From a virus, in the IMG/VR virus record IMGVR_UViG_3300034280_000607, positions 1 through 64,000 of that record: DNA of 64,000 bases; one strand, 5' to 3'. Position 1 is the first letter of the stretch. Every line of letters begins with the position of its first letter. A program made the position numbers and the translations under genes. Under the pieces are notes generated by a model. It had not been told where the DNA came from and searched no databases. It worked only from the letters and a program-made list of their open reading frames with translations. Positions 1 through 64,000 of this stretch are shown here, in pieces.

Positions 1-325
1 CTTTATAGATATGTCTGCTATAATACTTATCACCCAATTCTATATAACTATTAAGAAGAGTGTTATAAGTGCTATCTTTAAGCTTAATACTATCTCTCCA
101 GGAAGTATCTATAACCGCTGATCCTGCAAGTTTAGGTTTACTATAAACAGTTTTTACTTTTTCTTTCCATATTGTATCAATCTTATTAACAATTAAAGTA
201 TCTATTTTACCTGATTTGTTATTAGCAGGTTTAGAGCCACAACGTTGTAATAAAACTATAAAAACCAATACAACAATGACAAGATTAGGTAAATTAAAGA
301 GTAGTTTGGTTAGGTTTTTTAACAT
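1..325 (-). CDS. Small single-span membrane protein, partial
   Basis: The reading frame is open from an ATG at 323-325 to the left edge of the window, so the C-terminus is missing (about 108 residues seen). It has a basic N-terminus, one strong hydrophobic segment at about residues 12-29 ending in LLQRCG, then a polar region rich in K, D and T. The topology is a signal anchor with a periplasmic tail; the Cys is not in a good lipobox. Its start overlaps the end of the upstream membrane gene by 32 bases, so the two are translationally linked. Overlapping pairs of small membrane proteins are typical of spanin-type lysis genes, but this role is inferred only from architecture. Confidence 0.6.
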   Translation of the reverse strand, partial: MLKNLTKLLFNLPNLVIVVLVFIVLLQRCGSKPANNKSGKIDTLIVNKIDTIWKEKVKTVYSKPKLAGSAVIDTSWRDSIKLKDSTYNTLLNSYIELGDKYYSRHIYK

Positions 326-653
326 GTACAGCTAGTATTTTCTTCTGTCGAGTGTCTAAATATAAATCTTTAATAATGAACTCTGCACTAAATGGTTTTT
401 CCGGAGTAGTGGGGTGTCCAAAACTAACATTAGTAGTAGGCTTAGTAGTAGATCCTTTATAAAAATCAAGTTGCTTTTCTAAATTGTCTATTCTAGTTTT
501 ATCTACGTTAGATTGTGCCATTAAAAGTTTAACATCATTTTTAATTTCCTTGATGTCATTCCATATGATAGTGCCAAGTATTACCACTAAAGTGGGAAAA
601 AGCCAAAGTTTAATCTGACTTACTGAATGATGATTTTCTCCTTGAGGTATCAT
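294..653 (-). CDS. Small membrane protein with coiled coil (possible spanin/lysis component)
   Basis: The 119-aa product has one membrane span at about residues 17-31 (LWLFPTLVVILGTII), followed by a heptad-like charged segment at about 32-66 that should form a coiled coil, and a polar tail. This resembles inner-membrane spanins and other phage lysis or virion-anchoring proteins, but no family-specific residues are visible. Its 3' end overlaps the next membrane gene by 32 bases in another frame. It lies 21 bases downstream of the 86-aa gene, and all three are probably transcribed leftward from the promoter near 981-1001. Real gene: confident. Lysis role: weak inference. Confidence 0.6.
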   Translation of the reverse strand: MIPQGENHHSVSQIKLWLFPTLVVILGTIIWNDIKEIKNDVKLLMAQSNVDKTRIDNLEKQLDFYKGSTTKPTTNVSFGHPTTPEKPFSAEFIIKDLYLDTRQKKILAVHVKKPNQTTL

Positions 654-674
654 ATTACATTTAATTAATATGTA

Positions 675-935
675 TTATGGTAATCTAAACTCTAAAAGGC
701 GTACATCAGATGGTCTTTGTAATGTAATCATTAGAGAATTAGGTAATATTCTACCTCCGTTATCTGTTCTAACAAAATAACGCAACCCATTAGGATTGGA
801 TTTTGTACCGGTTGTAGTAGGTATTTCAACAGCTGTAGAAGGAATAATATTACTAGTAGTGCCCATCATAGTACCAGGAATAGGCCAGTTATTAGCATCT
901 TTCTGAGCATAATATTTGGCAATTGACTGTGACAT
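675..935 (-). CDS. Unknown 86-aa protein
   Basis: The product is small and soluble, with no membrane segment or catalytic motif that I recognise. It is rich in T, P and N in the middle (IPTTTGTKSNPNG) and ends in a basic, hydrophobic stretch; the texture suggests a minor structural or capsid-associated protein. It is the first leftward gene after the divergent region and starts 46 bases downstream of the conserved 21-base promoter-like element at 981-1001. Being promoter-proximal, it could be expressed early. Function is unknown. Confidence 0.55.
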   Translation of the reverse strand: MSQSIAKYYAQKDANNWPIPGTMMGTTSNIIPSTAVEIPTTTGTKSNPNGLRYFVRTDNGGRILPNSLMITLQRPSDVRLLEFRLP

Positions 936-980
936 ATTACAATAATTTATAAATTTAAAATATGTAGAAATAAAATATTC

Positions 981-1001
981 TCTACAATATAATATACAAA
1001 A
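981..1001 (-). promoter_or_regulatory. Phage promoter-like element (copy 1)
   Basis: Read on the minus strand it is TTTTGTATATTATA followed by TTGTAGA. A copy with a single mismatch sits at 58105-58125 on the same strand, also just upstream of a minus-strand gene start. Here it lies 46 bases before the 86-aa gene. A 20/21 match at two gene starts 57 kb apart suggests a promoter, either for the host polymerase or for the phage's own RNA polymerase. Confidence 0.5.
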
Positions 1002-1017
1002 TATTCCAGAACAAACC

Positions 1018-1025
1018 TATATTTG
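1018..1025 (+). promoter_or_regulatory. Bacteroidota-type -7 box (TATATTTG)
   Basis: TATATTTG matches the Bacteroidota primary sigma factor consensus TAnnTTTG. It lies 21 bases before the ATG of the DnaA-like gene, so the leader would be very short. No clear -33 TTG was seen upstream. It would drive the rightward replication block. Confidence 0.5.
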
Positions 1026-1046
1026 TAGACAAAACTTCAAAGATTT

Positions 1047-1547
1047 ATGAATACTAAAACCTATGCATGTATGCTAGAAAAAAAACTAACTGAAGAATTT
1101 AAAGAAAAATTTTGTGAAAAACTAGGTTACTATCCCATTGTAGTGACTAAAATGAGCACTGACGCTGATGGAAATACTATTCCGGTGATATCACTTGATA
1201 CTCTTGAGGAAGCATTTACAGCTTTTTTACCTGAAAGAAATGGAAGAATTATCCATCTTAACGTGCATCGTAGATATAGAGAAATAGTAGAACTGAGAAA
1301 CATCTTCTGTCTTATAGCCAAATCAATGGGATATAGCCTTAAAAGAATAGGTAGTCATCTTGGAAAGAGAGATCACACAACAGTTATACATAATATTAGA
1401 ACCTGTAAAGATCTATTGGAACATAATTCTAACTTTCAAGAAACATACAAAAAGATTATAAAAACAATAAAAAATAACTATGAGTCATCAGCTGTGGAAC
1501 TCACTAATCAAGTACAATCTCAGTCCGAATCAACTGTACTTTCTTGA
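1047..1547 (+). CDS. Orphan DnaA domain IV (DNA-binding) protein
   Basis: The 166-aa product carries the DnaA C-terminal DNA-binding domain at about residues 75-130. It has the helix preceding the motif (RNIFCLIAKSMGYSLKRIG) and the signature GKRDHTTVIH at about 104-113, close to the bacterial GRDHTTV loop that contacts the DnaA box. There is no AAA+ ATPase domain and no Walker motif; residues 1-70 are unrecognised. It may bind DnaA boxes in a phage origin, recruit or block host DnaA, or act as a repressor. It is the first gene of the rightward replication operon, 21 bases after a TAnnTTTG box. Its end overlaps the next gene by 68 bases. Confidence 0.82.
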   Translation: MNTKTYACMLEKKLTEEFKEKFCEKLGYYPIVVTKMSTDADGNTIPVISLDTLEEAFTAFLPERNGRIIHLNVHRRYREIVELRNIFCLIAKSMGYSLKRIGSHLGKRDHTTVIHNIRTCKDLLEHNSNFQETYKKIIKTIKNNYESSAVELTNQVQSQSESTVLS

Positions 1548-2058
1548 TTGCTGCCGTCATAAGATTAAACCTTGTAGCATTATAGATAGTGAAAAAGAAA
1601 AGAAAGCAGCTATAGAAAGAGGTCATTTAGATGAAAAGAATAATTTAAGTCACGGAGCTTTGTTTATACTAGACGAGTTTGAAAGTCTTCTGATAAAAAC
1701 AAAAAAGAAAGTATCATCTGAAATATTAGGATCTGCATCCTTGGAGCATATAAACACTTATAGAGAGATGTTTCCTGCTAAAAGAGTGGCAAAGGTTGGA
1801 TTACTTAGACAAACAGTGCAGGAGTTAAAAGATAAGTTTGTTTGGTTTTTTAAGACCTATCCTGAATATGATTGGAACTTAGTTTTAGACGCAACTGATT
1901 ATTATATATACATAAAGAATAAAGAAAATATGGAATATATAACAACTAGTAGCTATTTTATACAAAGAACGGATACATATACAAAAACAAACCGTTCACT
2001 ATTGGCAGATTATTGCCAAATGATTGTAGATAATCCTCAGATTCTATCTGAAAATTAA
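1480..2058 (+). CDS. Unknown 192-aa replication-block protein
   Basis: The start at 1480 gives an unusually long 68-base overlap with the DnaA-like gene, but the early residues (LSPNQLYFLDCC) look like real protein and no good later ATG exists. The protein is soluble and charged, with Cys residues at 24, 25 and 32, and a basic linker around 70-80. No known fold is evident. Its position between an origin-binding-type protein and the replicative helicase suggests a helicase-loader or initiation role, which is inference from context only. A hairpin follows its stop. Confidence 0.6.
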   Translation: MSHQLWNSLIKYNLSPNQLYFLDCCRHKIKPCSIIDSEKEKKAAIERGHLDEKNNLSHGALFILDEFESLLIKTKKKVSSEILGSASLEHINTYREMFPAKRVAKVGLLRQTVQELKDKFVWFFKTYPEYDWNLVLDATDYYIYIKNKENMEYITTSSYFIQRTDTYTKTNRSLLADYCQMIVDNPQILSEN

Positions 2059-2060
2059 TC

Positions 2061-2082
2061 TGTAAAAATAATAATTTTTACA
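2061..2082 (+). terminator. Hairpin between 192-aa gene and helicase
   Basis: TGTAAAAAT, loop AATA, then ATTTTTACA form a perfect 9-bp stem immediately after the stop at 2058, followed by a T-rich run. The stem is mostly A-T, so it is either a weak attenuating terminator or an RNA-processing hairpin. Confidence 0.4.
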
Positions 2083-2114
2083 TTTTATTACGTATTTTTA
2101 CAAACCCGTGTAAT

Positions 2115-3173
2115 ATGAGTGGTGAACAAGAATATCAATCAAAGTTTAAGCCTTATTCTTCTGTGTTAGAGAAGGGTATGAGGTATGTAGAAAAAAGAAA
2201 AACTGGTGAAATAAAGAGTTTAAGAACACCATGGCCCAGTTTTAATGAAGCAGGTGTTGCAGGTCTAGAATGGGGCAGTATGCTAACTATTGGTGCTAGA
2301 CCAGGTGCAGGTAAGACAATGATAAGTTCTCAAATATTAAGAGAGTCTCACCGTCTTAACTCTGACCAATCATTTAATATTCTTGAATTTCAATTTGAAA
2401 TGGGTGATGAACAATATGCTTCTCGTCAGTTTGCAGCTGAAATGGCTCTAGACTACGGTCATATTTTAAGCACTAATAGAGAACTTGATAATTTTACAAT
2501 GAAAAGAATTATTGAGTTTACAGCTGAAACTAAAAGATTGGAGAAAATGGGTCTCCGTAGAGACATAGTGAGTGAATCTTTAACAGAAGATTTAATAAGA
2601 AAAGAAATAGAAATGGCATATGTTAGAGGTGGTAGTAAACCACTTCTTATAACAATAGACCATAGCTGGTTGATTAAGAAAGGTAGTAGAGATAAAGACA
2701 AATTTGATGTGTTATATAATACAACAGAGATGTTAATGAAGCTAAAAAATCAACTACCTATTATTGTTATTATGCTTACACAATTAAATAGATCAATAGA
2801 AGATGCTGCAAGAAGAATACCAGCATCTATACATAATTATCCTACATCAGGAGACATCTTTGGTGGTGATGCACTGATGCAAGGATCTGATATGGTAGTG
2901 GTATTATCCCGTCCATTTAAATTAGATATAAAACTTTATGGTCCATATGCTTATCATGTATTGACAGATGATGTTATTATGCACCTAATTAAGGTGAGAA
3001 ATAACGGAGATGAAAAGAATAACATGATATTTATGAAAATGGAAGGTCAAAATCAAAGAATGATTGAAGTAGCTCCACCTAAAGCTGAAAGACCAGAAGG
3101 AAACTATCAAAGATTTTCACAAAGAACAGGAGGTAGACAAATAATAGAATCTCCCATTGGAACAGAAATTTAA
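2115..3173 (+). CDS. DnaB-like replicative helicase (SF4)
   Basis: The 352-aa product matches the RecA-like C-terminal domain of DnaB helicases. Walker A is GARPGAGKT at residues 60-68. Walker B is LLITIDH at about 177-183, with His after the Asp. The motif-3-like segment IVIMLTQLNRSIE, followed by DIFGGDALMQGSDMVVVLSRP, is typical of DnaB motif H4. An arginine-finger-like VRNNGD lies near 295. It lacks the DnaB N-terminal primase-interaction domain, so it is shorter than the usual 450 aa. It should form a ring hexamer unwinding the fork ahead of the phage DNA polymerase. It sits with primase, polymerase and SSB genes in one rightward block. Confidence 0.85.
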   Translation: MSGEQEYQSKFKPYSSVLEKGMRYVEKRKTGEIKSLRTPWPSFNEAGVAGLEWGSMLTIGARPGAGKTMISSQILRESHRLNSDQSFNILEFQFEMGDEQYASRQFAAEMALDYGHILSTNRELDNFTMKRIIEFTAETKRLEKMGLRRDIVSESLTEDLIRKEIEMAYVRGGSKPLLITIDHSWLIKKGSRDKDKFDVLYNTTEMLMKLKNQLPIIVIMLTQLNRSIEDAARRIPASIHNYPTSGDIFGGDALMQGSDMVVVLSRPFKLDIKLYGPYAYHVLTDDVIMHLIKVRNNGDEKNNMIFMKMEGQNQRMIEVAPPKAERPEGNYQRFSQRTGGRQIIESPIGTEI

Positions 3174-3183
3174 ATCAACACAT

Positions 3184-3825
3184 ATGTTTACAACAGCACA
3201 ACCTAAACAAACGAGTACAATGCTACTACCTCGTTTAAGCTACGCAGAGTATAAAGCTCTTGATCCGTTAGAACAAAAAAAGTATAAGGCTGAAATCTTA
3301 AATGAGCTTAGAGAATTTCATAAGCCACTTATTAACAATCTAGGTGTTTCTAGTAATGACTTTCAGTTTAAAGTGCCTTTTTATCATAAAGGTATACAAG
3401 TGATAGGCGTTTTTAATAATGAGTTTACTAAACAAAAAGGGTTATTCTTTGAAATGTTTGATAGAGAATTTAACCCAACAGATAAAGAAAGAACAGTATA
3501 TAATGTAGCTCATAATGTAAATTATGAAGAAGAATATGAAATTAATCAAAACAATTCATATCTTGTGCCACTAGATGAACTCAGAGTGGTTAATTCATAT
3601 AGTGTAGCTATTAGTGGTGAATCAGCAATTGTAGATGCTCAAAAGAAGACAACAGGTTTAACTTATAACAAACCAGCTGAGACAAAAAAAGAAGAAGTAG
3701 AGCAGTATAATGATGCTTTGTTTTCAGAAATGACTATTAGAGATTATTATGCTATGCAGACAGGTAAACCGCTTAGTCTTAAACCTTGGCTTAATGACCT
3801 TATTAAATCAACAATAAACAAGTAA
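3184..3825 (+). CDS. Unknown protein of the recombination block
   Basis: The frame opens at 3157, but an ATG at 3184 (MFTTAQPKQ) lies 10 bases after the helicase stop and fits the spacing of this operon better, giving 213 aa. The product is soluble, with no membrane segment or nucleotide-binding motif. It has an alpha-rich N-terminus (LSYAEYKALDPLEQKKYKAE) and a C-terminal helix ending in LNDLIKSTINK. It lies directly before the Sak4-like ATPase, one base apart, so it may be a recombination accessory factor; this is inference from position. Confidence 0.6.
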   Translation: MFTTAQPKQTSTMLLPRLSYAEYKALDPLEQKKYKAEILNELREFHKPLINNLGVSSNDFQFKVPFYHKGIQVIGVFNNEFTKQKGLFFEMFDREFNPTDKERTVYNVAHNVNYEEEYEINQNNSYLVPLDELRVVNSYSVAISGESAIVDAQKKTTGLTYNKPAETKKEEVEQYNDALFSEMTIRDYYAMQTGKPLSLKPWLNDLIKSTINK

Positions 3826-3826
3826 T

Positions 3827-4510
3827 ATGGGTAAAGGAGTATTAATTATTGCAGAATCTGGTACAGGAAAATCTACCAGTATTGAAAACTTAGATTCGGC
3901 TAGTACATTTATTATTAATGTAGCTAATAAACCACTTCCATTTAAAGGATGGAAGAAAAAATATACTATTTGGACTAAAGATAATCAAGCAGGTAATCTT
4001 TATTCAGGTAGCAAACCTGAACAGATAGAAGCAGCGTTAGTGTATGTTAATACAAAACGTCCTGAGATTAAAACAATAGTTATTGATGATTTTCAATACA
4101 TGTCTAGCTTTGAGTTTTTTGATAGAGCAAGTGAGAAAGGTTATGAAAAATTCACTGAAATAGGTGGTCATCTAGCTCGTATTAGTAGACTTCCTAAAGA
4201 TTTACGTGAAGATCTCACTGTATTCTACTTAACACATGCAGAAGAAGGTACAGATATAGAAGGTAGAAAGCGTTATAAAGCCAAAACTATTGGCAAAATG
4301 GTAGATGAGAAGCTTACACTAGAAGGTTTATTTTCTATTGTATTATTTGGCAAAACTAAAAAAGATGCTAATGGTATAATCAGATATGTGTTTGAGACAC
4401 AAACAACTGGTGATAATACATGTAAAAGTCCTAAAGGTATGTTTAAAGACTTTGAGATACCTAATGACTTAGAGTATGTTAATAAAGCAATTCATGATTT
4501 TGAAAACTAA
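3827..4510 (+). CDS. Sak4-like RecA-fold ATPase (single-strand annealing/recombination)
   Basis: The 227-aa protein begins almost directly with a Walker A (AESGTGKST, residues 9-17) and has a Walker B TIVIDDFQ at 83-90. A sensor-like FYLTHAEEG follows near 145, then a conserved-looking core ending in SPKGMF. This size and layout match phage Sak4/AAA_24 proteins, RecA-core ATPases that help single-strand annealing. The next gene looks like an SSB and a PD-(D/E)XK exonuclease lies 2.5 kb downstream, so the set could form a complete phage recombination system. Alternative: a generic phage P-loop protein of unknown role. Confidence 0.78.
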   Translation: MGKGVLIIAESGTGKSTSIENLDSASTFIINVANKPLPFKGWKKKYTIWTKDNQAGNLYSGSKPEQIEAALVYVNTKRPEIKTIVIDDFQYMSSFEFFDRASEKGYEKFTEIGGHLARISRLPKDLREDLTVFYLTHAEEGTDIEGRKRYKAKTIGKMVDEKLTLEGLFSIVLFGKTKKDANGIIRYVFETQTTGDNTCKSPKGMFKDFEIPNDLEYVNKAIHDFEN

Positions 4511-4545
4511 TTTTTCTAATTTTTCATTTAATAAAAACAAACATT

Positions 4546-5157
4546 ATGTTTAGTACAAAAGGACAGGATGTCAAACAGGGAGGAGGTACTCCAAAATCAC
4601 TACAGCCAGGCGTAGTTTATGCTCACATCTATGATGCCAATCTTAGAACATCTAACAAAGGAGACAAGAAGTGTTTAGAACTCTATCTTGAAGGTCCTGA
4701 ATTAGAAAACTTTGAGGGTTGGCCCATTGATAAAGAAAATCCAGAAGGTCCTAAATACAAAGGACAAGTGGGTAGAGTGGCAGCTACTATATGGACTGAT
4801 CAATTTGATAGCAGTAACGTATCCGTTAACGACATTATGTATAAGCTCATTGTAATTGCTAAAGAGTTAAATCTTCAGGATGAACTTAATGCAGTTGAAG
4901 CTGTTACTATTGAAGAGTGGGTTAAAGCAGCTGTTAACATTGTAAAAGGTAAGAAGTTATATTGGTTTTTAAAGGGTTCAGAAGAAGAATATAATGATAA
5001 AACTATTATTAAGTTGTCTTTACCTAAATATAAGTTCGTTTCTACAGATGCAGCAAAACTTGATAAGTTTGACAAAACAAATAAATATCATTATAAAGCA
5101 TTGGCTAAATCTAATGTAAGTAGTTTTGAACCAGCTACTAATGATTTTGAAGTGTAA
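4546..5157 (+). CDS. Probable single-stranded DNA-binding protein (DUF669-like)
   Basis: The 203-aa product has an N-terminal beta-rich region with alternating hydrophobic residues (VVYAHIYDANLR, KKCLELYLEG, QVGRVAATIW) resembling the OB-like core of phage DUF669-type SSBs. A helical middle and an acidic C-terminal tail ending in NDFEV follow; acidic tails of SSBs recruit partner proteins. It lies right after the Sak4-like ATPase, where phage SSBs usually occur, and is closed by a strong terminator. No direct motif proves ssDNA binding, so the call rests on texture and context. Confidence 0.6.
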   Translation: MFSTKGQDVKQGGGTPKSLQPGVVYAHIYDANLRTSNKGDKKCLELYLEGPELENFEGWPIDKENPEGPKYKGQVGRVAATIWTDQFDSSNVSVNDIMYKLIVIAKELNLQDELNAVEAVTIEEWVKAAVNIVKGKKLYWFLKGSEEEYNDKTIIKLSLPKYKFVSTDAAKLDKFDKTNKYHYKALAKSNVSSFEPATNDFEV

Positions 5158-5183
5158 GATTTTTTCATTTTTTTAATTATTGC

Positions 5184-5205
5184 GGGGAGTGTTTCTACAC
5201 TCCCC
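5184..5205 (+). terminator. Strong intrinsic terminator after SSB gene
   Basis: GGGGAGTGT, loop TTCT, then ACACTCCCC make a perfect 9-bp GC-containing stem, followed by TATATTTTTT. It ends the first rightward transcription unit 27 bases past the stop. A TTTTTTGTAGA sequence directly after it may be part of the next promoter. Confidence 0.85.
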
Positions 5206-5241
5206 TATATTTTTTGTAGATATATGTAAATATAGAATACT

Positions 5242-6219
5242 ATGTTTAAAACAAAAAATCTTGTTCATGATATAAAAGACGTTCCAGTTACATGGATATT
5301 TGAAACATATTGTAAGTTAAAAGAAAAACTTACAGGGCAAGATATAAAGATTAAAAGTTTATTTAACCCTAAAGAAAAGACACCTTCCATGTGTGTCTAT
5401 TTTGATAAAAGTAAAAATACTTACAGATATAAAGACTTTTCTTCTGGTAAAGGAGGATCTGCAGTAGACCTTGTAAAAGATTTAAAAGAACTTACATTTC
5501 ATAAAGCTTGTCAACATATAGTTGAATGTTATAATGACTATGTCCTTCATAATAATGGTAGTTATGATGTAAAAGAATTTAAAGAAGCTAGTAAATATAA
5601 AGTTAAATCATATATATTTCGTTCATGGAATACTTCAGATCAATACTACTGGACTCAGTTTAATATAGGTACACGTTTGTTAGAAGAATATTGTGTACGT
5701 CCTTTAGAAAATTATACACTTGAAAAAAAGCTTAATGAAAAGGTAGATACATTAGTTATTTATAGCAATTATCTGTACGGTTATTTTAAAAAAGATGGTA
5801 GCTTGTATAAAATTTATCAGCCTAAAACTCTAGACAAAAAGTTTATTAAAGTGCAAGATCATATCCAAGGCAGTGAGCAATTAAAATCTTCTAAATACTT
5901 AGTAATTACTAGTTCTTTAAAAGATATTATGGCACTTAAAAGTCTTAAAATAGAAATGGATGTAATAGCTCCAGACTCAGAAAATAGTTTTATACGTAAA
6001 GAGTTGATGCAGGAATACATAAAATCTTATAAAAAAGTAATAGTGCTATTTGATTATGATGATGCAGGTATAGCAGCTATGAATAAGTATAAAACATTAT
6101 ATCCAGAGATTGGCACTACTATTTTACCAATGAGTAAAGATCCGTCTGACAGCATAAAAGACTTTGGTGCTAAAGAAGTGTTCTTAAGACTTATACCTAT
6201 ATTAGATAAAAAGTTATAA
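5242..6219 (+). CDS. DnaG-type primase lacking zinc ligands
   Basis: The 325-aa product has a region at about residues 38-90 that follows the CHC2 zinc-binding domain of DnaG (NPKEKTPSMCV, SSGKGGSAVDLV, LTFHKACQHIV), but the Cys/His ligand positions are replaced. A TOPRIM domain follows: SSLKDIMALKS at about 221-231 in place of the usual EGxxD, then LFDYDDAG at about 269-276 carrying the catalytic Asp residues. The protein is shorter than bacterial DnaG (about 600 aa) and has no helicase-binding domain. It should make primers for the family B polymerase. It follows a terminator, so it begins a new transcription unit. Confidence 0.8.
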   Translation: MFKTKNLVHDIKDVPVTWIFETYCKLKEKLTGQDIKIKSLFNPKEKTPSMCVYFDKSKNTYRYKDFSSGKGGSAVDLVKDLKELTFHKACQHIVECYNDYVLHNNGSYDVKEFKEASKYKVKSYIFRSWNTSDQYYWTQFNIGTRLLEEYCVRPLENYTLEKKLNEKVDTLVIYSNYLYGYFKKDGSLYKIYQPKTLDKKFIKVQDHIQGSEQLKSSKYLVITSSLKDIMALKSLKIEMDVIAPDSENSFIRKELMQEYIKSYKKVIVLFDYDDAGIAAMNKYKTLYPEIGTTILPMSKDPSDSIKDFGAKEVFLRLIPILDKKL

Positions 6220-6238
6220 AAAATATTAACTTCTACAC

Positions 6239-6246
6239 TATATTTG
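6239..6246 (+). promoter_or_regulatory. Bacteroidota-type -7 box (TATATTTG)
   Basis: TATATTTG fits TAnnTTTG and lies 17 bases before the ATG of the HNH gene. The sequence just upstream, TTCTACACTA, is also present around the promoter-like element at 58105-58125 on the same written strand. No -33 element is obvious. Confidence 0.5.
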
Positions 6247-6263
6247 TATAGAAAATTTATATT

Positions 6264-6671
6264 ATGCCTAAGAAAACTACAAAAAAACCTCGCGTAGCTA
6301 AAACTAGAAATGCAAGTACGATGACAGAAGCTGCCTTCTGGAGTTTTATACGTTCAGGTCTTAGACAGAAATCTAGATGGTGGAAACCTATTACTCAGTG
6401 TAAGTTAAAAGCTAAAAGAATATACAAAGGACCTAATAAAAGACAAAAGTTTGAATACCAATGTAATATATGTAAACTTTGGTTTGCAGAAAAGCATATT
6501 AATGTAGACCATATACAACCTGCTGGTAGCTTAAACTGTGCAGAAGATCTTGCTGGATTTGTAGAAAGACTTTTTTGTGAAATAGACAATTTACAGGTAC
6601 TCTGTGAACGTTGCCATGACATAAAAACGAAAGAAGAAAAATTAAATACATATGCCAAACCAAAAAAATAA
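6264..6671 (+). CDS. HNH endonuclease
   Basis: The 135-aa protein has a very basic N-terminus (about residues 1-60) and a complete HNH domain. A zinc-binding CNIC is at 67-70, the DH pair of the first motif at 82-83, a central Asn (DNL) at about 108-110, and CERCH at 114-118. It should cut or nick DNA with a metal-dependent beta-beta-alpha-metal fold. In phages such free-standing HNH proteins act in packaging, in replication or as homing endonucleases. It overlaps the next gene by 20 bases and lies amid replication genes rather than next to a terminase, so its role is open. A TAnnTTTG box precedes it. Confidence 0.85.
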   Translation: MPKKTTKKPRVAKTRNASTMTEAAFWSFIRSGLRQKSRWWKPITQCKLKAKRIYKGPNKRQKFEYQCNICKLWFAEKHINVDHIQPAGSLNCAEDLAGFVERLFCEIDNLQVLCERCHDIKTKEEKLNTYAKPKK

Positions 6672-6972
6672 AGAAGAACTAATACAAAAAGTTATTGAAC
6701 AAATAAGTGAAGATATTCACTTTCATGATCATGAAGCTTTAGAAGAATTATTAAACTTCACACCTATAAAATATCTGATAGGATATTTACCAGAAGAAGA
6801 CTGGTCTAGTTTCAAAAAGATAAAAGAAGAAGAAGAAACTAAAGAATCTATTGATGTTATAGATTTAATAAGTTTTTTAGAATATGAGGAAGGATATACA
6901 GTTGATCCAAAAAGTCAAAAACGTATACGAACTAAGCTTGAAGAACTTGGAGTGTGGAAAAAGAATAAATAA
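6652..6972 (+). CDS. Unknown acidic 106-aa protein
   Basis: The protein is small and highly charged, rich in E and K (KIKEEEETKES), and probably mostly helical. No catalytic residue pattern is visible. The C-terminus (PKSQKRIRTKLEELGVWKKNK) is basic. It overlaps the HNH gene by 20 bases at its start and is followed 17 bases later by the exonuclease gene, so the three are likely co-translated. It could be a small regulator or nuclease partner; function is unknown. Confidence 0.6.
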   Translation: MPNQKNKEELIQKVIEQISEDIHFHDHEALEELLNFTPIKYLIGYLPEEDWSSFKKIKEEEETKESIDVIDLISFLEYEEGYTVDPKSQKRIRTKLEELGVWKKNK

Positions 6973-6989
6973 CATAAAATAAATAAACA

Positions 6990-8018
6990 ATGGAACTAGA
7001 AAGCATAATGGAAGAATCTGTAGAACTTTTAGAAAAAAGTTTCTATAATAAGAAGTTTTACTACTCATATAGTAGTTTAAATAAACTTTTATGGAGTCCT
7101 CAAGTATTCTATCAACTTTATGTACTTGGTCTGAAAGAAGAAAGAATGGAACAACATCTATTACAAGGTAAGCTTATTCACCTTCTTCTATTAGAACCTG
7201 AGAAGTTTAATCAAAAGTTTATAATGACACCACTTACACTACCTAAAGATAATCTAAAAGTAGTGATTGATAGAGTGTATCATCATCATGCAGAGCTAAA
7301 ACGTAACGGTGATGAGCGTGCGGAACTTGCTGAGTTTGAAGGAGCTATACTAGATGTGATGAAAGATATGAATTATCATCAAAGTTTAAAGACTGATCAG
7401 CAAAGATTAGATAAAATAATAACACCTGAAGGAATTAGTTACTGGAGCTTTCTACAAAAGAAAGGTGATAAAACACTCGTTGATGCAGAAACCTATAAAT
7501 ATTGCTCTGATGCTGTAGAAATAATCAAAACAAATGATAAAGTTTGCAAACTGATAGGCTGCAGTATATCAGAGTTTGAGAATAAAAAAGTAATTAATGA
7601 GCTAGAAGCATCTGTAGATTTTTCTAGCAAGTCATATGGATTAAAGGGCATCATTGATAATGTAGTGATAGATCATGATGAAAAAATGATATATATCAAT
7701 GATATTAAAACTACTAGTAAAGAGTTAAAAGATTTTAGTGAATCTGTAGAATACTATTCTTACTGGTTACAAGCTGTAATTTATATGATTATGGTAAACT
7801 TTTTATTCAATGATCTTCTAGGTCAAGGATATCAAGTTAAGTTTCACTTTGTTGTAATAGATAAAATGTTTCAAAGCTATGCATTTCCTGTTTCTGAAGA
7901 AACATTAAATAAGTGGTTAGATAGATTTCATCAATGCATAGAAAAAGCAGAGTGGCATCTTAAAAATAAAAGTTATGAACTACCATATGAGTTTGCAAAT
8001 AGTTTAGTAGTTTTATAA
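6990..8018 (+). CDS. PD-(D/E)XK exonuclease (RecB/RecE-like)
   Basis: The 342-aa product has the pattern of phage RecB/Exo-VIII-type nucleases. It has an N-terminal YSSLNKLLWSPQ helix, QGKLIHLLLLEP at about 59-70 (motif I-like helix with His), GIIDNVVID at about 219-227 carrying the motif II Asp, and INDIKTT at about 236-242 giving the D-x-K catalytic pair. A later SYWLQAVIYM helix is usual for the family. It should digest double-stranded DNA ends to expose single strands for the Sak4-like ATPase and SSB encoded upstream. Length agrees with phage members. Alternative: a Cas4-like nuclease, but no C-terminal Cys cluster is seen. Confidence 0.82.
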   Translation: MELESIMEESVELLEKSFYNKKFYYSYSSLNKLLWSPQVFYQLYVLGLKEERMEQHLLQGKLIHLLLLEPEKFNQKFIMTPLTLPKDNLKVVIDRVYHHHAELKRNGDERAELAEFEGAILDVMKDMNYHQSLKTDQQRLDKIITPEGISYWSFLQKKGDKTLVDAETYKYCSDAVEIIKTNDKVCKLIGCSISEFENKKVINELEASVDFSSKSYGLKGIIDNVVIDHDEKMIYINDIKTTSKELKDFSESVEYYSYWLQAVIYMIMVNFLFNDLLGQGYQVKFHFVVIDKMFQSYAFPVSEETLNKWLDRFHQCIEKAEWHLKNKSYELPYEFANSLVVL

Positions 8019-8029
8019 AATTTTTACTA

Positions 8030-8611
8030 ATGGCAGATAAGTTAGAGAGAAAGATAAGTAATTTATACGGTAAATATTTTCAAAAGTCTAAGTCCTTCTT
8101 ATATCCTGCATTGAATATAAGAAAGAGTAGTGACTTTCCTCCTACAGGTACTTATATGAGTTTAGAAGGAGTAACTAAAACAGAAGACTGTAAACTTGTA
8201 TGCTCATATAAAAATGACGAGTCTGAAGACTTTTTACATTTTGAAAAAAAGATGTTGATTGGTAATCGTTTATTTATAAAAAAGATACCTGTAAAGTCAT
8301 ATAATTTATATCTATTTGATTATCAATCATATACAAATGATTGGTTTAATGTTATAATAGGAAAATATTCTAAGTTAAGTGTTATACTAAAAGAAGCTAT
8401 TAAAGAATATTACGGAGAAACTTCTGATGAGTATAAACATATGAAAACATTTCTATATCCAGATAAATATTATGACATATATGCTCATCTTTTAGATGTA
8501 GATATAAGCCTGCTTAAAGACGTTGGAGAACTTTGTGATCCTTGTGATATTGAAAAAGAAACATTAATAATTCCTGTAGAAGATTTGGAAATAATACAGA
8601 AATTGACTTAG
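8030..8611 (+). CDS. Unknown 193-aa protein
   Basis: The product is soluble and Tyr/Lys-rich, with no recognised domain. A middle stretch (LYLFDYQSYTNDWFNVIIGKYSKLSVILKEAIKEYYGE) has mixed strand/helix character. It starts 11 bases after the exonuclease stop and ends with TAG, which shows that TAG is a normal stop here. The TAG itself lies inside a TAnnTTTG promoter box for the next gene. Function unknown. Confidence 0.6.
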   Translation: MADKLERKISNLYGKYFQKSKSFLYPALNIRKSSDFPPTGTYMSLEGVTKTEDCKLVCSYKNDESEDFLHFEKKMLIGNRLFIKKIPVKSYNLYLFDYQSYTNDWFNVIIGKYSKLSVILKEAIKEYYGETSDEYKHMKTFLYPDKYYDIYAHLLDVDISLLKDVGELCDPCDIEKETLIIPVEDLEIIQKLT

Positions 8612-8616
8612 ATTTG
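8584..8616 (+). promoter_or_regulatory. Bacteroidota-type promoter (TTTG, then TAGATTTG)
   Basis: TTTG at 8584-8587 and TAGATTTG at 8609-8616 are about 21 bases apart, close to the Bacteroidota -33/-7 arrangement. The -7 box overlaps the stop codon of the 193-aa gene and lies 20 bases before the ATG of the 134-aa gene. Confidence 0.45.
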
Positions 8617-8636
8617 TAAAACTAATTTATATAACT

Positions 8637-9041
8637 ATGAATAAATGTATGATGCTAGTTACCGGCACATGGGGTAACACTAAAACTTTTAAGATGATTC
8701 CTACATCATCTGACTGCCCATTTGTAGAAGCAATCTTTGACCGTGATAGCAAAGTGCTTGCATTGATTGGTAGAGAAAAGAAAGAAAGTATGCACTTCTT
8801 TCCTAAGCTTGATGAGAATGGTGATATTAAGTACCTAAAGATGGGAAGACGTAAAGATGGTAAAGACTATGCTGAAGAAAGAAAAAGTCTTGAAAGCTAT
8901 TATGAATATTATATTGAAGAACCCAGTGAGATTGTAGATATTGTAAGTAGACTAGCTTTAAATGCAGATACATTTGACTTCAATTCTTATATTGAATTGT
9001 CTAATACTGTAGAAGAATCTACTGATCAAGTAAATAAATAA
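8637..9041 (+). CDS. Unknown 134-aa protein
   Basis: The product is soluble. Its first half is beta-like (CMMLVTGTWGNTKTFKMIP, FVEAIFDRDSKVLALIGRE), followed by a charged helical segment (KDYAEERKSLESYYEYYIEE) and an acidic tail. It has no recognised motif. It follows a candidate promoter and, being closely spaced with a membrane-protein gene and the polymerase gene, belongs to the replication block. Function unknown. Confidence 0.6.
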   Translation: MNKCMMLVTGTWGNTKTFKMIPTSSDCPFVEAIFDRDSKVLALIGREKKESMHFFPKLDENGDIKYLKMGRRKDGKDYAEERKSLESYYEYYIEEPSEIVDIVSRLALNADTFDFNSYIELSNTVEESTDQVNK

Positions 9042-9043
9042 AA

Positions 9044-9325
9044 ATGGGAATTGTTATACCTCCAATGCGTCCTATAATAGTTAAAGGTGGTGTTGCTTTA
9101 TCAAATAATCACACTCTTCTAGAAAATGCTATTGGTATACTTTTATTAATTATATTATGTAGTATACCGCATACAATACTCTGGTACTATCTAGAAATTA
9201 TAGAAGAAAAAAAAGAGGATAGACCCAAATTAATTATTAAATCGTTTATTCACAATTTCTTTTTGTACACAAGTGTTTTCATTTTTTTTGGACTTTGCTA
9301 TTTAATTATGAATAAATTTCTTTAA
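9044..9325 (+). CDS. Small membrane protein, two spans
   Basis: The 93-aa product has two hydrophobic segments, at about residues 28-50 (LLENAIGILLLIILCSI onwards) and about 73-92 (FFLYTSVFIFFGLCYLI), joined by a short charged loop (EIIEEKKEDRPK). The start could also be the Met at residue 8. It begins two bases after the preceding stop. The size and topology fit small phage membrane proteins such as holins or superinfection-exclusion factors, but its place before the DNA polymerase gives no support for lysis. Function unknown. Confidence 0.55.
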   Translation: MGIVIPPMRPIIVKGGVALSNNHTLLENAIGILLLIILCSIPHTILWYYLEIIEEKKEDRPKLIIKSFIHNFFLYTSVFIFFGLCYLIMNKFL

Positions 9326-9375
9326 AGATATTTAATAAAAAAGGGGGAACAGCTTAACTGAACAAATCATTCCAT

Positions 9376-11319
9376 ATGAGTAATGAAACTCAGAGGACCC
9401 ATTGGGTCATGGACTATGAAACAATAGTTAATTGTTTTGTAGGTGTATTTGTCCATTATAAAGATGATACTGTTAAGCACGTCTTTATAGTTAATAGAGA
9501 CAGAAACGATATAGAAAAACTTGTCGCATTTCTACAAAAATGTGCGACAAATAAAGAGTGGCACATATCCTATAACGGATTAGCTTTTGATGCCCAGATT
9601 ACCCAGTATATTATAAATAACGCAAAAAGATTAGTATCTCTTACAACAGATAGTCTTGTAATTGAATTATATAGATATGCTCAGTCTGTAGTGAGTAGAA
9701 CAGATAGAGGAGAAATGCATGACTTTCCTCCATTTAAACTATCTATTAAGCAAATAGATTTGTTTAAGATGAATCACTGGGATAATAAAGCTAAGATGAG
9801 TAGTCTTAAATGGATACAATATTCCATGGATTGGACTAATGTAGAAGAGATGCCACATCCTCACTATGAACCTGTAGATGATGCTGAGACACTTAAAAAT
9901 ATAGTTAGCTATTGTTTAAATGATGTTCTTTCTACTAAAGAAATTATGGTATTTAGTAAGGAACAAATTGTTCTAAGACAGACACTAACAAATGAATATA
10001 ATATTGATTTGTATAGTGCATCTGAACCTAGAATATCTAAAGAGCTATTCTTGTATTTCTTACATAAAAAGCTAGCCTGGAACAAATCTGATATTAAAAT
10101 CATGAGAACACCCAGGCAGTATATAATCTTGGCAGATTGTATACTACCTTACATAAAGTTTAAAACACCTGTATTTCAAAGTGTACTTGACTATTTCCGT
10201 ACAAAAGTGATTACATCAACAAAAGACGGATTTAAACACACTATAGAATATAAAGGAGTTAAAACTGACTATGGATTAGGTGGTATACATGGTGCAGCTG
10301 ACTGCGGTGTTTATGAGGCTAAAGCAGGTTGGACTATAATGACATCTGATGTCATTAGTTTCTATCCTAATTTAGCTATCAAAAACGGATTTCATCCTGC
10401 ACATCTACCTAAGAAAGAATTTTGTGAACTGTATGAATGGATATTTGAGGAACGTAAAAAGATTCCTAAAACAGATCCTAAGAACTACGTTTATAAGATT
10501 ATTCTTAACTCTACGTACGGACTAACTGGCGATGAAAATAGTTTTTTGTATGATCCTAAAATGACCATGCAAATCACTATAAATGGTCAGCTTAGTCTAA
10601 GTATGTTATATGAGATGATATGTGAAGAAATTCCAGATGCTATACCTCTAATGCAAAATACAGATGGTCTTGAAACAATGATTCCTAGTCATAGTGTAGG
10701 TAAGTATATGGATATATGTTCTAAATGGGAACAACTTACTAAATTATCTCTAGAGCATGATCAGTATTCTAAAATGATCATCCGTGATGTAAACAACTAT
10801 ATTGCTATCACTAAAGAAGGTAAAGTTAAATGTAAAGGTGCATTTGAATGGGAAGACTTAGATAAGAAAAAAGTAGCTGTATTCCATAAAAATAAAAGCT
10901 TTCTTATTATTCCTAAAGCTATCTACGCATACTTTGTAAATGGTATTAAACCTGAAGACTTCTTAGATCAAAATAAAGAACTTACTGATTATTGTGCCGG
11001 TGTAAAAGCTAAAGGAGGATGGTATTTTGAAAAAAGAAGTATTCAAGATGGTAAACTGAAAATAAAACGCTTACAGAAAATTGTAAGATATTATATATCT
11101 AACAATGGTGAAAAAATAATTAAGTGTAACAAAGACGGTAGAGAAATACAAGTGGAAGCAGGAGAATGGATGCAAACAGTAGTAAACTTTATAGATAAAG
11201 AAAAACCATTTGAGGAGTATGATATTAATATGAAATACTACTTAGATGAAATATACAAACAAATAGAACAAATAGAAAAGGTAAAACCTAAATCATTTAC
11301 TCAATTATCACTTTTTTAA
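9376..11319 (+). CDS. Family B DNA polymerase
   Basis: The 647-aa enzyme has the exonuclease motifs MDYET (about 12-16), YNGLAFD (about 62-68) and YCLND (about 177-181), so 3'-5' proofreading is likely. The polymerase motifs are A, DVISFYPNL (about 325-333), B, KIILNSTYG (about 374-382), and C, QNTDGLE (about 427-433). In motif C the first Asp of the usual DTD is Asn, while the second Asp, the metal ligand in this family, is kept. It is shorter than cellular family B enzymes; crAss-like phages use either family A or family B. It should replicate the genome with the upstream helicase, primase and SSB. Confidence 0.9.
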   Translation: MSNETQRTHWVMDYETIVNCFVGVFVHYKDDTVKHVFIVNRDRNDIEKLVAFLQKCATNKEWHISYNGLAFDAQITQYIINNAKRLVSLTTDSLVIELYRYAQSVVSRTDRGEMHDFPPFKLSIKQIDLFKMNHWDNKAKMSSLKWIQYSMDWTNVEEMPHPHYEPVDDAETLKNIVSYCLNDVLSTKEIMVFSKEQIVLRQTLTNEYNIDLYSASEPRISKELFLYFLHKKLAWNKSDIKIMRTPRQYIILADCILPYIKFKTPVFQSVLDYFRTKVITSTKDGFKHTIEYKGVKTDYGLGGIHGAADCGVYEAKAGWTIMTSDVISFYPNLAIKNGFHPAHLPKKEFCELYEWIFEERKKIPKTDPKNYVYKIILNSTYGLTGDENSFLYDPKMTMQITINGQLSLSMLYEMICEEIPDAIPLMQNTDGLETMIPSHSVGKYMDICSKWEQLTKLSLEHDQYSKMIIRDVNNYIAITKEGKVKCKGAFEWEDLDKKKVAVFHKNKSFLIIPKAIYAYFVNGIKPEDFLDQNKELTDYCAGVKAKGGWYFEKRSIQDGKLKIKRLQKIVRYYISNNGEKIIKCNKDGREIQVEAGEWMQTVVNFIDKEKPFEEYDINMKYYLDEIYKQIEQIEKVKPKSFTQLSLF

Positions 11320-11329
11320 AATTAATCGT

Positions 11330-12172
11330 ATGCCAGTAAAAACTAGCTTCGTAACAGAACAACATTTAAGAACTACACCTCTACCTAACCATGGTGGTAG
11401 GTATTCCGCAATTGGACACGGAACAATTATAGATAATGTCCGCACTGAATTAGGTAAAGCAGGTTTCACTATTGATAAAGAATTATATAAAACCAGCCTT
11501 GATGGTCAAGTTGCCCAAGGTATATACCATCTTAACTATGGTGAAGATAAAGATATGGGACTAATGTTTGCATGGTCTAATTCATATAACAAAATGATGA
11601 GATTTAAATGTGCTATTGGTGGACGAGTATTCATCTGTGACAACGGTGTTGTATCAGGTGATCTTGCAAACTTCCAAAGAAAGCACGTAGGTAAAACAGC
11701 TTTCGCAGATATGATTTCGTCTATACAATATCAGATTAGTCAAGCTCAAACCTATTATAATAGTCTTATAGCAGATAAAGAAATGTTAAAACAAGTAAGT
11801 CTTACTCAAGCTCAGAAAGGAAGTGTCGTGGGACGTCTTCTAATTGAACAAGATGTTCTTACACTTACACAAGTAGGTATGATACATCGTCAAATAGAAA
11901 TACCTGCTCACAATTATTCTAGTAATCCAGATTCAGCTTGGGATTTGTACAACCATATAACACTTGCTTTAAAAGATTCACATCCAATGACTTATCTTTC
12001 AGATCATCAAAAAGTGCACAGCTTTTTTGTAAATGAATTTGGTCAGTTACAAGGTTGGAATGAACCTACAGATAATAGTGATGATGGAACACCTGTAGTT
12101 TATCAGAGTGAAGAATTAGTTATGATGGAAGAAGAACCAATTGTTAAAGAATTTGGTGTTAGTTTTAACTAA
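11330..12172 (+). CDS. DUF932-like protein
   Basis: The 280-aa product resembles DUF932-type proteins of phages and plasmids. It has an N-terminal segment of mixed polarity, GLMFAWSNSYNKMMRFKCAIG (about 79-99) with VFICDNGVV (about 101-109), and a helical C-terminal half (DAWDLYNHITLALKDSHP-like). In that family the SNSYDGS.....GAFRLVCTNGM pattern is typical and this protein follows a diverged form. The biochemical activity of the family is not established; its position after the polymerase suggests a replication-linked role. It is closed by a long terminator hairpin. Confidence 0.6.
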   Translation: MPVKTSFVTEQHLRTTPLPNHGGRYSAIGHGTIIDNVRTELGKAGFTIDKELYKTSLDGQVAQGIYHLNYGEDKDMGLMFAWSNSYNKMMRFKCAIGGRVFICDNGVVSGDLANFQRKHVGKTAFADMISSIQYQISQAQTYYNSLIADKEMLKQVSLTQAQKGSVVGRLLIEQDVLTLTQVGMIHRQIEIPAHNYSSNPDSAWDLYNHITLALKDSHPMTYLSDHQKVHSFFVNEFGQLQGWNEPTDNSDDGTPVVYQSEELVMMEEEPIVKEFGVSFN

Positions 12173-12202
12173 TATAAATATAGTTTTTTTTAGTTTGCAA
12201 CA

Positions 12203-12240
12203 AAATAGCTCTAGGAGAATAACATCTCCTAGAGCTATTT
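12203..12240 (+). terminator. Strong intrinsic terminator, 16-bp stem
   Basis: AAATAGCTCTAGGAGA, loop ATAACA, then TCTCCTAGAGCTATTT form a perfect 16-bp stem followed by a T-rich stretch. It closes the polymerase/DUF932-like unit before the nucleotide-metabolism genes. Confidence 0.9.
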
Positions 12241-12267
12241 ATTTTAATTTTTAAAAATAGAATAATT

Positions 12268-13107
12268 ATGGCAATAATTGGAATATCAGGCTATGCCGGA
12301 TCAGGAAAAGACACTGTAGGTAGAATTATTCAATACTTACAATGTGCTAATGTAGGTAAACTTACATTAGAAGAAATACTAAAAAATGTAGATGAGCATG
12401 ATTGGTGGTTATCTGAACAGTCTGGTTGGGAAATTAAAAAATGGTCAGGCAAGCTTAAAACTATAGCTAGTATATTAACTGGTATAGAAGAAAAAAACTT
12501 TGAAGATCAAGAGTTTAAGAAAACTTATCTACCTGAAGAATGGAATTATTATACCATATCTCTTATAGATAATGGTAAATTATTAATGCAGCATGGTACA
12601 TTTAGTACTAAAGAAGAAGCTGAAGCTATTATTCCTATGCTTAAACAAACATATGGTGTATTTAGAATGGAATATGTAGTGGGAATGAAACATATGAGTG
12701 TTAGAGAGTTCTTACAAAAACTAGGTACTGATGCTATTAGAAATGGACTGCATCCTACTGCATGGGTGAATGCTCTTATGGCTGATTATAAACCTATTAA
12801 TAATTGTCAACAGCATTCAGATGGGTTGTATTATACAGATGAACATGGAGAAAATGAAGTAATTCCTCAATACCCTAACTGGATTATTACAGATAGTAGA
12901 TTTACTAATGATGCTAAAGTTGTTAAAGATGCAGGTGGTATTATGATACGTGTAGACCGTCCTGGAGTTATTGCAGTAAATGAACATCCATCTGAAATAC
13001 AGTTAGATGATTACAATTTTGATTATAAGATTCTTAATGGTTCAGATTTAGTATCTTTGATGTTCACTGTACATAATATTTTAAAAAAAGAAAAAATACT
13101 ACAATGA
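12268..13107 (+). CDS. Deoxynucleoside monophosphate kinase-like P-loop protein
   Basis: The 279-aa product starts with IIGISGYAGSGKDTVGRII, a P-loop (GYAGSGKDT, residues 8-16) of the type found in dNMP/adenylate kinase-like phage enzymes. It also carries MSVREFLQKLGTDAIRNGLHP near 150-170, the LQKLGTDxxR segment typical of phage dNMP kinases, and a late IITDSRFTNDAKVVKDAGG acting like the nucleotide-lid region. It should phosphorylate dNMPs (possibly modified ones) to dNDPs for phage DNA synthesis. It heads a chain of genes linked by ATGA overlaps and ending in dCTP deaminase. Confidence 0.78.
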   Translation: MAIIGISGYAGSGKDTVGRIIQYLQCANVGKLTLEEILKNVDEHDWWLSEQSGWEIKKWSGKLKTIASILTGIEEKNFEDQEFKKTYLPEEWNYYTISLIDNGKLLMQHGTFSTKEEAEAIIPMLKQTYGVFRMEYVVGMKHMSVREFLQKLGTDAIRNGLHPTAWVNALMADYKPINNCQQHSDGLYYTDEHGENEVIPQYPNWIITDSRFTNDAKVVKDAGGIMIRVDRPGVIAVNEHPSEIQLDDYNFDYKILNGSDLVSLMFTVHNILKKEKILQ

Positions 13108-13286
13108 CATTATTACAGAAACAAGCTATTAAGTGTGCATACGCAGACCTAAAAGGAGCACTAGAATGTTATGAAAGAGGAATTTATCATGAGCATGATT
13201 GGGAAGCACATAAGCTTAGTATAGAAGAACTTGAAGATGAATTCAAATTTTTAACAGATGAAAATATAACGAATGAAAATAAATAA
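13104..13286 (+). CDS. Unknown 60-aa protein
   Basis: The product is a small acidic, helical protein (LSIEELEDEFKFLTDE). Its start overlaps the kinase stop by 4 bases (ATGA), and its end overlaps the next start by 14 bases, which supports real translation by coupling. No motif recognised. Confidence 0.55.
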   Translation: MTLLQKQAIKCAYADLKGALECYERGIYHEHDWEAHKLSIEELEDEFKFLTDENITNENK

Positions 13287-13518
13287 CTTAACAGAAATGG
13301 AAATCAAGTTTATGCATTATAAACTTGGTATATTAGGTAGTGGTATGACTGCTCTTATAGATGCAATATTTAAATTAGATAGATCAAATAGAAATAAGAT
13401 AGCTCTAGGTTTTCCTGAATTGGTTACAATTTGTAACCGGTTTAATGATGAAAGCGGTTATTGGGAAAATTTGGAAAAGAGATTTGAAGAACAATTTAAT
13501 TCTAAAACTAGTTTATGA
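13273..13518 (+). CDS. Unknown 81-aa protein
   Basis: This is a small protein with a Gly-containing middle (KLGILGSGMTALIDAIFKL) and a charged helical C-terminus. It overlaps both neighbours (14 bases upstream, ATGA downstream) and so belongs to the coupled chain of small genes between the kinase and dCTP deaminase. No function can be assigned. Confidence 0.55.
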   Translation: MKINNLTEMEIKFMHYKLGILGSGMTALIDAIFKLDRSNRNKIALGFPELVTICNRFNDESGYWENLEKRFEEQFNSKTSL

Positions 13519-13733
13519 AAGATAGATGTATAATTTGTGACAAGATCACTTTATATGATGTTACCGATCATATAGATTCCAGATATGGATATATTGAAGG
13601 TGCTGGTCAGCTATGTATAGATTGCTATGAAAAAGAAACAAAATGCGTACAAGTACCTGTATCTGAAATAGTTAATACACCTAATGATATGGAATTAGGT
13701 AATAAAGTTAGAAAGTTATATAATAATATATGA
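13515..13733 (+). CDS. Small zinc-ribbon-like protein
   Basis: The 72-aa product has two Cys pairs, CIIC near the N-terminus (residues 5-8) and CIDC at about 33-36, spaced like a treble-clef or zinc-ribbon finger, followed by an acidic tail. It probably binds one zinc ion. It is linked by ATGA overlaps to both neighbours. It could be a small regulator or nucleic-acid-binding protein; no more specific call is possible. Confidence 0.6.
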   Translation: MKDRCIICDKITLYDVTDHIDSRYGYIEGAGQLCIDCYEKETKCVQVPVSEIVNTPNDMELGNKVRKLYNNI

Positions 13734-14005
13734 AACACCCTAAAGAAGGTCTTAACACACTTCACTCAGATACGTGTGTTAAGGTTTTTGATCCAGAGTT
13801 AAAAAAGTTAATAGGCATCTATCCTAGTTATGCAAAAGCTAGTAATAGACTTGGTATAGATGCTAAAACTATTTTACAGAAATGTGGAAGTAAGAAAAGA
13901 GTACATTCTCCTACTTATGGAAAAGAAGTTGCTTGTAGATTATCTAAAATGGAACCAGAATACAAAGAACAAATTTTAATAAGTAGATCTAATTTTTTAA
14001 AATAA
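13730..14005 (+). CDS. Small NUMOD1-like/HTH protein
   Basis: The 91-aa product contains VKVFDPELKKLIGIYPSYAK then ASNRLGIDAKTILQKC, the strand-strand-HTH pattern of NUMOD1-type DNA-binding modules that usually accompany HNH or GIY-YIG homing nucleases. Here it stands alone, without a nuclease domain. It may bind DNA as a regulator or be the remnant of a homing nuclease. The first codons (13751-13783) lie within a perfect 10-bp inverted repeat followed by a T-run. Its start overlaps the previous stop by 4 bases. Confidence 0.55.
   Translation: MKHPKEGLNTLHSDTCVKVFDPELKKLIGIYPSYAKASNRLGIDAKTILQKCGSKKRVHSPTYGKEVACRLSKMEPEYKEQILISRSNFLK
13751..13783 (+). promoter_or_regulatory. Intragenic terminator-like hairpin
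   Basis: CTTAACACAC (13751-13760) and GTGTGTTAAG (13774-13783) are perfect inverted repeats with a 13-base loop, followed by GTTTTTG. It lies just inside the start of the NUMOD1-like gene and could attenuate transcription or hinder translation into dCTP deaminase. Confidence 0.4.
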
Positions 14006-14012
14006 GAATAAT

Positions 14013-14546
14013 ATGATATTAAGTGACAAAGCTATTTTAGAAGAAATCAAAACAGGTGGTATAGTGATAGAACCACTAAATCCTGCACATGTAAATCCAA
14101 ACAGTGTAGATCTTACATTAGCACCTCAATTTAAAGTTTATAAAGAGGGTGTATTAGATCCTAAAAAACCCAATGAAACTATTGAGCTCACTATTCCTGA
14201 AGAAGGGATAATACTATATCCCGGTGAAGTGTATTTATATGCTTGTAATGAGCGTATAGGAGTGAAGAATAATATACGTGCAAAGGTAGAAGGAAAGAGT
14301 TCTTTAGGACGCCTGGGACTATTCATACATGTAACAGCTGGGTTTATAGATACAGGGTTTGAGGGAAGTTTAGTTCTAGAATTAGTAGCTACACGTGCTG
14401 TAAAAGTCTATCCTAATATGAAGATTTGTCAAATAGAATTTGCTCGTGTAGAGGGAGAAATCTTAGAGACATATGATCAAAAGTCTGGAAGTAAATACAA
14501 TGGTCAAACAGGTGTACAAGAATCAAAATATCATCAAAACTATTAA
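14013..14546 (+). CDS. dcd: dCTP deaminase
   Basis: The 177-aa product matches the dCTP deaminase/dUTPase fold. N-terminal MILSDKAIL and NPNSVDLTLAP are typical. The catalytic core is GKSSLGRLGLFIHVTAGFID (about 92-111) followed by TGFEGSLVLEL with the catalytic Glu, and KICQIEFARVEG follows. The C-terminus has SGSKYNGQTGVQ, matching the phosphate-binding tail. It converts dCTP to dUTP (or to dUMP if of the bifunctional type, which cannot be told here), feeding dTTP synthesis. Length is close to the usual 190 aa. It is the last large gene of the rightward block, alongside the dNMP kinase. Confidence 0.9.
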   Translation: MILSDKAILEEIKTGGIVIEPLNPAHVNPNSVDLTLAPQFKVYKEGVLDPKKPNETIELTIPEEGIILYPGEVYLYACNERIGVKNNIRAKVEGKSSLGRLGLFIHVTAGFIDTGFEGSLVLELVATRAVKVYPNMKICQIEFARVEGEILETYDQKSGSKYNGQTGVQESKYHQNY

Positions 14547-14556
14547 AATACAAAAT

Positions 14557-14637
14557 ATGACAACAGGTACAGTAACAATGAGTCTTTCAGATGTAGATAA
14601 AATGAGAGATGACACAAAGAAAAAAGATAAACTATAA
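14557..14637 (+). CDS. Very small ORF, 26 aa
   Basis: ATG at 14557 lies 10 bases after the dCTP deaminase stop and the frame ends at TAA 14635-14637. The peptide is polar and charged (MSLSDVDKMRDDTKKKDKL at the end). It is 3 bases from the following small ORF, which fits the tight spacing of this operon, but the size gives little independent support. Confidence 0.3.
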   Translation: MTTGTVTMSLSDVDKMRDDTKKKDKL

Positions 14638-14640
14638 AAA

Positions 14641-14793
14641 ATGGAAATACGTTTGGAGTTATTCAGCAAAGTTAGCTGTCTGATAGGATTAGAGTATAGA
14701 AGTGGAAAAGGCTTTACTAAAGATAACGAAGTAACTTTCCATGAAATAGGCATCGGCCTGTTTTTTATAACTTTGTACCTAACTTGGTATTAG
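14641..14793 (+). CDS. Small 50-aa protein with C-terminal hydrophobic tail
   Basis: ATG at 14641 and TAG at 14791-14793 enclose 50 codons. The N-terminal half is polar (LEYRSGKGFTKDNEVTF). The C-terminal GIGLFFITLYLTWY is hydrophobic and could be a membrane tail anchor. It ends two bases before the bidirectional terminator, exactly where a last operon gene should, which supports it as coding. Function unknown. Confidence 0.45.
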   Translation: MEIRLELFSKVSCLIGLEYRSGKGFTKDNEVTFHEIGIGLFFITLYLTWY

Positions 14794-14794
14794 T

Positions 14795-14827
14795 AAAAAA
14801 GGGGTAGTTAAAAACTACCCCTTTTTT
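14795..14827. terminator. Bidirectional terminator between convergent blocks
   Basis: A-run, GGGGTAGTT, loop AAA, AACTACCCC, T-run: a perfect stem with A's on one side and T's on the other, able to stop transcription from both directions. It lies between the TAG of the 50-aa ORF and the stop of the leftward 1149-aa gene. Confidence 0.93.
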
Positions 14828-14830
14828 CTT

Positions 14831-17800
14831 TTAGTCTATCTGTTTTTTATAATACTCTATCCTGTTTATATTACTCAAGATTGGTAACACCTTAGTCACT
14901 TTAAGAGCAGTACGTTCAGCGTCATAGTCCAACTCTCCATCTTCTTTCTCCACTCCAAATCCGTAATACGTTACAGCTTTTGCAGCAGATCCCCAGTTTC
15001 TCATAGTACGTATGATTGGAAATGCCTCACGTTGTAACTCAGATACAGAGTTAATACTAATATAATAAGTTAAGTCTCGGTTCAAGTCATGCAGCTGACG
15101 CAATACTAGTAAATTATAGATTTTTTTGTCTTTATCATCATCTGGTGCCATAGCTTTTAAGAGCAGATAACTCATCCATAATGTAGTGATTATCTGTATT
15201 TCTTTGACAGCTTTTTTAAAGTTAGCAAGGACCATCTCGTCTTGAATATCTAGTCTTCGTCCCATCATAGCATCAAACATCATTCCAATAACAGCAAGTT
15301 TCTTTTCTCCTGCTAAACGTAAAAATGTTCTATAGTAACCTTCTTCATCACGATCTAGTAAAGCATCCTTGTGTCGAGGATCCCATCTCACACCAATAGT
15401 TTCAGGTAACCAGGATTTAAACAAGAATAACAAACGACCAATAGCGTTATCTCTACCCTTTACAAAAATATCGTTACCTGTTGCACCATGAAGTTTGTTT
15501 GCCAGCTGACGGTACTTCAATATCTTCTTATTAAAGAAATCCTCAAAGCTCAAACCTTCATTTGCATCTGCATTCCATGAACCATATATTGCTTCATCAT
15601 AGTCCCGTTCTTCATTGAGTACATCCCAGAAAGACACATCTCCTTTAGATGTTTTAACCTGCTCACGTTTCATAGCAGAGAGCATCATCTCAGCTTTAAA
15701 GTGATAATCACCACCACTAAGCCAAGTATAAGCTTTTGGAATCATTTCCCTAAACTTATTAAGTGGAGTTTTCTTATCAGCCAACGTTCTTAAGTACATA
15801 CCATCAACTCCTTCGACCATTGCTGAGTCACTTAAAAGTCCAGCTAGTTTACGTGTAAAATTAGTATCATACTTTCCACGGCTCCAGTAATTAGCAGTAG
15901 CACCAGTAAGCATCTTGTTGGCCCACATCAGTTCCTTTTTTCCAAAGTCACGTCCACCTGAAGCATGTATACGATTATTCACTTTACCTACTAATAAGTT
16001 TCTAATAGCTGAGAATGGTGCAAAACCAAGAGCTGTTAGGCGAGTGTTATTAATACCACTATCAATTGCTTTAGTGAGAGAAAACTTACGACCACCAAGT
16101 TTATAATACTGCTGAATCTTTGCGTCCCTAGCATCAATAATAGTTTTACGATCTTCATCAGAAAGAGTATCATTTGTTTCCAACACTTCATTAAACTTCT
16201 TAATATCCTCACTAAGTTTCTGTGCTTCTTTAGCTTTGGCAGATTTATAACCTAATAAAGGTATTATTTCTTTCCAGTCGTAAAACAGTTCATCACTTTG
16301 CCATAGAGAATCTTCTGACTTTAGTCCATAAAAACCTTTTCTAACTGTAAAGTCAGCCAGCGACTGAATACTAGTAGCATCCTTATCCTGACGCACAAGA
16401 GTGTTCAATTTTTTATCAAACTTATATGAACCTTTAGTGTTCTGAATAATATCATTAATTGTATCTACTTCAGCTTTCACAGTATTTTTATGCTTGTAGA
16501 TGAGAGCCATATCACTAAAAAGTTTAGCAATTAATCCCAAGTCAGTAGTACGTTCTTCTACAGCTACATTCTCAGTAATGAATCTGCTTTTAAAGTTTCT
16601 GAGTTCTTTACGACTAAAAGGATTAACAGCTGTTTTTTCTTCAAAACCACTAACAGTTAAAGCATTTACAAACCACTCACCAATACCATTTACAGACTCT
16701 TTTAACGAAGTGAATCCGTATTCTTTAGCTAATCTGTCTGCAATTATAGGAAGAAAGTTACTACCCAAATCTTCAATCTCTTCTTGTGGAAGCCATGTAA
16801 GATTATCAGAGATAAATTTTGTAAACCAGGTATAAAACTCATAAAGCTTTGGATCAGCAGCTATCTTAGCAAAGTTCTCATCATAATAACCTGAGTCTTT
16901 ACCACCTAGCGTTTTAACAGGTATCAAATAAGTATACCGTGCACCACCATAGGCAGTAATCTTTTCACCAAAGAACTTCTGATTCATATACTTTAGTGGA
17001 TTATTCATATCATCAAATTCCTCAACTTTATTCTTAACATACTGATCATAAGTCATTCCTTGTGGAATAATTGACGGATCAGCAGCTGCCTCACTCATTA
17101 TTTCATAAGCATATTCTTCTTTACGATTTTCAAAACGTTCATTCAGCTTGAAAGATTGACTAATAATGTCATTAACTTCCATCTGATTAAAACCCATAGA
17201 TTTCATACGAGCTATCTCAACATCTCTCTGCTGATCTGTATAAGCATCCCGATTTATAAACAACAATGCATTAAAAGCAATAGTATTTTTCTCATTCCAA
17301 GCATGGTATGTTTTCCAGGCTAAAGACTTTTTAGTTTTATCGCCTTCTGCTTCTTTAAGATCTTTACGTAGTTTACGATTTACAGATCTTAGGTTATCCC
17401 AGAATGTCTGAGAATAACGAGTCACTATACCTAATGTTTCAACGCCATCACGGTTTTTCTGCTTTTTAATAAAGATGCTAAAATCTTTTATACCTTGAGT
17501 CATTTTGTCAATAATAGAATAGTTTTTACTATGCTCTTTATTTATTTTAAGATTAATCTCTTTTAAAATGTATGCCAAGTGATTAGGCAATGCCACACCT
17601 GCAGTGCTTAGTTCACGTGTCCACTCTGTAAGCCTTGTAGTATCTACTAGTTTAGTAATATCATCTTCAGACAACTTACCGTTTGAAACTTGCTTAATCA
17701 GCTCAACAGCCATAGCTTGTGAACGTCTGCTCAAAAGAGCATATTCGACCTCATTTTTTTCCAGTTGTTTGCTAAGCTCCGGATCTAGCTTGGGATCATA

Positions 17801-18280
17801 AATATCTGCAATACCTAAAGCTTCAGGAAGACTCTTCCAAGTTTCCACTATTGTGTTAGCAAATTGAAGCTCATTAAAAGTCATTGCTTTAGAAGTATAC
17901 ATAGCTTTTACCAACTCAGCGTCTATACGAGCTAGTTCCAATACAAAGTCTAGCTGCTGGTCGGCATTGGTTTCCAATAAAGCTTTGATAGAGTCAGAAG
18001 TTCTGCTAATGATACCATTATAGTAAGCAGTTTTTTTAAGCTTTACGTCTTTAGAATCTTTACTGTTCTTAATAGCCTGAATAACGTCTTCAGCCTGCTT
18101 CTTTCTTTGGTAAAGTACAGTTAATGTATCCTTTACAATGTCAGACTGCTTCTGCTTTTTCTGTGTAGCTACTGACTTAAATATATCAACAGGATTCTGC
18201 TGGAACAAACCAGTAGCTATACCAGAAACCAGTTCTTCTTTTGTATACTCTTTACCGTTATATATGTATTTGCAAGCCAT
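14831..18280 (-). CDS. Giant virion-type protein downstream of the RNA polymerase gene
   Basis: I chose ATG at 18278-18280 (MACKYIYNGKEYTKEEL) over the upstream TTG. This gives 1149 aa and a one-base TAATG overlap with the RNA polymerase gene, so the two are probably coupled. MACKYxYNGKxYT is a start often seen in large phage and conjugative-element polyvalent proteins. The sequence is mostly helical. A moderately hydrophobic stretch, TALGFAPFSAIRNLLVG near 755-775, and LKAMAPDDDKDKKIYNLL towards the C-terminus are noteworthy. No enzyme motif was found. In crAss-like phages the gene neighbouring the giant RNA polymerase encodes a co-packaged protein, so an internal/ejected role is likely. It is the last gene of the leftward block. 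Confidence 0.7.
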   Translation of the reverse strand: MACKYIYNGKEYTKEELVSGIATGLFQQNPVDIFKSVATQKKQKQSDIVKDTLTVLYQRKKQAEDVIQAIKNSKDSKDVKLKKTAYYNGIISRTSDSIKALLETNADQQLDFVLELARIDAELVKAMYTSKAMTFNELQFANTIVETWKSLPEALGIADIYDPKLDPELSKQLEKNEVEYALLSRRSQAMAVELIKQVSNGKLSEDDITKLVDTTRLTEWTRELSTAGVALPNHLAYILKEINLKINKEHSKNYSIIDKMTQGIKDFSIFIKKQKNRDGVETLGIVTRYSQTFWDNLRSVNRKLRKDLKEAEGDKTKKSLAWKTYHAWNEKNTIAFNALLFINRDAYTDQQRDVEIARMKSMGFNQMEVNDIISQSFKLNERFENRKEEYAYEIMSEAAADPSIIPQGMTYDQYVKNKVEEFDDMNNPLKYMNQKFFGEKITAYGGARYTYLIPVKTLGGKDSGYYDENFAKIAADPKLYEFYTWFTKFISDNLTWLPQEEIEDLGSNFLPIIADRLAKEYGFTSLKESVNGIGEWFVNALTVSGFEEKTAVNPFSRKELRNFKSRFITENVAVEERTTDLGLIAKLFSDMALIYKHKNTVKAEVDTINDIIQNTKGSYKFDKKLNTLVRQDKDATSIQSLADFTVRKGFYGLKSEDSLWQSDELFYDWKEIIPLLGYKSAKAKEAQKLSEDIKKFNEVLETNDTLSDEDRKTIIDARDAKIQQYYKLGGRKFSLTKAIDSGINNTRLTALGFAPFSAIRNLLVGKVNNRIHASGGRDFGKKELMWANKMLTGATANYWSRGKYDTNFTRKLAGLLSDSAMVEGVDGMYLRTLADKKTPLNKFREMIPKAYTWLSGGDYHFKAEMMLSAMKREQVKTSKGDVSFWDVLNEERDYDEAIYGSWNADANEGLSFEDFFNKKILKYRQLANKLHGATGNDIFVKGRDNAIGRLLFLFKSWLPETIGVRWDPRHKDALLDRDEEGYYRTFLRLAGEKKLAVIGMMFDAMMGRRLDIQDEMVLANFKKAVKEIQIITTLWMSYLLLKAMAPDDDKDKKIYNLLVLRQLHDLNRDLTYYISINSVSELQREAFPIIRTMRNWGSAAKAVTYYGFGVEKEDGELDYDAERTALKVTKVLPILSNINRIEYYKKQID

Positions 18281-21200
18281 TAGCAATTAGTTTTAATGTT
18301 CAGTACGTTAATTATAGTATCAAAGTTTTGCTCGATGTAACTACGATTTACATTCTCTGTAGCAATTGATTTCTGTACAGTTTCTGTACGAGAACCAATC
18401 AGACCTATTATGTTTCTAAGACCTTCATCTAAAGCAGACCTGTCTTTTACTTGTATACCCAGAGACTTGATAATGTTCATAAGCAGATCTATAAAACGAT
18501 CCAGAACAGTTTTATCTCCCTGTACTTCTATAGTGTTCATAAACTGCTGAAAACTTTTATCAGTCATCATCATAGTAACAAAATCATACACACTGGTCAG
18601 ACCATAGTAAAGTGACTTATCTTTAGCAGACAAGAACCCGTCTGTGTTCATTTGGCTCATGGCCATAAGAAGTGATGCAGAGTGCTCAGGATCTTCTAGC
18701 ATTTTGATTTGCACTTGATCAAAAAGGTTATTAATAGCTTTTACCCACTTACGCTGCTCCGGAGACAGTGTAGCTTGATCAGCCATCAGCATATCCACTG
18801 TAAGATGATGCATCAGCTCATGCATAATAACCTCATGAATCTTAGCCTTCATATCTTCAATATCAGTTGCATCAACAATGGCTGCTTTAGGATTAATAGT
18901 AATAGTCCGAGTAGCACGATTGTAGGTACCAGGATCAGCTTGAGACATATCTATCTTAAAAGTCACCTGCTCAATAGAACCAGTCTTACTAATAGCAGTA
19001 ATGATAGCTTTGTTCAAAGGAGAAGTCACCTTGAATAAATTATTAAGAAAACCTTTATAGTCAGTAACTTGTTTTTCTTTACCAAATAACTCAGTAGTAA
19101 ATATTTCTACTGCTTCATCTTTTTGATGACTTATTAAAAGCTCTAAAGGATTAAATACTTCTACTTCCGGAGCTTCGTCAACAGATACACCATCAGTAAA
19201 CTCATTGTATGTAAAATCTGTTGCTACAATATTCTTAGGCACAACCAGTTTCTTAGCTGCACGAGACATACCTACGTAGTAAAGTGCATTCTTTTCTGTA
19301 TTAAACTTAACACCATTACGAGTAATTACAGTGTTAGTTACTACACTCAAACTGCTTGTATCAAAATATACAATGGGAATAGTCATACCCTGTGACTTAT
19401 GTACAGTGATACCATATCCAAAGTCTACACCCTTGTCTATTTCCAGATTAGCATTGATTCCTTTGTGTTTGTCTTTATCATAAAGCTCTACATCATTGAT
19501 AGCCGGATTAAAAATATACCTGTTACCAGTATTTATTTCAGCAAGTTGCATACGTATAGTTTGTACTTCTACTAAATAGTTAGAATAAGAAATACCTTTT
19601 CTCTGATAAAGCTCATTAAGCTCATGTATTTTTCTAAGCTTGTCAGCAAGTTCTTTCTTGTTATTCAGCATCTGCTGAGGCGTAAGTTCAAAATCCAAAG
19701 AGTCATTAGCTGATAACTGCAAATAGCTGAACGATGCACTAGTAGGAAATCCTTTCATACCTGCTTTCTGCAGATCTTCTAAAGCTTTAGATGTACTAGT
19801 AATTACTACAGAACCTTCATCTCTTACAGTGACATCTTGCACCATATAACTTACCGAGTTAGCCAAGTGACCTTTTTCTATCTGCTTAGTTTGAGAACCA
19901 CCATAACCAACAATTTTTTCACCAGGTTTTAATGGGCCACTGTAACCCAACACTTGACGTGCAGCTTTATTAATCTTAGCTACACCATCATTAGTATAGT
20001 TAATAATAGTGATGTCTTCCAGGTTATTTTTCAAATCATCAATCAACTCTTCATTATATTCCGATCTGCTTAACTGCTTCATGTTATCTGAGTTCTCAAA
20101 CTCATATTCTACAAAGTCAGAATTGTTACGAATGTTAGTTAAGACAGTAAGAATATTATTATCCTTGGTTCTGAAAACTGTTGTAAGCTCAGACTTGTTA
20201 GGATTAGCAAAAGCTTTGGCAAGCTCTTTAGTCTTTACACCAGGCATAACTTCAGGAATCTGTTTAGGATCACCCATAAAGATAATTTTAAAACCTTCTG
20301 CTTTAGCAGCAGCAACCAACTTCTCAAAGTCTTTATTAGCAAGCATAGAAGCCTCATCTAAAACAATGACGTTCTTTATTCCGGTAGCCCTGTCAGTAAG
20401 CTTTTTAGTAAACTTAGGTCCAGGTTTGCGAGGATCTCTGGATTCAGTTACAGAAGCCTGTACAGTCATTGGTAATTCCTTAGCTCCATATTTTACAATA
20501 TTATTACCTAATGCTACAGTAGCAGCATGTGTAGGAGCCATGTATAAGAACTTAGTAGCTCTTGACTTCTGACCCATGTAACGATCCAAAATACCAATAA
20601 TAGATGTCTTACCTGTACCTGCATATCCTTCTAAAGTGTAAGTACCATCAAAGGTTCCATCTCCTGAAGTCCTGGCTTCTACAAAGTCAATAATCTTTTT
20701 TAAAGCATCTGCCTGTTCTATACTAAGCTGGAACTCTGTTGGTACAGTGATTCCATTATAATTAAATGTTGTAGTAGATTCTTCCTGTTGAACCTGCTTT
20801 TCCTGTATTGGTGTATTCATCTGTTGCATCACACGACGTGTGACATCGTCAGATGTAATTAGGTCAGCATATGAACTTGGTTGAAGAGAGTAAATACGGT
20901 TGTCAAAAGCTACATAGTATCTGTTTTCTTTACTACCAATCTGTATAGTGACAACTTTTTCTGGATACAGGATAGCAGCATGTGTAAGCTGCACTTTCAT
21001 AAACAGTCCCTTATCTTTTACGAGAGCACCTTTTGCTCCATTATTATTAGCATAGAAAACATCAAAACTACCTGCGTTTTCTTCTAGGATAAAGTTTCTA
21101 CCACCATATGTTACCTTGGTAAATAACTCCTGATCCTCTTGAGGTGCTTTAATAACTTCCTGCTCCTCGTTTTGCTCTGCTAAAATTTCAGCATCTTCAA

Positions 21201-24200
21201 TTACACCATAATAAGCTTCTTGTAAAGCATTAATAAACAAGTTTAGACCACCCGTTTCCCAAACAGTATTCTTATTAGTAGGCTGATGAGTAGCATTACT
21301 TAACCATTCCTGACCACCTATTTTAGTAATTTCTTCTACCAAACGAGGATGTTGCTTAAGCTTAGCTTCCAGGATCTGTACCATCAGATCATATGTAGAT
21401 CCTTTACCAAGACCTTCAGGTTTATACTTACCCTTGTTTTTCTGGTAAGCTTCTTCTGCATCTTTATAAGTAACCCCATCAAATGTAACAGGATAAGACT
21501 GAGTCAAATTACCTTTCTGCTTAGCCAGCTCTGTAGGATTAGTAAGAGCTGCTGCCAGACCTTTAGAGTTAGAAGAGATTTCTACACCTTGACTAACAGG
21601 AGCATCCTGCTTATTCAACAACTTACTAAACCCTTCTTCAAATACTATATTAGATGGTATCTCTGCAGAAGAGAACATATCAGCCATCTCTTGTGCACTG
21701 TATCCGTTCAGGTTTTTACCTGTAGCACTATAGGCTACCATGAACTCTTTATCTGAATTACGGTTAGCATGATCATACAACCTTTGTACCTGATAAATAA
21801 TTTGTGCTTTAGTTCTACTAGGATGTTTTTCTTTAGTTAAATCTTTAGTTATAATAGCAAAACTTTGACCTTGAGCACCCCAAGCTTGTCCATATTTAGC
21901 ACCAAACTTTTCTTTAGCTGTTTTAGCTGATCCTGCACCGTGCCTTCCTTCTGTATTAGACCCAAACACAAACACTTGGTTAGGTTGCAAGCTTTCTATC
22001 TTACCTGTGTAAGTCTTAAGTTTAGTTGTTTCTGCCTGACTAAATGTTTTTGCATATACATTACGAATAGCCTGCAAAGACTTTTCTATAACTTCTGGCG
22101 TACTGAGTGTCCTGCTGCCTATACCTGCAAAGTTCTTTGTAAGTGTAGGAGTTTCAGTAAGTACAAAGTTTTTAGCATCATAGTCGTATTTATACCAACC
22201 TTGTTTTGTACCATCAAACACATACACCGGCTTACCTTCATTGATAGCCATTTGAACAGCATAGCCTGTACCTCCTTTAACTAAAGGAATAGCTGCTATT
22301 CTATTATCCCCAGCTTTATCAGAAGCATTCTCACCAGGTTGTTTAATAGTACCTAACGCATAAACAGCATCAGCATATTTAACCTGAGCCCAGTTTCTGA
22401 TGATGTAGTTAGATCTTACAGTTTTATTAGCTGAATCAGTATACATCATTCTAAATGCAGCAGTAGCTTTTTGAGTACCTTCTGCGTAGTCTGTATCAGA
22501 AATATTTACTGGTTTAACACCTGCAGCTCTAAGCTTGCTAGAATCCAACTCTTTAGCACCTGGTTCTCTGTAATGATTATGTTTAACCACCCCAAACTCT
22601 CTACCAATCTGATCCCATTCTGTATCAGAAAGAGCAGCTCCGCCTGAGTGATTAATAAACTCGGCTGGATTATTAGAACCAGAAACTGCAGGCTGTTGTT
22701 GCACAGGAGCTACAGGCGGAACTGTTTCTTGAAATGCTGCATCATCCTCTACGTTATTATTACCTTCTATAGCTGATACCAGCTCTGGATTGTTGAAGTC
22801 ATACTCCTTGATACCGTTGTATCCCAGAATATTTATTCTTTCATATGTAGCAGCACCAGAAGGATCTCCAATAGGACTCACTCTCTTATACAGATAGTTT
22901 ACATTACGGCTACCTGCTTCTACAAACTCACTTGTAAATGTATCATTGATGAGAATATACGGAGGATATTTAAAGTTTACTGTACTTCCTTGTTCTTTAA
23001 GAGATTTTGACTCACTGTTTGACAGAGGAACCTTTAAAGAGTCTGCTATGTTCTTTCCTTTAGAATCAGCTTCAAAATCACCAATCTTAATAGTAAACGT
23101 GTTTACATCTTTAAGCTCTTCTTTACCTACTAACTTCTTTACCACACGCTTAAAAACATTATCTTTTGCTCCTGTAAAACCACTGTAAGTAGAATACTTA
23201 AAGGATTTCGCAAACTGCTCAGGATTGTTCTGCACAATCTGCAGAACCAAAGACTCCATAGCACCTGGATCATCCATGTGCATACTGTATGCAGAATCTA
23301 TAACTCCTATAACTTTCTTAAAATCTTCATCACTAAAGTAATAATCTACGGGAATAAACCTTCCTATGTTACCTGCATCACTAGTTAAGAAAGGATATAT
23401 AGCCAAGTCTTTAGCAAGCTGACGTATCTCTTCTTTATCAGAAGTAGCCAGTTCATAAAACCCACTGATAATGCCTTTCTCATCAATGTCAGATCCAAAT
23501 AAGGCACGGATACCAATAGTATATGCTTTTTGTCTAGGAGCCTGTTTGACTTCAATGTTTTTCAAAAAACCATTGCTTTTAAACTCCGGATCTTTAGCAA
23601 GGTTCACAATACGTTTACCTAAAGAACTTTCACCATTAATCATTTGTGCACGCATGCCACGGGCGTTCTGAAATAGTTCCAGTTCCGGCATTGTGTACAT
23701 ATACGCTTTGATACCATTAAAAACAGTATCATACAGATTGATATAACTATTTTTTCCAAGCTCTTCTTTGTTCTTACCCTGGTTAGCCATTAGTATATCA
23801 ACTATACTTTCTATGTTTTTACCAGAGCTGATAGGAAATAGAATGTTATACATTTCTTGAGCTACCATCAAACTATGCTTTATAGAAGCTCCAATCTCAC
23901 CCTGAGCCTGAATTTCCAGCATACCTGTATCTTTATTACGCTGAACAGTACCTGCTATATTACTTAGACCAATAAAGTTAGTAGAACCAGAGAGTTTATT
24001 TAGCTGATTAAGCTTCTGACGTGTAGCAAATACGTTGGGACCAATACCCTTGGTATAAGTGTATACACTACCAAGTATAGTGTTTAACTCACGACCAATG
24101 TCTTCCATTCTCTTAAACAAATTCAGACTGTCATATTGAACTGTGTTATACTTAAGCATCATATTACGAACAGAACTATAACCTTTATCTTTAGCTATCT

Positions 24201-27200
24201 TTTCTAAAATAGTTTCAGCATTTAACTTTTCATTATATTCTATACCTGACTCAGGATCTTTATAACTTAATTGTTCTTTTTGCTCAATTTGATTAACAAA
24301 GTTATATTGAGATAAAGCACCAGCTTCTATAGCTTTTCCTATTAACCACATGTCTTCCAGTGTTTCCGGATCCAGTGCCTGGTCACGATCTTGGTCTTCT
24401 AAATATTGTTCTACTTCCGCCATGCTGCCGAAGTATCCCTGCTTCATCAATCTTTCAGCAATCTTGCTTTGAATCTCCAGCATAGCAGTTTCCATAGCAT
24501 TACTATCATACTCACCAAAAGAGTCTTGCTTCTGATCCATCAGAGTAAAGAGATGCTTGATAGCACCTTGGGAAGTAAGATCCATCACGAACTCAATAGG
24601 AGCTGCATTACCATCAGCGTCAGTGAGCATCTCAAAAACACCAATAGCACTCATTGCTTTTTCTTCCCAATTGAACTCACGCAAAAACTGGTTCTTAGCG
24701 TTGTCCACTGACTCTGTAAACATCATATTTAGGTTCTCTGATATATTACGGGTCTTTCCTATAAAAGAGTTAGAACTACCGGGTTGTCCCAAGTAAAGTA
24801 GATCAATCACCTTTCCTTTCTTGGACAACTTAATTTTGATAGGATTTTCTTTTTCCAAATCATCCACTACCATACCTAGTCTAAGAACCTTGTCTTGAAA
24901 ATCTGCTTGTGCAGAAATCAGGTTGGCAAATACACCCACACCCACTTTACCAGAACGGTTGTCATTAAAACGATTAATAGAGGTTATAAAGTCCAGTGGT
25001 AGCATAACGTCTTTGTCTGAAGTGATACCGTACTTTTCTAGTTCAACTTCCCTTTCAGCCACTTTTCTTTTTACCTCAGGCATATCAATAGACTTGGTAA
25101 TTTTATCATATGCAGCAGGGTGAGTAAGAACCATCCAATGAATATCACGATAGAGCTGACCCAGTTGTTCTTCATTCATATTTTCAACATCTTCAGTACT
25201 ATCCAGCTTATAGTTAACTAGTTCAAAAGTACTGGGACGTTCCACTTTAAACTTTGGAACTTCATTATTTCCGTATTTATTTTTTACAGCCTGAGCCAGA
25301 TAATTATTAAAATTAGAATATATGCCTTTATCGTCAGCCTGTTCACCAGCAGCTTTAGCTATCTTTTTAGCAGCAGCTACCAGTTCAGTATACTCTTCCT
25401 GATTGGCACCAAGTTTTTCTATAGTATTATCTTTATAGTTAAACTTTGTTGCATAAGCATAAAGTTTATCTACGTCAAAGTCAGAACCCATTTGACCGGT
25501 GATACCATCTGGAACAATAATAGTATTCTCCATATAGGCAGGTAGAAAACCTACCACTTCTATAGGAAGCATAGAAGGATGAGACTGGTTAGGAATACGC
25601 GTACCTACCAACTGAAACAATTCAGCTGGCATCTTAGAAGTATTTAATATTTTTACAGTGGTGTTTCCTACTTTTTCTTCAGTAATATATTTAGAAAGAT
25701 CAACTAGTTTTCCATTTGCATCTCTAAGATACTGAGATACAATCACCTGTGCAGGCTTTACCTCATCACCTTCTTTACGAATATAATTTAACTTGACGTC
25801 TCCATCTTTAAAGCTTTTGGCGTAACTATCTGTCCAAATGATACCACTCTTTACACCTTTGGCAAGGTTTGAAAAGTTATACTTAGCTCCAACTCCGGAT
25901 ACCTGTACAAAGCTAGATCCTTCTACTTTCAACATCACGTTCTTATTGATCATAGAGTTAATCAATCCCTGAAACTTCTTCAGCTTAAACTGCTGTTCTA
26001 ACGGCATCAGAAACTTACCAGTTTTTTCATCTAGTTCTATGCTTTTAAGATCATTTTCCCCGTAGCTTCCTGTAGTGTCATTTATGATAACATCTTTAAG
26101 TAAACGATGCAAACCTCTATGAGATCTATTTAAGTCTCCTAATTCTTTTTGTAACTGTTGTACTTGTAAATCAAATAAACGGGAACGAACAAGTTCTTTT
26201 AAGCTTTTAGCTTGTGTACCACTCATTTCTTTAATACCTTTTAAAGAAAAAGTTTCATTCAGCATGTTATCAAACAAGGTTCTGTTCATCTGAGAAACAG
26301 TACGTATTTCGTCTTTTTGATGAGGGATTTCCTGCTGTGTACGAAGACCATCACGGCTGAGTGTCTGTCTAGCTGCTGCCAGATCATCTTTAGAAGGTTC
26401 AATAAACTCAGAACCATTCTCATTAAACAGTGCTACTGATTTTATAGGTCGTCCGAGTTTCTTTGCAGAAGCAAAGTTTACAGCTTGTATACCATTTTGT
26501 TCCATCCATTGACGGAGCTTATCACGCTCACTACCAGCTTCATGCTGAGGAATCAATGGATAACGAGAAGACTTTACATAATCTATGCGGTTTAACCCTG
26601 CATCAGCAGTAGCCTCATCTACGTCATTTACATGTACAGGTTTTGTAGGTGTGAATACATAACCTAGTTCTTTATCTGAAAGCTCGTAGTATCCACCAGG
26701 ACCAGCTTTTTGGATCTTATCATATATTAATTGCCAGATTTCTAAAGAAATCTTACCTTCACTCATAAGATTATCTATATGCTCATTGAGTGTAATGTAT
26801 TCTTGAGCGTCTGTAATAGTGTTTTCTGTATCACCAATTTTATACTCTACGTCCGCTGCAGTAAAAGCCTGGTAGTTTGAAGAAGAGTAACTCTCTCCAT
26901 TTTTCATCTTCCAGCTGTAACTTCCTTGAGCACCCGGTGCAATTAGTGCAGCAGCACGCTTAGAAAATTCATCCCATGTAGAAGAAACTAATTTCACCTT
27001 ATCCTCACCACTAATCTCATTGAACTTAGAAGCCTTATTAAAATCTTTAAATGATTTGAATGCCAAGGCAGGATCAAAACGCAGAAACTGGATCATCTTT
27101 ACCTGAGTGTTGATGTAATTCAGTTTCATGTCCATCATCATTAGACGAGCCAAGTCACGACCTTTTAGTCCTGACTGACGTAAACGATTGATATAGTCTG

Positions 27201-30084
27201 TGTTCTTAAAGCCATTAATAGAAGTGGGGAAACTAAAGTTTCCATTCTCTTGTTTAATTATACCGTTAGCCAAAAATTCGTTAATCTGCTGCTCACTAGA
27301 CTGTTTCATATCTTCCAGAATAGCTTCACCCACTATAGTGCTATATTTGGCATTAATCTGGTCTAGGTTCATCTGACCGCTATACAGATCATTACGGAAC
27401 TCTTGTAAAACACTATTAACATTTAAGGAAGGAATAAAATAAAATAGTCTGCCTGCTAGATCAAAGTTCTCTAGCTTAACATCTTTACTGTGCTTAATAG
27501 TAGCCAGTATACGGCTAATCTCAGGTGCTGCAAATGCAGTGTATGCTCTTTCAGTAAGACCAGATGAATATTGCAGTTCACCTTGTTCGTTCAAGAAGTA
27601 GTCACGACCTTTACCCAAAGGCTGGTCATCATTATCTATAAAGAACTCCTTAGTCATCTTGGTCTCAATAGTAGTGGTCTTATCAGACAATGTAAAGTTG
27701 ATATAAGTAGCAACATTGAGGTTCTCCTGATGCTTGAGCAGCATAGTAACTGTCTGCTCTTTATCTGTAAGAGACTTTCTCACCTTACCGTCTTTACCAG
27801 CTTCCTGTTCACGGATACCGTTAAAGTACTGAGGAATAAAAGTGCTAATTCCTTTCTTTACACTTTCCCAAAATGATTTATTAGGACGTCCCAGTGCACT
27901 GTTAGTAACAGAAACAGTTTGCCCAAGCTTCCACTGACGTTTCTTATTTTCAATATAGTTAGGAAGTATGTATAGATACTTCTGTTTACCATCTGCTGTT
28001 TGTGCAGAGGGAATCTTGTACTTACCAGGATTTGCTTCATAGTAGAGGATAGCCAGCTTACGCATAGAACCTTTCTCATCCTGAAAACCATAATTGTCTT
28101 CAAACACTAATTCTGCATTATCTGCATAAGACTTGTAGATATTATCTAATAGATTGTTCTTGGCAAAGATGACATCAAAATCATTGCCTTTACTAAGAGC
28201 TTTAGCTATCCGGGGTGTGATATAATCCAGTTCTTTATCTGTAAACTCAATACCCAGTGTAGCAAAGAACTCTTTAAACTTAACCACCTTGTCTTTACCT
28301 ACAGCAGTCTTACCTTCTTCTATCAACTTGGCAAGTTTTTCTATTTTAGCAAGATTAGGTTTTAGTTCATTCAGTGCAGAACGCTTGAAGAATTCTGATT
28401 GCTTGTGCACTTCCAACCAATCACGGGATATTTGGTCTTCTACTGTATCACGATTTGAGTTGATCACCTTTACATCAGTGATACCAGTTACCTGATTTCC
28501 ATCCTTACGGGTTTTATATAAAAGCAAGGTCTCTTGAGCAAAAGCTTTAGTAGCAAAGGTTAAAATGTCATTGATCTTGTCCCACTCATTGTTTTTTTCA
28601 AAACGGTTAAGCTTAGTTAGAAAATCATTCAGGTAAGGTCTTGCATCTGAACGCTTGTATAAACTAGCCTTAAAAGCATTCAGTTTACCTGCAGTATCAG
28701 TAAATCCAGTAAGAGCCATTTCACTACCTGCATACAAGATATCAGCAAACACATCATTAGAATCTGCATATATAGGAATACCAAGCTCATACTCACCGGT
28801 CTTGATAGTTTGTACCAAAGCTTTTACACGTACAGAAGCCGTGTCTCGAGGGTTTGTTTCAAATACACTACGATCAAAACGTTCACCTACTTCTTCCTGT
28901 GAGATTTCAACATCCTCATTATTATCTACTTCTTGATTAGCTACATCCTGAGAATCTATTGTCTGTATAGCGTTCTTAACCATCCGGATACCTTTCCGAG
29001 CAAGTTCAGCTACAACAGCATCCTTGTATTTGTCAAAGTTGTTTACAATCGTATCATATGTTTCTGCAGCTTTAACCATGTCTTCATAATTATTGACATA
29101 TGCAAGTACTGGAAACTCATTCAAAATATCATTATAAGACGATGAAGCTTTTACATCTGCCAAGTCTTGGTCAGAATTGATGATTCCATTAAGAGCCATC
29201 TTTAGGTTATCTGCTACTTCTGAGTAGATACCTTTCACTGTACGAAATGCTTCAGCTGGTGTAATGTCTAGCTTTTTATTAGGAGCAATATCACCTAGAG
29301 TGTTAATCACGCTAGCCATAATATGAGAAGTATACTTCAGATCATTCTGAGAACGGATTAGATCTTTGTTAATGCCAGCTGCAATCTGTTCTGTAGACTT
29401 TGTCCTAATAGAACGGAACAAAACTCCTCCCTGATTAACAGGATTTTGAGCTACATACCTTTTAAAACTCTCCTGGTCTTGCTTACTGCCCAGTATGAGA
29501 ATCTGCTCAGGTTCAAATACAGCAACCGTACTTCCTTCTTTCTGTCCGGCATCTATACCTATTACAGCATCATAGTTTCCACCCTGGGTTTTAATAATTC
29601 TAGGATTAGTGTACTCATCTGTATTATGTACTTCTTCAGGAACGTCTGCAAGTTCTGAGGGAGAATTATAAGGTTTCTGAACGTTGACAACAGCAGATAT
29701 AACTTTTCTCTTTATGAGGAAACCAAAAGTTTCAGCGTAGCTTTTAGCTGTGGTAAAGTAGGTAACATATCCTTTGAACTTACCATCTGCAGGTAATAAG
29801 TGTTCCATTGCACCATGGTACATTACATCTTTGACCTTACTATCCGGAAAGATAGTATTTACATATGCATTATACTGGTCTAAGTTACCAATATCAGAAA
29901 GCTCTTTTGAACCATTAAATACCTCAGCTACCCCAGGTTTTACTAAAGATCTATCTGCTACTACTTGATAGTTATCAGCACTGGGGATCTTTCCATAAAT
30001 CAAAAACTCTTTCCAAGCACGGTTTTCACCGACCTTAGCAACCAAAGCTTTCCACTCCGGACTGGTAATGTTAGGACAAATCAT
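18280..30084 (-). CDS. Giant polyvalent virion protein: ADP-ribosyltransferase-like, RNA polymerase, SLOG, macro-like, NADAR, helicase, zincin
   Basis: One open frame of 3934 codons. Residues 1-40 (CPNITSPEWKALVAKVGE) form a start common in polyvalent proteins. About 80-200 is an ADP-ribosyltransferase-like domain (HG at 90-91, YFTTAKSYAETFG, YDAVIG, VFEPEQI). About 1535-1539 is DFDVD, the metal-binding catalytic motif of crAss-like single-chain RNA polymerases. About 2475-2660 is a SLOG/DprA-like Rossmann domain (SGGAA, GGTGYAVQMAINEGKPVYVFD, AGIGSR). About 2695-2800 carries FGSNTEGRHGAG. About 2864-2957 is NADAR. About 3110-3590 is an SF1 RecD/Dda-like helicase (GYAGTGKT from 3153, VLDEASM, GDPKQIPE, TVHKSQGMT). 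HELMHH at 3755-3760 is a zincin. It is likely packaged and injected to start early transcription. Domain limits are approximate. Confidence 0.88.
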   Translation of the reverse strand: MICPNITSPEWKALVAKVGENRAWKEFLIYGKIPSADNYQVVADRSLVKPGVAEVFNGSKELSDIGNLDQYNAYVNTIFPDSKVKDVMYHGAMEHLLPADGKFKGYVTYFTTAKSYAETFGFLIKRKVISAVVNVQKPYNSPSELADVPEEVHNTDEYTNPRIIKTQGGNYDAVIGIDAGQKEGSTVAVFEPEQILILGSKQDQESFKRYVAQNPVNQGGVLFRSIRTKSTEQIAAGINKDLIRSQNDLKYTSHIMASVINTLGDIAPNKKLDITPAEAFRTVKGIYSEVADNLKMALNGIINSDQDLADVKASSSYNDILNEFPVLAYVNNYEDMVKAAETYDTIVNNFDKYKDAVVAELARKGIRMVKNAIQTIDSQDVANQEVDNNEDVEISQEEVGERFDRSVFETNPRDTASVRVKALVQTIKTGEYELGIPIYADSNDVFADILYAGSEMALTGFTDTAGKLNAFKASLYKRSDARPYLNDFLTKLNRFEKNNEWDKINDILTFATKAFAQETLLLYKTRKDGNQVTGITDVKVINSNRDTVEDQISRDWLEVHKQSEFFKRSALNELKPNLAKIEKLAKLIEEGKTAVGKDKVVKFKEFFATLGIEFTDKELDYITPRIAKALSKGNDFDVIFAKNNLLDNIYKSYADNAELVFEDNYGFQDEKGSMRKLAILYYEANPGKYKIPSAQTADGKQKYLYILPNYIENKKRQWKLGQTVSVTNSALGRPNKSFWESVKKGISTFIPQYFNGIREQEAGKDGKVRKSLTDKEQTVTMLLKHQENLNVATYINFTLSDKTTTIETKMTKEFFIDNDDQPLGKGRDYFLNEQGELQYSSGLTERAYTAFAAPEISRILATIKHSKDVKLENFDLAGRLFYFIPSLNVNSVLQEFRNDLYSGQMNLDQINAKYSTIVGEAILEDMKQSSEQQINEFLANGIIKQENGNFSFPTSINGFKNTDYINRLRQSGLKGRDLARLMMMDMKLNYINTQVKMIQFLRFDPALAFKSFKDFNKASKFNEISGEDKVKLVSSTWDEFSKRAAALIAPGAQGSYSWKMKNGESYSSSNYQAFTAADVEYKIGDTENTITDAQEYITLNEHIDNLMSEGKISLEIWQLIYDKIQKAGPGGYYELSDKELGYVFTPTKPVHVNDVDEATADAGLNRIDYVKSSRYPLIPQHEAGSERDKLRQWMEQNGIQAVNFASAKKLGRPIKSVALFNENGSEFIEPSKDDLAAARQTLSRDGLRTQQEIPHQKDEIRTVSQMNRTLFDNMLNETFSLKGIKEMSGTQAKSLKELVRSRLFDLQVQQLQKELGDLNRSHRGLHRLLKDVIINDTTGSYGENDLKSIELDEKTGKFLMPLEQQFKLKKFQGLINSMINKNVMLKVEGSSFVQVSGVGAKYNFSNLAKGVKSGIIWTDSYAKSFKDGDVKLNYIRKEGDEVKPAQVIVSQYLRDANGKLVDLSKYITEEKVGNTTVKILNTSKMPAELFQLVGTRIPNQSHPSMLPIEVVGFLPAYMENTIIVPDGITGQMGSDFDVDKLYAYATKFNYKDNTIEKLGANQEEYTELVAAAKKIAKAAGEQADDKGIYSNFNNYLAQAVKNKYGNNEVPKFKVERPSTFELVNYKLDSTEDVENMNEEQLGQLYRDIHWMVLTHPAAYDKITKSIDMPEVKRKVAEREVELEKYGITSDKDVMLPLDFITSINRFNDNRSGKVGVGVFANLISAQADFQDKVLRLGMVVDDLEKENPIKIKLSKKGKVIDLLYLGQPGSSNSFIGKTRNISENLNMMFTESVDNAKNQFLREFNWEEKAMSAIGVFEMLTDADGNAAPIEFVMDLTSQGAIKHLFTLMDQKQDSFGEYDSNAMETAMLEIQSKIAERLMKQGYFGSMAEVEQYLEDQDRDQALDPETLEDMWLIGKAIEAGALSQYNFVNQIEQKEQLSYKDPESGIEYNEKLNAETILEKIAKDKGYSSVRNMMLKYNTVQYDSLNLFKRMEDIGRELNTILGSVYTYTKGIGPNVFATRQKLNQLNKLSGSTNFIGLSNIAGTVQRNKDTGMLEIQAQGEIGASIKHSLMVAQEMYNILFPISSGKNIESIVDILMANQGKNKEELGKNSYINLYDTVFNGIKAYMYTMPELELFQNARGMRAQMINGESSLGKRIVNLAKDPEFKSNGFLKNIEVKQAPRQKAYTIGIRALFGSDIDEKGIISGFYELATSDKEEIRQLAKDLAIYPFLTSDAGNIGRFIPVDYYFSDEDFKKVIGVIDSAYSMHMDDPGAMESLVLQIVQNNPEQFAKSFKYSTYSGFTGAKDNVFKRVVKKLVGKEELKDVNTFTIKIGDFEADSKGKNIADSLKVPLSNSESKSLKEQGSTVNFKYPPYILINDTFTSEFVEAGSRNVNYLYKRVSPIGDPSGAATYERINILGYNGIKEYDFNNPELVSAIEGNNNVEDDAAFQETVPPVAPVQQQPAVSGSNNPAEFINHSGGAALSDTEWDQIGREFGVVKHNHYREPGAKELDSSKLRAAGVKPVNISDTDYAEGTQKATAAFRMMYTDSANKTVRSNYIIRNWAQVKYADAVYALGTIKQPGENASDKAGDNRIAAIPLVKGGTGYAVQMAINEGKPVYVFDGTKQGWYKYDYDAKNFVLTETPTLTKNFAGIGSRTLSTPEVIEKSLQAIRNVYAKTFSQAETTKLKTYTGKIESLQPNQVFVFGSNTEGRHGAGSAKTAKEKFGAKYGQAWGAQGQSFAIITKDLTKEKHPSRTKAQIIYQVQRLYDHANRNSDKEFMVAYSATGKNLNGYSAQEMADMFSSAEIPSNIVFEEGFSKLLNKQDAPVSQGVEISSNSKGLAAALTNPTELAKQKGNLTQSYPVTFDGVTYKDAEEAYQKNKGKYKPEGLGKGSTYDLMVQILEAKLKQHPRLVEEITKIGGQEWLSNATHQPTNKNTVWETGGLNLFINALQEAYYGVIEDAEILAEQNEEQEVIKAPQEDQELFTKVTYGGRNFILEENAGSFDVFYANNNGAKGALVKDKGLFMKVQLTHAAILYPEKVVTIQIGSKENRYYVAFDNRIYSLQPSSYADLITSDDVTRRVMQQMNTPIQEKQVQQEESTTTFNYNGITVPTEFQLSIEQADALKKIIDFVEARTSGDGTFDGTYTLEGYAGTGKTSIIGILDRYMGQKSRATKFLYMAPTHAATVALGNNIVKYGAKELPMTVQASVTESRDPRKPGPKFTKKLTDRATGIKNVIVLDEASMLANKDFEKLVAAAKAEGFKIIFMGDPKQIPEVMPGVKTKELAKAFANPNKSELTTVFRTKDNNILTVLTNIRNNSDFVEYEFENSDNMKQLSRSEYNEELIDDLKNNLEDITIINYTNDGVAKINKAARQVLGYSGPLKPGEKIVGYGGSQTKQIEKGHLANSVSYMVQDVTVRDEGSVVITSTSKALEDLQKAGMKGFPTSASFSYLQLSANDSLDFELTPQQMLNNKKELADKLRKIHELNELYQRKGISYSNYLVEVQTIRMQLAEINTGNRYIFNPAINDVELYDKDKHKGINANLEIDKGVDFGYGITVHKSQGMTIPIVYFDTSSLSVVTNTVITRNGVKFNTEKNALYYVGMSRAAKKLVVPKNIVATDFTYNEFTDGVSVDEAPEVEVFNPLELLISHQKDEAVEIFTTELFGKEKQVTDYKGFLNNLFKVTSPLNKAIITAISKTGSIEQVTFKIDMSQADPGTYNRATRTITINPKAAIVDATDIEDMKAKIHEVIMHELMHHLTVDMLMADQATLSPEQRKWVKAINNLFDQVQIKMLEDPEHSASLLMAMSQMNTDGFLSAKDKSLYYGLTSVYDFVTMMMTDKSFQQFMNTIEVQGDKTVLDRFIDLLMNIIKSLGIQVKDRSALDEGLRNIIGLIGSRTETVQKSIATENVNRSYIEQNFDTIINVLNIKTNC

Positions 30085-30100
30085 AGGATATAGGGTGGGA

Positions 30101-33100
30101 TTACATTATCTTATCTAACTTTCCTCTCAGGCCTGAACAGTTTTCTTTTTGTTCTTCTACCTGTTGTTCTTGTAGCTTCTTAGCTTTGAGGGCTGCCAAG
30201 AGAGCTGCTCCTTTATCTTCACGTGGAGTATTAACCTGTTCCACTGTAGGAGCTGGTGTGGTTTCTTTTTGTTCCTGTATTCCTTCATTAGGATCTGTGA
30301 CACCAGTCACTCCCATTTTCACCACAGGATTGGCAAAATATACCCAGTCACTAAAGGCATTCTTACTTTGAATACCCTTATCTACAAAAGTTCCAGCACG
30401 GTCCATGATATATTGATTATACATCATTTTTTCTTTAACTAATTTACCGTTTATAATTGAAAGTATGGTAGCCTTTTCTGTAGAGTTGATACCCTTAAGA
30501 CTATCATTCTTTACATTAGTAAACTTGATAGTGGTTCTAAGATTAGTCATTTTATACAGATAATCCACTGGCAATTGTTCTGCCTTGGTTATTGGCTGTT
30601 TAGTAGCAAACCATTCACCGTTGACATCTTTTACCTGCAGTTCTAGTTCACCATTAGTAGTAATGTTAATACGAGCACTTCCAGGGCGGACATCAGTACC
30701 ATTTCCTGTACGGGAAATATTCTTACTATCTACTTGAGTGATGTAATGATCTATATACTGTCTCAGTATCCCAATAGCAAAACCATCTGCAGACCGTGTA
30801 AGCCCCATGGCTTCATATACAGCATCGATCATTTCAGGATTATTAGTCTGCCCTGTAAAAGCCTTCCATGCCTCTATAATAAAGTTTGCCTGATCTACAG
30901 AAACATTTGGCAGCTTGATAAAAGAAGGATACCATTGACCAACGGGAGTAGGGAGCATAAGAACAGCTACACCCTGATAGTCAGCAATATTCTGAGGAGA
31001 AAAAGTCTCTGTAGCAATAATATTATCTACTGCAACATTACGATCTGACTGTATACTACCATCTCTTACAATAGCAAATACACCATGACGGTTATCAATA
31101 CCACCCTCAGCAATCCTTGGATTTAACCGCTTACTAATTGGCTCTATAGATTCTGTAGTTCTTAGTATACCCATAGATTTATCTTCTACAATACCCTGTA
31201 TAACAAAGTTATGATTTTTGTTGTAGCTATCCAAGATTAACTTACGAAGTTCTCTATTTTTTATGACCTCTTGTTTTACCACTTCAGGGACTGCCTGATC
31301 GAGCTGATCTTCAGGAATAGCAATATGAGGATACTTCTCTCTAATTTTATACTCAATCCACTGTGGCTCATGTATGGTGCCTATCATGGTTTCTTTTCCA
31401 CGGATGTTTGCAAACACTCCAATAGGAATAAAGTCATACTTGTTCTGAATAGCATTCAAGTTCTCATCATAAAGAGCACTCTTGTCGTACTTCTCACCAG
31501 TAAGACGGTTAACTACCTGCTCAAATCCACTTACCATTACTTTAAACGTTACACTATGACCAGGCATAAAACTGCTAGTGGCTACATCAAAGACATAGTT
31601 TTTGTTTACCTCTCCTCTTTCATAGCGGATCTGGTTAGTAGCAAACTCTACTACGTTTACAATATCTGTAGTATTGGCCAATGAGTTAGAAGGAGCTACT
31701 TGTCTGTAACCTTCCTGGTATTCAGCATTAGCCAGAGTATTATTCTTATTTGACTGAGTACGATATTGATTAATATCCTGTACAAAGTCTTTAACATCGT
31801 TAGATGTATCCTCTTCCTGCTGCTCCTCACTTTCCACTTCCGGCTCAGTCTGCATCTGTGCATACTTAGCTTCTATAATAGCCTTATCCTGATTGTATTT
31901 ATCTAGAATAGATTTAGGATTCTTGGAATAAAGCTTAGTAAATGCTTCAGGATAATATCCAAGTGCAGACGATGCCTGATTGCTAGCTGTTTTTGGATTA
32001 AAACTTTGTTCCGGACCATCATTCTTACGATACTCTAAACTACGTCCATACTTATCCTTTTTAGAAACAACCTGATATTTGTTACCTTCTTTATCATATC
32101 CTATAGAACCTGGTTTCATAAACCTGAGTTCTGTAGTAAAACCAAGATCTTTACGTAACTGATTACCAAGGTCTTCCAGTTCCTTTTCTAACGTAGATCC
32201 AGGAGCCTGTTGTTCTGACACTTGCTCAGCACCCTGTTCTTGTTGTTTGATAAAACTTCTTACCTGGGAAAGTAATTGTTCCCTGGCTGAAATATTTCCT
32301 TTAGCAAACTCTTTTACAACTGCCTCAGGAAAACTACCCAGTACCCAATCAAAAGCTTCTACAATTTCTCCAGCATCTCTAACGCGGTCTACTATGTTCT
32401 CAATATCCTGGTTGGCTATTAAAGCCTGCTCTATTTGTTTAGCAACATTAACCGTAAGTTCTTGAGTTTCTTCAGCAGGTTTAGCTCCTTCTAAAGCAGC
32501 TAGTTCTGCATCATATTTAGCATTAATTTTATCCTCTGTTATTAATTGATCTTCAAAATATTTAAAATCTTTTTTTATTTTTTCATATTTTTCTTTTTGA
32601 GCTGTTAGCTCGTTCATTCTCTTAAAATCCTGTTTGTATTTAGCTGAAGGATAGTGTCTATTATAATCAAGAATATATGAATCTGCAAGTTCAAATTCTT
32701 TTAAATTTTTTAATTCTTCTTTTCTTCTTCTTTCTATATCAGTAATTGCTTTAAATAAAGCTGGATATTTATTTACTACGCTACCTACTACAGTAGGTTC
32801 TTTTGGATTTTCTAAAAAGAACTTAACCAGTTTTACTAACTCTTTAAATTCAGAAGAAGTTATGTTTTGTTTCTCAGCTTCTACATCAGAAACAGAAATT
32901 GCAGTAGAAGCTTTCTTTCTAATTATTTCATTTATCTCTGATGTCTTACCAGAAAAGATTGCTGTTTCTCTTTGAGACAATGATTCACGAGCAATTATTT
33001 TATCTGCAATAGAGTTTAAAACATCATTTGGTATAATATTTTTATCTATATAATTATTATATATATCATCTGTAATTACATCAGAAACAGGAGCTGTAGA

Positions 33101-36070
33101 ATTACTAGACTGTTGCTGTCCTTTCTTAGACATCCACAGTTTAGTCAGTGCAACACCTGCTGTCTTCTTCCACTCTGCATAAGAAGGTATCTTTATATTC
33201 TGTGCCTCAGATGCCTCCTTAGCCATGTTATATTCTTGTTGCAGAAATGTTTCTAGATCATCAGGATAAGTTTTAGCTGATGTAGGTTGTTGTTGTGTAG
33301 CTATAGGTTTAGACTCTATCTTTGGTGTCTGAGGAGGTTTTACAGGAACAACTTTTCCTTCAGCCAAAGCTTTTTGAAACTCTTCCTGAGTCATACTCAA
33401 ACTATTATTTTCATCAGCTGACTTTACATTCATCATTATTACATCATTACCAAGCATCATAATGTTGTATAGACTACCTTGATATGAGTAAGATAAATCT
33501 GGATCAATAGTGGCCTGAGTCTGATTAGATGCTGCAGGTGGAATAGAACCTGTTGGTCCAGAAGGTGAAGTAGCAGGAGGCAGTTCTGCCTGCTTATTTT
33601 CCTCTTCAACAATGTTATTAATAGGTGTTCTGATCTGTTCTTCTATGAACATATCAAGAAAGTTCTTCTTTCCGTTCTCAAAGTCTGCGTAGTAACCCCA
33701 TTCTTGCCCCAAGGACTCAATATGATTATCCAACTCTCCTTTATACTTCATTTTCTTATAAAGAGGATTTAAAAAAGCAATATTGTTACGTTCCTCTTTC
33801 TCATACTGGTAAAGACCATTATTAAATGTGCTTAATGTCTTTACACTAGTCTCATTGTTTTTCTTAAGTTGCGTTAACTTGTCATTCAAGTTATCCAAAA
33901 GTGTCTCAGCAATAGTAACCTGTGATTTAGTAAGTTGATCAGGAGAAGACTTTAGCTCTTTAATATATTGCTCCTGACTTATAATTCTTAGCTTAATTGC
34001 ATTTAATTGATCTACTAATCCATCACTCAGAGATGAGTTTTCAGAATTGATCATCTCGTTACGAATATCATTATACTTATTTTGTTCTTCTGCAGCAAGA
34101 CCTCTGTATACAGCCTGCTGTGCTGCCAGCTCAGTCAAACGAGCCTTACGGGCTAAGTCTTCTTTACTACCGTCAAAAATAATATCATTATTAATTATCT
34201 TATTCTGCTTTATAATATTAGACGCTAATGTTTTATATCTTGCAAGCTGTTCATTCAATGTATCATCTACAGCAAATCCCAACTTAGCTAAATCCTCAGG
34301 TGAACTTTTAGCAATAGAGTCCAACTTCTTAAGTAATGTTCCCTCCATATTAGCATTAATATGAGCTAATACAAAATCTGCAAAAGCATTATCTCTCACC
34401 ATGTTTCTGCGACTTATATTAGTATCTGTATCTGTGATATCTATGGCTGCAGCATTAGACCTTACAGAACTGGTTATACCAGCAAGCTTCTGCTTATCCA
34501 TGATAGGTTGACCACTTTGGTCCAGCTTTATCTTTTCTATAACGATATCATTTCCATTTTCATCTTTAGAAGTTACTTCTTCAGTTTCATATATGTTACC
34601 AAACTTTAACCAGGATTGCTGAGCTCTATTGTAATAATCAACAGCTTCTTCAGTTGTAAGTTTATTTTTAGCTGTCTGACTACGGTTAGCTATAGCTGTT
34701 TGACCACCACCCAAAATACCACCCAGACCAATACTAGTAGAAGTTTCAATAGACTCCTGAGTTTTTTCACCAAAAAAAGCATCTTTTGTTTGTGAATAAT
34801 ACTGTTCACCTAATCCTTTATAAGTATTAAAATCCAGCATGTCTGCTACTTTACCCTTTGTTCCATACTGAGTATTAAAACGCTGAATAGCAAGCTGTCC
34901 ATTCTCTTCTATAATACCTTCCCTAAAAATACCATTAACAACATCTTTACTAAATCTTCCATATCCTGATTGTAAAAACTTACCAACTTTAGTAGTAGCT
35001 TCTTTTACAGCTACCTCTTCTCCAAAGTTTAATCCACCTTTAATTCCTTTTGCAACACCTTCTGTTTTATTTAATATTTTAGAAACAAGAGGAAGTTCAA
35101 ATACATTAGTTACTCCTAAAAGAGCAGCATTCATTAAAAAAGCATTGCGGGCATTATCACCAGCTATTCTCTTTTTTTGATCTTCTGTAAAGCTGCTATT
35201 TTCCAAGGCTTTCATAATATCATCCTTGACACCTTTAGCTTCAAACATAGCTTCTGATGATGTAGCAATAGCCCAAGAATTAAATTTATCCAAGTACTCA
35301 GCATATTTAACTGCATTCTTAAAATAATTAGTAGTAGCTCCTACAGCTTCAATAGTACCAGCTACACTTGAAGCACCTTCAGTAGCCAAGCCTAACTTAG
35401 CTAAAGCGTTAATAGCTTTTACTCCAGCACCCACTTTACTTAGTGCCATACCTGGTATCCAAGCTGAAGCCATGAATGCTAATCCATCCACTACATCTTC
35501 AGACCAAAAGTCTATATCTGTAAATGCTCTGGAAAAAAAACCTTTATTTCTATCTTCTGCTTCCTGAAAAGCTGGTAACCATTGGTTCTTAATATCGTTT
35601 TCCCAGCTGTCAAAAAAATTACTGATACCATTATCTGCCACAGCTGATATATAACCATTTTCATCAAACCAGTTAAAAGGATTGATTAAACCTGTTATAA
35701 AACCAACACCTGATCCCAGTTTAGTAGCTGTATAAAGAGGTAACTTTAGAAGTCCTTTACCAAACTTTTCTAAACCAGATTGCTGTTGGGCATAGTAATC
35801 CTCATTATCAATAAGAGGATTAAATCCGTAATCAGCATTCAGTACTTTTTCTGTACCTTTTTCGGCAACAGATCTATATTGTTTAAACAAGTTTTCATTC
35901 TGACTTACATAACTTGTAGAAAGCTTATTATTAAAAAAGTTACTAGCTTGTAAAAAATCAACTGATTTTTTTCCATCAGGAACAGGATCTACAGGCCCCT
36001 GAGGTGTAAGAGAAGCTCCAAATTGATCTATTTGAAAATCTGATGTATATTGATCTAAAGTTTGTGGCAT
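30101..36070 (-). CDS. Giant internal/ejection-type virion protein
   Basis: The 1989-aa product has several hydrophobic patches in its first quarter: GLLKLPLYTATKLGSGVGFITGL (about 105-127), VDGLAFMASAWIPGMALSKVG (about 193-213), FLMNAALLGVTNVFELPLV (about 312-330) and IGLGGILGGGQTAIA (about 445-460). Long coiled-coil, E/K/Q-rich regions and low-complexity Gln/Pro linkers follow (PATSPSGPTGSIPPAAS near 830). This resembles large phage ejection proteins that cross or line the cell envelope. It lies 4 bases after the 838-aa gene and 16 bases before the RNA polymerase gene, a compact virion-cargo operon. No enzyme motif was found. Ejection role is inferred from size, hydrophobic patches and neighbours. 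Confidence 0.7.
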   Translation of the reverse strand: MPQTLDQYTSDFQIDQFGASLTPQGPVDPVPDGKKSVDFLQASNFFNNKLSTSYVSQNENLFKQYRSVAEKGTEKVLNADYGFNPLIDNEDYYAQQQSGLEKFGKGLLKLPLYTATKLGSGVGFITGLINPFNWFDENGYISAVADNGISNFFDSWENDIKNQWLPAFQEAEDRNKGFFSRAFTDIDFWSEDVVDGLAFMASAWIPGMALSKVGAGVKAINALAKLGLATEGASSVAGTIEAVGATTNYFKNAVKYAEYLDKFNSWAIATSSEAMFEAKGVKDDIMKALENSSFTEDQKKRIAGDNARNAFLMNAALLGVTNVFELPLVSKILNKTEGVAKGIKGGLNFGEEVAVKEATTKVGKFLQSGYGRFSKDVVNGIFREGIIEENGQLAIQRFNTQYGTKGKVADMLDFNTYKGLGEQYYSQTKDAFFGEKTQESIETSTSIGLGGILGGGQTAIANRSQTAKNKLTTEEAVDYYNRAQQSWLKFGNIYETEEVTSKDENGNDIVIEKIKLDQSGQPIMDKQKLAGITSSVRSNAAAIDITDTDTNISRRNMVRDNAFADFVLAHINANMEGTLLKKLDSIAKSSPEDLAKLGFAVDDTLNEQLARYKTLASNIIKQNKIINNDIIFDGSKEDLARKARLTELAAQQAVYRGLAAEEQNKYNDIRNEMINSENSSLSDGLVDQLNAIKLRIISQEQYIKELKSSPDQLTKSQVTIAETLLDNLNDKLTQLKKNNETSVKTLSTFNNGLYQYEKEERNNIAFLNPLYKKMKYKGELDNHIESLGQEWGYYADFENGKKNFLDMFIEEQIRTPINNIVEEENKQAELPPATSPSGPTGSIPPAASNQTQATIDPDLSYSYQGSLYNIMMLGNDVIMMNVKSADENNSLSMTQEEFQKALAEGKVVPVKPPQTPKIESKPIATQQQPTSAKTYPDDLETFLQQEYNMAKEASEAQNIKIPSYAEWKKTAGVALTKLWMSKKGQQQSSNSTAPVSDVITDDIYNNYIDKNIIPNDVLNSIADKIIARESLSQRETAIFSGKTSEINEIIRKKASTAISVSDVEAEKQNITSSEFKELVKLVKFFLENPKEPTVVGSVVNKYPALFKAITDIERRRKEELKNLKEFELADSYILDYNRHYPSAKYKQDFKRMNELTAQKEKYEKIKKDFKYFEDQLITEDKINAKYDAELAALEGAKPAEETQELTVNVAKQIEQALIANQDIENIVDRVRDAGEIVEAFDWVLGSFPEAVVKEFAKGNISAREQLLSQVRSFIKQQEQGAEQVSEQQAPGSTLEKELEDLGNQLRKDLGFTTELRFMKPGSIGYDKEGNKYQVVSKKDKYGRSLEYRKNDGPEQSFNPKTASNQASSALGYYPEAFTKLYSKNPKSILDKYNQDKAIIEAKYAQMQTEPEVESEEQQEEDTSNDVKDFVQDINQYRTQSNKNNTLANAEYQEGYRQVAPSNSLANTTDIVNVVEFATNQIRYERGEVNKNYVFDVATSSFMPGHSVTFKVMVSGFEQVVNRLTGEKYDKSALYDENLNAIQNKYDFIPIGVFANIRGKETMIGTIHEPQWIEYKIREKYPHIAIPEDQLDQAVPEVVKQEVIKNRELRKLILDSYNKNHNFVIQGIVEDKSMGILRTTESIEPISKRLNPRIAEGGIDNRHGVFAIVRDGSIQSDRNVAVDNIIATETFSPQNIADYQGVAVLMLPTPVGQWYPSFIKLPNVSVDQANFIIEAWKAFTGQTNNPEMIDAVYEAMGLTRSADGFAIGILRQYIDHYITQVDSKNISRTGNGTDVRPGSARINITTNGELELQVKDVNGEWFATKQPITKAEQLPVDYLYKMTNLRTTIKFTNVKNDSLKGINSTEKATILSIINGKLVKEKMMYNQYIMDRAGTFVDKGIQSKNAFSDWVYFANPVVKMGVTGVTDPNEGIQEQKETTPAPTVEQVNTPREDKGAALLAALKAKKLQEQQVEEQKENCSGLRGKLDKIM

Positions 36071-36074
36071 GATT

Positions 36075-38591
36075 TTATTTTAAACTTTCTACAAGTTGTA
36101 CAGCTTTATCTGGGTATTGTCCCAGATTTCCTATTTGAGTCACAAGCTGTAAAGGATCAGACATACTGCCAAGCAATGGAGTTTTGTAGTTATTTCCATC
36201 ATATAAAAAATACTCATAGTTTACTGACTTAGTACCGTCAGTACCAGGATATTCTCGGGTAATTCTTTTCCACTGAAAATCATAAGGAAGATTACCAATT
36301 TTAAAAGGAGGGCTTTCTAAAATATGAACACCGTTTCCTAAATTCTTTCCTTTAAGTGGAGTGACTGCAGCCTCGTAAATAGCCTGTTGGGTAGGAGAAA
36401 AAGTAGATAGTATGTTCATCCCTTTCATACCCTTTACATAAAACAGATCATTTGTCTCGTCATAAACAACATTTGCTCTTCCTTTAGTAAGATTAAGAAC
36501 TTCATCCCTAGACATTTTGTCCGGAGCACTCACAGCCAGGCTACCACTGAGAAGATCAACCCCACGTATTGTCATATTCTTACCAAAGATCTGGTTAACA
36601 TCACCTTGTCTATCTTTAAAAAAGTTAGAGTTGGCATCAAACAAAGCAAGACTGTTATTATTAATAACATCAGATGAATATATATTATTACGTGTATTTT
36701 TTATATTTTTAAATTCTTTTGATTCATATAAATTACGAATGCTTTTAACAGCATTAACAACTGCAGGATTCTTATCTGTAAGTGGAACCTCTATACCATT
36801 AACATTAATGGATTCAGTACCTGAAGAATAAACACTCATACCTGGACCACTGAATGTGCTACCTCCACCTACACTGTTAAAAGTTATAGAACCGGACAAC
36901 ATACCATCAAAAAGTTCTTTATTAGTTATTTTTATAGACTTACCATTTTTACTAAAAACAAGATCTTTTCCATTATTAATAGCACTAATTTTTTTATCTA
37001 GTACATCATAATCAGTTCCAGCTTGCTTTTTAACTTCAGCATTTAATTGGTTCTTAGCATTTTCTAAAGCTGTAAGTTTCATCTGAGCTGGAGAAACAGC
37101 ACTTTGCCATTGCTGAAAAGCCTGAAGGTCAGCCAACACTGCAGTTTCTACTGGTTTTTTGGTATCACGGTAACGATAACCAATAAGTTGGTTATTTTTG
37201 ATTACCGGTTCCATATTACTTGTAAGTGAAGAATACTTATCTACAAAAGCTTTTACAGTGTTGGCATCTGTACCTTGACCTGTAGTAGCTAAACGAGAAA
37301 CAATTAACTGGTCTGCAGCAGATATTTGTTCTCTGGCTGCAAGAATATCCTTCTCTACTCCAGAAACACCATAAGATGTAATGTTAGATGTTTTTAGCAC
37401 TACACTATTACCAGAAAGTGCACCGCCTGTAATAGTTGTACCAGCTCTTTTGAGCTCATCTTCTTTCATCATTTTTTTCCACTGAAAATCCTGTTCATTT
37501 TTTTGACGAGCCCACTGCTGCTGATTAGAAAAAATTGTCTTCCATATCTCACTGGCCTGTACATCATACTTCTCATCATGACGTTCTGCAGCTTTACCAA
37601 ACTGATCTATCTTTTCTGAGTAGTAAAGATCCGATGCCACCTTATCTTTTATTCTATTTAAAGTTTTAGGATCTGCAGAAGTAAGAGCAGATACACTATT
37701 ATTAATATCCTCAATACGATTATTATAATAATCCATTGCAGATTGTACCTGTTTCTTTTCATCATCAGTTTTAGCCAGCTTCATCTGCCCATCATAATAC
37801 TTAAGCTGGGTAGTAAAAGACTTAATCTGACTACTAGCTTTATCAGTATAAGCTGTAATAAGAGCATTAGGAGAAGAACCATATTTTACAATACCCTCTA
37901 TTTCAATCTGTCTTTTTTCTTCTGGTGTAAGTAAACTTTCTAAGTAACGTTTAAACTCCTCTGAATTTACATCTGTAGTTTCCTTTGTTACAATCCACTG
38001 ACCATTAAGATTTTGTGGTAAAGGCTTTTTAACAGTTGGCTTAAACTTTTCATAAGCCATCTCAAACTTAGCTGCATAATTCTTATATGGAGAAAAGTAA
38101 CGTTTTTCTGCCATATAATTTCCTACTGATTCAGGAGTATCTCGGGCAAATGCGTTACGCTGCATTCTGACATAGTCAAGATTGTCTTGACTAAACTCTT
38201 TACCACCATCTTTAAGTCTATAACTTTCTGCTATAGCTTCCTGCTGATCCATGTGTGCAGTGAATGCCATATCCATTAATACTTCTCTATTTTGCACAAA
38301 AGGTTCAAAGACACGTCTAGCTGCTTCAACATTTTGTTGCTGAGAAAGATCCATTGCAGATATGTCTTTAAGATTCTTTTTTGCTTGAGATAGGAATTTA
38401 TCTCTAACATCAAGATTGTATGGATTAGTAACATTTCTGTTTATAAAGTTGTAGTTACTACTAACTTGTGCAAAACCTTGATCATACATAGATTGTCTTC
38501 TTCTTAACATTGTGTCAAGAAAAGAAAAATTTGGTGCATATCCAGCACTTTCAGGTAAAACATCCGTTATATTTGGTAAATAAGTTGCCAT
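36075..38591 (-). CDS. Large virion protein, unknown
   Basis: The 838-aa product begins MATYLPNITDVLPES and is mainly helical and polar in its first 450 residues (LRRRQSMYDQGFAQ, coiled-coil-like DEKKQVQSAMDYYNNRIED), then more beta-like (GSITFNSVGGGSTFSGPG). No enzyme motif or membrane span is visible. It starts after a 12-bp palindromic hairpin and lies directly upstream of the 1989-aa ejection-type gene. In crAss-like genomes the genes between the tail stabilization protein and the RNA polymerase encode virion cargo or tail proteins, so that is the likely class. Confidence 0.65.
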   Translation of the reverse strand: MATYLPNITDVLPESAGYAPNFSFLDTMLRRRQSMYDQGFAQVSSNYNFINRNVTNPYNLDVRDKFLSQAKKNLKDISAMDLSQQQNVEAARRVFEPFVQNREVLMDMAFTAHMDQQEAIAESYRLKDGGKEFSQDNLDYVRMQRNAFARDTPESVGNYMAEKRYFSPYKNYAAKFEMAYEKFKPTVKKPLPQNLNGQWIVTKETTDVNSEEFKRYLESLLTPEEKRQIEIEGIVKYGSSPNALITAYTDKASSQIKSFTTQLKYYDGQMKLAKTDDEKKQVQSAMDYYNNRIEDINNSVSALTSADPKTLNRIKDKVASDLYYSEKIDQFGKAAERHDEKYDVQASEIWKTIFSNQQQWARQKNEQDFQWKKMMKEDELKRAGTTITGGALSGNSVVLKTSNITSYGVSGVEKDILAAREQISAADQLIVSRLATTGQGTDANTVKAFVDKYSSLTSNMEPVIKNNQLIGYRYRDTKKPVETAVLADLQAFQQWQSAVSPAQMKLTALENAKNQLNAEVKKQAGTDYDVLDKKISAINNGKDLVFSKNGKSIKITNKELFDGMLSGSITFNSVGGGSTFSGPGMSVYSSGTESINVNGIEVPLTDKNPAVVNAVKSIRNLYESKEFKNIKNTRNNIYSSDVINNNSLALFDANSNFFKDRQGDVNQIFGKNMTIRGVDLLSGSLAVSAPDKMSRDEVLNLTKGRANVVYDETNDLFYVKGMKGMNILSTFSPTQQAIYEAAVTPLKGKNLGNGVHILESPPFKIGNLPYDFQWKRITREYPGTDGTKSVNYEYFLYDGNNYKTPLLGSMSDPLQLVTQIGNLGQYPDKAVQLVESLK

Positions 38592-38620
38592 ACTCTACAA
38601 TAATAATATAAGATAAAATC

Positions 38621-38646
38621 TTATAAGTTTAAAATTAAACTTATAA
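38621..38646 (-). terminator. Perfect palindromic hairpin between virion genes
   Basis: TTATAAGTTTAA, AA, then TTAAACTTATAA is a perfect 12-bp inverted repeat just after the stop of the 953-aa gene (minus strand). The stem is almost all A-T with only a 2-base centre, so it may be a weak terminator, an RNA-processing site or a protein-binding palindrome. Confidence 0.45.
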
Positions 38647-38649
38647 TGT

Positions 38650-41511
38650 TTAAAAAGGATAAACATCTGAGCCAATTAATCCACCCATTTTTCTATTAAG
38701 CATATTTAATCCACCTATGTTATTCATATTAAAAGGTGTTAAATAATTATCAGGTACTCCTCTTCTAGAAAATGTTGCTCTATCAGGATAACCATCCATA
38801 TCATTATCCATATAAGAAGTAGTTCCTCTTCCACCTGAAAAAACTTGATCAGCCTTTCGTTCAGCAAGTGACTCACTATAACCTTCTTGCATAAACTTAT
38901 TCTTTAAATCACGAAAAGAATTAGTAGCTGCATCTGCACTTTGACTGCCTTGTTTGCCTAAATTATATCCTCTTTTAGTAAAATAGGACTTACCTGTAAA
39001 AGGATCAATTCTATACATAGGATTTACAGCATTGATTAAACCTAAGTTCATTCTATTATTAAAAGCCATAGCAAACTTATCACCTATATTAGTTCTATAT
39101 TTAGCCAACGCATTATCAAACTGTTGATTAGAAATAACTCCAGCATCATAAAGATCATTAGCTCTTTGCATAGCTAATAGATTTTCTTTACCCAAAATAT
39201 CAGCATTAATACCCGCAAACTGATTAGCTACACCTACATTTTGGTTTTGAACTCTACCTATAGTGTTAGCAACTCCTTCACCTAAACTTCCTTGAAGTTT
39301 GGAAACATTTGCCATATATGCTTGTGGATTACCTATTAAAGCAGCACTTTGTGCAAACATATTGGCGGCTTCATTTTGTGCAGCTATTTCTCTATTAGGG
39401 TCATAGAAAGTAGGTTTAACTTTTGGTAAATTTACTGGTGCCTTATATGGAAGATATTTTTTTGGTTTGTTTATAGCAGCAATTCCTAAATTAATAACAT
39501 CTGGAAGCATATAACCAAAAGGAGGTTCTTCATTATTGTATAAAGGTTTTTCTCCAGGAGGAGTATAAGAAGGTTTATCTTTAGCAGTAGATTGACAACT
39601 TGCAGCAGCTTCTTCCTTTGTAGAAAATGCACCTGCTGCAGATCTTGCTTGTTCATCTTTAAAAGAAGACGATACTATAACAGGTGAGTTTGAATTATCT
39701 AAACCTTGACATATAAAACCTAATACAGGTTGTGAAGTAACTGCTGTAGCTTGAGTAGGTTCAATATCAGGTGCACTAAAGGTGTATTCACCAAATTTAT
39801 CATCATAAGCTCTAAAACTATTTTTTTCAGAAAAGTATGGTTTCATCCCTTTTTTTACACGTTCAGCATCATACCATCTTTGAAATTTCTGAGTCGCTCT
39901 TTTCACTCTAGGATTCCATCCTGGATTTTCTGAAATAAACTTTTTTTGACGTTTTACAAAGTCAGCCATGTTCTCTACACTGGTCCAATCTTCATCACCA
40001 TATACACCGGTTTTACCTTTTATAGTATTCTGCATAGAAGGTAAAGTAAATCTTTGAGCATCATTAGCAAGATCTCTAGCATTAATAGGAATATTTACAG
40101 TGTATTTTTGTTTTAAATATTCTTCAAGAAGCTTTCTTTGTTCATCATCCCAAACAGGCACGCGATTATTAGAAACAGTACTTGAACCTTTACTTCCTTG
40201 AAACTTTGGAAGAGCACCTCCATATTTGGCTTGATCTAATCCAGCTTCATTCTCATCTTCTAAAAGACCTTGTGACACAGAAGGCACACCTTGTGGAAAT
40301 CCTTTCATAGATTCTTGAACCATTGCTAAATATTCTAATTTCTTTTGATAGTTTTCTATCATTCTATTAGCAGTGTTTAATAAAATATCATCACTTGTAG
40401 GATCTTCTAAAATTGCTATATATTTATTTACATCATATTTTTTAGCAATTTCAGCAGGTGTATAACCACCTTTTTTTTCTGGCATTCCAAAATAACTAAG
40501 TATTTCAGGATCTTTGATTTTCATTTTCTGTGTGTCAGAAAAAATAAAGGTTCCTTCAGGTACATTAAGAGGCACACCGCCTTTTGAATGTCTTGGACCT
40601 ACAATTTTTTTATGAAGTTTTTTACCATCGTTATTTAGATCACCATAAATAGTTTCACCACCTTCAGCTTCAATATTAGCTTCATTTCTAGGTACAGCAG
40701 ATATAGTATTACTATATGATTCTGATTTTGTAGAAGGCATGTCAGTATATATATCACGAGATCCTAGATCAAGTCCACTTCCTGACTGACCACCGTATGC
40801 CATTGAAGGCTGTTTTGTAATACGTATTTTCATAATTTCTTGATTTTCACCTCCATATTGAGCAAACATTCCTTTATTAACAACATAGTCATTAGGTCTA
40901 AATTCTCCAAAACGAGATCCTGTAGTTACATAATCTCCATCAGATCCTTCTACAGCATTAAAAAGAGCATCTGAGTTCATTTGATTTCTTTTCCATTTTG
41001 AAAAGTCAGTATCTCTTTTTTTACGATTAATATCATCCATAATAGAAGAACCTAAAATAGAAGCACCTTTAATTACATCACCTAGTTTTTGAAAATCAGC
41101 TATGTAATTACGTTTAACATCAGGTTTTGGTATTTTAAAATCTGAAATGGTAGGTGCATCATTTGCTGTTTTATAAAACGTTTTAGATTCACCAAAGTTT
41201 CCAAATTGTTCTTTACTACCATCTGCATTAACAACTTCATATCTAGGAGTTGGTGCAACTCCTGTGTTAAAGTTTTTCCATACATAAGATCCTCCCATAT
41301 CAGGAAGAGGTCCTTTATTCTCTTTGTCAGTGGCAGGGATAGATGTACTAGCATTTGGCACAGTACCCATGTCAAAACCTTTATATGGCCATATATCATT
41401 AGACCAATTAGAAGCTGTTGGTAAATTAAAGTTACCAACTGAATTAGGAGGATATTGACTATTTTGCCACTGTGCTTTAGGCAATCCTTTTTTAGTAATA
41501 CGTATTTTCAT
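38650..41511 (-). CDS. Large virion protein with duplicated MKIRITK start
   Basis: The 953-aa product begins MKIRITKKGLPKAQW, and the same MKIRITK reappears in frame at residue 227 after MFAQYGGENQEI, as if two proteins had fused. The segment about 285-330 (EGGETIYGDLNNDGKKLHKK, GPRHSKGGVPLNVPEGTFIFSD) with PEILSYFGMPEKKGGYTPAE recurs, to my recollection, in crAss-like virion proteins. Several YGG/KGG/MGG tripeptides are scattered through it. The C-terminal third is helical, Ala/Asn-rich. It lies 4 bases after the 1193-aa gene. Probably a cargo or tail-associated structural protein; enzyme motifs were not seen. Confidence 0.68.
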   Translation of the reverse strand: MKIRITKKGLPKAQWQNSQYPPNSVGNFNLPTASNWSNDIWPYKGFDMGTVPNASTSIPATDKENKGPLPDMGGSYVWKNFNTGVAPTPRYEVVNADGSKEQFGNFGESKTFYKTANDAPTISDFKIPKPDVKRNYIADFQKLGDVIKGASILGSSIMDDINRKKRDTDFSKWKRNQMNSDALFNAVEGSDGDYVTTGSRFGEFRPNDYVVNKGMFAQYGGENQEIMKIRITKQPSMAYGGQSGSGLDLGSRDIYTDMPSTKSESYSNTISAVPRNEANIEAEGGETIYGDLNNDGKKLHKKIVGPRHSKGGVPLNVPEGTFIFSDTQKMKIKDPEILSYFGMPEKKGGYTPAEIAKKYDVNKYIAILEDPTSDDILLNTANRMIENYQKKLEYLAMVQESMKGFPQGVPSVSQGLLEDENEAGLDQAKYGGALPKFQGSKGSSTVSNNRVPVWDDEQRKLLEEYLKQKYTVNIPINARDLANDAQRFTLPSMQNTIKGKTGVYGDEDWTSVENMADFVKRQKKFISENPGWNPRVKRATQKFQRWYDAERVKKGMKPYFSEKNSFRAYDDKFGEYTFSAPDIEPTQATAVTSQPVLGFICQGLDNSNSPVIVSSSFKDEQARSAAGAFSTKEEAAASCQSTAKDKPSYTPPGEKPLYNNEEPPFGYMLPDVINLGIAAINKPKKYLPYKAPVNLPKVKPTFYDPNREIAAQNEAANMFAQSAALIGNPQAYMANVSKLQGSLGEGVANTIGRVQNQNVGVANQFAGINADILGKENLLAMQRANDLYDAGVISNQQFDNALAKYRTNIGDKFAMAFNNRMNLGLINAVNPMYRIDPFTGKSYFTKRGYNLGKQGSQSADAATNSFRDLKNKFMQEGYSESLAERKADQVFSGGRGTTSYMDNDMDGYPDRATFSRRGVPDNYLTPFNMNNIGGLNMLNRKMGGLIGSDVYPF

Positions 41512-41515
41512 AATA

Positions 41516-44500
41516 TTAAATTATTTCAAATTCATAACCTTGTTGACGTAACATCTCAGCTTGTTCAGGTGTCACTTCCATTTCTGCACCATTTACTAAA
41601 CCTCCAGTTTGATAATTAGATCTTTCATACAAATCATTTATATTTGCTTGTGCTCTTTTATTAAACTTATTCCAAGGCATTGTTGTACCTGGTTTCATTT
41701 TAGTACCTATTCCCATTATAATCTCTTCTTCTTCAGCGGCATCTTGCAAAAGCTTAGCCAACTTTTTATCTGTTTTAGCAGCTTGAGCTAATTTATTCAT
41801 ATCATATTTATATTGTGCCGCAACTTTTCTAACAGAAGGCATAAATTTATTAGCTCCACTAAACAAGTTTTCTAATGTAAGTTCTTCAAACATAGGATTA
41901 CCTATATTTCTAGACATAGGATTTAAAGACTTCATACGTATCAATCTACCAAATGCAGGAAGTTTATTAACTAATCTATTTGCATATGGTATCATTGATG
42001 CTCCAGTTATCAAAGCATCACGAGCATCTCCTTTACCTGTTAAAATTTTTCCAGAACTTGATGCAAATGCTAAAGCAGGTTCTGCAATTAAATTATTAAA
42101 AGCCCATGCTCCAATAGCACCTAATGGATTATTAGGATTATCTCTTAATGACATAGCAGCAGCATCAGATCCATACGCTCCTGTATTCAATTTATTCTGC
42201 ATAACCTCAAACATGTTTGGCTTATAATCATCAGCTTTATCAACAATCATGTTTGCATTTGGATTAGCTGATTTGTATACATTTGTAGCATATGTAAAAA
42301 AATCATTATTTGCTTCTTTATCAGAAGGATTTACAGAAGGATTTGCAGAAGAACTTCTAGATTTTTTACTAGGAAAACTTTTAAATTCTTTAGTATATGG
42401 CTTACTTGAAAGCATACTTAAAAGTTGCATATTTTGATCAGATGTTCCTATGTAGTTTTTAATTCCTTTTTCAGAAGCAATTTGTTTACGTGTATTAAAA
42501 TCAGAAGCAAGTCCCATGCTATTTAAATAATCAACTATACTTACACCTTTATAATTATTTGATTTTTTAGAAGGCTTTTCTTGAACAGGAAGTCTAACAT
42601 CTAATGGTCTACCCTGAAAACTTTGAGGTGCTGGATATAATTCAGATAGAGAAGGATCAGACGTATATAAATCCATATTATCTACTCCAGATTGTTGATA
42701 AGCAAGTAAAGCTTGTCTCCAAGAATTATAATCTGGATAATCCTCTAATTGAGGTTGACCACCATTTTGATAGAATGCATTACCACTAAATGTAGACCCA
42801 CCCTTTTTATATTCTCCTTTACGTATTTTTTTCCATCTATCTTTTTGATATTCATCTAAACGTTGTAATTCTAATTGAGCCCCTGTAAGACTCTGATTAC
42901 CATATGTAGGAAATAACTCACTATTTGGTGTTAATCCTATTTTTTCACCTGCTCGTGCTATTTTACTGTACACATATGCTGGCATATCAACATTTAGTTT
43001 ATCCCACATAAGTTTAGGACTAGATTTAATAATGTTCCAAAGTTGTTCTTCTGAACTGGGATAATCACTTCCAGGATAAAAAGCAGAAATTGGTTTAGAT
43101 GCTACATATGTATTATCAACAAGTGCTTTATTTCCACCTTTTTGCATTTCCACCAGACCACCTTCTTGCCAAGTCTTTCTAGCAAACGCTCTAAAGAAAG
43201 GGTTATTCTCTAAGTTCTTTTTATGACGAGCATAGAAAGCTGCTTTACGTTTTGGGTCTTTAGGATGCTGACCTAACTTAGAATCACCAAAGTATTTAAC
43301 AGTTCCATCAGGACCAGTCACTTTATGTGTTTTACCTTTACGATCATTACTTCTTGTAACAACGTATCCACCGTTAGCCATCATATCTTCCATATCCTCT
43401 TCTTCCATTTCTTCTCCATCACCTTGAGCTTCAGGGTTATACATCATATAATTAGTAATAGCATCAGCTGAATCATCCATAACTGCAAGTTTAGAAGCAA
43501 TCCATGGATCTAAGTTTTTATCAGGAGATATAAACTGACGAAGCTTGTTCATCTTATCTGAAACAGCCATCATTTGACCTAGTGCCATGCCACCATTAGG
43601 TTCACCACCTTCTTCCATCATTGGATTATAATATCCACCATATCCCATGTTAGATAATATTTTAGCCTGTACATATTCAGGTAAGGCTTCAAATCCTGGG
43701 TTGTTTGTTCCTCCGTATTTCATTTCTTTAGATTTTATTTTATGTTCTTGTTTTAGCATTTCTTTAGTAGGTTTCTTACCTGAGCCTTTATTAGCTCTAA
43801 TGTTATCCCAGAGTCCTCTCTTAGAATAACTACCATCTTTGCGTTTAATCATTTCTCCACCATTTTTCATTATAGGATATTCATCTACATAAGATGCACC
43901 ACTAAAATTATAGTCTTGTCCTGGATACATCATTTGTTTTTCACCATTAGAACCTACACCTAGTACAGGATAGGGTACACCTTGCATAGTTATATTAGGA
44001 CTAGATATACGAGTTACTTTACCTGGATGTGCCCATTGTCCTCTATTGTCTTTTATTACACCACCATTTTTATTTTTTGATAGAAAAGACTTAAAACTCG
44101 AATGAATTGCAAGATCAGGAAACTTAATTTGATTTCTTTGTGCGTCAAAATATATGTTATCTAGTTCATTATCAACAAACATTTTTCTAAACTTTTCAAC
44201 ATCTAATTGATTTTTATAATCTAATCCATGATTTTTCATAACACCTCTCATCTCATTACCAAAGCTTTTCCAGTCAGAATTTAAAAACCAACCATCAATA
44301 GGATATAAATCTTTACTATTAGCTATGAGTTCTTTTGCTTCATTTCTTATTCTAGGGTCAATATCATATCTTGGTAATCCATAAAATTCTCTTTGCTGTT
44401 TATAAGAGAGCCCACTGAGATAGTCTTTTAATTCGTCATCTGTTAACTTATCTAAAAATCTTTTTTTAATATCACCTTCAGCTCCTAAATCTCCAAATCC

Positions 44501-45097
44501 TTCTCCAAGATTATAATATTTATTTCCACCACGTTGTGTGTATATTCCTAAATCATCTACCCCTTTGTTTGCCAAAGAATTGTATTTCAAAGAATTCTTT
44601 AAAGCTGTATTCTCTAAAGCATATTTACCTGCGGTTTTTAATCCTTTACCAACAAGCCCTGCTCCAGAAACAAGCATTTCAGCTTCAAATCCAGGAACAA
44701 CAATATTATCCCATGTTCTTGCAGCTAGCTTACTATCTGCCATATCACCAAGAAGCCCTTGTGTATAATTACCTTGTTCATCAGAATATCCTCCATGCGT
44801 AGCTGCATATTGTTTAGCAAACTTATATCTTCTGGCTTCATCTAAATCTTTAACAGGAGTGTATTGAGAAACAGAGGGTTGACTTTCAATAATTCTTCTA
44901 GCCCTTTCTTGTTCTTGTCTTTTAGCTGTTGCTTCAGCTAAAACTCTTCTTTGAGGACTATCATTCATTCTAGCTATCTGAGGATAGTAAGATTGCATAT
45001 CTCCTCTTGCTCTATTATTAGATTTGACTAATCCCATCTGAGCTTTAGGAAGCATAGACATGTAAAACTGTTGTAATATAGAATCTGATCTTTTCAT
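41516..45097 (-). CDS. Large virion protein with dispersed GG motifs and a DUF5754-like segment
   Basis: The 1193-aa product starts MKRSDSILQQFYMSMLPKAQ; the LPKAQ element is shared with the next gene's N-terminus. At about 575-645 there is a basic module (VTRSNDRKGKTHKVTGPDG, KYFGDSKLGQ, KAAFYARHKKNL) resembling small DUF5754-like units found in large phages and giant viruses. Repeated GG motifs occur (KNGGVIKDN, MKNGGEMIK, MKYGGTNNP, MANGGYVVT, WQEGGLVEM, YKKGGSTFS, YQTGGLVNG). Acidic linkers (EEMEEEDMEDMM) separate segments. Its first base overlaps the stop of the stabilization/muzzle-like gene. A virion cargo or tail role is inferred from its place. Confidence 0.65.
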   Translation of the reverse strand: MKRSDSILQQFYMSMLPKAQMGLVKSNNRARGDMQSYYPQIARMNDSPQRRVLAEATAKRQEQERARRIIESQPSVSQYTPVKDLDEARRYKFAKQYAATHGGYSDEQGNYTQGLLGDMADSKLAARTWDNIVVPGFEAEMLVSGAGLVGKGLKTAGKYALENTALKNSLKYNSLANKGVDDLGIYTQRGGNKYYNLGEGFGDLGAEGDIKKRFLDKLTDDELKDYLSGLSYKQQREFYGLPRYDIDPRIRNEAKELIANSKDLYPIDGWFLNSDWKSFGNEMRGVMKNHGLDYKNQLDVEKFRKMFVDNELDNIYFDAQRNQIKFPDLAIHSSFKSFLSKNKNGGVIKDNRGQWAHPGKVTRISSPNITMQGVPYPVLGVGSNGEKQMMYPGQDYNFSGASYVDEYPIMKNGGEMIKRKDGSYSKRGLWDNIRANKGSGKKPTKEMLKQEHKIKSKEMKYGGTNNPGFEALPEYVQAKILSNMGYGGYYNPMMEEGGEPNGGMALGQMMAVSDKMNKLRQFISPDKNLDPWIASKLAVMDDSADAITNYMMYNPEAQGDGEEMEEEDMEDMMANGGYVVTRSNDRKGKTHKVTGPDGTVKYFGDSKLGQHPKDPKRKAAFYARHKKNLENNPFFRAFARKTWQEGGLVEMQKGGNKALVDNTYVASKPISAFYPGSDYPSSEEQLWNIIKSSPKLMWDKLNVDMPAYVYSKIARAGEKIGLTPNSELFPTYGNQSLTGAQLELQRLDEYQKDRWKKIRKGEYKKGGSTFSGNAFYQNGGQPQLEDYPDYNSWRQALLAYQQSGVDNMDLYTSDPSLSELYPAPQSFQGRPLDVRLPVQEKPSKKSNNYKGVSIVDYLNSMGLASDFNTRKQIASEKGIKNYIGTSDQNMQLLSMLSSKPYTKEFKSFPSKKSRSSSANPSVNPSDKEANNDFFTYATNVYKSANPNANMIVDKADDYKPNMFEVMQNKLNTGAYGSDAAAMSLRDNPNNPLGAIGAWAFNNLIAEPALAFASSSGKILTGKGDARDALITGASMIPYANRLVNKLPAFGRLIRMKSLNPMSRNIGNPMFEELTLENLFSGANKFMPSVRKVAAQYKYDMNKLAQAAKTDKKLAKLLQDAAEEEEIIMGIGTKMKPGTTMPWNKFNKRAQANINDLYERSNYQTGGLVNGAEMEVTPEQAEMLRQQGYEFEII

Positions 45098-48000
45098 TAC
45101 CTCTGACTAAGTTGTATTTTCTGATTAGATATTTTAAATAACATCTTTACATCATCACTCTTAAACTTTCTTAAAAACACTTTGTTTAAATTATGACGAA
45201 ACTTCTTACGCTCTAATGGTGATTTTTGATAGTTTACATAAGCTGGATTGATTTTAAATTTATATCCATTAGATTCTGTAATGAACATTGGGATGTTTGT
45301 ACTTGTAGTAAACTCTCCTCTATCTTTAGTAATATCCCAAAACTGATTAAACCGATATTTCTGTTCTTCTTTAGAATAGTTTATTCCTATAGACTGAGGT
45401 CTTATCTGAGGATAACTAAGCATTGCCACAGGGTTAGCTTTATTCTTAAGCTCTAGTTCTAAAAGTCCAGATACCTGTTCTGAGTTATAGACAATAGCCT
45501 GATCAAAATTTGCATCTAATACATGAAACTTATCTCTACAATCATTGTGCATCTTGTAAGCTTCTAATATGTATTCTATGTTTCTCATAGATACAACTTG
45601 CTGACCGCTAGCTGATACAAATTCTATTTCAAAAGGATAGTCTACACCATAGTAGTTAGAATACTTATCACACCTTATATTATGTTTCCAAATAGAGTTT
45701 TGGTTAACACTCATAAAATGAGCTTTACCAGGAATTAAAAAACTAGGTATCCAGTCATGAAAACTTATCCATGTTTGACTTTTAGGATCATAAGACATGG
45801 TCCAACTAGCATCTTCAAAATATGCAGTGTTAGTCAAAGGAATATAAACCTTACCATTAGAAGCACTCACTTCATAAAAACCTTTAGAGTCAAACAATAA
45901 GTTAGTCTTTAAAGGTTTATAATCTTTTTTGCTTACGTATATAATCTCATTAGTGTTATCATATATCATTTGTACACCTACAGCAATAACAGGATTATCA
46001 GCAAAAGGATAATCAGGATAAATTCTTAATAGTTCACTTGGTAAATATTTAGCAAACCACCATTTAAGACCATCTCTTGATATTTCTTTAATTTGCCCTG
46101 CATACTGAAATATCTTACCTTGGTTTTGACTCACCCAGAAAACACCATGTGTACAACCTAATGTAGCAAGTTTATTTTGACAAGAACCATATTCATATGA
46201 TTCATCTGAGTTAGTAATACTTTGTAAAGGTTGATTAAATAATCCACCATCTCCCACTGTAATTTTAGTACCAGCATCTGTCTGAAGTTGATCCACACCT
46301 AGAAATTGTAATGGACTTTGTCTAGACATCATAAACAGTGCCCCTGTCTTATTAATATTTTTAATAGATGTAATAGGTGAACCAAAATCTTTATAATTAT
46401 TAGCTAAAAATACTCTCCAATTATCCTTAACTCCTTCAAGTTGTTGTGGAAGTGAGTATGCTACCCTAGTAGGATAGTAGGTAAAACATGTAGAAAACTT
46501 CTTAGGATCATAATATCTTGGAAGTAAATTACCGTAAGAAACATATTGATTAAATATTTTACTAACACTTAAAGAATAATCATACTTATAAAAGTTTCTA
46601 CTCTTAATTATATCTGATCTAAAAAGAGATTTATAGTCAGAATAATTATAAGGATCATAGTGACGTTTTTCAACAAGTTCTTCCCAGTCTCTGAAAGCAA
46701 GATTCACTTCACTTTCTACAAAAAAATCTCTAACACCTGAATTAAATAAATAGAAATAACCTTTGCTAACAAAAAAAGTAGAACTATCTCTTTCATCTAA
46801 ATGTCTATTATTACTCATATTACCAAATAACTTATAAGAAGGTCTCTCGGAATTTATCCAAAACCTAGGATAAGCTATGTTGATATAATTTCTATAATCA
46901 TGTTCTGTTTCATCTGGCTCACCCATAAGCCAAGAGTTAAAAAAGAAAAATGAGTTCTTTTCTGTAAATCTGTTTATGTAAGTATCTCCATTAAATAAAA
47001 CACTTGTTGACTGACTTTTTGCATCAGAAATAATAGAATGTACACATGCGGAAACAGGAACTTGTTTTATCTGATCCAGTTGACCATATTGAGAAGAAAA
47101 AACAACTTTAATTGCACCATAGTGTCCAGATATTGTTGATTCTACTTCTTTATTTATTTTTTTACCGGGTACAGCAGAAAGTCTAAATCTTGAGTTGTCT
47201 ATACTAATGGGATTATTCTTATCTCTTTCAATTTGAATAGCTACATAACCTGATCTAAAAACATTATTTATATTATAATTTGAATTAAAGGACTGTATGT
47301 TAGAATCAACATAACTAGAATCATCTATACGAAATCTACGGTCTCCTTCGTTTGTTATAATAGATTTATTATAATGTCCATGTGAATCATATTGTAAAGC
47401 ATTCTGTCTTTTAGGAACCATTCCATAAATAACATTTAACATCTGTTCACCAACAGCTGTTGCTTCAACATAAGACATTGCAACACTAACTGTCAAATTA
47501 TATGTTCCAATAATACTATTAGTTATAGCGATAACAGGATTGGGAACACTTGCACCTGAACCAAAAAGAGAAAAAGATACAGGATGATTGGTCATTTTAG
47601 CAAGTGTAAGTTGCTTTTCATAATTAAGCTTATCTGTTTTACCAAGTGTAATATTACCATTGTTTGCAATAGCAGATAGAACATTTCCAATAGAACTAAT
47701 AACAGCAATAACACTAGAAAATATACCAGAAAAGTTAGTTAACGTTTTAAACTTTGGATGCTTATAAGGCTCAGAAAAAAGACCTCTAGACTTTCCGTAA
47801 ATTTCTTGATATACCTTTAATTCAGACACACCTAAAAAAGGTCTAGTAAATGTAGTGTCAGGACTATGAAAAGATAGATGATCTTTTTTATATAATGTTA
47901 AAGGATATGCTAAATTAACACCATTTGAGTCACCACTTCTTCTAAGATCTTTACGAGCTGCTCTTAATTTTGCTTTTGCTTCTCTTCTTTGTCTACGTCT

Positions 48001-49905
48001 TAACTTTCTTTCTTGACGTCTACGCCTTCTTTCCGCTCTTTTACTATCATTGTCATCATCATCTTCTTCATCAAACTCATCTATTTCATCTATTTCATCA
48101 TTATCCCTTTCTGCAGAGTCTAATAATTCATCTTGAGCATCATCACCAAGTGGGTTTACAACAGATCCTGCTTCAGGATCTATAATAGATAAATTACTTG
48201 TTAAGAAGGTATCAGCATCTAAATCATTATATGGATAGTTTTGATACAATCCTCTAGTACTACTTCCAGGTATATCATACTCTCTCAAGTTATTTAAAAG
48301 TCCTTTTGCAATAATACTTTTTTGACCTTCTCTACTTCCTCTTAGTATTTCATATCCCACTACAGAAGTTATAGGATTTCCAGATAGGTCTACAGGAATC
48401 TGTATATTACTAAATGATACACCTAATATTACAATATTACTACCATCTGAGTTAAATATATTTAAAAGAGGAGAAACAGTTTCATCAGGCATTTTATGAT
48501 GTCTAATATTTTTCCCGCAAAGACTATCCCAAATATCCGGTTTATTATCAGGATATTTTTCAGTGCTTTCCCAATATGCCATATTACCTGATGCTATAAC
48601 TACACCACCATCTGAAAGTGTAGGTCCACCTATATTTTCAAGAGTGGCTGTATTTTGAACTTGCCATCTTTGCTTTTGTACACCATCTTTAGACTCATAA
48701 GCATCACTACTAAGATCTAATACTAGATCAGAAGCTAAAGCCTGTCTACCAGGTATATGATATGAGTCAGAACGTTCACCAGTATTATACACCCATCTTA
48801 TAAAAAATGAATACTGTTCATCTCTTAAATAACCGGTGTTATTTCCTCCCTTGTAGTAATACTGTGCAGGATATTGTACAGCATTCCACTGCACTTTAAT
48901 GTTATTAGCTAAAGGTTGATAATTAAATTTATACTTAGATCTTGTACCCACCTTAAGTAGATAATCATTAACTGTATACATAGAGTCAGATCTTTCAATA
49001 GGATCTGTTCTTAATAGCACTTGATTCAAAGGAATAGTAATAAGTTCAGGTCCAATTGTGTCTATGTATATTTTTCCTTGATTACTAGAATAAATACCTA
49101 TTTTTTTAGCTACTGTTTGCTGATTAATAATAGAAATGATTACTAATTCAAACTCATCAAAATTTTGGTCTACAGAACTCACTTCTATTTCTAAAGATCC
49201 ATTAAGATTTTCATGAGACCATATAGGCTGCACTTCAGTGGTTCCCATATAATCAGTAACTCGTACACCATTTATAGTGTAAGCAATAAGTGCTTGATAA
49301 GAACCATTTGCTAGTGTACCGCTGCCAACTCCTTTTTTTATATTCAAACAGGGTTGAGCTATAAGTGGAGAAAGTCTAAGCTTTTCACAATCAAGTTGTA
49401 AAGGTTGTAAATATGTTTTTATAGCACATCCATCTTCAATAGTTTCAATATATTTAAAAGGAGGATTGCCTATATCCATAAATCTGTCTGGATTTAGTGC
49501 ATCAACCCAATATACAGGTCTATCACAATCAAATCTTTTACGAGAAGCACCTGTAATTAAATTAGACCTTTTGAATCCTAAACATGGGTCATTTACCACC
49601 TTTGTATAAGTACACTGACTTTCGTCAAATATTCCTATTTCTGAATCAACATCATCAGTAGTAAAAACAACCCATTGATCATCAGTAAGATGAATACAAC
49701 CTATTAGTGTATATGGAAGTGTTACACAGTACAAGTTAGCAGGCTCATTACCTATTACACCAAGCTGACCATCATGTGAGTTATTTACAGCATTGCGAGC
49801 ATGTGTATACAACCCTTCTCCTACAAATGTTTCATTGTAGTCTTTCACCATACCTTTGCTAAAAGTATTAGTAATTATACCAGGGTTTTGTGATTGCTCA
49901 GCCAT
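45097..49905 (-). CDS. crAss-like tail stabilization/muzzle-type protein
   Basis: The 1602-aa product starts with a segment (GMVKDYNETFVGEGLYTHAR, then NAVNNSHDGQLGVIGNEPAN) that matches my memory of crAss-like tail stabilization proteins, which form the muzzle closing the tail. The rest is beta-rich with many aromatic repeats and internal Cys. About residues 590-655 hold an unusual insertion: an Asp/Glu run (DEIDEIDEFDEEDDDDND) directly followed by a long Arg/Lys run (RAERRRRRQERKLRRRQRRE). It overlaps the upstream 119-aa gene by 8 bases and lies just downstream of the ring-protein genes, as in other crAss-like genomes. Length is usual for the family. Confidence 0.75.
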   Translation of the reverse strand: MAEQSQNPGIITNTFSKGMVKDYNETFVGEGLYTHARNAVNNSHDGQLGVIGNEPANLYCVTLPYTLIGCIHLTDDQWVVFTTDDVDSEIGIFDESQCTYTKVVNDPCLGFKRSNLITGASRKRFDCDRPVYWVDALNPDRFMDIGNPPFKYIETIEDGCAIKTYLQPLQLDCEKLRLSPLIAQPCLNIKKGVGSGTLANGSYQALIAYTINGVRVTDYMGTTEVQPIWSHENLNGSLEIEVSSVDQNFDEFELVIISIINQQTVAKKIGIYSSNQGKIYIDTIGPELITIPLNQVLLRTDPIERSDSMYTVNDYLLKVGTRSKYKFNYQPLANNIKVQWNAVQYPAQYYYKGGNNTGYLRDEQYSFFIRWVYNTGERSDSYHIPGRQALASDLVLDLSSDAYESKDGVQKQRWQVQNTATLENIGGPTLSDGGVVIASGNMAYWESTEKYPDNKPDIWDSLCGKNIRHHKMPDETVSPLLNIFNSDGSNIVILGVSFSNIQIPVDLSGNPITSVVGYEILRGSREGQKSIIAKGLLNNLREYDIPGSSTRGLYQNYPYNDLDADTFLTSNLSIIDPEAGSVVNPLGDDAQDELLDSAERDNDEIDEIDEFDEEDDDDNDSKRAERRRRRQERKLRRRQRREAKAKLRAARKDLRRSGDSNGVNLAYPLTLYKKDHLSFHSPDTTFTRPFLGVSELKVYQEIYGKSRGLFSEPYKHPKFKTLTNFSGIFSSVIAVISSIGNVLSAIANNGNITLGKTDKLNYEKQLTLAKMTNHPVSFSLFGSGASVPNPVIAITNSIIGTYNLTVSVAMSYVEATAVGEQMLNVIYGMVPKRQNALQYDSHGHYNKSIITNEGDRRFRIDDSSYVDSNIQSFNSNYNINNVFRSGYVAIQIERDKNNPISIDNSRFRLSAVPGKKINKEVESTISGHYGAIKVVFSSQYGQLDQIKQVPVSACVHSIISDAKSQSTSVLFNGDTYINRFTEKNSFFFFNSWLMGEPDETEHDYRNYINIAYPRFWINSERPSYKLFGNMSNNRHLDERDSSTFFVSKGYFYLFNSGVRDFFVESEVNLAFRDWEELVEKRHYDPYNYSDYKSLFRSDIIKSRNFYKYDYSLSVSKIFNQYVSYGNLLPRYYDPKKFSTCFTYYPTRVAYSLPQQLEGVKDNWRVFLANNYKDFGSPITSIKNINKTGALFMMSRQSPLQFLGVDQLQTDAGTKITVGDGGLFNQPLQSITNSDESYEYGSCQNKLATLGCTHGVFWVSQNQGKIFQYAGQIKEISRDGLKWWFAKYLPSELLRIYPDYPFADNPVIAVGVQMIYDNTNEIIYVSKKDYKPLKTNLLFDSKGFYEVSASNGKVYIPLTNTAYFEDASWTMSYDPKSQTWISFHDWIPSFLIPGKAHFMSVNQNSIWKHNIRCDKYSNYYGVDYPFEIEFVSASGQQVVSMRNIEYILEAYKMHNDCRDKFHVLDANFDQAIVYNSEQVSGLLELELKNKANPVAMLSYPQIRPQSIGINYSKEEQKYRFNQFWDITKDRGEFTTSTNIPMFITESNGYKFKINPAYVNYQKSPLERKKFRHNLNKVFLRKFKSDDVKMLFKISNQKIQLSQR

Positions 49906-50257
49906 GTTTTACTACTAGCTTCTTTTTTTCTAAAAATTTATATATCTCTCCAGTGAGATGACCATCTAACCAAGCTCGTGCTTCTTCATCTACTATGTCT
50001 CTATCTTCAGTAACTCTTACAGCAGCATGAAACACCTCATGAGCTATTGTATTATGGGTTAAATAAGACTTATTAAGAAGCAGATAATATCTAGATGCGT
50101 TTGGCATAATAACAGCACCCTCAGCTTCATCTTCAAAAACATCATTTATCTTATATTTTTTATACAGTTTTGCAGCTTCAGCAGATACACTGTCTACAAC
50201 ACTAACTACAATTTCACAACCGTAAGTATCCAATTTAATAGTGGTAGTTATTTTCAT
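49898..50257 (-). CDS. Small HExxH protein in the tail cluster
   Basis: The 119-aa product has HNTIAHEVFHAAVRV near residues 68-82, containing HEVFH (HExxH), and a downstream acidic helix DEEARAWLDG that can supply a third zinc ligand. This fits a minimal zincin fold, with beta strands before the helix (TTIKLDTYGCEIVVSVV). It may be a small metallopeptidase processing tail or cargo proteins, or a structural protein that keeps a dead fold. It starts 2 bases after the ring-like gene stop and overlaps the muzzle-like gene by 8 bases, so it is translated together with virion proteins. Confidence 0.65.
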   Translation of the reverse strand: MKITTTIKLDTYGCEIVVSVVDSVSAEAAKLYKKYKINDVFEDEAEGAVIMPNASRYYLLLNKSYLTHNTIAHEVFHAAVRVTEDRDIVDEEARAWLDGHLTGEIYKFLEKKKLVVKHG

Positions 50258-50259
50258 AT

Positions 50260-51126
50260 TCAGAATCCCTCAGTACTTTTAAACATATTATAATATCTAG
50301 AATACTGTGCTTTTCTATTAGCTTGCCATAGTTTATACATTTCTCCAAAGTCAGGAGTGTTCACTATAGTCAAAGCATTATTACGAGCAGCTCTTAACCG
50401 TTGTTCTATTAGTTGCATTTTCTGTGTTACATCTTCTCCATTCATGTATAAGTTTTCAAGAAGACGCTGCTTAAGTGCATATTCATAATATTCATTAATC
50501 ATAGGATGATCTAACACTAGCAAGTTACCATCCTCATCTTCTAATGCTCCTTGATAAGATATGAATAAATTACCTTCTTCTACATTAGTATATAAGAACT
50601 TATTTTTAATATACCCTGCGGGATGAGAATCATTTATTGCATCTATTCTACCAGTTGATGTTGCAATACTAATAGGAGTGAATGTATCATACACTCTTGT
50701 TTCATACTTTCTTTTTTCAACCACCTGAACAAATATCTTCTCTCCGGTATTACACTCAACAGTGTATGTTTTTTCACAAGCACATTCTGGATCCGGTTCT
50801 CCACATTTAGAACAGTATGAACTATTTAGAATAACATTTTCTGTTTCTCTTCCTGCTAATACAGGATTTGTAACACTATGTTTTCCACACAAATAAGCAT
50901 AATTTAAAACATAAAAATCATCAGGGAGTTTTGTTTTACTCTTCGTAATTTCTAAAACTTTTTCTTTAGTTCCATATATTCTAAGACCTAAGTCATAGTT
51001 AACTCTTTGAGCCACCTTAATAAGTTGACCGGGTTCAATCATGCCCTCATTATTATAAGTGGCAAAATCAGTTGCCACCTCATTAAGAAGTTCATCAAAT
51101 GTTCTATAAGAAAGTTCTGTTTTCAT
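50260..51126 (-). CDS. crAss-like tail ring/connector protein
   Basis: The 288-aa product is of the type found between connector and muzzle genes in crAss-like phages. It has a helical start (SYRTFDELLNEVATDFATYNNEG, IKVAQRVNYDLGLRIYG), a beta-rich middle and a helical end. The middle has a Cys cluster (YCSKCGEPDPECACEK, about 101-116) that may bind zinc or be an insertion. Its start overlaps the stop of the previous gene by 4 bases and it lies 2 bases before the HExxH gene. The ring-protein call comes from gene order and size; no direct structural proof is available here. Confidence 0.6.
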   Translation of the reverse strand: MKTELSYRTFDELLNEVATDFATYNNEGMIEPGQLIKVAQRVNYDLGLRIYGTKEKVLEITKSKTKLPDDFYVLNYAYLCGKHSVTNPVLAGRETENVILNSSYCSKCGEPDPECACEKTYTVECNTGEKIFVQVVEKRKYETRVYDTFTPISIATSTGRIDAINDSHPAGYIKNKFLYTNVEEGNLFISYQGALEDEDGNLLVLDHPMINEYYEYALKQRLLENLYMNGEDVTQKMQLIEQRLRAARNNALTIVNTPDFGEMYKLWQANRKAQYSRYYNMFKSTEGF

Positions 51127-51797
51127 CTACTAATATTTTGCTTATCTGCAGTTACATCTGATGGTAATTGAAGCATTCCTACAAGATCTTTAAATACATT
51201 ATTTTCTATTTCACCAGATAAATAATCAGGAACATTAAAAGGTTGATCTGCTTTCTGAATACAAGAGTCTTGAGCACAAGTAAAATTAGATATATCATCT
51301 TCAAATATTCCCTCTATACGAACAGCATCCCATTCAAGATTGGGAAAGTATAGATAATCATTTAAATACCAATAGTATTTTGTTTTATTATACTTGAAGT
51401 TTTTACTTTTACTTATTGCTAAATATGTACTAGGATTGGTAATTTGAAGTTCTTCAGAACCATCTAAAGAAGTGACACTACGAATAAGTGGTCCGTAATA
51501 TCCCTGCATAAACACAGGCATTACAAGTTTGCTTCTTTTAATAACACAATCAGAAGATACACCCGTACACCTAGCTTCAACCTTATCTACTTCTACAAGT
51601 TCAACAAAGTCCATTGTTTGAACAATACCAGAAAAACCAAGAAGTTTGTTTTTACTATCTTCCCTTTTCATAAGCCACTTGCTATGCTTAAGTATAAAAG
51701 CATAGATAGCTCTGTCAGTCAAGAATGCATCTTGCCTAACAGCCTTGACCTGTGTGCGTATTCTTGATATAACACTTCCTATTGTTGTCCTTCCCAT
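51123..51797 (-). CDS. crAss-like tail ring/connector protein (second)
   Basis: The 224-aa product begins MGRTTIGSVISRIRTQVKAV with helical character (AIYAFILKHSKWLMKREDSKN), then beta-rich segments with a Cys pair and aromatic residues (YYWYLNDYLYFPNLEWDAVR), as in tail/head connector rings. It ends with a helical tail. Its start overlaps the upstream 201-aa gene by 19 bases and its end overlaps the next by 4 (ATGA), suggesting a tightly coupled module that makes the stacked rings beneath the portal. Assignment rests on order and size. Confidence 0.58.
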   Translation of the reverse strand: MGRTTIGSVISRIRTQVKAVRQDAFLTDRAIYAFILKHSKWLMKREDSKNKLLGFSGIVQTMDFVELVEVDKVEARCTGVSSDCVIKRSKLVMPVFMQGYYGPLIRSVTSLDGSEELQITNPSTYLAISKSKNFKYNKTKYYWYLNDYLYFPNLEWDAVRIEGIFEDDISNFTCAQDSCIQKADQPFNVPDYLSGEIENNVFKDLVGMLQLPSDVTADKQNISR

Positions 51798-52384
51798 GGA
51801 TTTTCTAAATTAAACTCATTGTATTTCTGTAAAAACTCTTTAGTTAAATCTTCTTTGTAATGTCTAAACTTATGTTTTCTAAATATTCTGCTTATACGAA
51901 CTAAATTATCCACCATTAAATACTTCTTCCATTCCTGGGGATAGGTTTTAGCCACTGTTCTTTTGAAATCTCTCACTCCGGTAAAACCCCACATCTCATG
52001 ATGTTTAAACCGGTATTTAGTTTCATAATTAGTGTAGAATATTTTAGCAACGTATTGATCTGATTCCCAGTTTTGATTCTGAAGTTTCACTCCATAATTC
52101 TGAGATTTATAAAAATCTACATTACTCTTTTTACGTGGACAGGTACCTATAAAAATAAAACCGAGCTGCTCAGGCAACTCTACACCATCTCTTTCTGCTA
52201 TTACTGTCTCCCAAATCTTTCCATTAAAAGAGCTAATAATATTCTTAAATACGTCTAATTCAATACCAGAATACTTAGGGTTATCTTTTATAAACTGGTC
52301 ATAGAAAGCAGTATTAGTAAAATTCAACTTCTTTGGTCTATACCTAGGAGCATTAAGATCTGGTTTTTTATATGGTTTGGTCAC
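51779..52384 (-). CDS. Small connector-type protein of the ring module
   Basis: The 201-aa product is basic and aromatic-rich. GFIFIGTCPRKKSNVDFYKS and YRFKHHEMWGFTGVRDFKR carry many Lys/Arg, and the N-terminus is proline- and lysine-rich (KPYKKPDLNAPRYRPKK). It overlaps the next gene by 19 bases. In crAss-like phages a protein of this kind lies beside the ring genes and may clamp DNA or the connector. Function is not directly visible; alternatives are a head-completion protein or a DNA-binding factor. Confidence 0.55.
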   Translation of the reverse strand: MTKPYKKPDLNAPRYRPKKLNFTNTAFYDQFIKDNPKYSGIELDVFKNIISSFNGKIWETVIAERDGVELPEQLGFIFIGTCPRKKSNVDFYKSQNYGVKLQNQNWESDQYVAKIFYTNYETKYRFKHHEMWGFTGVRDFKRTVAKTYPQEWKKYLMVDNLVRISRIFRKHKFRHYKEDLTKEFLQKYNEFNLENPWEGQQ

Positions 52385-52430
52385 AACGTTCTACATTAAT
52401 AATTTACGTAAAAATCTCTACAGTTTAAAA

Positions 52431-52449
52431 TTAAACCTAATAGGTTTAA
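52431..52449 (-). terminator. Weak hairpin after phosphoesterase gene
   Basis: TTAAACCTA, one base, then TAGGTTTAA is a near-perfect palindrome that includes the stop codon of the phosphoesterase gene and is followed on the minus strand by TTTTAAAC. The stem is short and the T-run poor; weak terminator at best. Confidence 0.3.
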
Positions 52450-53762
52450 GCAGTATATATAAACTCAGATACTTTGCCCTTAGAAAAATCATGAACTTCC
52501 ATAATAGCTTGGCGTTTGGCACAAGTGAATTTATTATGATAGTGCCAGTAGTCAGACTTAGAAAGACTAGGAAGTTGTTTTATAGCAAATCCGTGCACTT
52601 CATTTTCAGAGACATATTCCATTGTCTTTTTACGATGCCAGTGACCAGTGTAACAAGTGCGGAAGGTAGTAGAGCCCCATTCTTTAGGAAACTCTGTAGC
52701 ATATACTAATGGAGTGTTCTTAGAACTAATGTCTCCATGCTCAAAAGCAAAAAAGTTATCACCGTAAGTAATAACCTTTCTTTCTTCATATTCTGCATCA
52801 AATATAATATTAGAATCTGTACTAAAACATTTAGATAGGGCATGAGCCATATGATAGCTGCTAAGTCTATCATGATTACCAGGAAGATAAACTACATGAA
52901 GATTATTACAAAACTGCTTAATAAAGCTAATGCTCCAATACAGAGAATCAAAAGCAACATTATAAGCTTCCTGGGCTCTTAAATCATTATCAACCGGTGT
53001 ACCTTTTGTAGTGGAACCATTAAAGGTATCCATATTTAAAAGATCACCTCCAAATACATAGACTATTTTATCAAGTCTATGACTTTTATAAGCTCTTAAG
53101 ACTAAATTACTTACAGCTTCTCGGAAGTCTTTAACTACACCAAGGTTACCTTCTTTACCAAAGTGGAGGTCTTGAATACTCAAAACCCCCACTGTAGGTA
53201 AAACGAATGTGTCGTTTAAATGCACCTCTGCAACAGGTGTATAATTTGGTTGGAAGTTTTCAATAACTTCCTTCAGATAATCTTTTTCATCTAAAGTCTT
53301 TTGAGTGACCATGGCTGAAATAAGCCAGTGATCTTTTTTTTGCTTATTCCAATAGGAACTAAGCTTCCATTTATTAGTGTCTATCCGTAAAATTCTAATT
53401 ATTTCTTCAGGACTTTTAGGTTCTGAAAATGCAACTCCTTTAATTTCAGCAGTGCACGCATCAAGATTTTCTTTAAACTCAATAACTTTTTCTTTTTGAC
53501 TAGCCAATGCTTCTGCTAAACTATCTTCTAAATCAGAAATATACTCATTCTTAATTCCTTCATCATCAATGAGTTCTAGCATTCTTTTACTAGCAAGTTC
53601 TACAAGACTAGCATCTAGTTCTTTTTGTAGAAGATCTTTTGTTTGTAAAATTTGCTTTTTGATTTCTTGGTACTTTTGTAAAGAAATACCTAACTTTGTG
53701 GCACAGAACTCATCAGTTTTTTTCCATCTGAGAGACCCATACACCTGATTGATTAAAGACAT
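52446..53762 (-). CDS. Calcineurin-like metallophosphoesterase (SbcD/Mre11-type)
   Basis: The 438-aa product has a long helical/coiled-coil N-terminal region (about 1-180) and a complete calcineurin-like fold. Motifs are SIQDLHFGK (about 194-202), VFGGDLLNMD (about 236-245), LPGNHDR (about 293-299), FEHGD (about 337-341) and GHWHRK (about 373-378). These Asp/His/Asn residues bind two metals. It may be a DNA nuclease of the SbcD/Mre11 class or a phosphodiesterase acting on nucleotides. It is the first gene after a terminator/promoter junction and heads the leftward virion block, an odd place for a repair enzyme. Confidence 0.85.
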   Translation of the reverse strand: MSLINQVYGSLRWKKTDEFCATKLGISLQKYQEIKKQILQTKDLLQKELDASLVELASKRMLELIDDEGIKNEYISDLEDSLAEALASQKEKVIEFKENLDACTAEIKGVAFSEPKSPEEIIRILRIDTNKWKLSSYWNKQKKDHWLISAMVTQKTLDEKDYLKEVIENFQPNYTPVAEVHLNDTFVLPTVGVLSIQDLHFGKEGNLGVVKDFREAVSNLVLRAYKSHRLDKIVYVFGGDLLNMDTFNGSTTKGTPVDNDLRAQEAYNVAFDSLYWSISFIKQFCNNLHVVYLPGNHDRLSSYHMAHALSKCFSTDSNIIFDAEYEERKVITYGDNFFAFEHGDISSKNTPLVYATEFPKEWGSTTFRTCYTGHWHRKKTMEYVSENEVHGFAIKQLPSLSKSDYWHYHNKFTCAKRQAIMEVHDFSKGKVSEFIYTA

Positions 53763-53845
53763 AATATAAGGATTTGGTATATGGTGTATAAAGTTAGATG
53801 ATATTAAACATCTTCACTATATTTTATACACACGTTATAAACATT

Positions 53846-53854
53846 TCTACAAAA
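53846..53854 (-). promoter_or_regulatory. Promoter-like element upstream of phosphoesterase
   Basis: On the minus strand TTTTGTAGA directly follows the terminator hairpin at 53858-53885 and lies 84 bases before the phosphoesterase start. It resembles the TTTTGTA and TGTAGA parts of the elements at 981-1001 and 58105-58125. The gap also holds one sequence matching a DnaA box (TTATACACA, 53824-53832). No other feature was seen in 53763-53923. Confidence 0.35.
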
Positions 53855-53857
53855 TTA

Positions 53858-53885
53858 AGGTCCCGGTGTAGAAACACTAGGACCT
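53858..53885 (-). terminator. Terminator of the tail-appendage block
   Basis: AGGTCC and GGACCT form the base of the stem and GGTGT/ACACT the upper part, with one mismatch and an AGAA/TTCT-type loop. On the minus strand TTAATTTT follows. It lies 39 bases after the stop of the 305-aa gene. Confidence 0.65.
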
Positions 53886-53923
53886 GTCATGTGGGTAAAC
53901 CAACAAAACCACGGACTTATATT

Positions 53924-54841
53924 TTAACTCTGTAACACAGCTATTTGTACAGATTGACTAGTGTTTACCACTACATTAGTAAAGGTGAGTGTTGAACTTG
54001 ATGCTTGTGCCGTTTGTGTTTGAGCAACACCATTGCTACCAGTTAAGCGTATCACTCTTGGACTAGATAAAGCAGGATTGCTGTATGAAACAGTTATGTT
54101 AAATGTACCTATTTGATTGGTTCTAAAATAGCCCAGTCCTGAGAATGATATTGGAAGATTAACACCGCTTTCATAAGTTACAGCTACACCATTAACACTT
54201 ACAGCAGATATTGTTACTCCTGAAAATGCAGCGTTACTAACAACTACAGATGGATTAGTAGATATACAACTACCAACAGTCATAGAACCCACTCCTGTTC
54301 CATTTGTACAATTTACAGTATCAATTTGAAGTTTATATGTAACAGCACTTCCTGATGTATTTGTTAGTGTGTAAAAACTAGGACTAGTAACACCAGCACC
54401 AGCACCTGTTTGAGTGTAAGTAAAAGCTTGAATTACGCTATTACTATTATTTAATAAAGCACCTGTAATTGTTCTAGTTCCTGTTCCAGAATAATAAAAT
54501 CCATATAAATTAACAGTAGTGGAAAATCCAGTGGCTAATGTAAATGTAGATGTTTGACCAGAAGAACAATTTGCAGTGGCAAGAGTAGTTCCGGAAGTGC
54601 AAGGATCTGCTATAAAACTTGAAAAAGTTGTCAAAGATGAATAAAGACCTGCACCACAATCTGCTTCTATTGTACCTTGATATGCACTACCACTCAATCC
54701 TGTAATATTTACAGGAGAAGAAGAAGGATTGGGAGAAACAGTAAATATATTTGATGGATCTGAAGCAAGCCAATATATCACTCTATAACCATTTGCAGGC
54801 GGTGATACAGGAGGAGTAAATGATACAGTTAATGTAGCCAT
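53924..54841 (-). CDS. Fibronectin-III-like tail appendage protein
   Basis: The 305-aa product begins with a fibronectin-III-like module (LTVSFTPPVSPPANGYRVIYW, NITGLSGSAYQGTIEADCGAG, residues about 1-85). Beta-rich Ser/Thr/Gly segments resembling other Ig-like virion modules follow. No membrane span or enzyme motif. Its first module is related to the product of the next upstream gene (same VSFT, APxNGY, EGTIQADCGGG pattern), so the two are paralogues. It is likely a tail or capsid surface appendage contacting host glycans. It is the last gene of the appendage unit, before a terminator. Confidence 0.62.
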   Translation of the reverse strand: MATLTVSFTPPVSPPANGYRVIYWLASDPSNIFTVSPNPSSSPVNITGLSGSAYQGTIEADCGAGLYSSLTTFSSFIADPCTSGTTLATANCSSGQTSTFTLATGFSTTVNLYGFYYSGTGTRTITGALLNNSNSVIQAFTYTQTGAGAGVTSPSFYTLTNTSGSAVTYKLQIDTVNCTNGTGVGSMTVGSCISTNPSVVVSNAAFSGVTISAVSVNGVAVTYESGVNLPISFSGLGYFRTNQIGTFNITVSYSNPALSSPRVIRLTGSNGVAQTQTAQASSSTLTFTNVVVNTSQSVQIAVLQS

Positions 54842-54851
54842 AGCTATTTAG

Positions 54852-55280
54852 TTATGAAAGACAACTTGTATTTAAATCAGTGAATGTTCCACCAAGCAAT
54901 GTACCATCTTTTATACAGATACTTTGTGGTGTACTTGCATTATTTATAATCTGTAACTGTTCAGATCCACCACAAGCAACATAATAGTAAACAGCAGTTT
55001 GTAAAAGAGTAACTTGTCTACAATTATCAGAACTAGAAGAAACAGCAAAGTTAATAGGAGAACCAAAATTTCCTCCACCACAATCAGCTTGTATAGTACC
55101 TTCAATATTAAAACAAGTGGGTACACCAGCTATAATAATAGGATTCTGATTTTGAGTGACAGTATTCCAATTTACTTCTCCTACAACTCTCCATTTAACT
55201 AAGTATCCATTCACAGGAGCTATAGTAGGTGCTGTAAAACTAACTTGCAATGTTTTATATGTGTTACAAGGAAGAGACAT
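54852..55280 (-). CDS. Fibronectin-III-like tail appendage protein (paralogue)
   Basis: The 142-aa product is a single fibronectin-III-like module (LQVSFTAPTIAPVNGYLVKWR, then EGTIQADCGGGNFGSP) followed by a Cys-containing tail (IVACGGSEQ-like, CIKDGTLLGG). It parallels the first module of the gene just downstream, with 10 bases between them, suggesting duplication. Beta-rich and without membrane segments, it is likely a small virion surface or tail component. Paralogy is visible by eye; host binding is inference. Confidence 0.6.
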   Translation of the reverse strand: MSLPCNTYKTLQVSFTAPTIAPVNGYLVKWRVVGEVNWNTVTQNQNPIIIAGVPTCFNIEGTIQADCGGGNFGSPINFAVSSSSDNCRQVTLLQTAVYYYVACGGSEQLQIINNASTPQSICIKDGTLLGGTFTDLNTSCLS

Positions 55281-55297
55281 AGTAAATTTAGTTTATT

Positions 55298-55951
55298 TTA
55301 TACAACAGTTCCTGTTCCAACAGTAACAACAGAACCCGTAAATGCTTTAAATGACTGAGGAATGTTTTTAGCAACAGCAATATTAAAAATTTCATGATTA
55401 CTTCCTGTTGCTCTAACTACAGTGGCTCCTCCTGAAAGAGCAGTGGTTGGAGCATTAGCAACTGTAAATGTAGTGTTGCCAGGAATACTTATAACAATAG
55501 CACCGTTACCAGCAAAAGCTCCTACACCTGCAATAACTTCTAATGTCATTCCTATTGCAAGATTGGTTGTAGAACCCACTGTTATTGTTGTACCAGAACT
55601 TGTAGCACCGGCTGTAGATACATAGACAGGACCCAATCCTAAATAACTAACATTAAAAGCAGGATTACCAACAGCAGTTGTAGTGTTAGTTGCAGTGTAA
55701 GTAGTTAAAGGAATAGTTGGTGTTATTACACCATTCAGCACTTTATGAAGTTTTGTTAGTATAGTGATAAGTCTATCATTATTACTTACACCAAGTGCAG
55801 GAAGATTAGGTCCTTTATATAAAACACAAGGTGCTTCACTTATTTCTTCACAAGGTTCTCCACCAGGACAATCCGGAAGAACATAACTTACAGATGATCC
55901 GTAACTAGAGCAACAAGGTTCACAAGGTGTATGTGTGCATCCGCAAGACAT
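55298..55951 (-). CDS. Cys-rich appendage protein with GP[NDI] adaptor-like N-terminus
   Basis: The 217-aa product has a Cys-rich start (MSCGCTHTPCEPCCSSYG, CPGGEPCEEISEAPC), then CVLYKGPNLPALGVSNNDR, which matches CVVWQGPDIPCLNLCNGDT in the 409-aa gene downstream of the fibre. The shared element is probably an adaptor that attaches to the tail. The rest is Thr/Val/Ala-rich beta structure (TTSSGTTITVGSTTNLAIGM, TVANAPTTALSGGATV). No enzyme motif. Likely part of a tail appendage or receptor-binding complex. Confidence 0.58.
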   Translation of the reverse strand: MSCGCTHTPCEPCCSSYGSSVSYVLPDCPGGEPCEEISEAPCVLYKGPNLPALGVSNNDRLITILTKLHKVLNGVITPTIPLTTYTATNTTTAVGNPAFNVSYLGLGPVYVSTAGATSSGTTITVGSTTNLAIGMTLEVIAGVGAFAGNGAIVISIPGNTTFTVANAPTTALSGGATVVRATGSNHEIFNIAVAKNIPQSFKAFTGSVVTVGTGTVV

Positions 55952-55976
55952 AGTGTATATTATTTAATGTTTTTAA

Positions 55977-56525
55977 TTATGATAGGGTAGCTGTAACACC
56001 AGTGGGAGGATTACATGTAGGATTTGCAGTGGTGGTAGCACTTACAAAAGAACAGTTTGTCTTACTAAAAGTTCCTGCAGTTATTTCTATACGTATTTTA
56101 TAATTTGTACTTGCTGTAAGTCCTGTAAAAGAACCCGTTCTTGTTGTTGTTCCAGAGGGTGTTTGAGAAGATATTAATGTAGTTCCTGTAGTATCAAATA
56201 TTTTAGCCGTATAAGCAGTTATGGAAGAGGTCGTATCATGAGAAAATGAGTAACCAATAGTAGTACTTGATGGATTGGTATTGACAGTTGGACAAAGTAT
56301 ATTAATTTGTTGTGTAGCGGCAGATGTTGATATACCTCCTGCACAGTTTGTAACCACTCTAAAATCATATATTCTATTATCTAACAAACCATTTATAGTT
56401 GCTGTAGCAACACCAGCAGCTACATTAGAATGTGTAGTCCAAATAGTTGGCTCAGTAGATAACTTATACTGAACATCTTGATTTGATGCACTAGCTCCAG
56501 GTGTCCATGTTAATGTAATATTCAT
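55977..56525 (-). CDS. Two-domain fibronectin-III-like appendage protein
   Basis: The 182-aa product has two tandem fibronectin-III-like modules (NITLTWTPGASASNQDVQYK, INGLLDNRIYDFRVVTNC; then SYSFSHDTTSSITAYTAKIF-type, FTGLTASTNYKIRIEI). It ends in PTGVTATLS, close to the ending VTGVTATLV of the 409-aa gene just upstream, which suggests shared ancestry or a shared C-terminal tag. It starts one base after that gene's stop. Probable tail-surface or receptor-binding component. Confidence 0.62.
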   Translation of the reverse strand: MNITLTWTPGASASNQDVQYKLSTEPTIWTTHSNVAAGVATATINGLLDNRIYDFRVVTNCAGGISTSAATQQINILCPTVNTNPSSTTIGYSFSHDTTSSITAYTAKIFDTTGTTLISSQTPSGTTTRTGSFTGLTASTNYKIRIEITAGTFSKTNCSFVSATTTANPTCNPPTGVTATLS

Positions 56526-56526
56526 A

Positions 56527-57756
56527 TTATACTAAAGTTGCGGTTACACCAGTCACAATAGGACAAGGTACAGAAATATTTTTAACAATAGACTTGTTAC
56601 ATACATTACTGTTTTTAGAAATAAATGCATTTACAGTGACTGTATAAGGCATTGATGTATTAAGAGGTGTTCCTACAACAGAACCACCAGCTACAATACA
56701 TGTATAAGGAGTAGAGTTAGCAGCCTCTGTAACTATATTGATAGTGTATGTTTTACTATTTGTACCATCAGAAATAGTAATTGTAGTATTTTGTAAAGCT
56801 TGTATGAAACCAGAAGGTATAACTGTTGTAGGATTAAAGTCAAGATATACTTCTTGACGATTTGCATTAGCTGAGGCAGTGTATTCAAGAATAAATCCTG
56901 AACAATCAGATTGTCCACAACAATTTTTAAGATCGGCTATAACTGCTCTCATATCACATACAGTAATCCAAAGATTCTGCATTGCTTGTGACATATTAGT
57001 AACAGTTGTGTTCCAACCTGATATTGAAGACATTGTACTAGCTTGACTAAGAGCGTTTGCAGAACTTAAAGCTATACATTGTTGAGAAGCAGCAGCTGTA
57101 ATCTGTGAGTTAGATCCTAAAGCAGTTCTAAGAAGACAATACTCTTCTTCTAGTTTATCCAATACAACAGACATTGCTGTTGGTGTAGAAGGAAGAATAC
57201 AGTTAGGAGTAACTGTTGGTAGAGAAGGAGCTGTAATGTTTTCTAATGCTGTAATCCTTGCATTATGACTAGTAAGGGTTGTAGCATGAGAATCAACTGT
57301 TGCTTTTAAAGAACAATATTGATTAGCAATACGTAAAGTGTATTGATTATGAATAAGTTGTGTTACTGTCAATCCAGTGCCGCCATCTACATATTGTAGA
57401 CAAGTGGGTAATGGTAAGGTAGGTTCTGTATAAGGTGTACCACCAGCTGCAGGAATTAAATCTTCAAGACAACAAATCTTTCTTACAATAAAGTCCAATA
57501 CAGCCGAGAGGGTTTTTGTAGTGGGTGCCGGATTTGCAGAAGAGCAAAATGTAACCAAACAAGCAAGGTCCAAATTGGTCAAATCCAGAGTAGACTTAAT
57601 AGTGCACAAGTCTGTAGCTACCTTGTAAACTACATCAGAAACAGTGTCACCGTTGCAGAGGTTAAGACAGGGAATATCAGGACCCTGCCATACGACACAG
57701 TTAGAAGAAACAGGAATACAACCCTGCTCGGCAGTATTGGATTTCACAGGTAACAT
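56527..57756 (-). CDS. Cys-rich tail appendage protein with adaptor-like N-terminus
   Basis: The 409-aa product has a Cys-rich N-terminus (CVVWQGPDIPCLNLCNGDTV, YKVATDLCTIKSTLDLTNLD, CSSANPAP, KICCLEDLI), a helical middle (HNARITALENI, YCLLRTALGSN), and a beta-rich end with SDCSGFILEYTASANANRQE. The GPxIP element parallels that of the 217-aa gene. It is probably a trimeric or adaptor-bearing appendage in the tail fibre assembly. It lies 20 bases after the start-proximal 100-aa gene and one base before the fibronectin gene. Confidence 0.6.
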   Translation of the reverse strand: MLPVKSNTAEQGCIPVSSNCVVWQGPDIPCLNLCNGDTVSDVVYKVATDLCTIKSTLDLTNLDLACLVTFCSSANPAPTTKTLSAVLDFIVRKICCLEDLIPAAGGTPYTEPTLPLPTCLQYVDGGTGLTVTQLIHNQYTLRIANQYCSLKATVDSHATTLTSHNARITALENITAPSLPTVTPNCILPSTPTAMSVVLDKLEEEYCLLRTALGSNSQITAAASQQCIALSSANALSQASTMSSISGWNTTVTNMSQAMQNLWITVCDMRAVIADLKNCCGQSDCSGFILEYTASANANRQEVYLDFNPTTVIPSGFIQALQNTTITISDGTNSKTYTINIVTEAANSTPYTCIVAGGSVVGTPLNTSMPYTVTVNAFISKNSNVCNKSIVKNISVPCPIVTGVTATLV

Positions 57757-57776
57757 AGTATATAGGATATATTAAA

Positions 57777-58079
57777 TTAAATAAATGTACCACCCACTTC
57801 GTCTAAAAACAGTTCTTCTGCTTTAACAAAAGCTTCATCAAATTCATTACATAAATAAGTTTTAGAAATAACATCTACAGGTTGTCCACCAGCATCTTTA
57901 GAATCAAGTGATGCATATATATTAAAATTTGCATATAAGTTTGCTTGTCCTTGAGCAGGTGGTTGAGAAAGAGGTGGCATCATACCTCCTATTTTAGACT
58001 TTGTAACAGATGTTACTGAAGCTACTGCTTCGGGAAAAAGATATTTATATCTGTCTGAATTAAATGAAAATTGTACCAT
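57777..58079 (-). CDS. Unknown 100-aa protein, first gene of appendage unit
   Basis: The product has a Lys/Arg/Tyr-containing start (MVQFSFNSDRYKYLFPEAV), a Pro/Gln-rich middle (MMPPLSQPPAQGQANLYA) and an acidic end (DEAFVKAEELFLDEVGG). No motif recognised. It starts 25 bases after the promoter-like element at 58105-58125, so it leads the appendage unit. Its small size and mixed composition suggest a chaperone or minor virion protein; unsure. Confidence 0.5.
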   Translation of the reverse strand: MVQFSFNSDRYKYLFPEAVASVTSVTKSKIGGMMPPLSQPPAQGQANLYANFNIYASLDSKDAGGQPVDVISKTYLCNEFDEAFVKAEELFLDEVGGTFI

Positions 58080-58104
58080 ATATTGTAGTTTAAATTAGAT
58101 GTAG

Positions 58105-58125
58105 TCTACACTATAATATACAAAA
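58105..58125 (-). promoter_or_regulatory. Phage promoter-like element (copy 2)
   Basis: On the minus strand it reads TTTTGTATATTATA followed by GTGTAGA; it matches the element at 981-1001 in 20 of 21 positions. It lies between a terminator (58147-58178) and the 100-aa gene start (58079), which is where a promoter must be. Confidence 0.55.
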
Positions 58126-58146
58126 TTCTAAAGACAGTACCAAAAT

Positions 58147-58178
58147 AAAAAACACTCTCATTTCTGAGAGTGTTTTTT
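58147..58178. terminator. Strong bidirectional terminator
   Basis: AAAAAACACTCTCA, loop TTTC, TGAGAGTGTTTTTT: perfect 14-bp stem with A's and T's on both flanks. It lies 27 bases beyond the stop of the 173-aa gene and separates two leftward transcription units. Confidence 0.93.
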
Positions 58179-58204
58179 ACTAAACACTAAGAAGCACACA
58201 CTAA

Positions 58205-58726
58205 TTACCTTGGGGTCATTGGCACAACATTATCCGTAGTTTCGGTAGCAACAAGTTTAAAAAATACAGTGTAATTTTCAGAAGTTTCTACTTTTTCTAG
58301 CTCAGAAAGCTTAATAGGTTTGTATTCCACATCTTTTTCTGTTTGTAAAAACTCATTAAATTCTTTCTCAAACTGCTGAAAGTCGGGGTTAAATTTTCTA
58401 CGTACAGTTTCTTTACCTTCAGAATTTACATCTTTGTAAGGAACACCTTCTTCATCTAAGTCTTCTACTAACATTGGAATAGTGATGGAGCCATTTTCAT
58501 CTTCTTTTCCATACTTTTTAATAAGGTCATTTTTGATTTGTTCTATAGCTTGTTTTTCAGCAGCCACTTTTTTAGCAAGATCTGAAATCCAGTATTTTGT
58601 TACAAGAGAAAGTTTTTCTCCAAGTAATCCAGAAGAAAGTTTTTCACCAGTGCCCTGGTTAACAATACCGTTTAGTTCTGCATCTAAATTATAGAACTCG
58701 TGTAATTTTAATGTAATTTTTTGCAT
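58205..58726 (-). CDS. Tail-block protein, DUF1617-like/chaperone-like
   Basis: The 173-aa product starts QKITLKLHEFYNLDAELNGI and is helical, with a lysine/glutamate-rich middle (VAAEKQAIEQIKNDLIKKYG) and KEFNEFLQTEKDVEYKP followed by IKLSELEKVE and a short end. LKLxEFYxLxxEL with the downstream FxKEFxELL pattern resembles DUF1617-like and tail-assembly-chaperone-like proteins of other phages, but the match is by eye. It lies between the fibre unit and the strong terminator. Confidence 0.5.
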   Translation of the reverse strand: MQKITLKLHEFYNLDAELNGIVNQGTGEKLSSGLLGEKLSLVTKYWISDLAKKVAAEKQAIEQIKNDLIKKYGKEDENGSITIPMLVEDLDEEGVPYKDVNSEGKETVRRKFNPDFQQFEKEFNEFLQTEKDVEYKPIKLSELEKVETSENYTVFFKLVATETTDNVVPMTPR

Positions 58727-58804
58727 AAAATAGGTTTAATGTGTATACCAAAGATAAATATTATCTAGAATATTTATACTATATAAGTTTTCAACACATG
58801 TGAA

Positions 58805-59149
58805 TTAAAATTCATCCGAAGAAGCCGTAACATCAGTCGGACCTGTTGGATATAAAGCACCTGAACTTAAACTAGTACCAGGAGAACCAGTACTACTATT
58901 TGAATATAATGCACCAGTGTTATCTGTAACTGTAAGATCTACCAACGCTGTTAAAAATGTATTAGATGTTGCATCCAGTGTTATAATAATATAATCACCA
59001 GGAGAGTAACTAAAATTACCACTTTGAGTTGATGATACATTTACAATATTGGTTCCGTTCTTAGATATTTGCATAGATCCGCTTAATGCAGTCATAGTGT
59101 ATGACCATGAAACATTATAGGATTCAAAAACTTTTACTTGTATTGCCAT
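58805..59149 (-). CDS. Small beta-rich virion protein
   Basis: The 114-aa product is beta-rich and polar (YNVSWSYTMTALSGSMQISK, GNFSYSPGDYIIITLDATSN, VDLTVTDNTGALYSNSSTG), with a Ser/Thr/Gly/Pro-rich tail (SPGTSLSSGALYPTGPTDV). There is no enzyme motif or membrane span. The texture fits a short tail-fibre or decoration protein. It is 9 bases after the 197-aa gene in the fibre unit. An A-T-rich stretch (58727-58804) follows and may carry the start region of the next gene. Confidence 0.55.
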   Translation of the reverse strand: MAIQVKVFESYNVSWSYTMTALSGSMQISKNGTNIVNVSSTQSGNFSYSPGDYIIITLDATSNTFLTALVDLTVTDNTGALYSNSSTGSPGTSLSSGALYPTGPTDVTASSDEF

Positions 59150-59158
59150 TTTATATAG

Positions 59159-59752
59159 TTAAGTACAACTTTTATGAATTACAACATAAAGATACTGACC
59201 TTTTGAACTATCATAAATATAATTGTAGTTAAAACTAACTGTAAGAGATGTACCAAAAGTAGTTCTATCGTTTTCATAAACTTTAGTAGCACCACCTGTA
59301 CCACCATTGCCATTACTACTCCAAGGTTTACCATACCATACAAAAATGATTTGAACACCATTAAAATCTGTACTATTACCTGTTATTGAAATAGTATAAT
59401 TTTTATTTGATGTTCCTACATCAAATACAATCATTGAACTATCATAGCAGGAACACGCACTTCCTCCACCTGATGAAAAAAATAAATCACGATCTGTTCC
59501 ATCACTAGCATAGGATAAAGTGTGGTTATAACCATACCAACTTGACATTTGAATATTTGTACAGGTTGTTGTGTATTTTCCTGTATTAGAAGAATGTACA
59601 TTTATAGGAGCATAATAAGGATTACTTGTTGGAGTTGGATAAAAAGCATTGCCAAAAGCCCATGATCCAAATTTGTAATCTGTCATTGTTGACTGAGCCA
59701 TTTCAACCCTAACGTCATTAAAACTTATTTGTCCGCTAGCTGGTAGTGCCAT
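59159..59752 (-). CDS. Small tail protein, LPASGQISFNDV-type N-terminus
   Basis: The 197-aa product begins MALPASGQISFNDVRVEMAQ, an N-terminus that recurs in small tail and fibre-linked proteins of many phages. It then has aromatic-rich beta segments (FGSWAFGNAFYPTPTSNPYY, WYGYNHTLSYASDG) and a C-terminal galactose-binding-like or jelly-roll-like part (GSACSCYDSSMIVFDVG). It overlaps the tail fibre gene by 17 bases. It is likely a tail-tip or fibre-associated structural protein. Confidence 0.62.
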   Translation of the reverse strand: MALPASGQISFNDVRVEMAQSTMTDYKFGSWAFGNAFYPTPTSNPYYAPINVHSSNTGKYTTTCTNIQMSSWYGYNHTLSYASDGTDRDLFFSSGGGSACSCYDSSMIVFDVGTSNKNYTISITGNSTDFNGVQIIFVWYGKPWSSNGNGGTGGATKVYENDRTTFGTSLTVSFNYNYIYDSSKGQYLYVVIHKSCT

Positions 59753-62700
59753 AAACTTTTATTTTCAGTTCTTCAATTATAGTTTGTTGCTCTTTTATTG
59801 CCTCTATTAATAATGGAACTATTTTTTCGTATTGTACAGTTAAATAGTTTTGTCCTGAAATTGAATTATCATATCCATCATTGTCAAATGGTGCCAACTT
59901 AACAGCTTCTGGTAATATTGATTGAACTTCTTGTGCATATACTCCAACATGTTTAACTACTACATCAAAACCAGCTAACTTATTTGCTCTGTCGTTCCAA
60001 TTATATATAAAGCCTGTTAGAGACTTAACTTTTTCTAATGGATTTGAAATTTTTTTTATATTTGTTTTAAGACGCATATCTGAAGAATATGCTACAATAT
60101 CATTTGAAGCATCAATTCTTCCATCTGTTGCATTTGGATTAACATTAACACCTAAAGCACCAGATGTTATTTTTTGGTCTCCAACTATTTCTAACTTATA
60201 AGCAGGACTTGCCGTTCCGATACCTACGTTGCCCGCAGAAGGTTGTAAAATTAAACCGTTGTTATTATAAATATATCTTAAAAAGTTATTACCAGCAGTA
60301 CCATAAAAATTTATAGTGTTTCCAGAATCGTATCTTGATTCTATATCAAAATAATAAATACTTGGATCTGATTCTGTAGATAATCTAAGCTTAACTCCAT
60401 TTCCTTGTACATTTAATTTTGTAGCTGGACTTGTCGTACCTATACCTACGTTGCCTAATTCTCCAATAGTCAGTTTAGCATCACTAAGTGTAGCAGAAGC
60501 TGCACCAGTTGAAGGTCCGTTTAAAATATGAACTTTTCCTGCTGCATTTCCCCCTCCACCACTATTATCAGTTCTTTCAAAAACTATAGCCGACTTTCTA
60601 TAAAGTGTATTGTTTTCTCTATAACCAAAATGAATTCCCGACCAATTACCTACACCCATTAGAGAAGCAAAACTTGCATAGCCATTAGTTGGAGTAACCA
60701 CATCTAAAATACTTTGGGGACTTGTCGTACCTATTCCAAAATTACCGGCATTTATATAACTATTAGAAGTATTATTGGCATTTAATTGTATATTACTTGT
60801 ACCTCCTTTATATAAATCCAAAATACCATGTGCTGATACACTAGTACCACTAGCTGAAACTGTAAAAACAGTTGATGTATTATTATAATTAACATTTAGA
60901 TATATAGAGTCATTATATCCAACAACGGTCGTAGCACCCGCAATGAATTTTTCATAACTTGTTCCTGGGTTATCTCTTACAGAAACTCTACCTGATGACT
61001 CCAATAAAATACTTGAAGCTACTACACCTCCCCAGTGGAATCCTAATTGTGGTGCATAAATCACATTTGTATTACCACTACCTCCTGAATTTTCTCTTAT
61101 TTGCCAGTTTTGTGTGTAAGCAATTCCTGTTGATGTGGATTGTATATATGAACCTCCAGTTCCAAGTATAATAGGAGTAGAAATAGCACCTACAGTAGCT
61201 GTTCCACTTAGGTTTAAAGTGACTGCTTCTAATGTAGTGATATTTGTAATATTCCATGCACCCATGTTTATATGACCTCCCATAGTGCCACCACTTAAGG
61301 GTAAAGCATAAGAACTGTAATTACCACTATCTAATACAGTTCTCCATGATTGCCATGTCCCATTATTTTTACCTCTAATAGCTATCTGCCCTGTTCTATA
61401 ATCACCATATATTTGATGTTGCCAAACTGAACTGTAAGCTTGGGAAAATAATGCACCATCTGATTGTCCAAATAATGATATATTAGTTCCAACATAACTA
61501 ATACCATTACTATTAATGCTATCTGCAGCAGTCGCGGAGTTTGATCCGGTATTAACAAAACTCCATCCATCTATATTATCTGCTGAAGTAGCAGTTGCAG
61601 CATTACCTGTAATGTTTATACTCCATGTACCACTTGCACCAGTACCTGTTAAGGTTGGAGAATATGAGTTATAATTAGCTGAATGTAAAACATCTACAAA
61701 ATTAGAATAAGCAGTAGCAGATCCAAAAGACTGCTGGTATATTCTCATACCAATAGCATCTTTGCGGAACAAGACTAAATTATCATTACCTCCAGAACCA
61801 TCTAAATAAGATCTTAGATGTAAAAAGTCAGCATATGGTGCTGTATTATTATTAGCCCATGAGGTAAATCCAAATCTTAATTCAGAAGCACTTTCAGAGT
61901 TTGGAGCTATTGTTCTTATGTCTCTAGAAGTAAGTCTAGCAGCAGCTCCAGTAATACTAGCAGATGATGTAATGTAACCAGGGCCGTTAGTTAACTGATT
62001 AAGATTAGTTAGATTACCGGAATCCCAAATTGTATTACCTAATGCAGTTGGCCGGCTTCTTACAAAATTTACTACACCTCCATTAGATATGCTAATAGCT
62101 GTTTTAGAACCACTAACATATGCATCTGTAGTAGCAATGTACATTATTGTACCAAAATTACCTCCTGATATTACATATATTCCAGCTTGGGCAGTAGTTC
62201 CAGAAGAACTGTCTCTTGCACCAAATGTAATTGCAGGTCCAAAATCTGTTGTAACACTAGCAGCTCCTAAATGCAAACCACCATTAGCTGTACCTGGAGT
62301 AGTAGCATTCCATGCTGCTAAACTTCCTTGTAAAACAATAGGCGTAGAAGTAGTAGCCCCACGCCCAGTTACTGTTGCTAAAGTATCAGACTCAGCAGTT
62401 AAAAATGCAGGAGCACCAGTAATTTTAGACCATCCAAGAGAAGTTATCCATGCTGGGTTTGCATAAGATCCAGTAGTATAAACTCCATCAGTGACAGTTC
62501 CAGAATTTCCATCTATGGAAACACCTGTTAATGTTTGTGCTGCACTGGCTCGTCCAAGTGATATTGAGGTAGTACCTATATTAAAAGAGCTGTTTACTAA
62601 CATTGCGTTAGTAACCACACCATTTGCAATTGTTGTTACTATAGATGTAGTACCAGATCCAGTCACATTTCCAGTTAATGTAATAGTTTGGTTGCCTGTT

Positions 62701-63999
62701 ATATAACCTGCCCCATTAACAAGTTGACTAGTATTAGTAGGTATGGTAATAACTCCTGTAGAAGAGTTGTATGCACCACTACCCGCTACAAAACTTAAAG
62801 CTGCACGTGCACGCGTGTCTGTGTAATAAAGATTTGTACCCTCACTTACATTTGTTGTAGATAGAGAAGGAAGATCTGCTAAAAGTAAAGCTCTAAATGT
62901 AGGAACTCCTGCTGATCCGTTTGGAGCAATAAATACTGTATTAGCTGTTTGTGAAGCTAATGTAACTGTAAATGTACCAGATGTAGTGATGGGAGAACCA
63001 CTGAGTCCAAATATTCCAGGTAGAGCAATGGCTACAGATGTAACTGTACCTGTATTATTTGTATAACCTGATGGGTTGGAAGCTAGATAATAAGTGGCAG
63101 TGTCAAGAGAAAATGTTCCAGCACCAGTCATTTTTACAAACGGTGTACCTGAAGTCCAAGAAAGAGCAGCTAATCCTGATAGCACAGAACTAGCTTGTTG
63201 GGCTCCTATAGTATTATAGCTTATAGTAACTGCTGAAGATCCATCAAATGTAATACCTGATGAGTTACCACTACCGGAATTATTAAATGTAACAGGATTT
63301 GTTGTTGTACCAGAACTACCACCACCTCCACCTGAAGGGGCTGCCCATGTACCGTCTGCTCTAAGGAAGTTTGTAGTACCTCCCGTTGAAACAGGAACTA
63401 ACCCTTTTGCAGTAGTTGAGAATAGATCTAATAAAGCTGTAGCTTGAGTAGCTGTTAATGATTCAACATTCCCAGTACCACCTGTCACTCTACCTAATAT
63501 AGTGGACGTAGATACTTGAGCAAGTTTTGCTAATGTTACAACATTATTAGAAATAACGGTAGATAGGGCTGTATTACCAGAGCCTGTAATATCACCTGAG
63601 AGTGTAATAGTCTGATTAGCAGTGAGATAGGTAGTTGTATCTAATGCAAACGTATTTGCACCAGTCATCTTTACAAAAGGAGTGCCTCCTGAATAAACTA
63701 AATTAGTTAGTGCTGTAAGAATAGGTGACTGACCCTGTGCACCAATAGTGTTATAACTTACTGTTATAGACTGAGATCCATTATAACTAGCACCAGAACT
63801 ATTACCAGAACCAGTGTTGTTAAATAATACTACATTTGGGTTAGGACTTGAAGAGGATGGAACATAACTTATTGTAACATCTCCTGTACCAGGATCTATC
63901 CCAGTGTATGATATTTCTATATTGGAACCAGCAATGATTTTTCTAATCACAGCATGACCAGGACTTATTACGTTTAAGTCCTGTCTAAGTATACCCTGC
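59736..63999 (-). CDS. Long tail fibre with C-terminal S74 chaperone domain, partial
   Basis: The frame is open to the right edge, so the N-terminus lies beyond the window; a GTG at 63948-63950 (giving 1404 aa) is unlikely to be the true start because upstream codons read like fibre sequence (QGILRQDLNVISPGHAV). It is Gly/Ser/Thr/Asn-rich. Duplicated modules occur: FNNTGSGNSSG, NTIGAQ and TPFVKMTGA each appear twice. Three GIGTTSP-type repeats (NFGIGTTSPQSILDV, NVGIGTTSPATKLNV, NVGIGTASPAYKLEI) lie near the end. The C-terminus is an S74 intramolecular chaperone (about 1285-1395: SSDMRLKTNIKKISNPLEKV, GVYAQEVQSILPEAV, VPLLIEAIKEQ), which trims itself off after folding the trimer. It should bind the host surface. 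Confidence 0.88.
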   Translation of the reverse strand, partial: QGILRQDLNVISPGHAVIRKIIAGSNIEISYTGIDPGTGDVTISYVPSSSSPNPNVVLFNNTGSGNSSGASYNGSQSITVSYNTIGAQGQSPILTALTNLVYSGGTPFVKMTGANTFALDTTTYLTANQTITLSGDITGSGNTALSTVISNNVVTLAKLAQVSTSTILGRVTGGTGNVESLTATQATALLDLFSTTAKGLVPVSTGGTTNFLRADGTWAAPSGGGGGSSGTTTNPVTFNNSGSGNSSGITFDGSSAVTISYNTIGAQQASSVLSGLAALSWTSGTPFVKMTGAGTFSLDTATYYLASNPSGYTNNTGTVTSVAIALPGIFGLSGSPITTSGTFTVTLASQTANTVFIAPNGSAGVPTFRALLLADLPSLSTTNVSEGTNLYYTDTRARAALSFVAGSGAYNSSTGVITIPTNTSQLVNGAGYITGNQTITLTGNVTGSGTTSIVTTIANGVVTNAMLVNSSFNIGTTSISLGRASAAQTLTGVSIDGNSGTVTDGVYTTGSYANPAWITSLGWSKITGAPAFLTAESDTLATVTGRGATTSTPIVLQGSLAAWNATTPGTANGGLHLGAASVTTDFGPAITFGARDSSSGTTAQAGIYVISGGNFGTIMYIATTDAYVSGSKTAISISNGGVVNFVRSRPTALGNTIWDSGNLTNLNQLTNGPGYITSSASITGAAARLTSRDIRTIAPNSESASELRFGFTSWANNNTAPYADFLHLRSYLDGSGGNDNLVLFRKDAIGMRIYQQSFGSATAYSNFVDVLHSANYNSYSPTLTGTGASGTWSINITGNAATATSADNIDGWSFVNTGSNSATAADSINSNGISYVGTNISLFGQSDGALFSQAYSSVWQHQIYGDYRTGQIAIRGKNNGTWQSWRTVLDSGNYSSYALPLSGGTMGGHINMGAWNITNITTLEAVTLNLSGTATVGAISTPIILGTGGSYIQSTSTGIAYTQNWQIRENSGGSGNTNVIYAPQLGFHWGGVVASSILLESSGRVSVRDNPGTSYEKFIAGATTVVGYNDSIYLNVNYNNTSTVFTVSASGTSVSAHGILDLYKGGTSNIQLNANNTSNSYINAGNFGIGTTSPQSILDVVTPTNGYASFASLMGVGNWSGIHFGYRENNTLYRKSAIVFERTDNSGGGGNAAGKVHILNGPSTGAASATLSDAKLTIGELGNVGIGTTSPATKLNVQGNGVKLRLSTESDPSIYYFDIESRYDSGNTINFYGTAGNNFLRYIYNNNGLILQPSAGNVGIGTASPAYKLEIVGDQKITSGALGVNVNPNATDGRIDASNDIVAYSSDMRLKTNIKKISNPLEKVKSLTGFIYNWNDRANKLAGFDVVVKHVGVYAQEVQSILPEAVKLAPFDNDGYDNSISGQNYLTVQYEKIVPLLIEAIKEQQTIIEELKIKVYGTTS

Positions 64000-64000
64000 T

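Follow-up and report, generated by a model that had tools for sequence, protein, structure and literature searches.

The 64,000-base window analysed here (positions 1 to 64,000 of IMG/VR record IMGVR_UViG_3300034280_000607) encodes, in one chain of 3,934 aa, a crAss-like virion RNA polymerase joined to ART, SLOG-like, macro and NADAR-like modules, a helicase and a zincin. With several unrelated catalytic domains in a single chain, among which a zincin and an ART-PolyVal domain are typical, its classification as a polyvalent protein is well supported, and this domain set bears out the polyvalent plan proposed in the initial annotation. At a probability of roughly two in three, the protein is considered to be an RNA polymerase of the phi14:2 gp66 type with swappable NAD/ADP-ribose cassettes, which would be packaged in the virion and would deliver counter-defence as protein at entry.

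An ORF check revealed an uninterrupted frame with an ATG start, in agreement with the single frame described earlier, the coordinates of which were exact and free of internal stops; the strand, which had not been given, is minus. From the base composition of the coding strand about 295 stop codons are expected in this frame and none is observed; the other two frames of the same strand contain 290 and 573. The main genes identified in the window are as follows.

14831..18286, minus strand: gp65-like gene, 1,151 aa, downstream (phi14:2 gp65, E 1.7e-4; downstream protein of Fpv1, E 7.8e-6)
18280..30084, minus strand: giant ORF, crAss-like virion RNA polymerase with accessory modules, 3,934 aa
30101..36070, minus strand: gp67-like gene, 1,989 aa, upstream (phi14:2 gp67, E 1e-27)
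45097..49905, minus strand: virion structural protein, 1,602 aa, homologous to an Fpv1 structural protein
50260..51126, minus strand: tail tubular gene (phi14:2 g072, E 9e-8)
51779..52384, minus strand: IHF-like protein (phi14:2 g073, E 6.8e-6)

The synteny gp67-polymerase-gp65 is that of phi14:2, and the gp65-like gene overlaps the end of the giant ORF by 7 bases. A Pfam search of the giant neighbour genes gave nothing convincing, and no RNA family was found in the window with Rfam. Both Crassvirales signature genes of the structural block, IHF and tail tubular, were matched, the former being part of the crAss-like phage signature (Yutin et al. 2021, PMC7886860); no homologue of the Crass-type major capsid protein, portal or terminase was found in the 69,337-base linear, apparently incomplete record. 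Another gene of the virion block (1,193 aa, window 41516-45097) contains a peptidase-like stretch at residues 846-990 (phrog_2307, L-alanyl-D-glutamate peptidase), perhaps with a role in passage through the cell wall.

Within the giant protein the following parts were distinguished, from the N-terminus onwards.

29461..29937, minus strand: ART-PolyVal, residues 50-208 (Pfam match 87-195), with H90 and Y109 of an H-Y-E/Q type site
22765..29460, minus strand: RNA polymerase body, residues 209-2440
25468..25482, minus strand: catalytic DFDVD, residues 1535-1539, DxDxD in 6/6 aligned crAss-like polymerases
22018..22671, minus strand: probable SLOG-like module, residues 2472-2689, weak profile match
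21610..22017, minus strand: macro domain, A1S_2505 family, residues 2690-2825 (NCBIfam, E 2e-28)
21190..21582, minus strand: putative NADAR-like module, residues 2835-2965, weak profile support
20809..21135, minus strand: module X, residues 2984-3092, kept before the helicase in close relatives
19231..20769, minus strand: SF1 Dda/RecD-like helicase, residues 3106-3618, motifs intact
18385..19167, minus strand: zincin, residues 3640-3900, HELMH at 3755-3759, with HExxH and a third ligand position

Profile and PDB matches, together with the catalytic motif, corroborated the domain order and the crAss-like polymerase of the initial annotation. In a phmmer search against the PDB, residues 736-1723 matched 6VR4, the gp66 protein of phi14:2 (E 1.8e-16), as the best and sole polymerase match, and DFDVD aligns with the DxDxD of phi14:2, Fpv1 and the gut crAss-like phages cr50_1 and cr113_1. 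An N4-type (T7-like single-subunit) polymerase was ruled out, since the PDB polymerase match is to the crAss-like 6VR4 only. About 70 residues soon after DFDVD (1549-1619; window 25228-25440) are missing from L004, a 79%-identical relative.

The database entries for phi14:2 gp65, gp66 and gp67 are annotated from virion MS/MS, and virions of crAss001 contain gp47, gp49 and gp50 (PMC10172136). The packaging and early transcription put forward for this protein stand by homology to these virion proteins, and by that route only; judging from the homologues, the giant polymerase would be packaged, delivered with the genome and active early. In this process it would be enclosed in the capsid, pass the tail partly unfolded, refold in the cell and transcribe the early genes, as proposed for homologues (PMC10172136, PMC10136315), and the helicase may aid the opening or pulling in of the incoming DNA.

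The NAD/ADP-ribose modules were assigned at different strengths. The ART domain matches PF18760 at residues 87-195 with E 2e-5 in the window copy, which is under the curated cut-off; 6/7 members of its family match (best 1.9e-10), and H90 and Y109 are invariant in 7 relatives. The SLOG assignment is probable: the Pfam family cpYpsA is found weakly in 8/35 members (best 0.013), an invariant NHSGGAxxxD motif is present, and the cr113_1 gene carrying a homologue was named 'DprA-like' by its depositors. For the macro domain, an AlphaFold2 model based on a 31-sequence alignment reached pLDDT 90, and its top PDB matches were TARG1 and macroH2A (macroH2A1.1) at TM about 0.6, with viral macrodomains also found; because the model recovers these structures, the earlier guess of a 'macro-like' block proves right. 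The NADAR assignment is likely but weak, with PF08719 detected in 7/27 members (best 3e-4), no match for the window copy itself, and YbiA ranking first among PDB matches with E 0.03. PDB sequence searches with the ART, SLOG and A1S profiles returned nothing significant, and a single-sequence AlphaFold2 model of the SLOG-macro-NADAR stretch (pLDDT 34) was left uninterpreted. Module X, which is 35-81% identical in five relatives, matched no known family.

In order to see how widespread such fusions are, 80 loci were retrieved by the polymerase core alone, and 72 non-redundant polymerase frames, counted where both score and motif were present, were obtained from them. Because these loci are the best-scoring ones, the fractions given here describe relatives near the query set rather than all crAss-like phages. 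The frames have a median length of 3,604 aa and a maximum of 6,432; the zincin shares the frame with the polymerase in 59/72 and the helicase in 27/72, one or more of the four NAD/ADP-ribose modules (ART, SLOG, macro, NADAR) occur in 23/72, and two or more in 6/72. When ARTs were retrieved by ART sequence only, 26/84 lay in the polymerase ORF and another 26/84 in the directly adjacent one. The order of modules varies: SLOG stands before the zincin in L039, zincin, SLOG and macro precede the polymerase in L060, the helicase precedes it in L054, and the macro domain lies inside it in L105. All eight modules of the window are united in a 4,189-aa frame of IMG/VR contig 3300042880_000420 (L115, L196, L259), in which the NADAR/macro order is swapped relative to the window and the polymerase core is 65% identical.

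In a separate group the polymerase core is broken into two genes with their own termini (L074, L068, L073, L076, L077, L081, L082, L086, L095, L097). A ferritin-like gene (PF00210, E 1e-11; L074:9162-9641) is located exactly between the halves in L074 and overlaps the first, and the remaining split loci show a similarly sized gap there. A search of the L074 gap against Rfam gave no RNA family.

The C-terminal part of the protein is well defined. The helicase matches phrog_325 (Dda-like, E 1e-53) and AAA_30 (E 6e-22) and has all SF1 motifs, namely Walker A, DEAS, GDPKQ and the late motifs. In the zincin, HExxH is kept in 102/112 hits, and in a 26-sequence alignment the third ligand position is Asp3834, where most relatives have Glu. 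Among solved structures, the profile of these 26 domains hit 9sfn, an internal virion protein of a phage (E 7.5e-11), 8vb2, the tetrameric PhiM1 ejection protein (E 2.9e-5), and also small zincin peptidases of archaea.

It had been suggested that the zincin could release working enzymes from the 3,934-aa polyprotein by cleavage, in the head or after injection. Retention of HExxH and of the third ligand position is compatible with such self-processing, as are the linkers between modules, which tolerate insertion and loss, and the proposal of zincin processing, citing the cleaved DdrB of P1, by Iyer et al. 2017 (PMC5512222). The suggestion nevertheless found no support and is now regarded as quite improbable, since the zincin accompanies crAss-like polymerases with or without accessory modules, including those with none of the modules searched for, resides in the separate protein gp65 in phi14:2, changes its place relative to helicase and SLOG, and has ejection proteins as its nearest solved relatives. 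In addition, the N4 virion polymerase, which contains an HExxH domain, is reported as packaged unprocessed (PMC5512222), and full-length recombinant N4 virion polymerase showed no degradation (PMC12633501). Most likely, the zincin serves ejection or the cleavage of host proteins.

Comparison with relatives points to exchange of the modules. L004 is about 79% identical to the window over the shared parts; it lacks residues 2471-2689, the SLOG module, as a clean absence, and has unrelated sequence in place of residues 50-208, the ART domain. The replacing segment (about 170 residues, L004:3128-3649) has no Pfam match and is perhaps another effector. In L113 the core is 26% identical to that of the window and SLOG 81%, and in L036 the values are 63% and 47%, comparisons that are biased by ascertainment, the modules having been found by module searches; the trees, the L004 comparison and the test on synonymous sites suffer less from this bias. 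For 42 phages possessing both parts, AU tests showed the SLOG data to reject the clade of the core tree (p 2e-9), and the core data to reject that of the SLOG tree (p 7e-48). As the clades were picked from the trees, these p values are optimistic; the log-likelihood differences, 200 and 610, are large.

When the window is compared with L004, divergence at fourfold-degenerate sites reaches 0.49 and 0.48 in two polymerase stretches and 0.56 in the helicase, versus 0.12 at residues 2785-2990 (Fisher p 2e-11). By this measure the NADAR region is a recent exchange tract relative to L004, for which protein constraint is no explanation. Identities of the helicase and zincin roughly follow those of the core, and these therefore look like longer-term parts. 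Taken at the level of sequence comparison, the NAD/ADP-ribose modules are shown to move independently of the polymerase, as exchangeable cassettes. Relatives gain, lose and reorder the very blocks listed in the initial annotation, so that, judged by evolution, the domains behave as separate modules.

These relatives also bear on whether a chimeric contig or a lost stop has joined separate genes in assembly or gene calling. The window comes from a single metagenomic record; L004, from another metagenome, has most of the fusion at 79% identity, however, and dozens of independent contigs contain comparable fusions of up to 6,400 aa. Ratios of dN/dS between the window and L004 are 0.06-0.08 for the polymerase, 0.16 for NADAR and 0.13 for X, indicating that all three are under purifying selection. 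An artefact is thus hardly credible. A pseudogene reading was considered and dropped.

One of the closest known systems is phi14:2 gp66 (6VR4), which has the homologous polymerase with DxDxD, giant gp67- and gp65-like flanks and a zincin in the block, but is 2,180 aa long, with none of the accessory modules found here and its zincin in gp65. The 4,401-aa structural protein of Flavobacterium phage Fpv1 (phrog_16227) likewise combines a polymerase core, 31% identical, and a C-terminal zincin in one chain; unlike in the window, SLOG, macro, NADAR, ART and helicase were not detected in it, and about 1,600 extra residues precede the polymerase. Similar giant fusions, on which the initial annotation was silent, are already present in public gut crAss-like genomes: in cr50_1 (4,774 aa, 'DNA helicase') the polymerase is fused to macro and helicase, and in cr113_1 (4,328 aa, 'DprA-like') to SLOG. 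Both have fewer modules than the window protein, and each is named after one domain. The cr113_1 gene (L006:2803-15789) contains 73 in-frame TAG codons, which shred its translation under the standard code; in this phage TAG seems to code for an amino acid.

The virion polymerases of N4-like phages (Schitoviridae) are also giant packaged proteins fused to a zincin and, in some cases, to ART or lysozyme, but their polymerase is T7-like and single-subunit, and the part of Iyer et al. 2017 considered here describes no macro/NADAR fusion in them (PMC5512222). A SLOG domain 39% identical to that of the window was found in Klebsiella phage Pylas (NC_049444.1:42410-42952), in a gene annotated as virion RNA polymerase; unrelated virion polymerases may therefore share the same module. 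The concept of polyvalent proteins goes back to Iyer et al. 2017, whose definition gives the N4 virion polymerase as an example and makes no mention of crAss-like phages (PMC5512222). The phage systems of Iyer et al. 2022 (PMC9503650) comprise the same families, with SLOG, macro and NADAR co-occurring and predicted to act against ADP-ribose-based defence; there, in contrast, the modules typically stand alone except in RNA virus polyproteins, and crAss-like phages do not appear in that survey. Giant multidomain transcription proteins of crAss-like phages are already known (PMC7886860, PMC10136315), and no description of a crAss-like polymerase fused to NAD/ADP-ribose modules was found in the open-licence literature.

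A counter-defence role of the modules is plausible from the known functions of their families. Macro, NADAR and SLOG would neutralise NAD-derived host defences at entry, ahead of phage gene expression, either by clearing ADP-ribose off phage DNA or proteins that a DarT-type attack has modified, or by capturing or breaking down soluble ADP-ribose signals, while the ART may modify host targets or proteins in the manner of T4 Alt. NADARs, a phage one included, act on guanosine-ADP-ribose in DNA (PMC11125620), and for SLOG, sensing or processing of ADP-ribose derivatives has been proposed (PMC9503650). Counting against this role, a phage NADAR that cleared guanosine of ADP-ribose in vitro did not protect cells from DarT1 (PMC11125620).

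The modules could instead serve transcription itself, by acting on ADP-ribosylated DNA as template or NAD-capped RNA as transcript, or by sensing an ADP-ribose ligand and controlling the polymerase, rather than being free effectors. Their covalent tie to the polymerase, often with a helicase, in many lineages agrees with this, as do the closeness of the macro model to TARG1 and the removal of ADP-ribose from guanosine in DNA by NADARs (PMC11125620). It is unlikely in view of the 49/72 crAss-like polymerases that lack these modules and of ART being as often in a neighbouring ORF; moreover, the modules lie on either side of the polymerase, once inside it, and in varied order, an arrangement more in keeping with cargo than with a built-in allosteric element. 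A possible, if doubtful, further reading is that the packaged polymerase clears its own template: helicase, TARG1-like macro and NADAR would together strip the ADP-ribose left by DarT-type toxins on thymidine and guanosine in the incoming phage DNA, opening the way for early transcription, the modules being swapped between distant polymerases to match defences. Under the preferred reading, delivery of counter-defence as packaged protein, modules that come, go and are exchanged quickly while the polymerase changes more slowly would be expected where host defences shift; the polymerase chassis would have to be delivered anyway, and counter-defence would ride along.

crAss-like phages dominate the human gut virome, and to our knowledge little is understood of how they withstand host immunity at entry. 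On the preferred reading, if true, counter-defence would arrive in protein form ahead of all phage gene expression, and from the modules that a phage carries one could read a testable prediction of the host defences it meets. It suggests that N4-like and crAss-like phages, whose virion polymerases are unrelated, independently made these into polyvalent carriers, and it would provide candidate functions for part of the unexplained bulk of the 3,000-6,000-aa crAss-like proteins.
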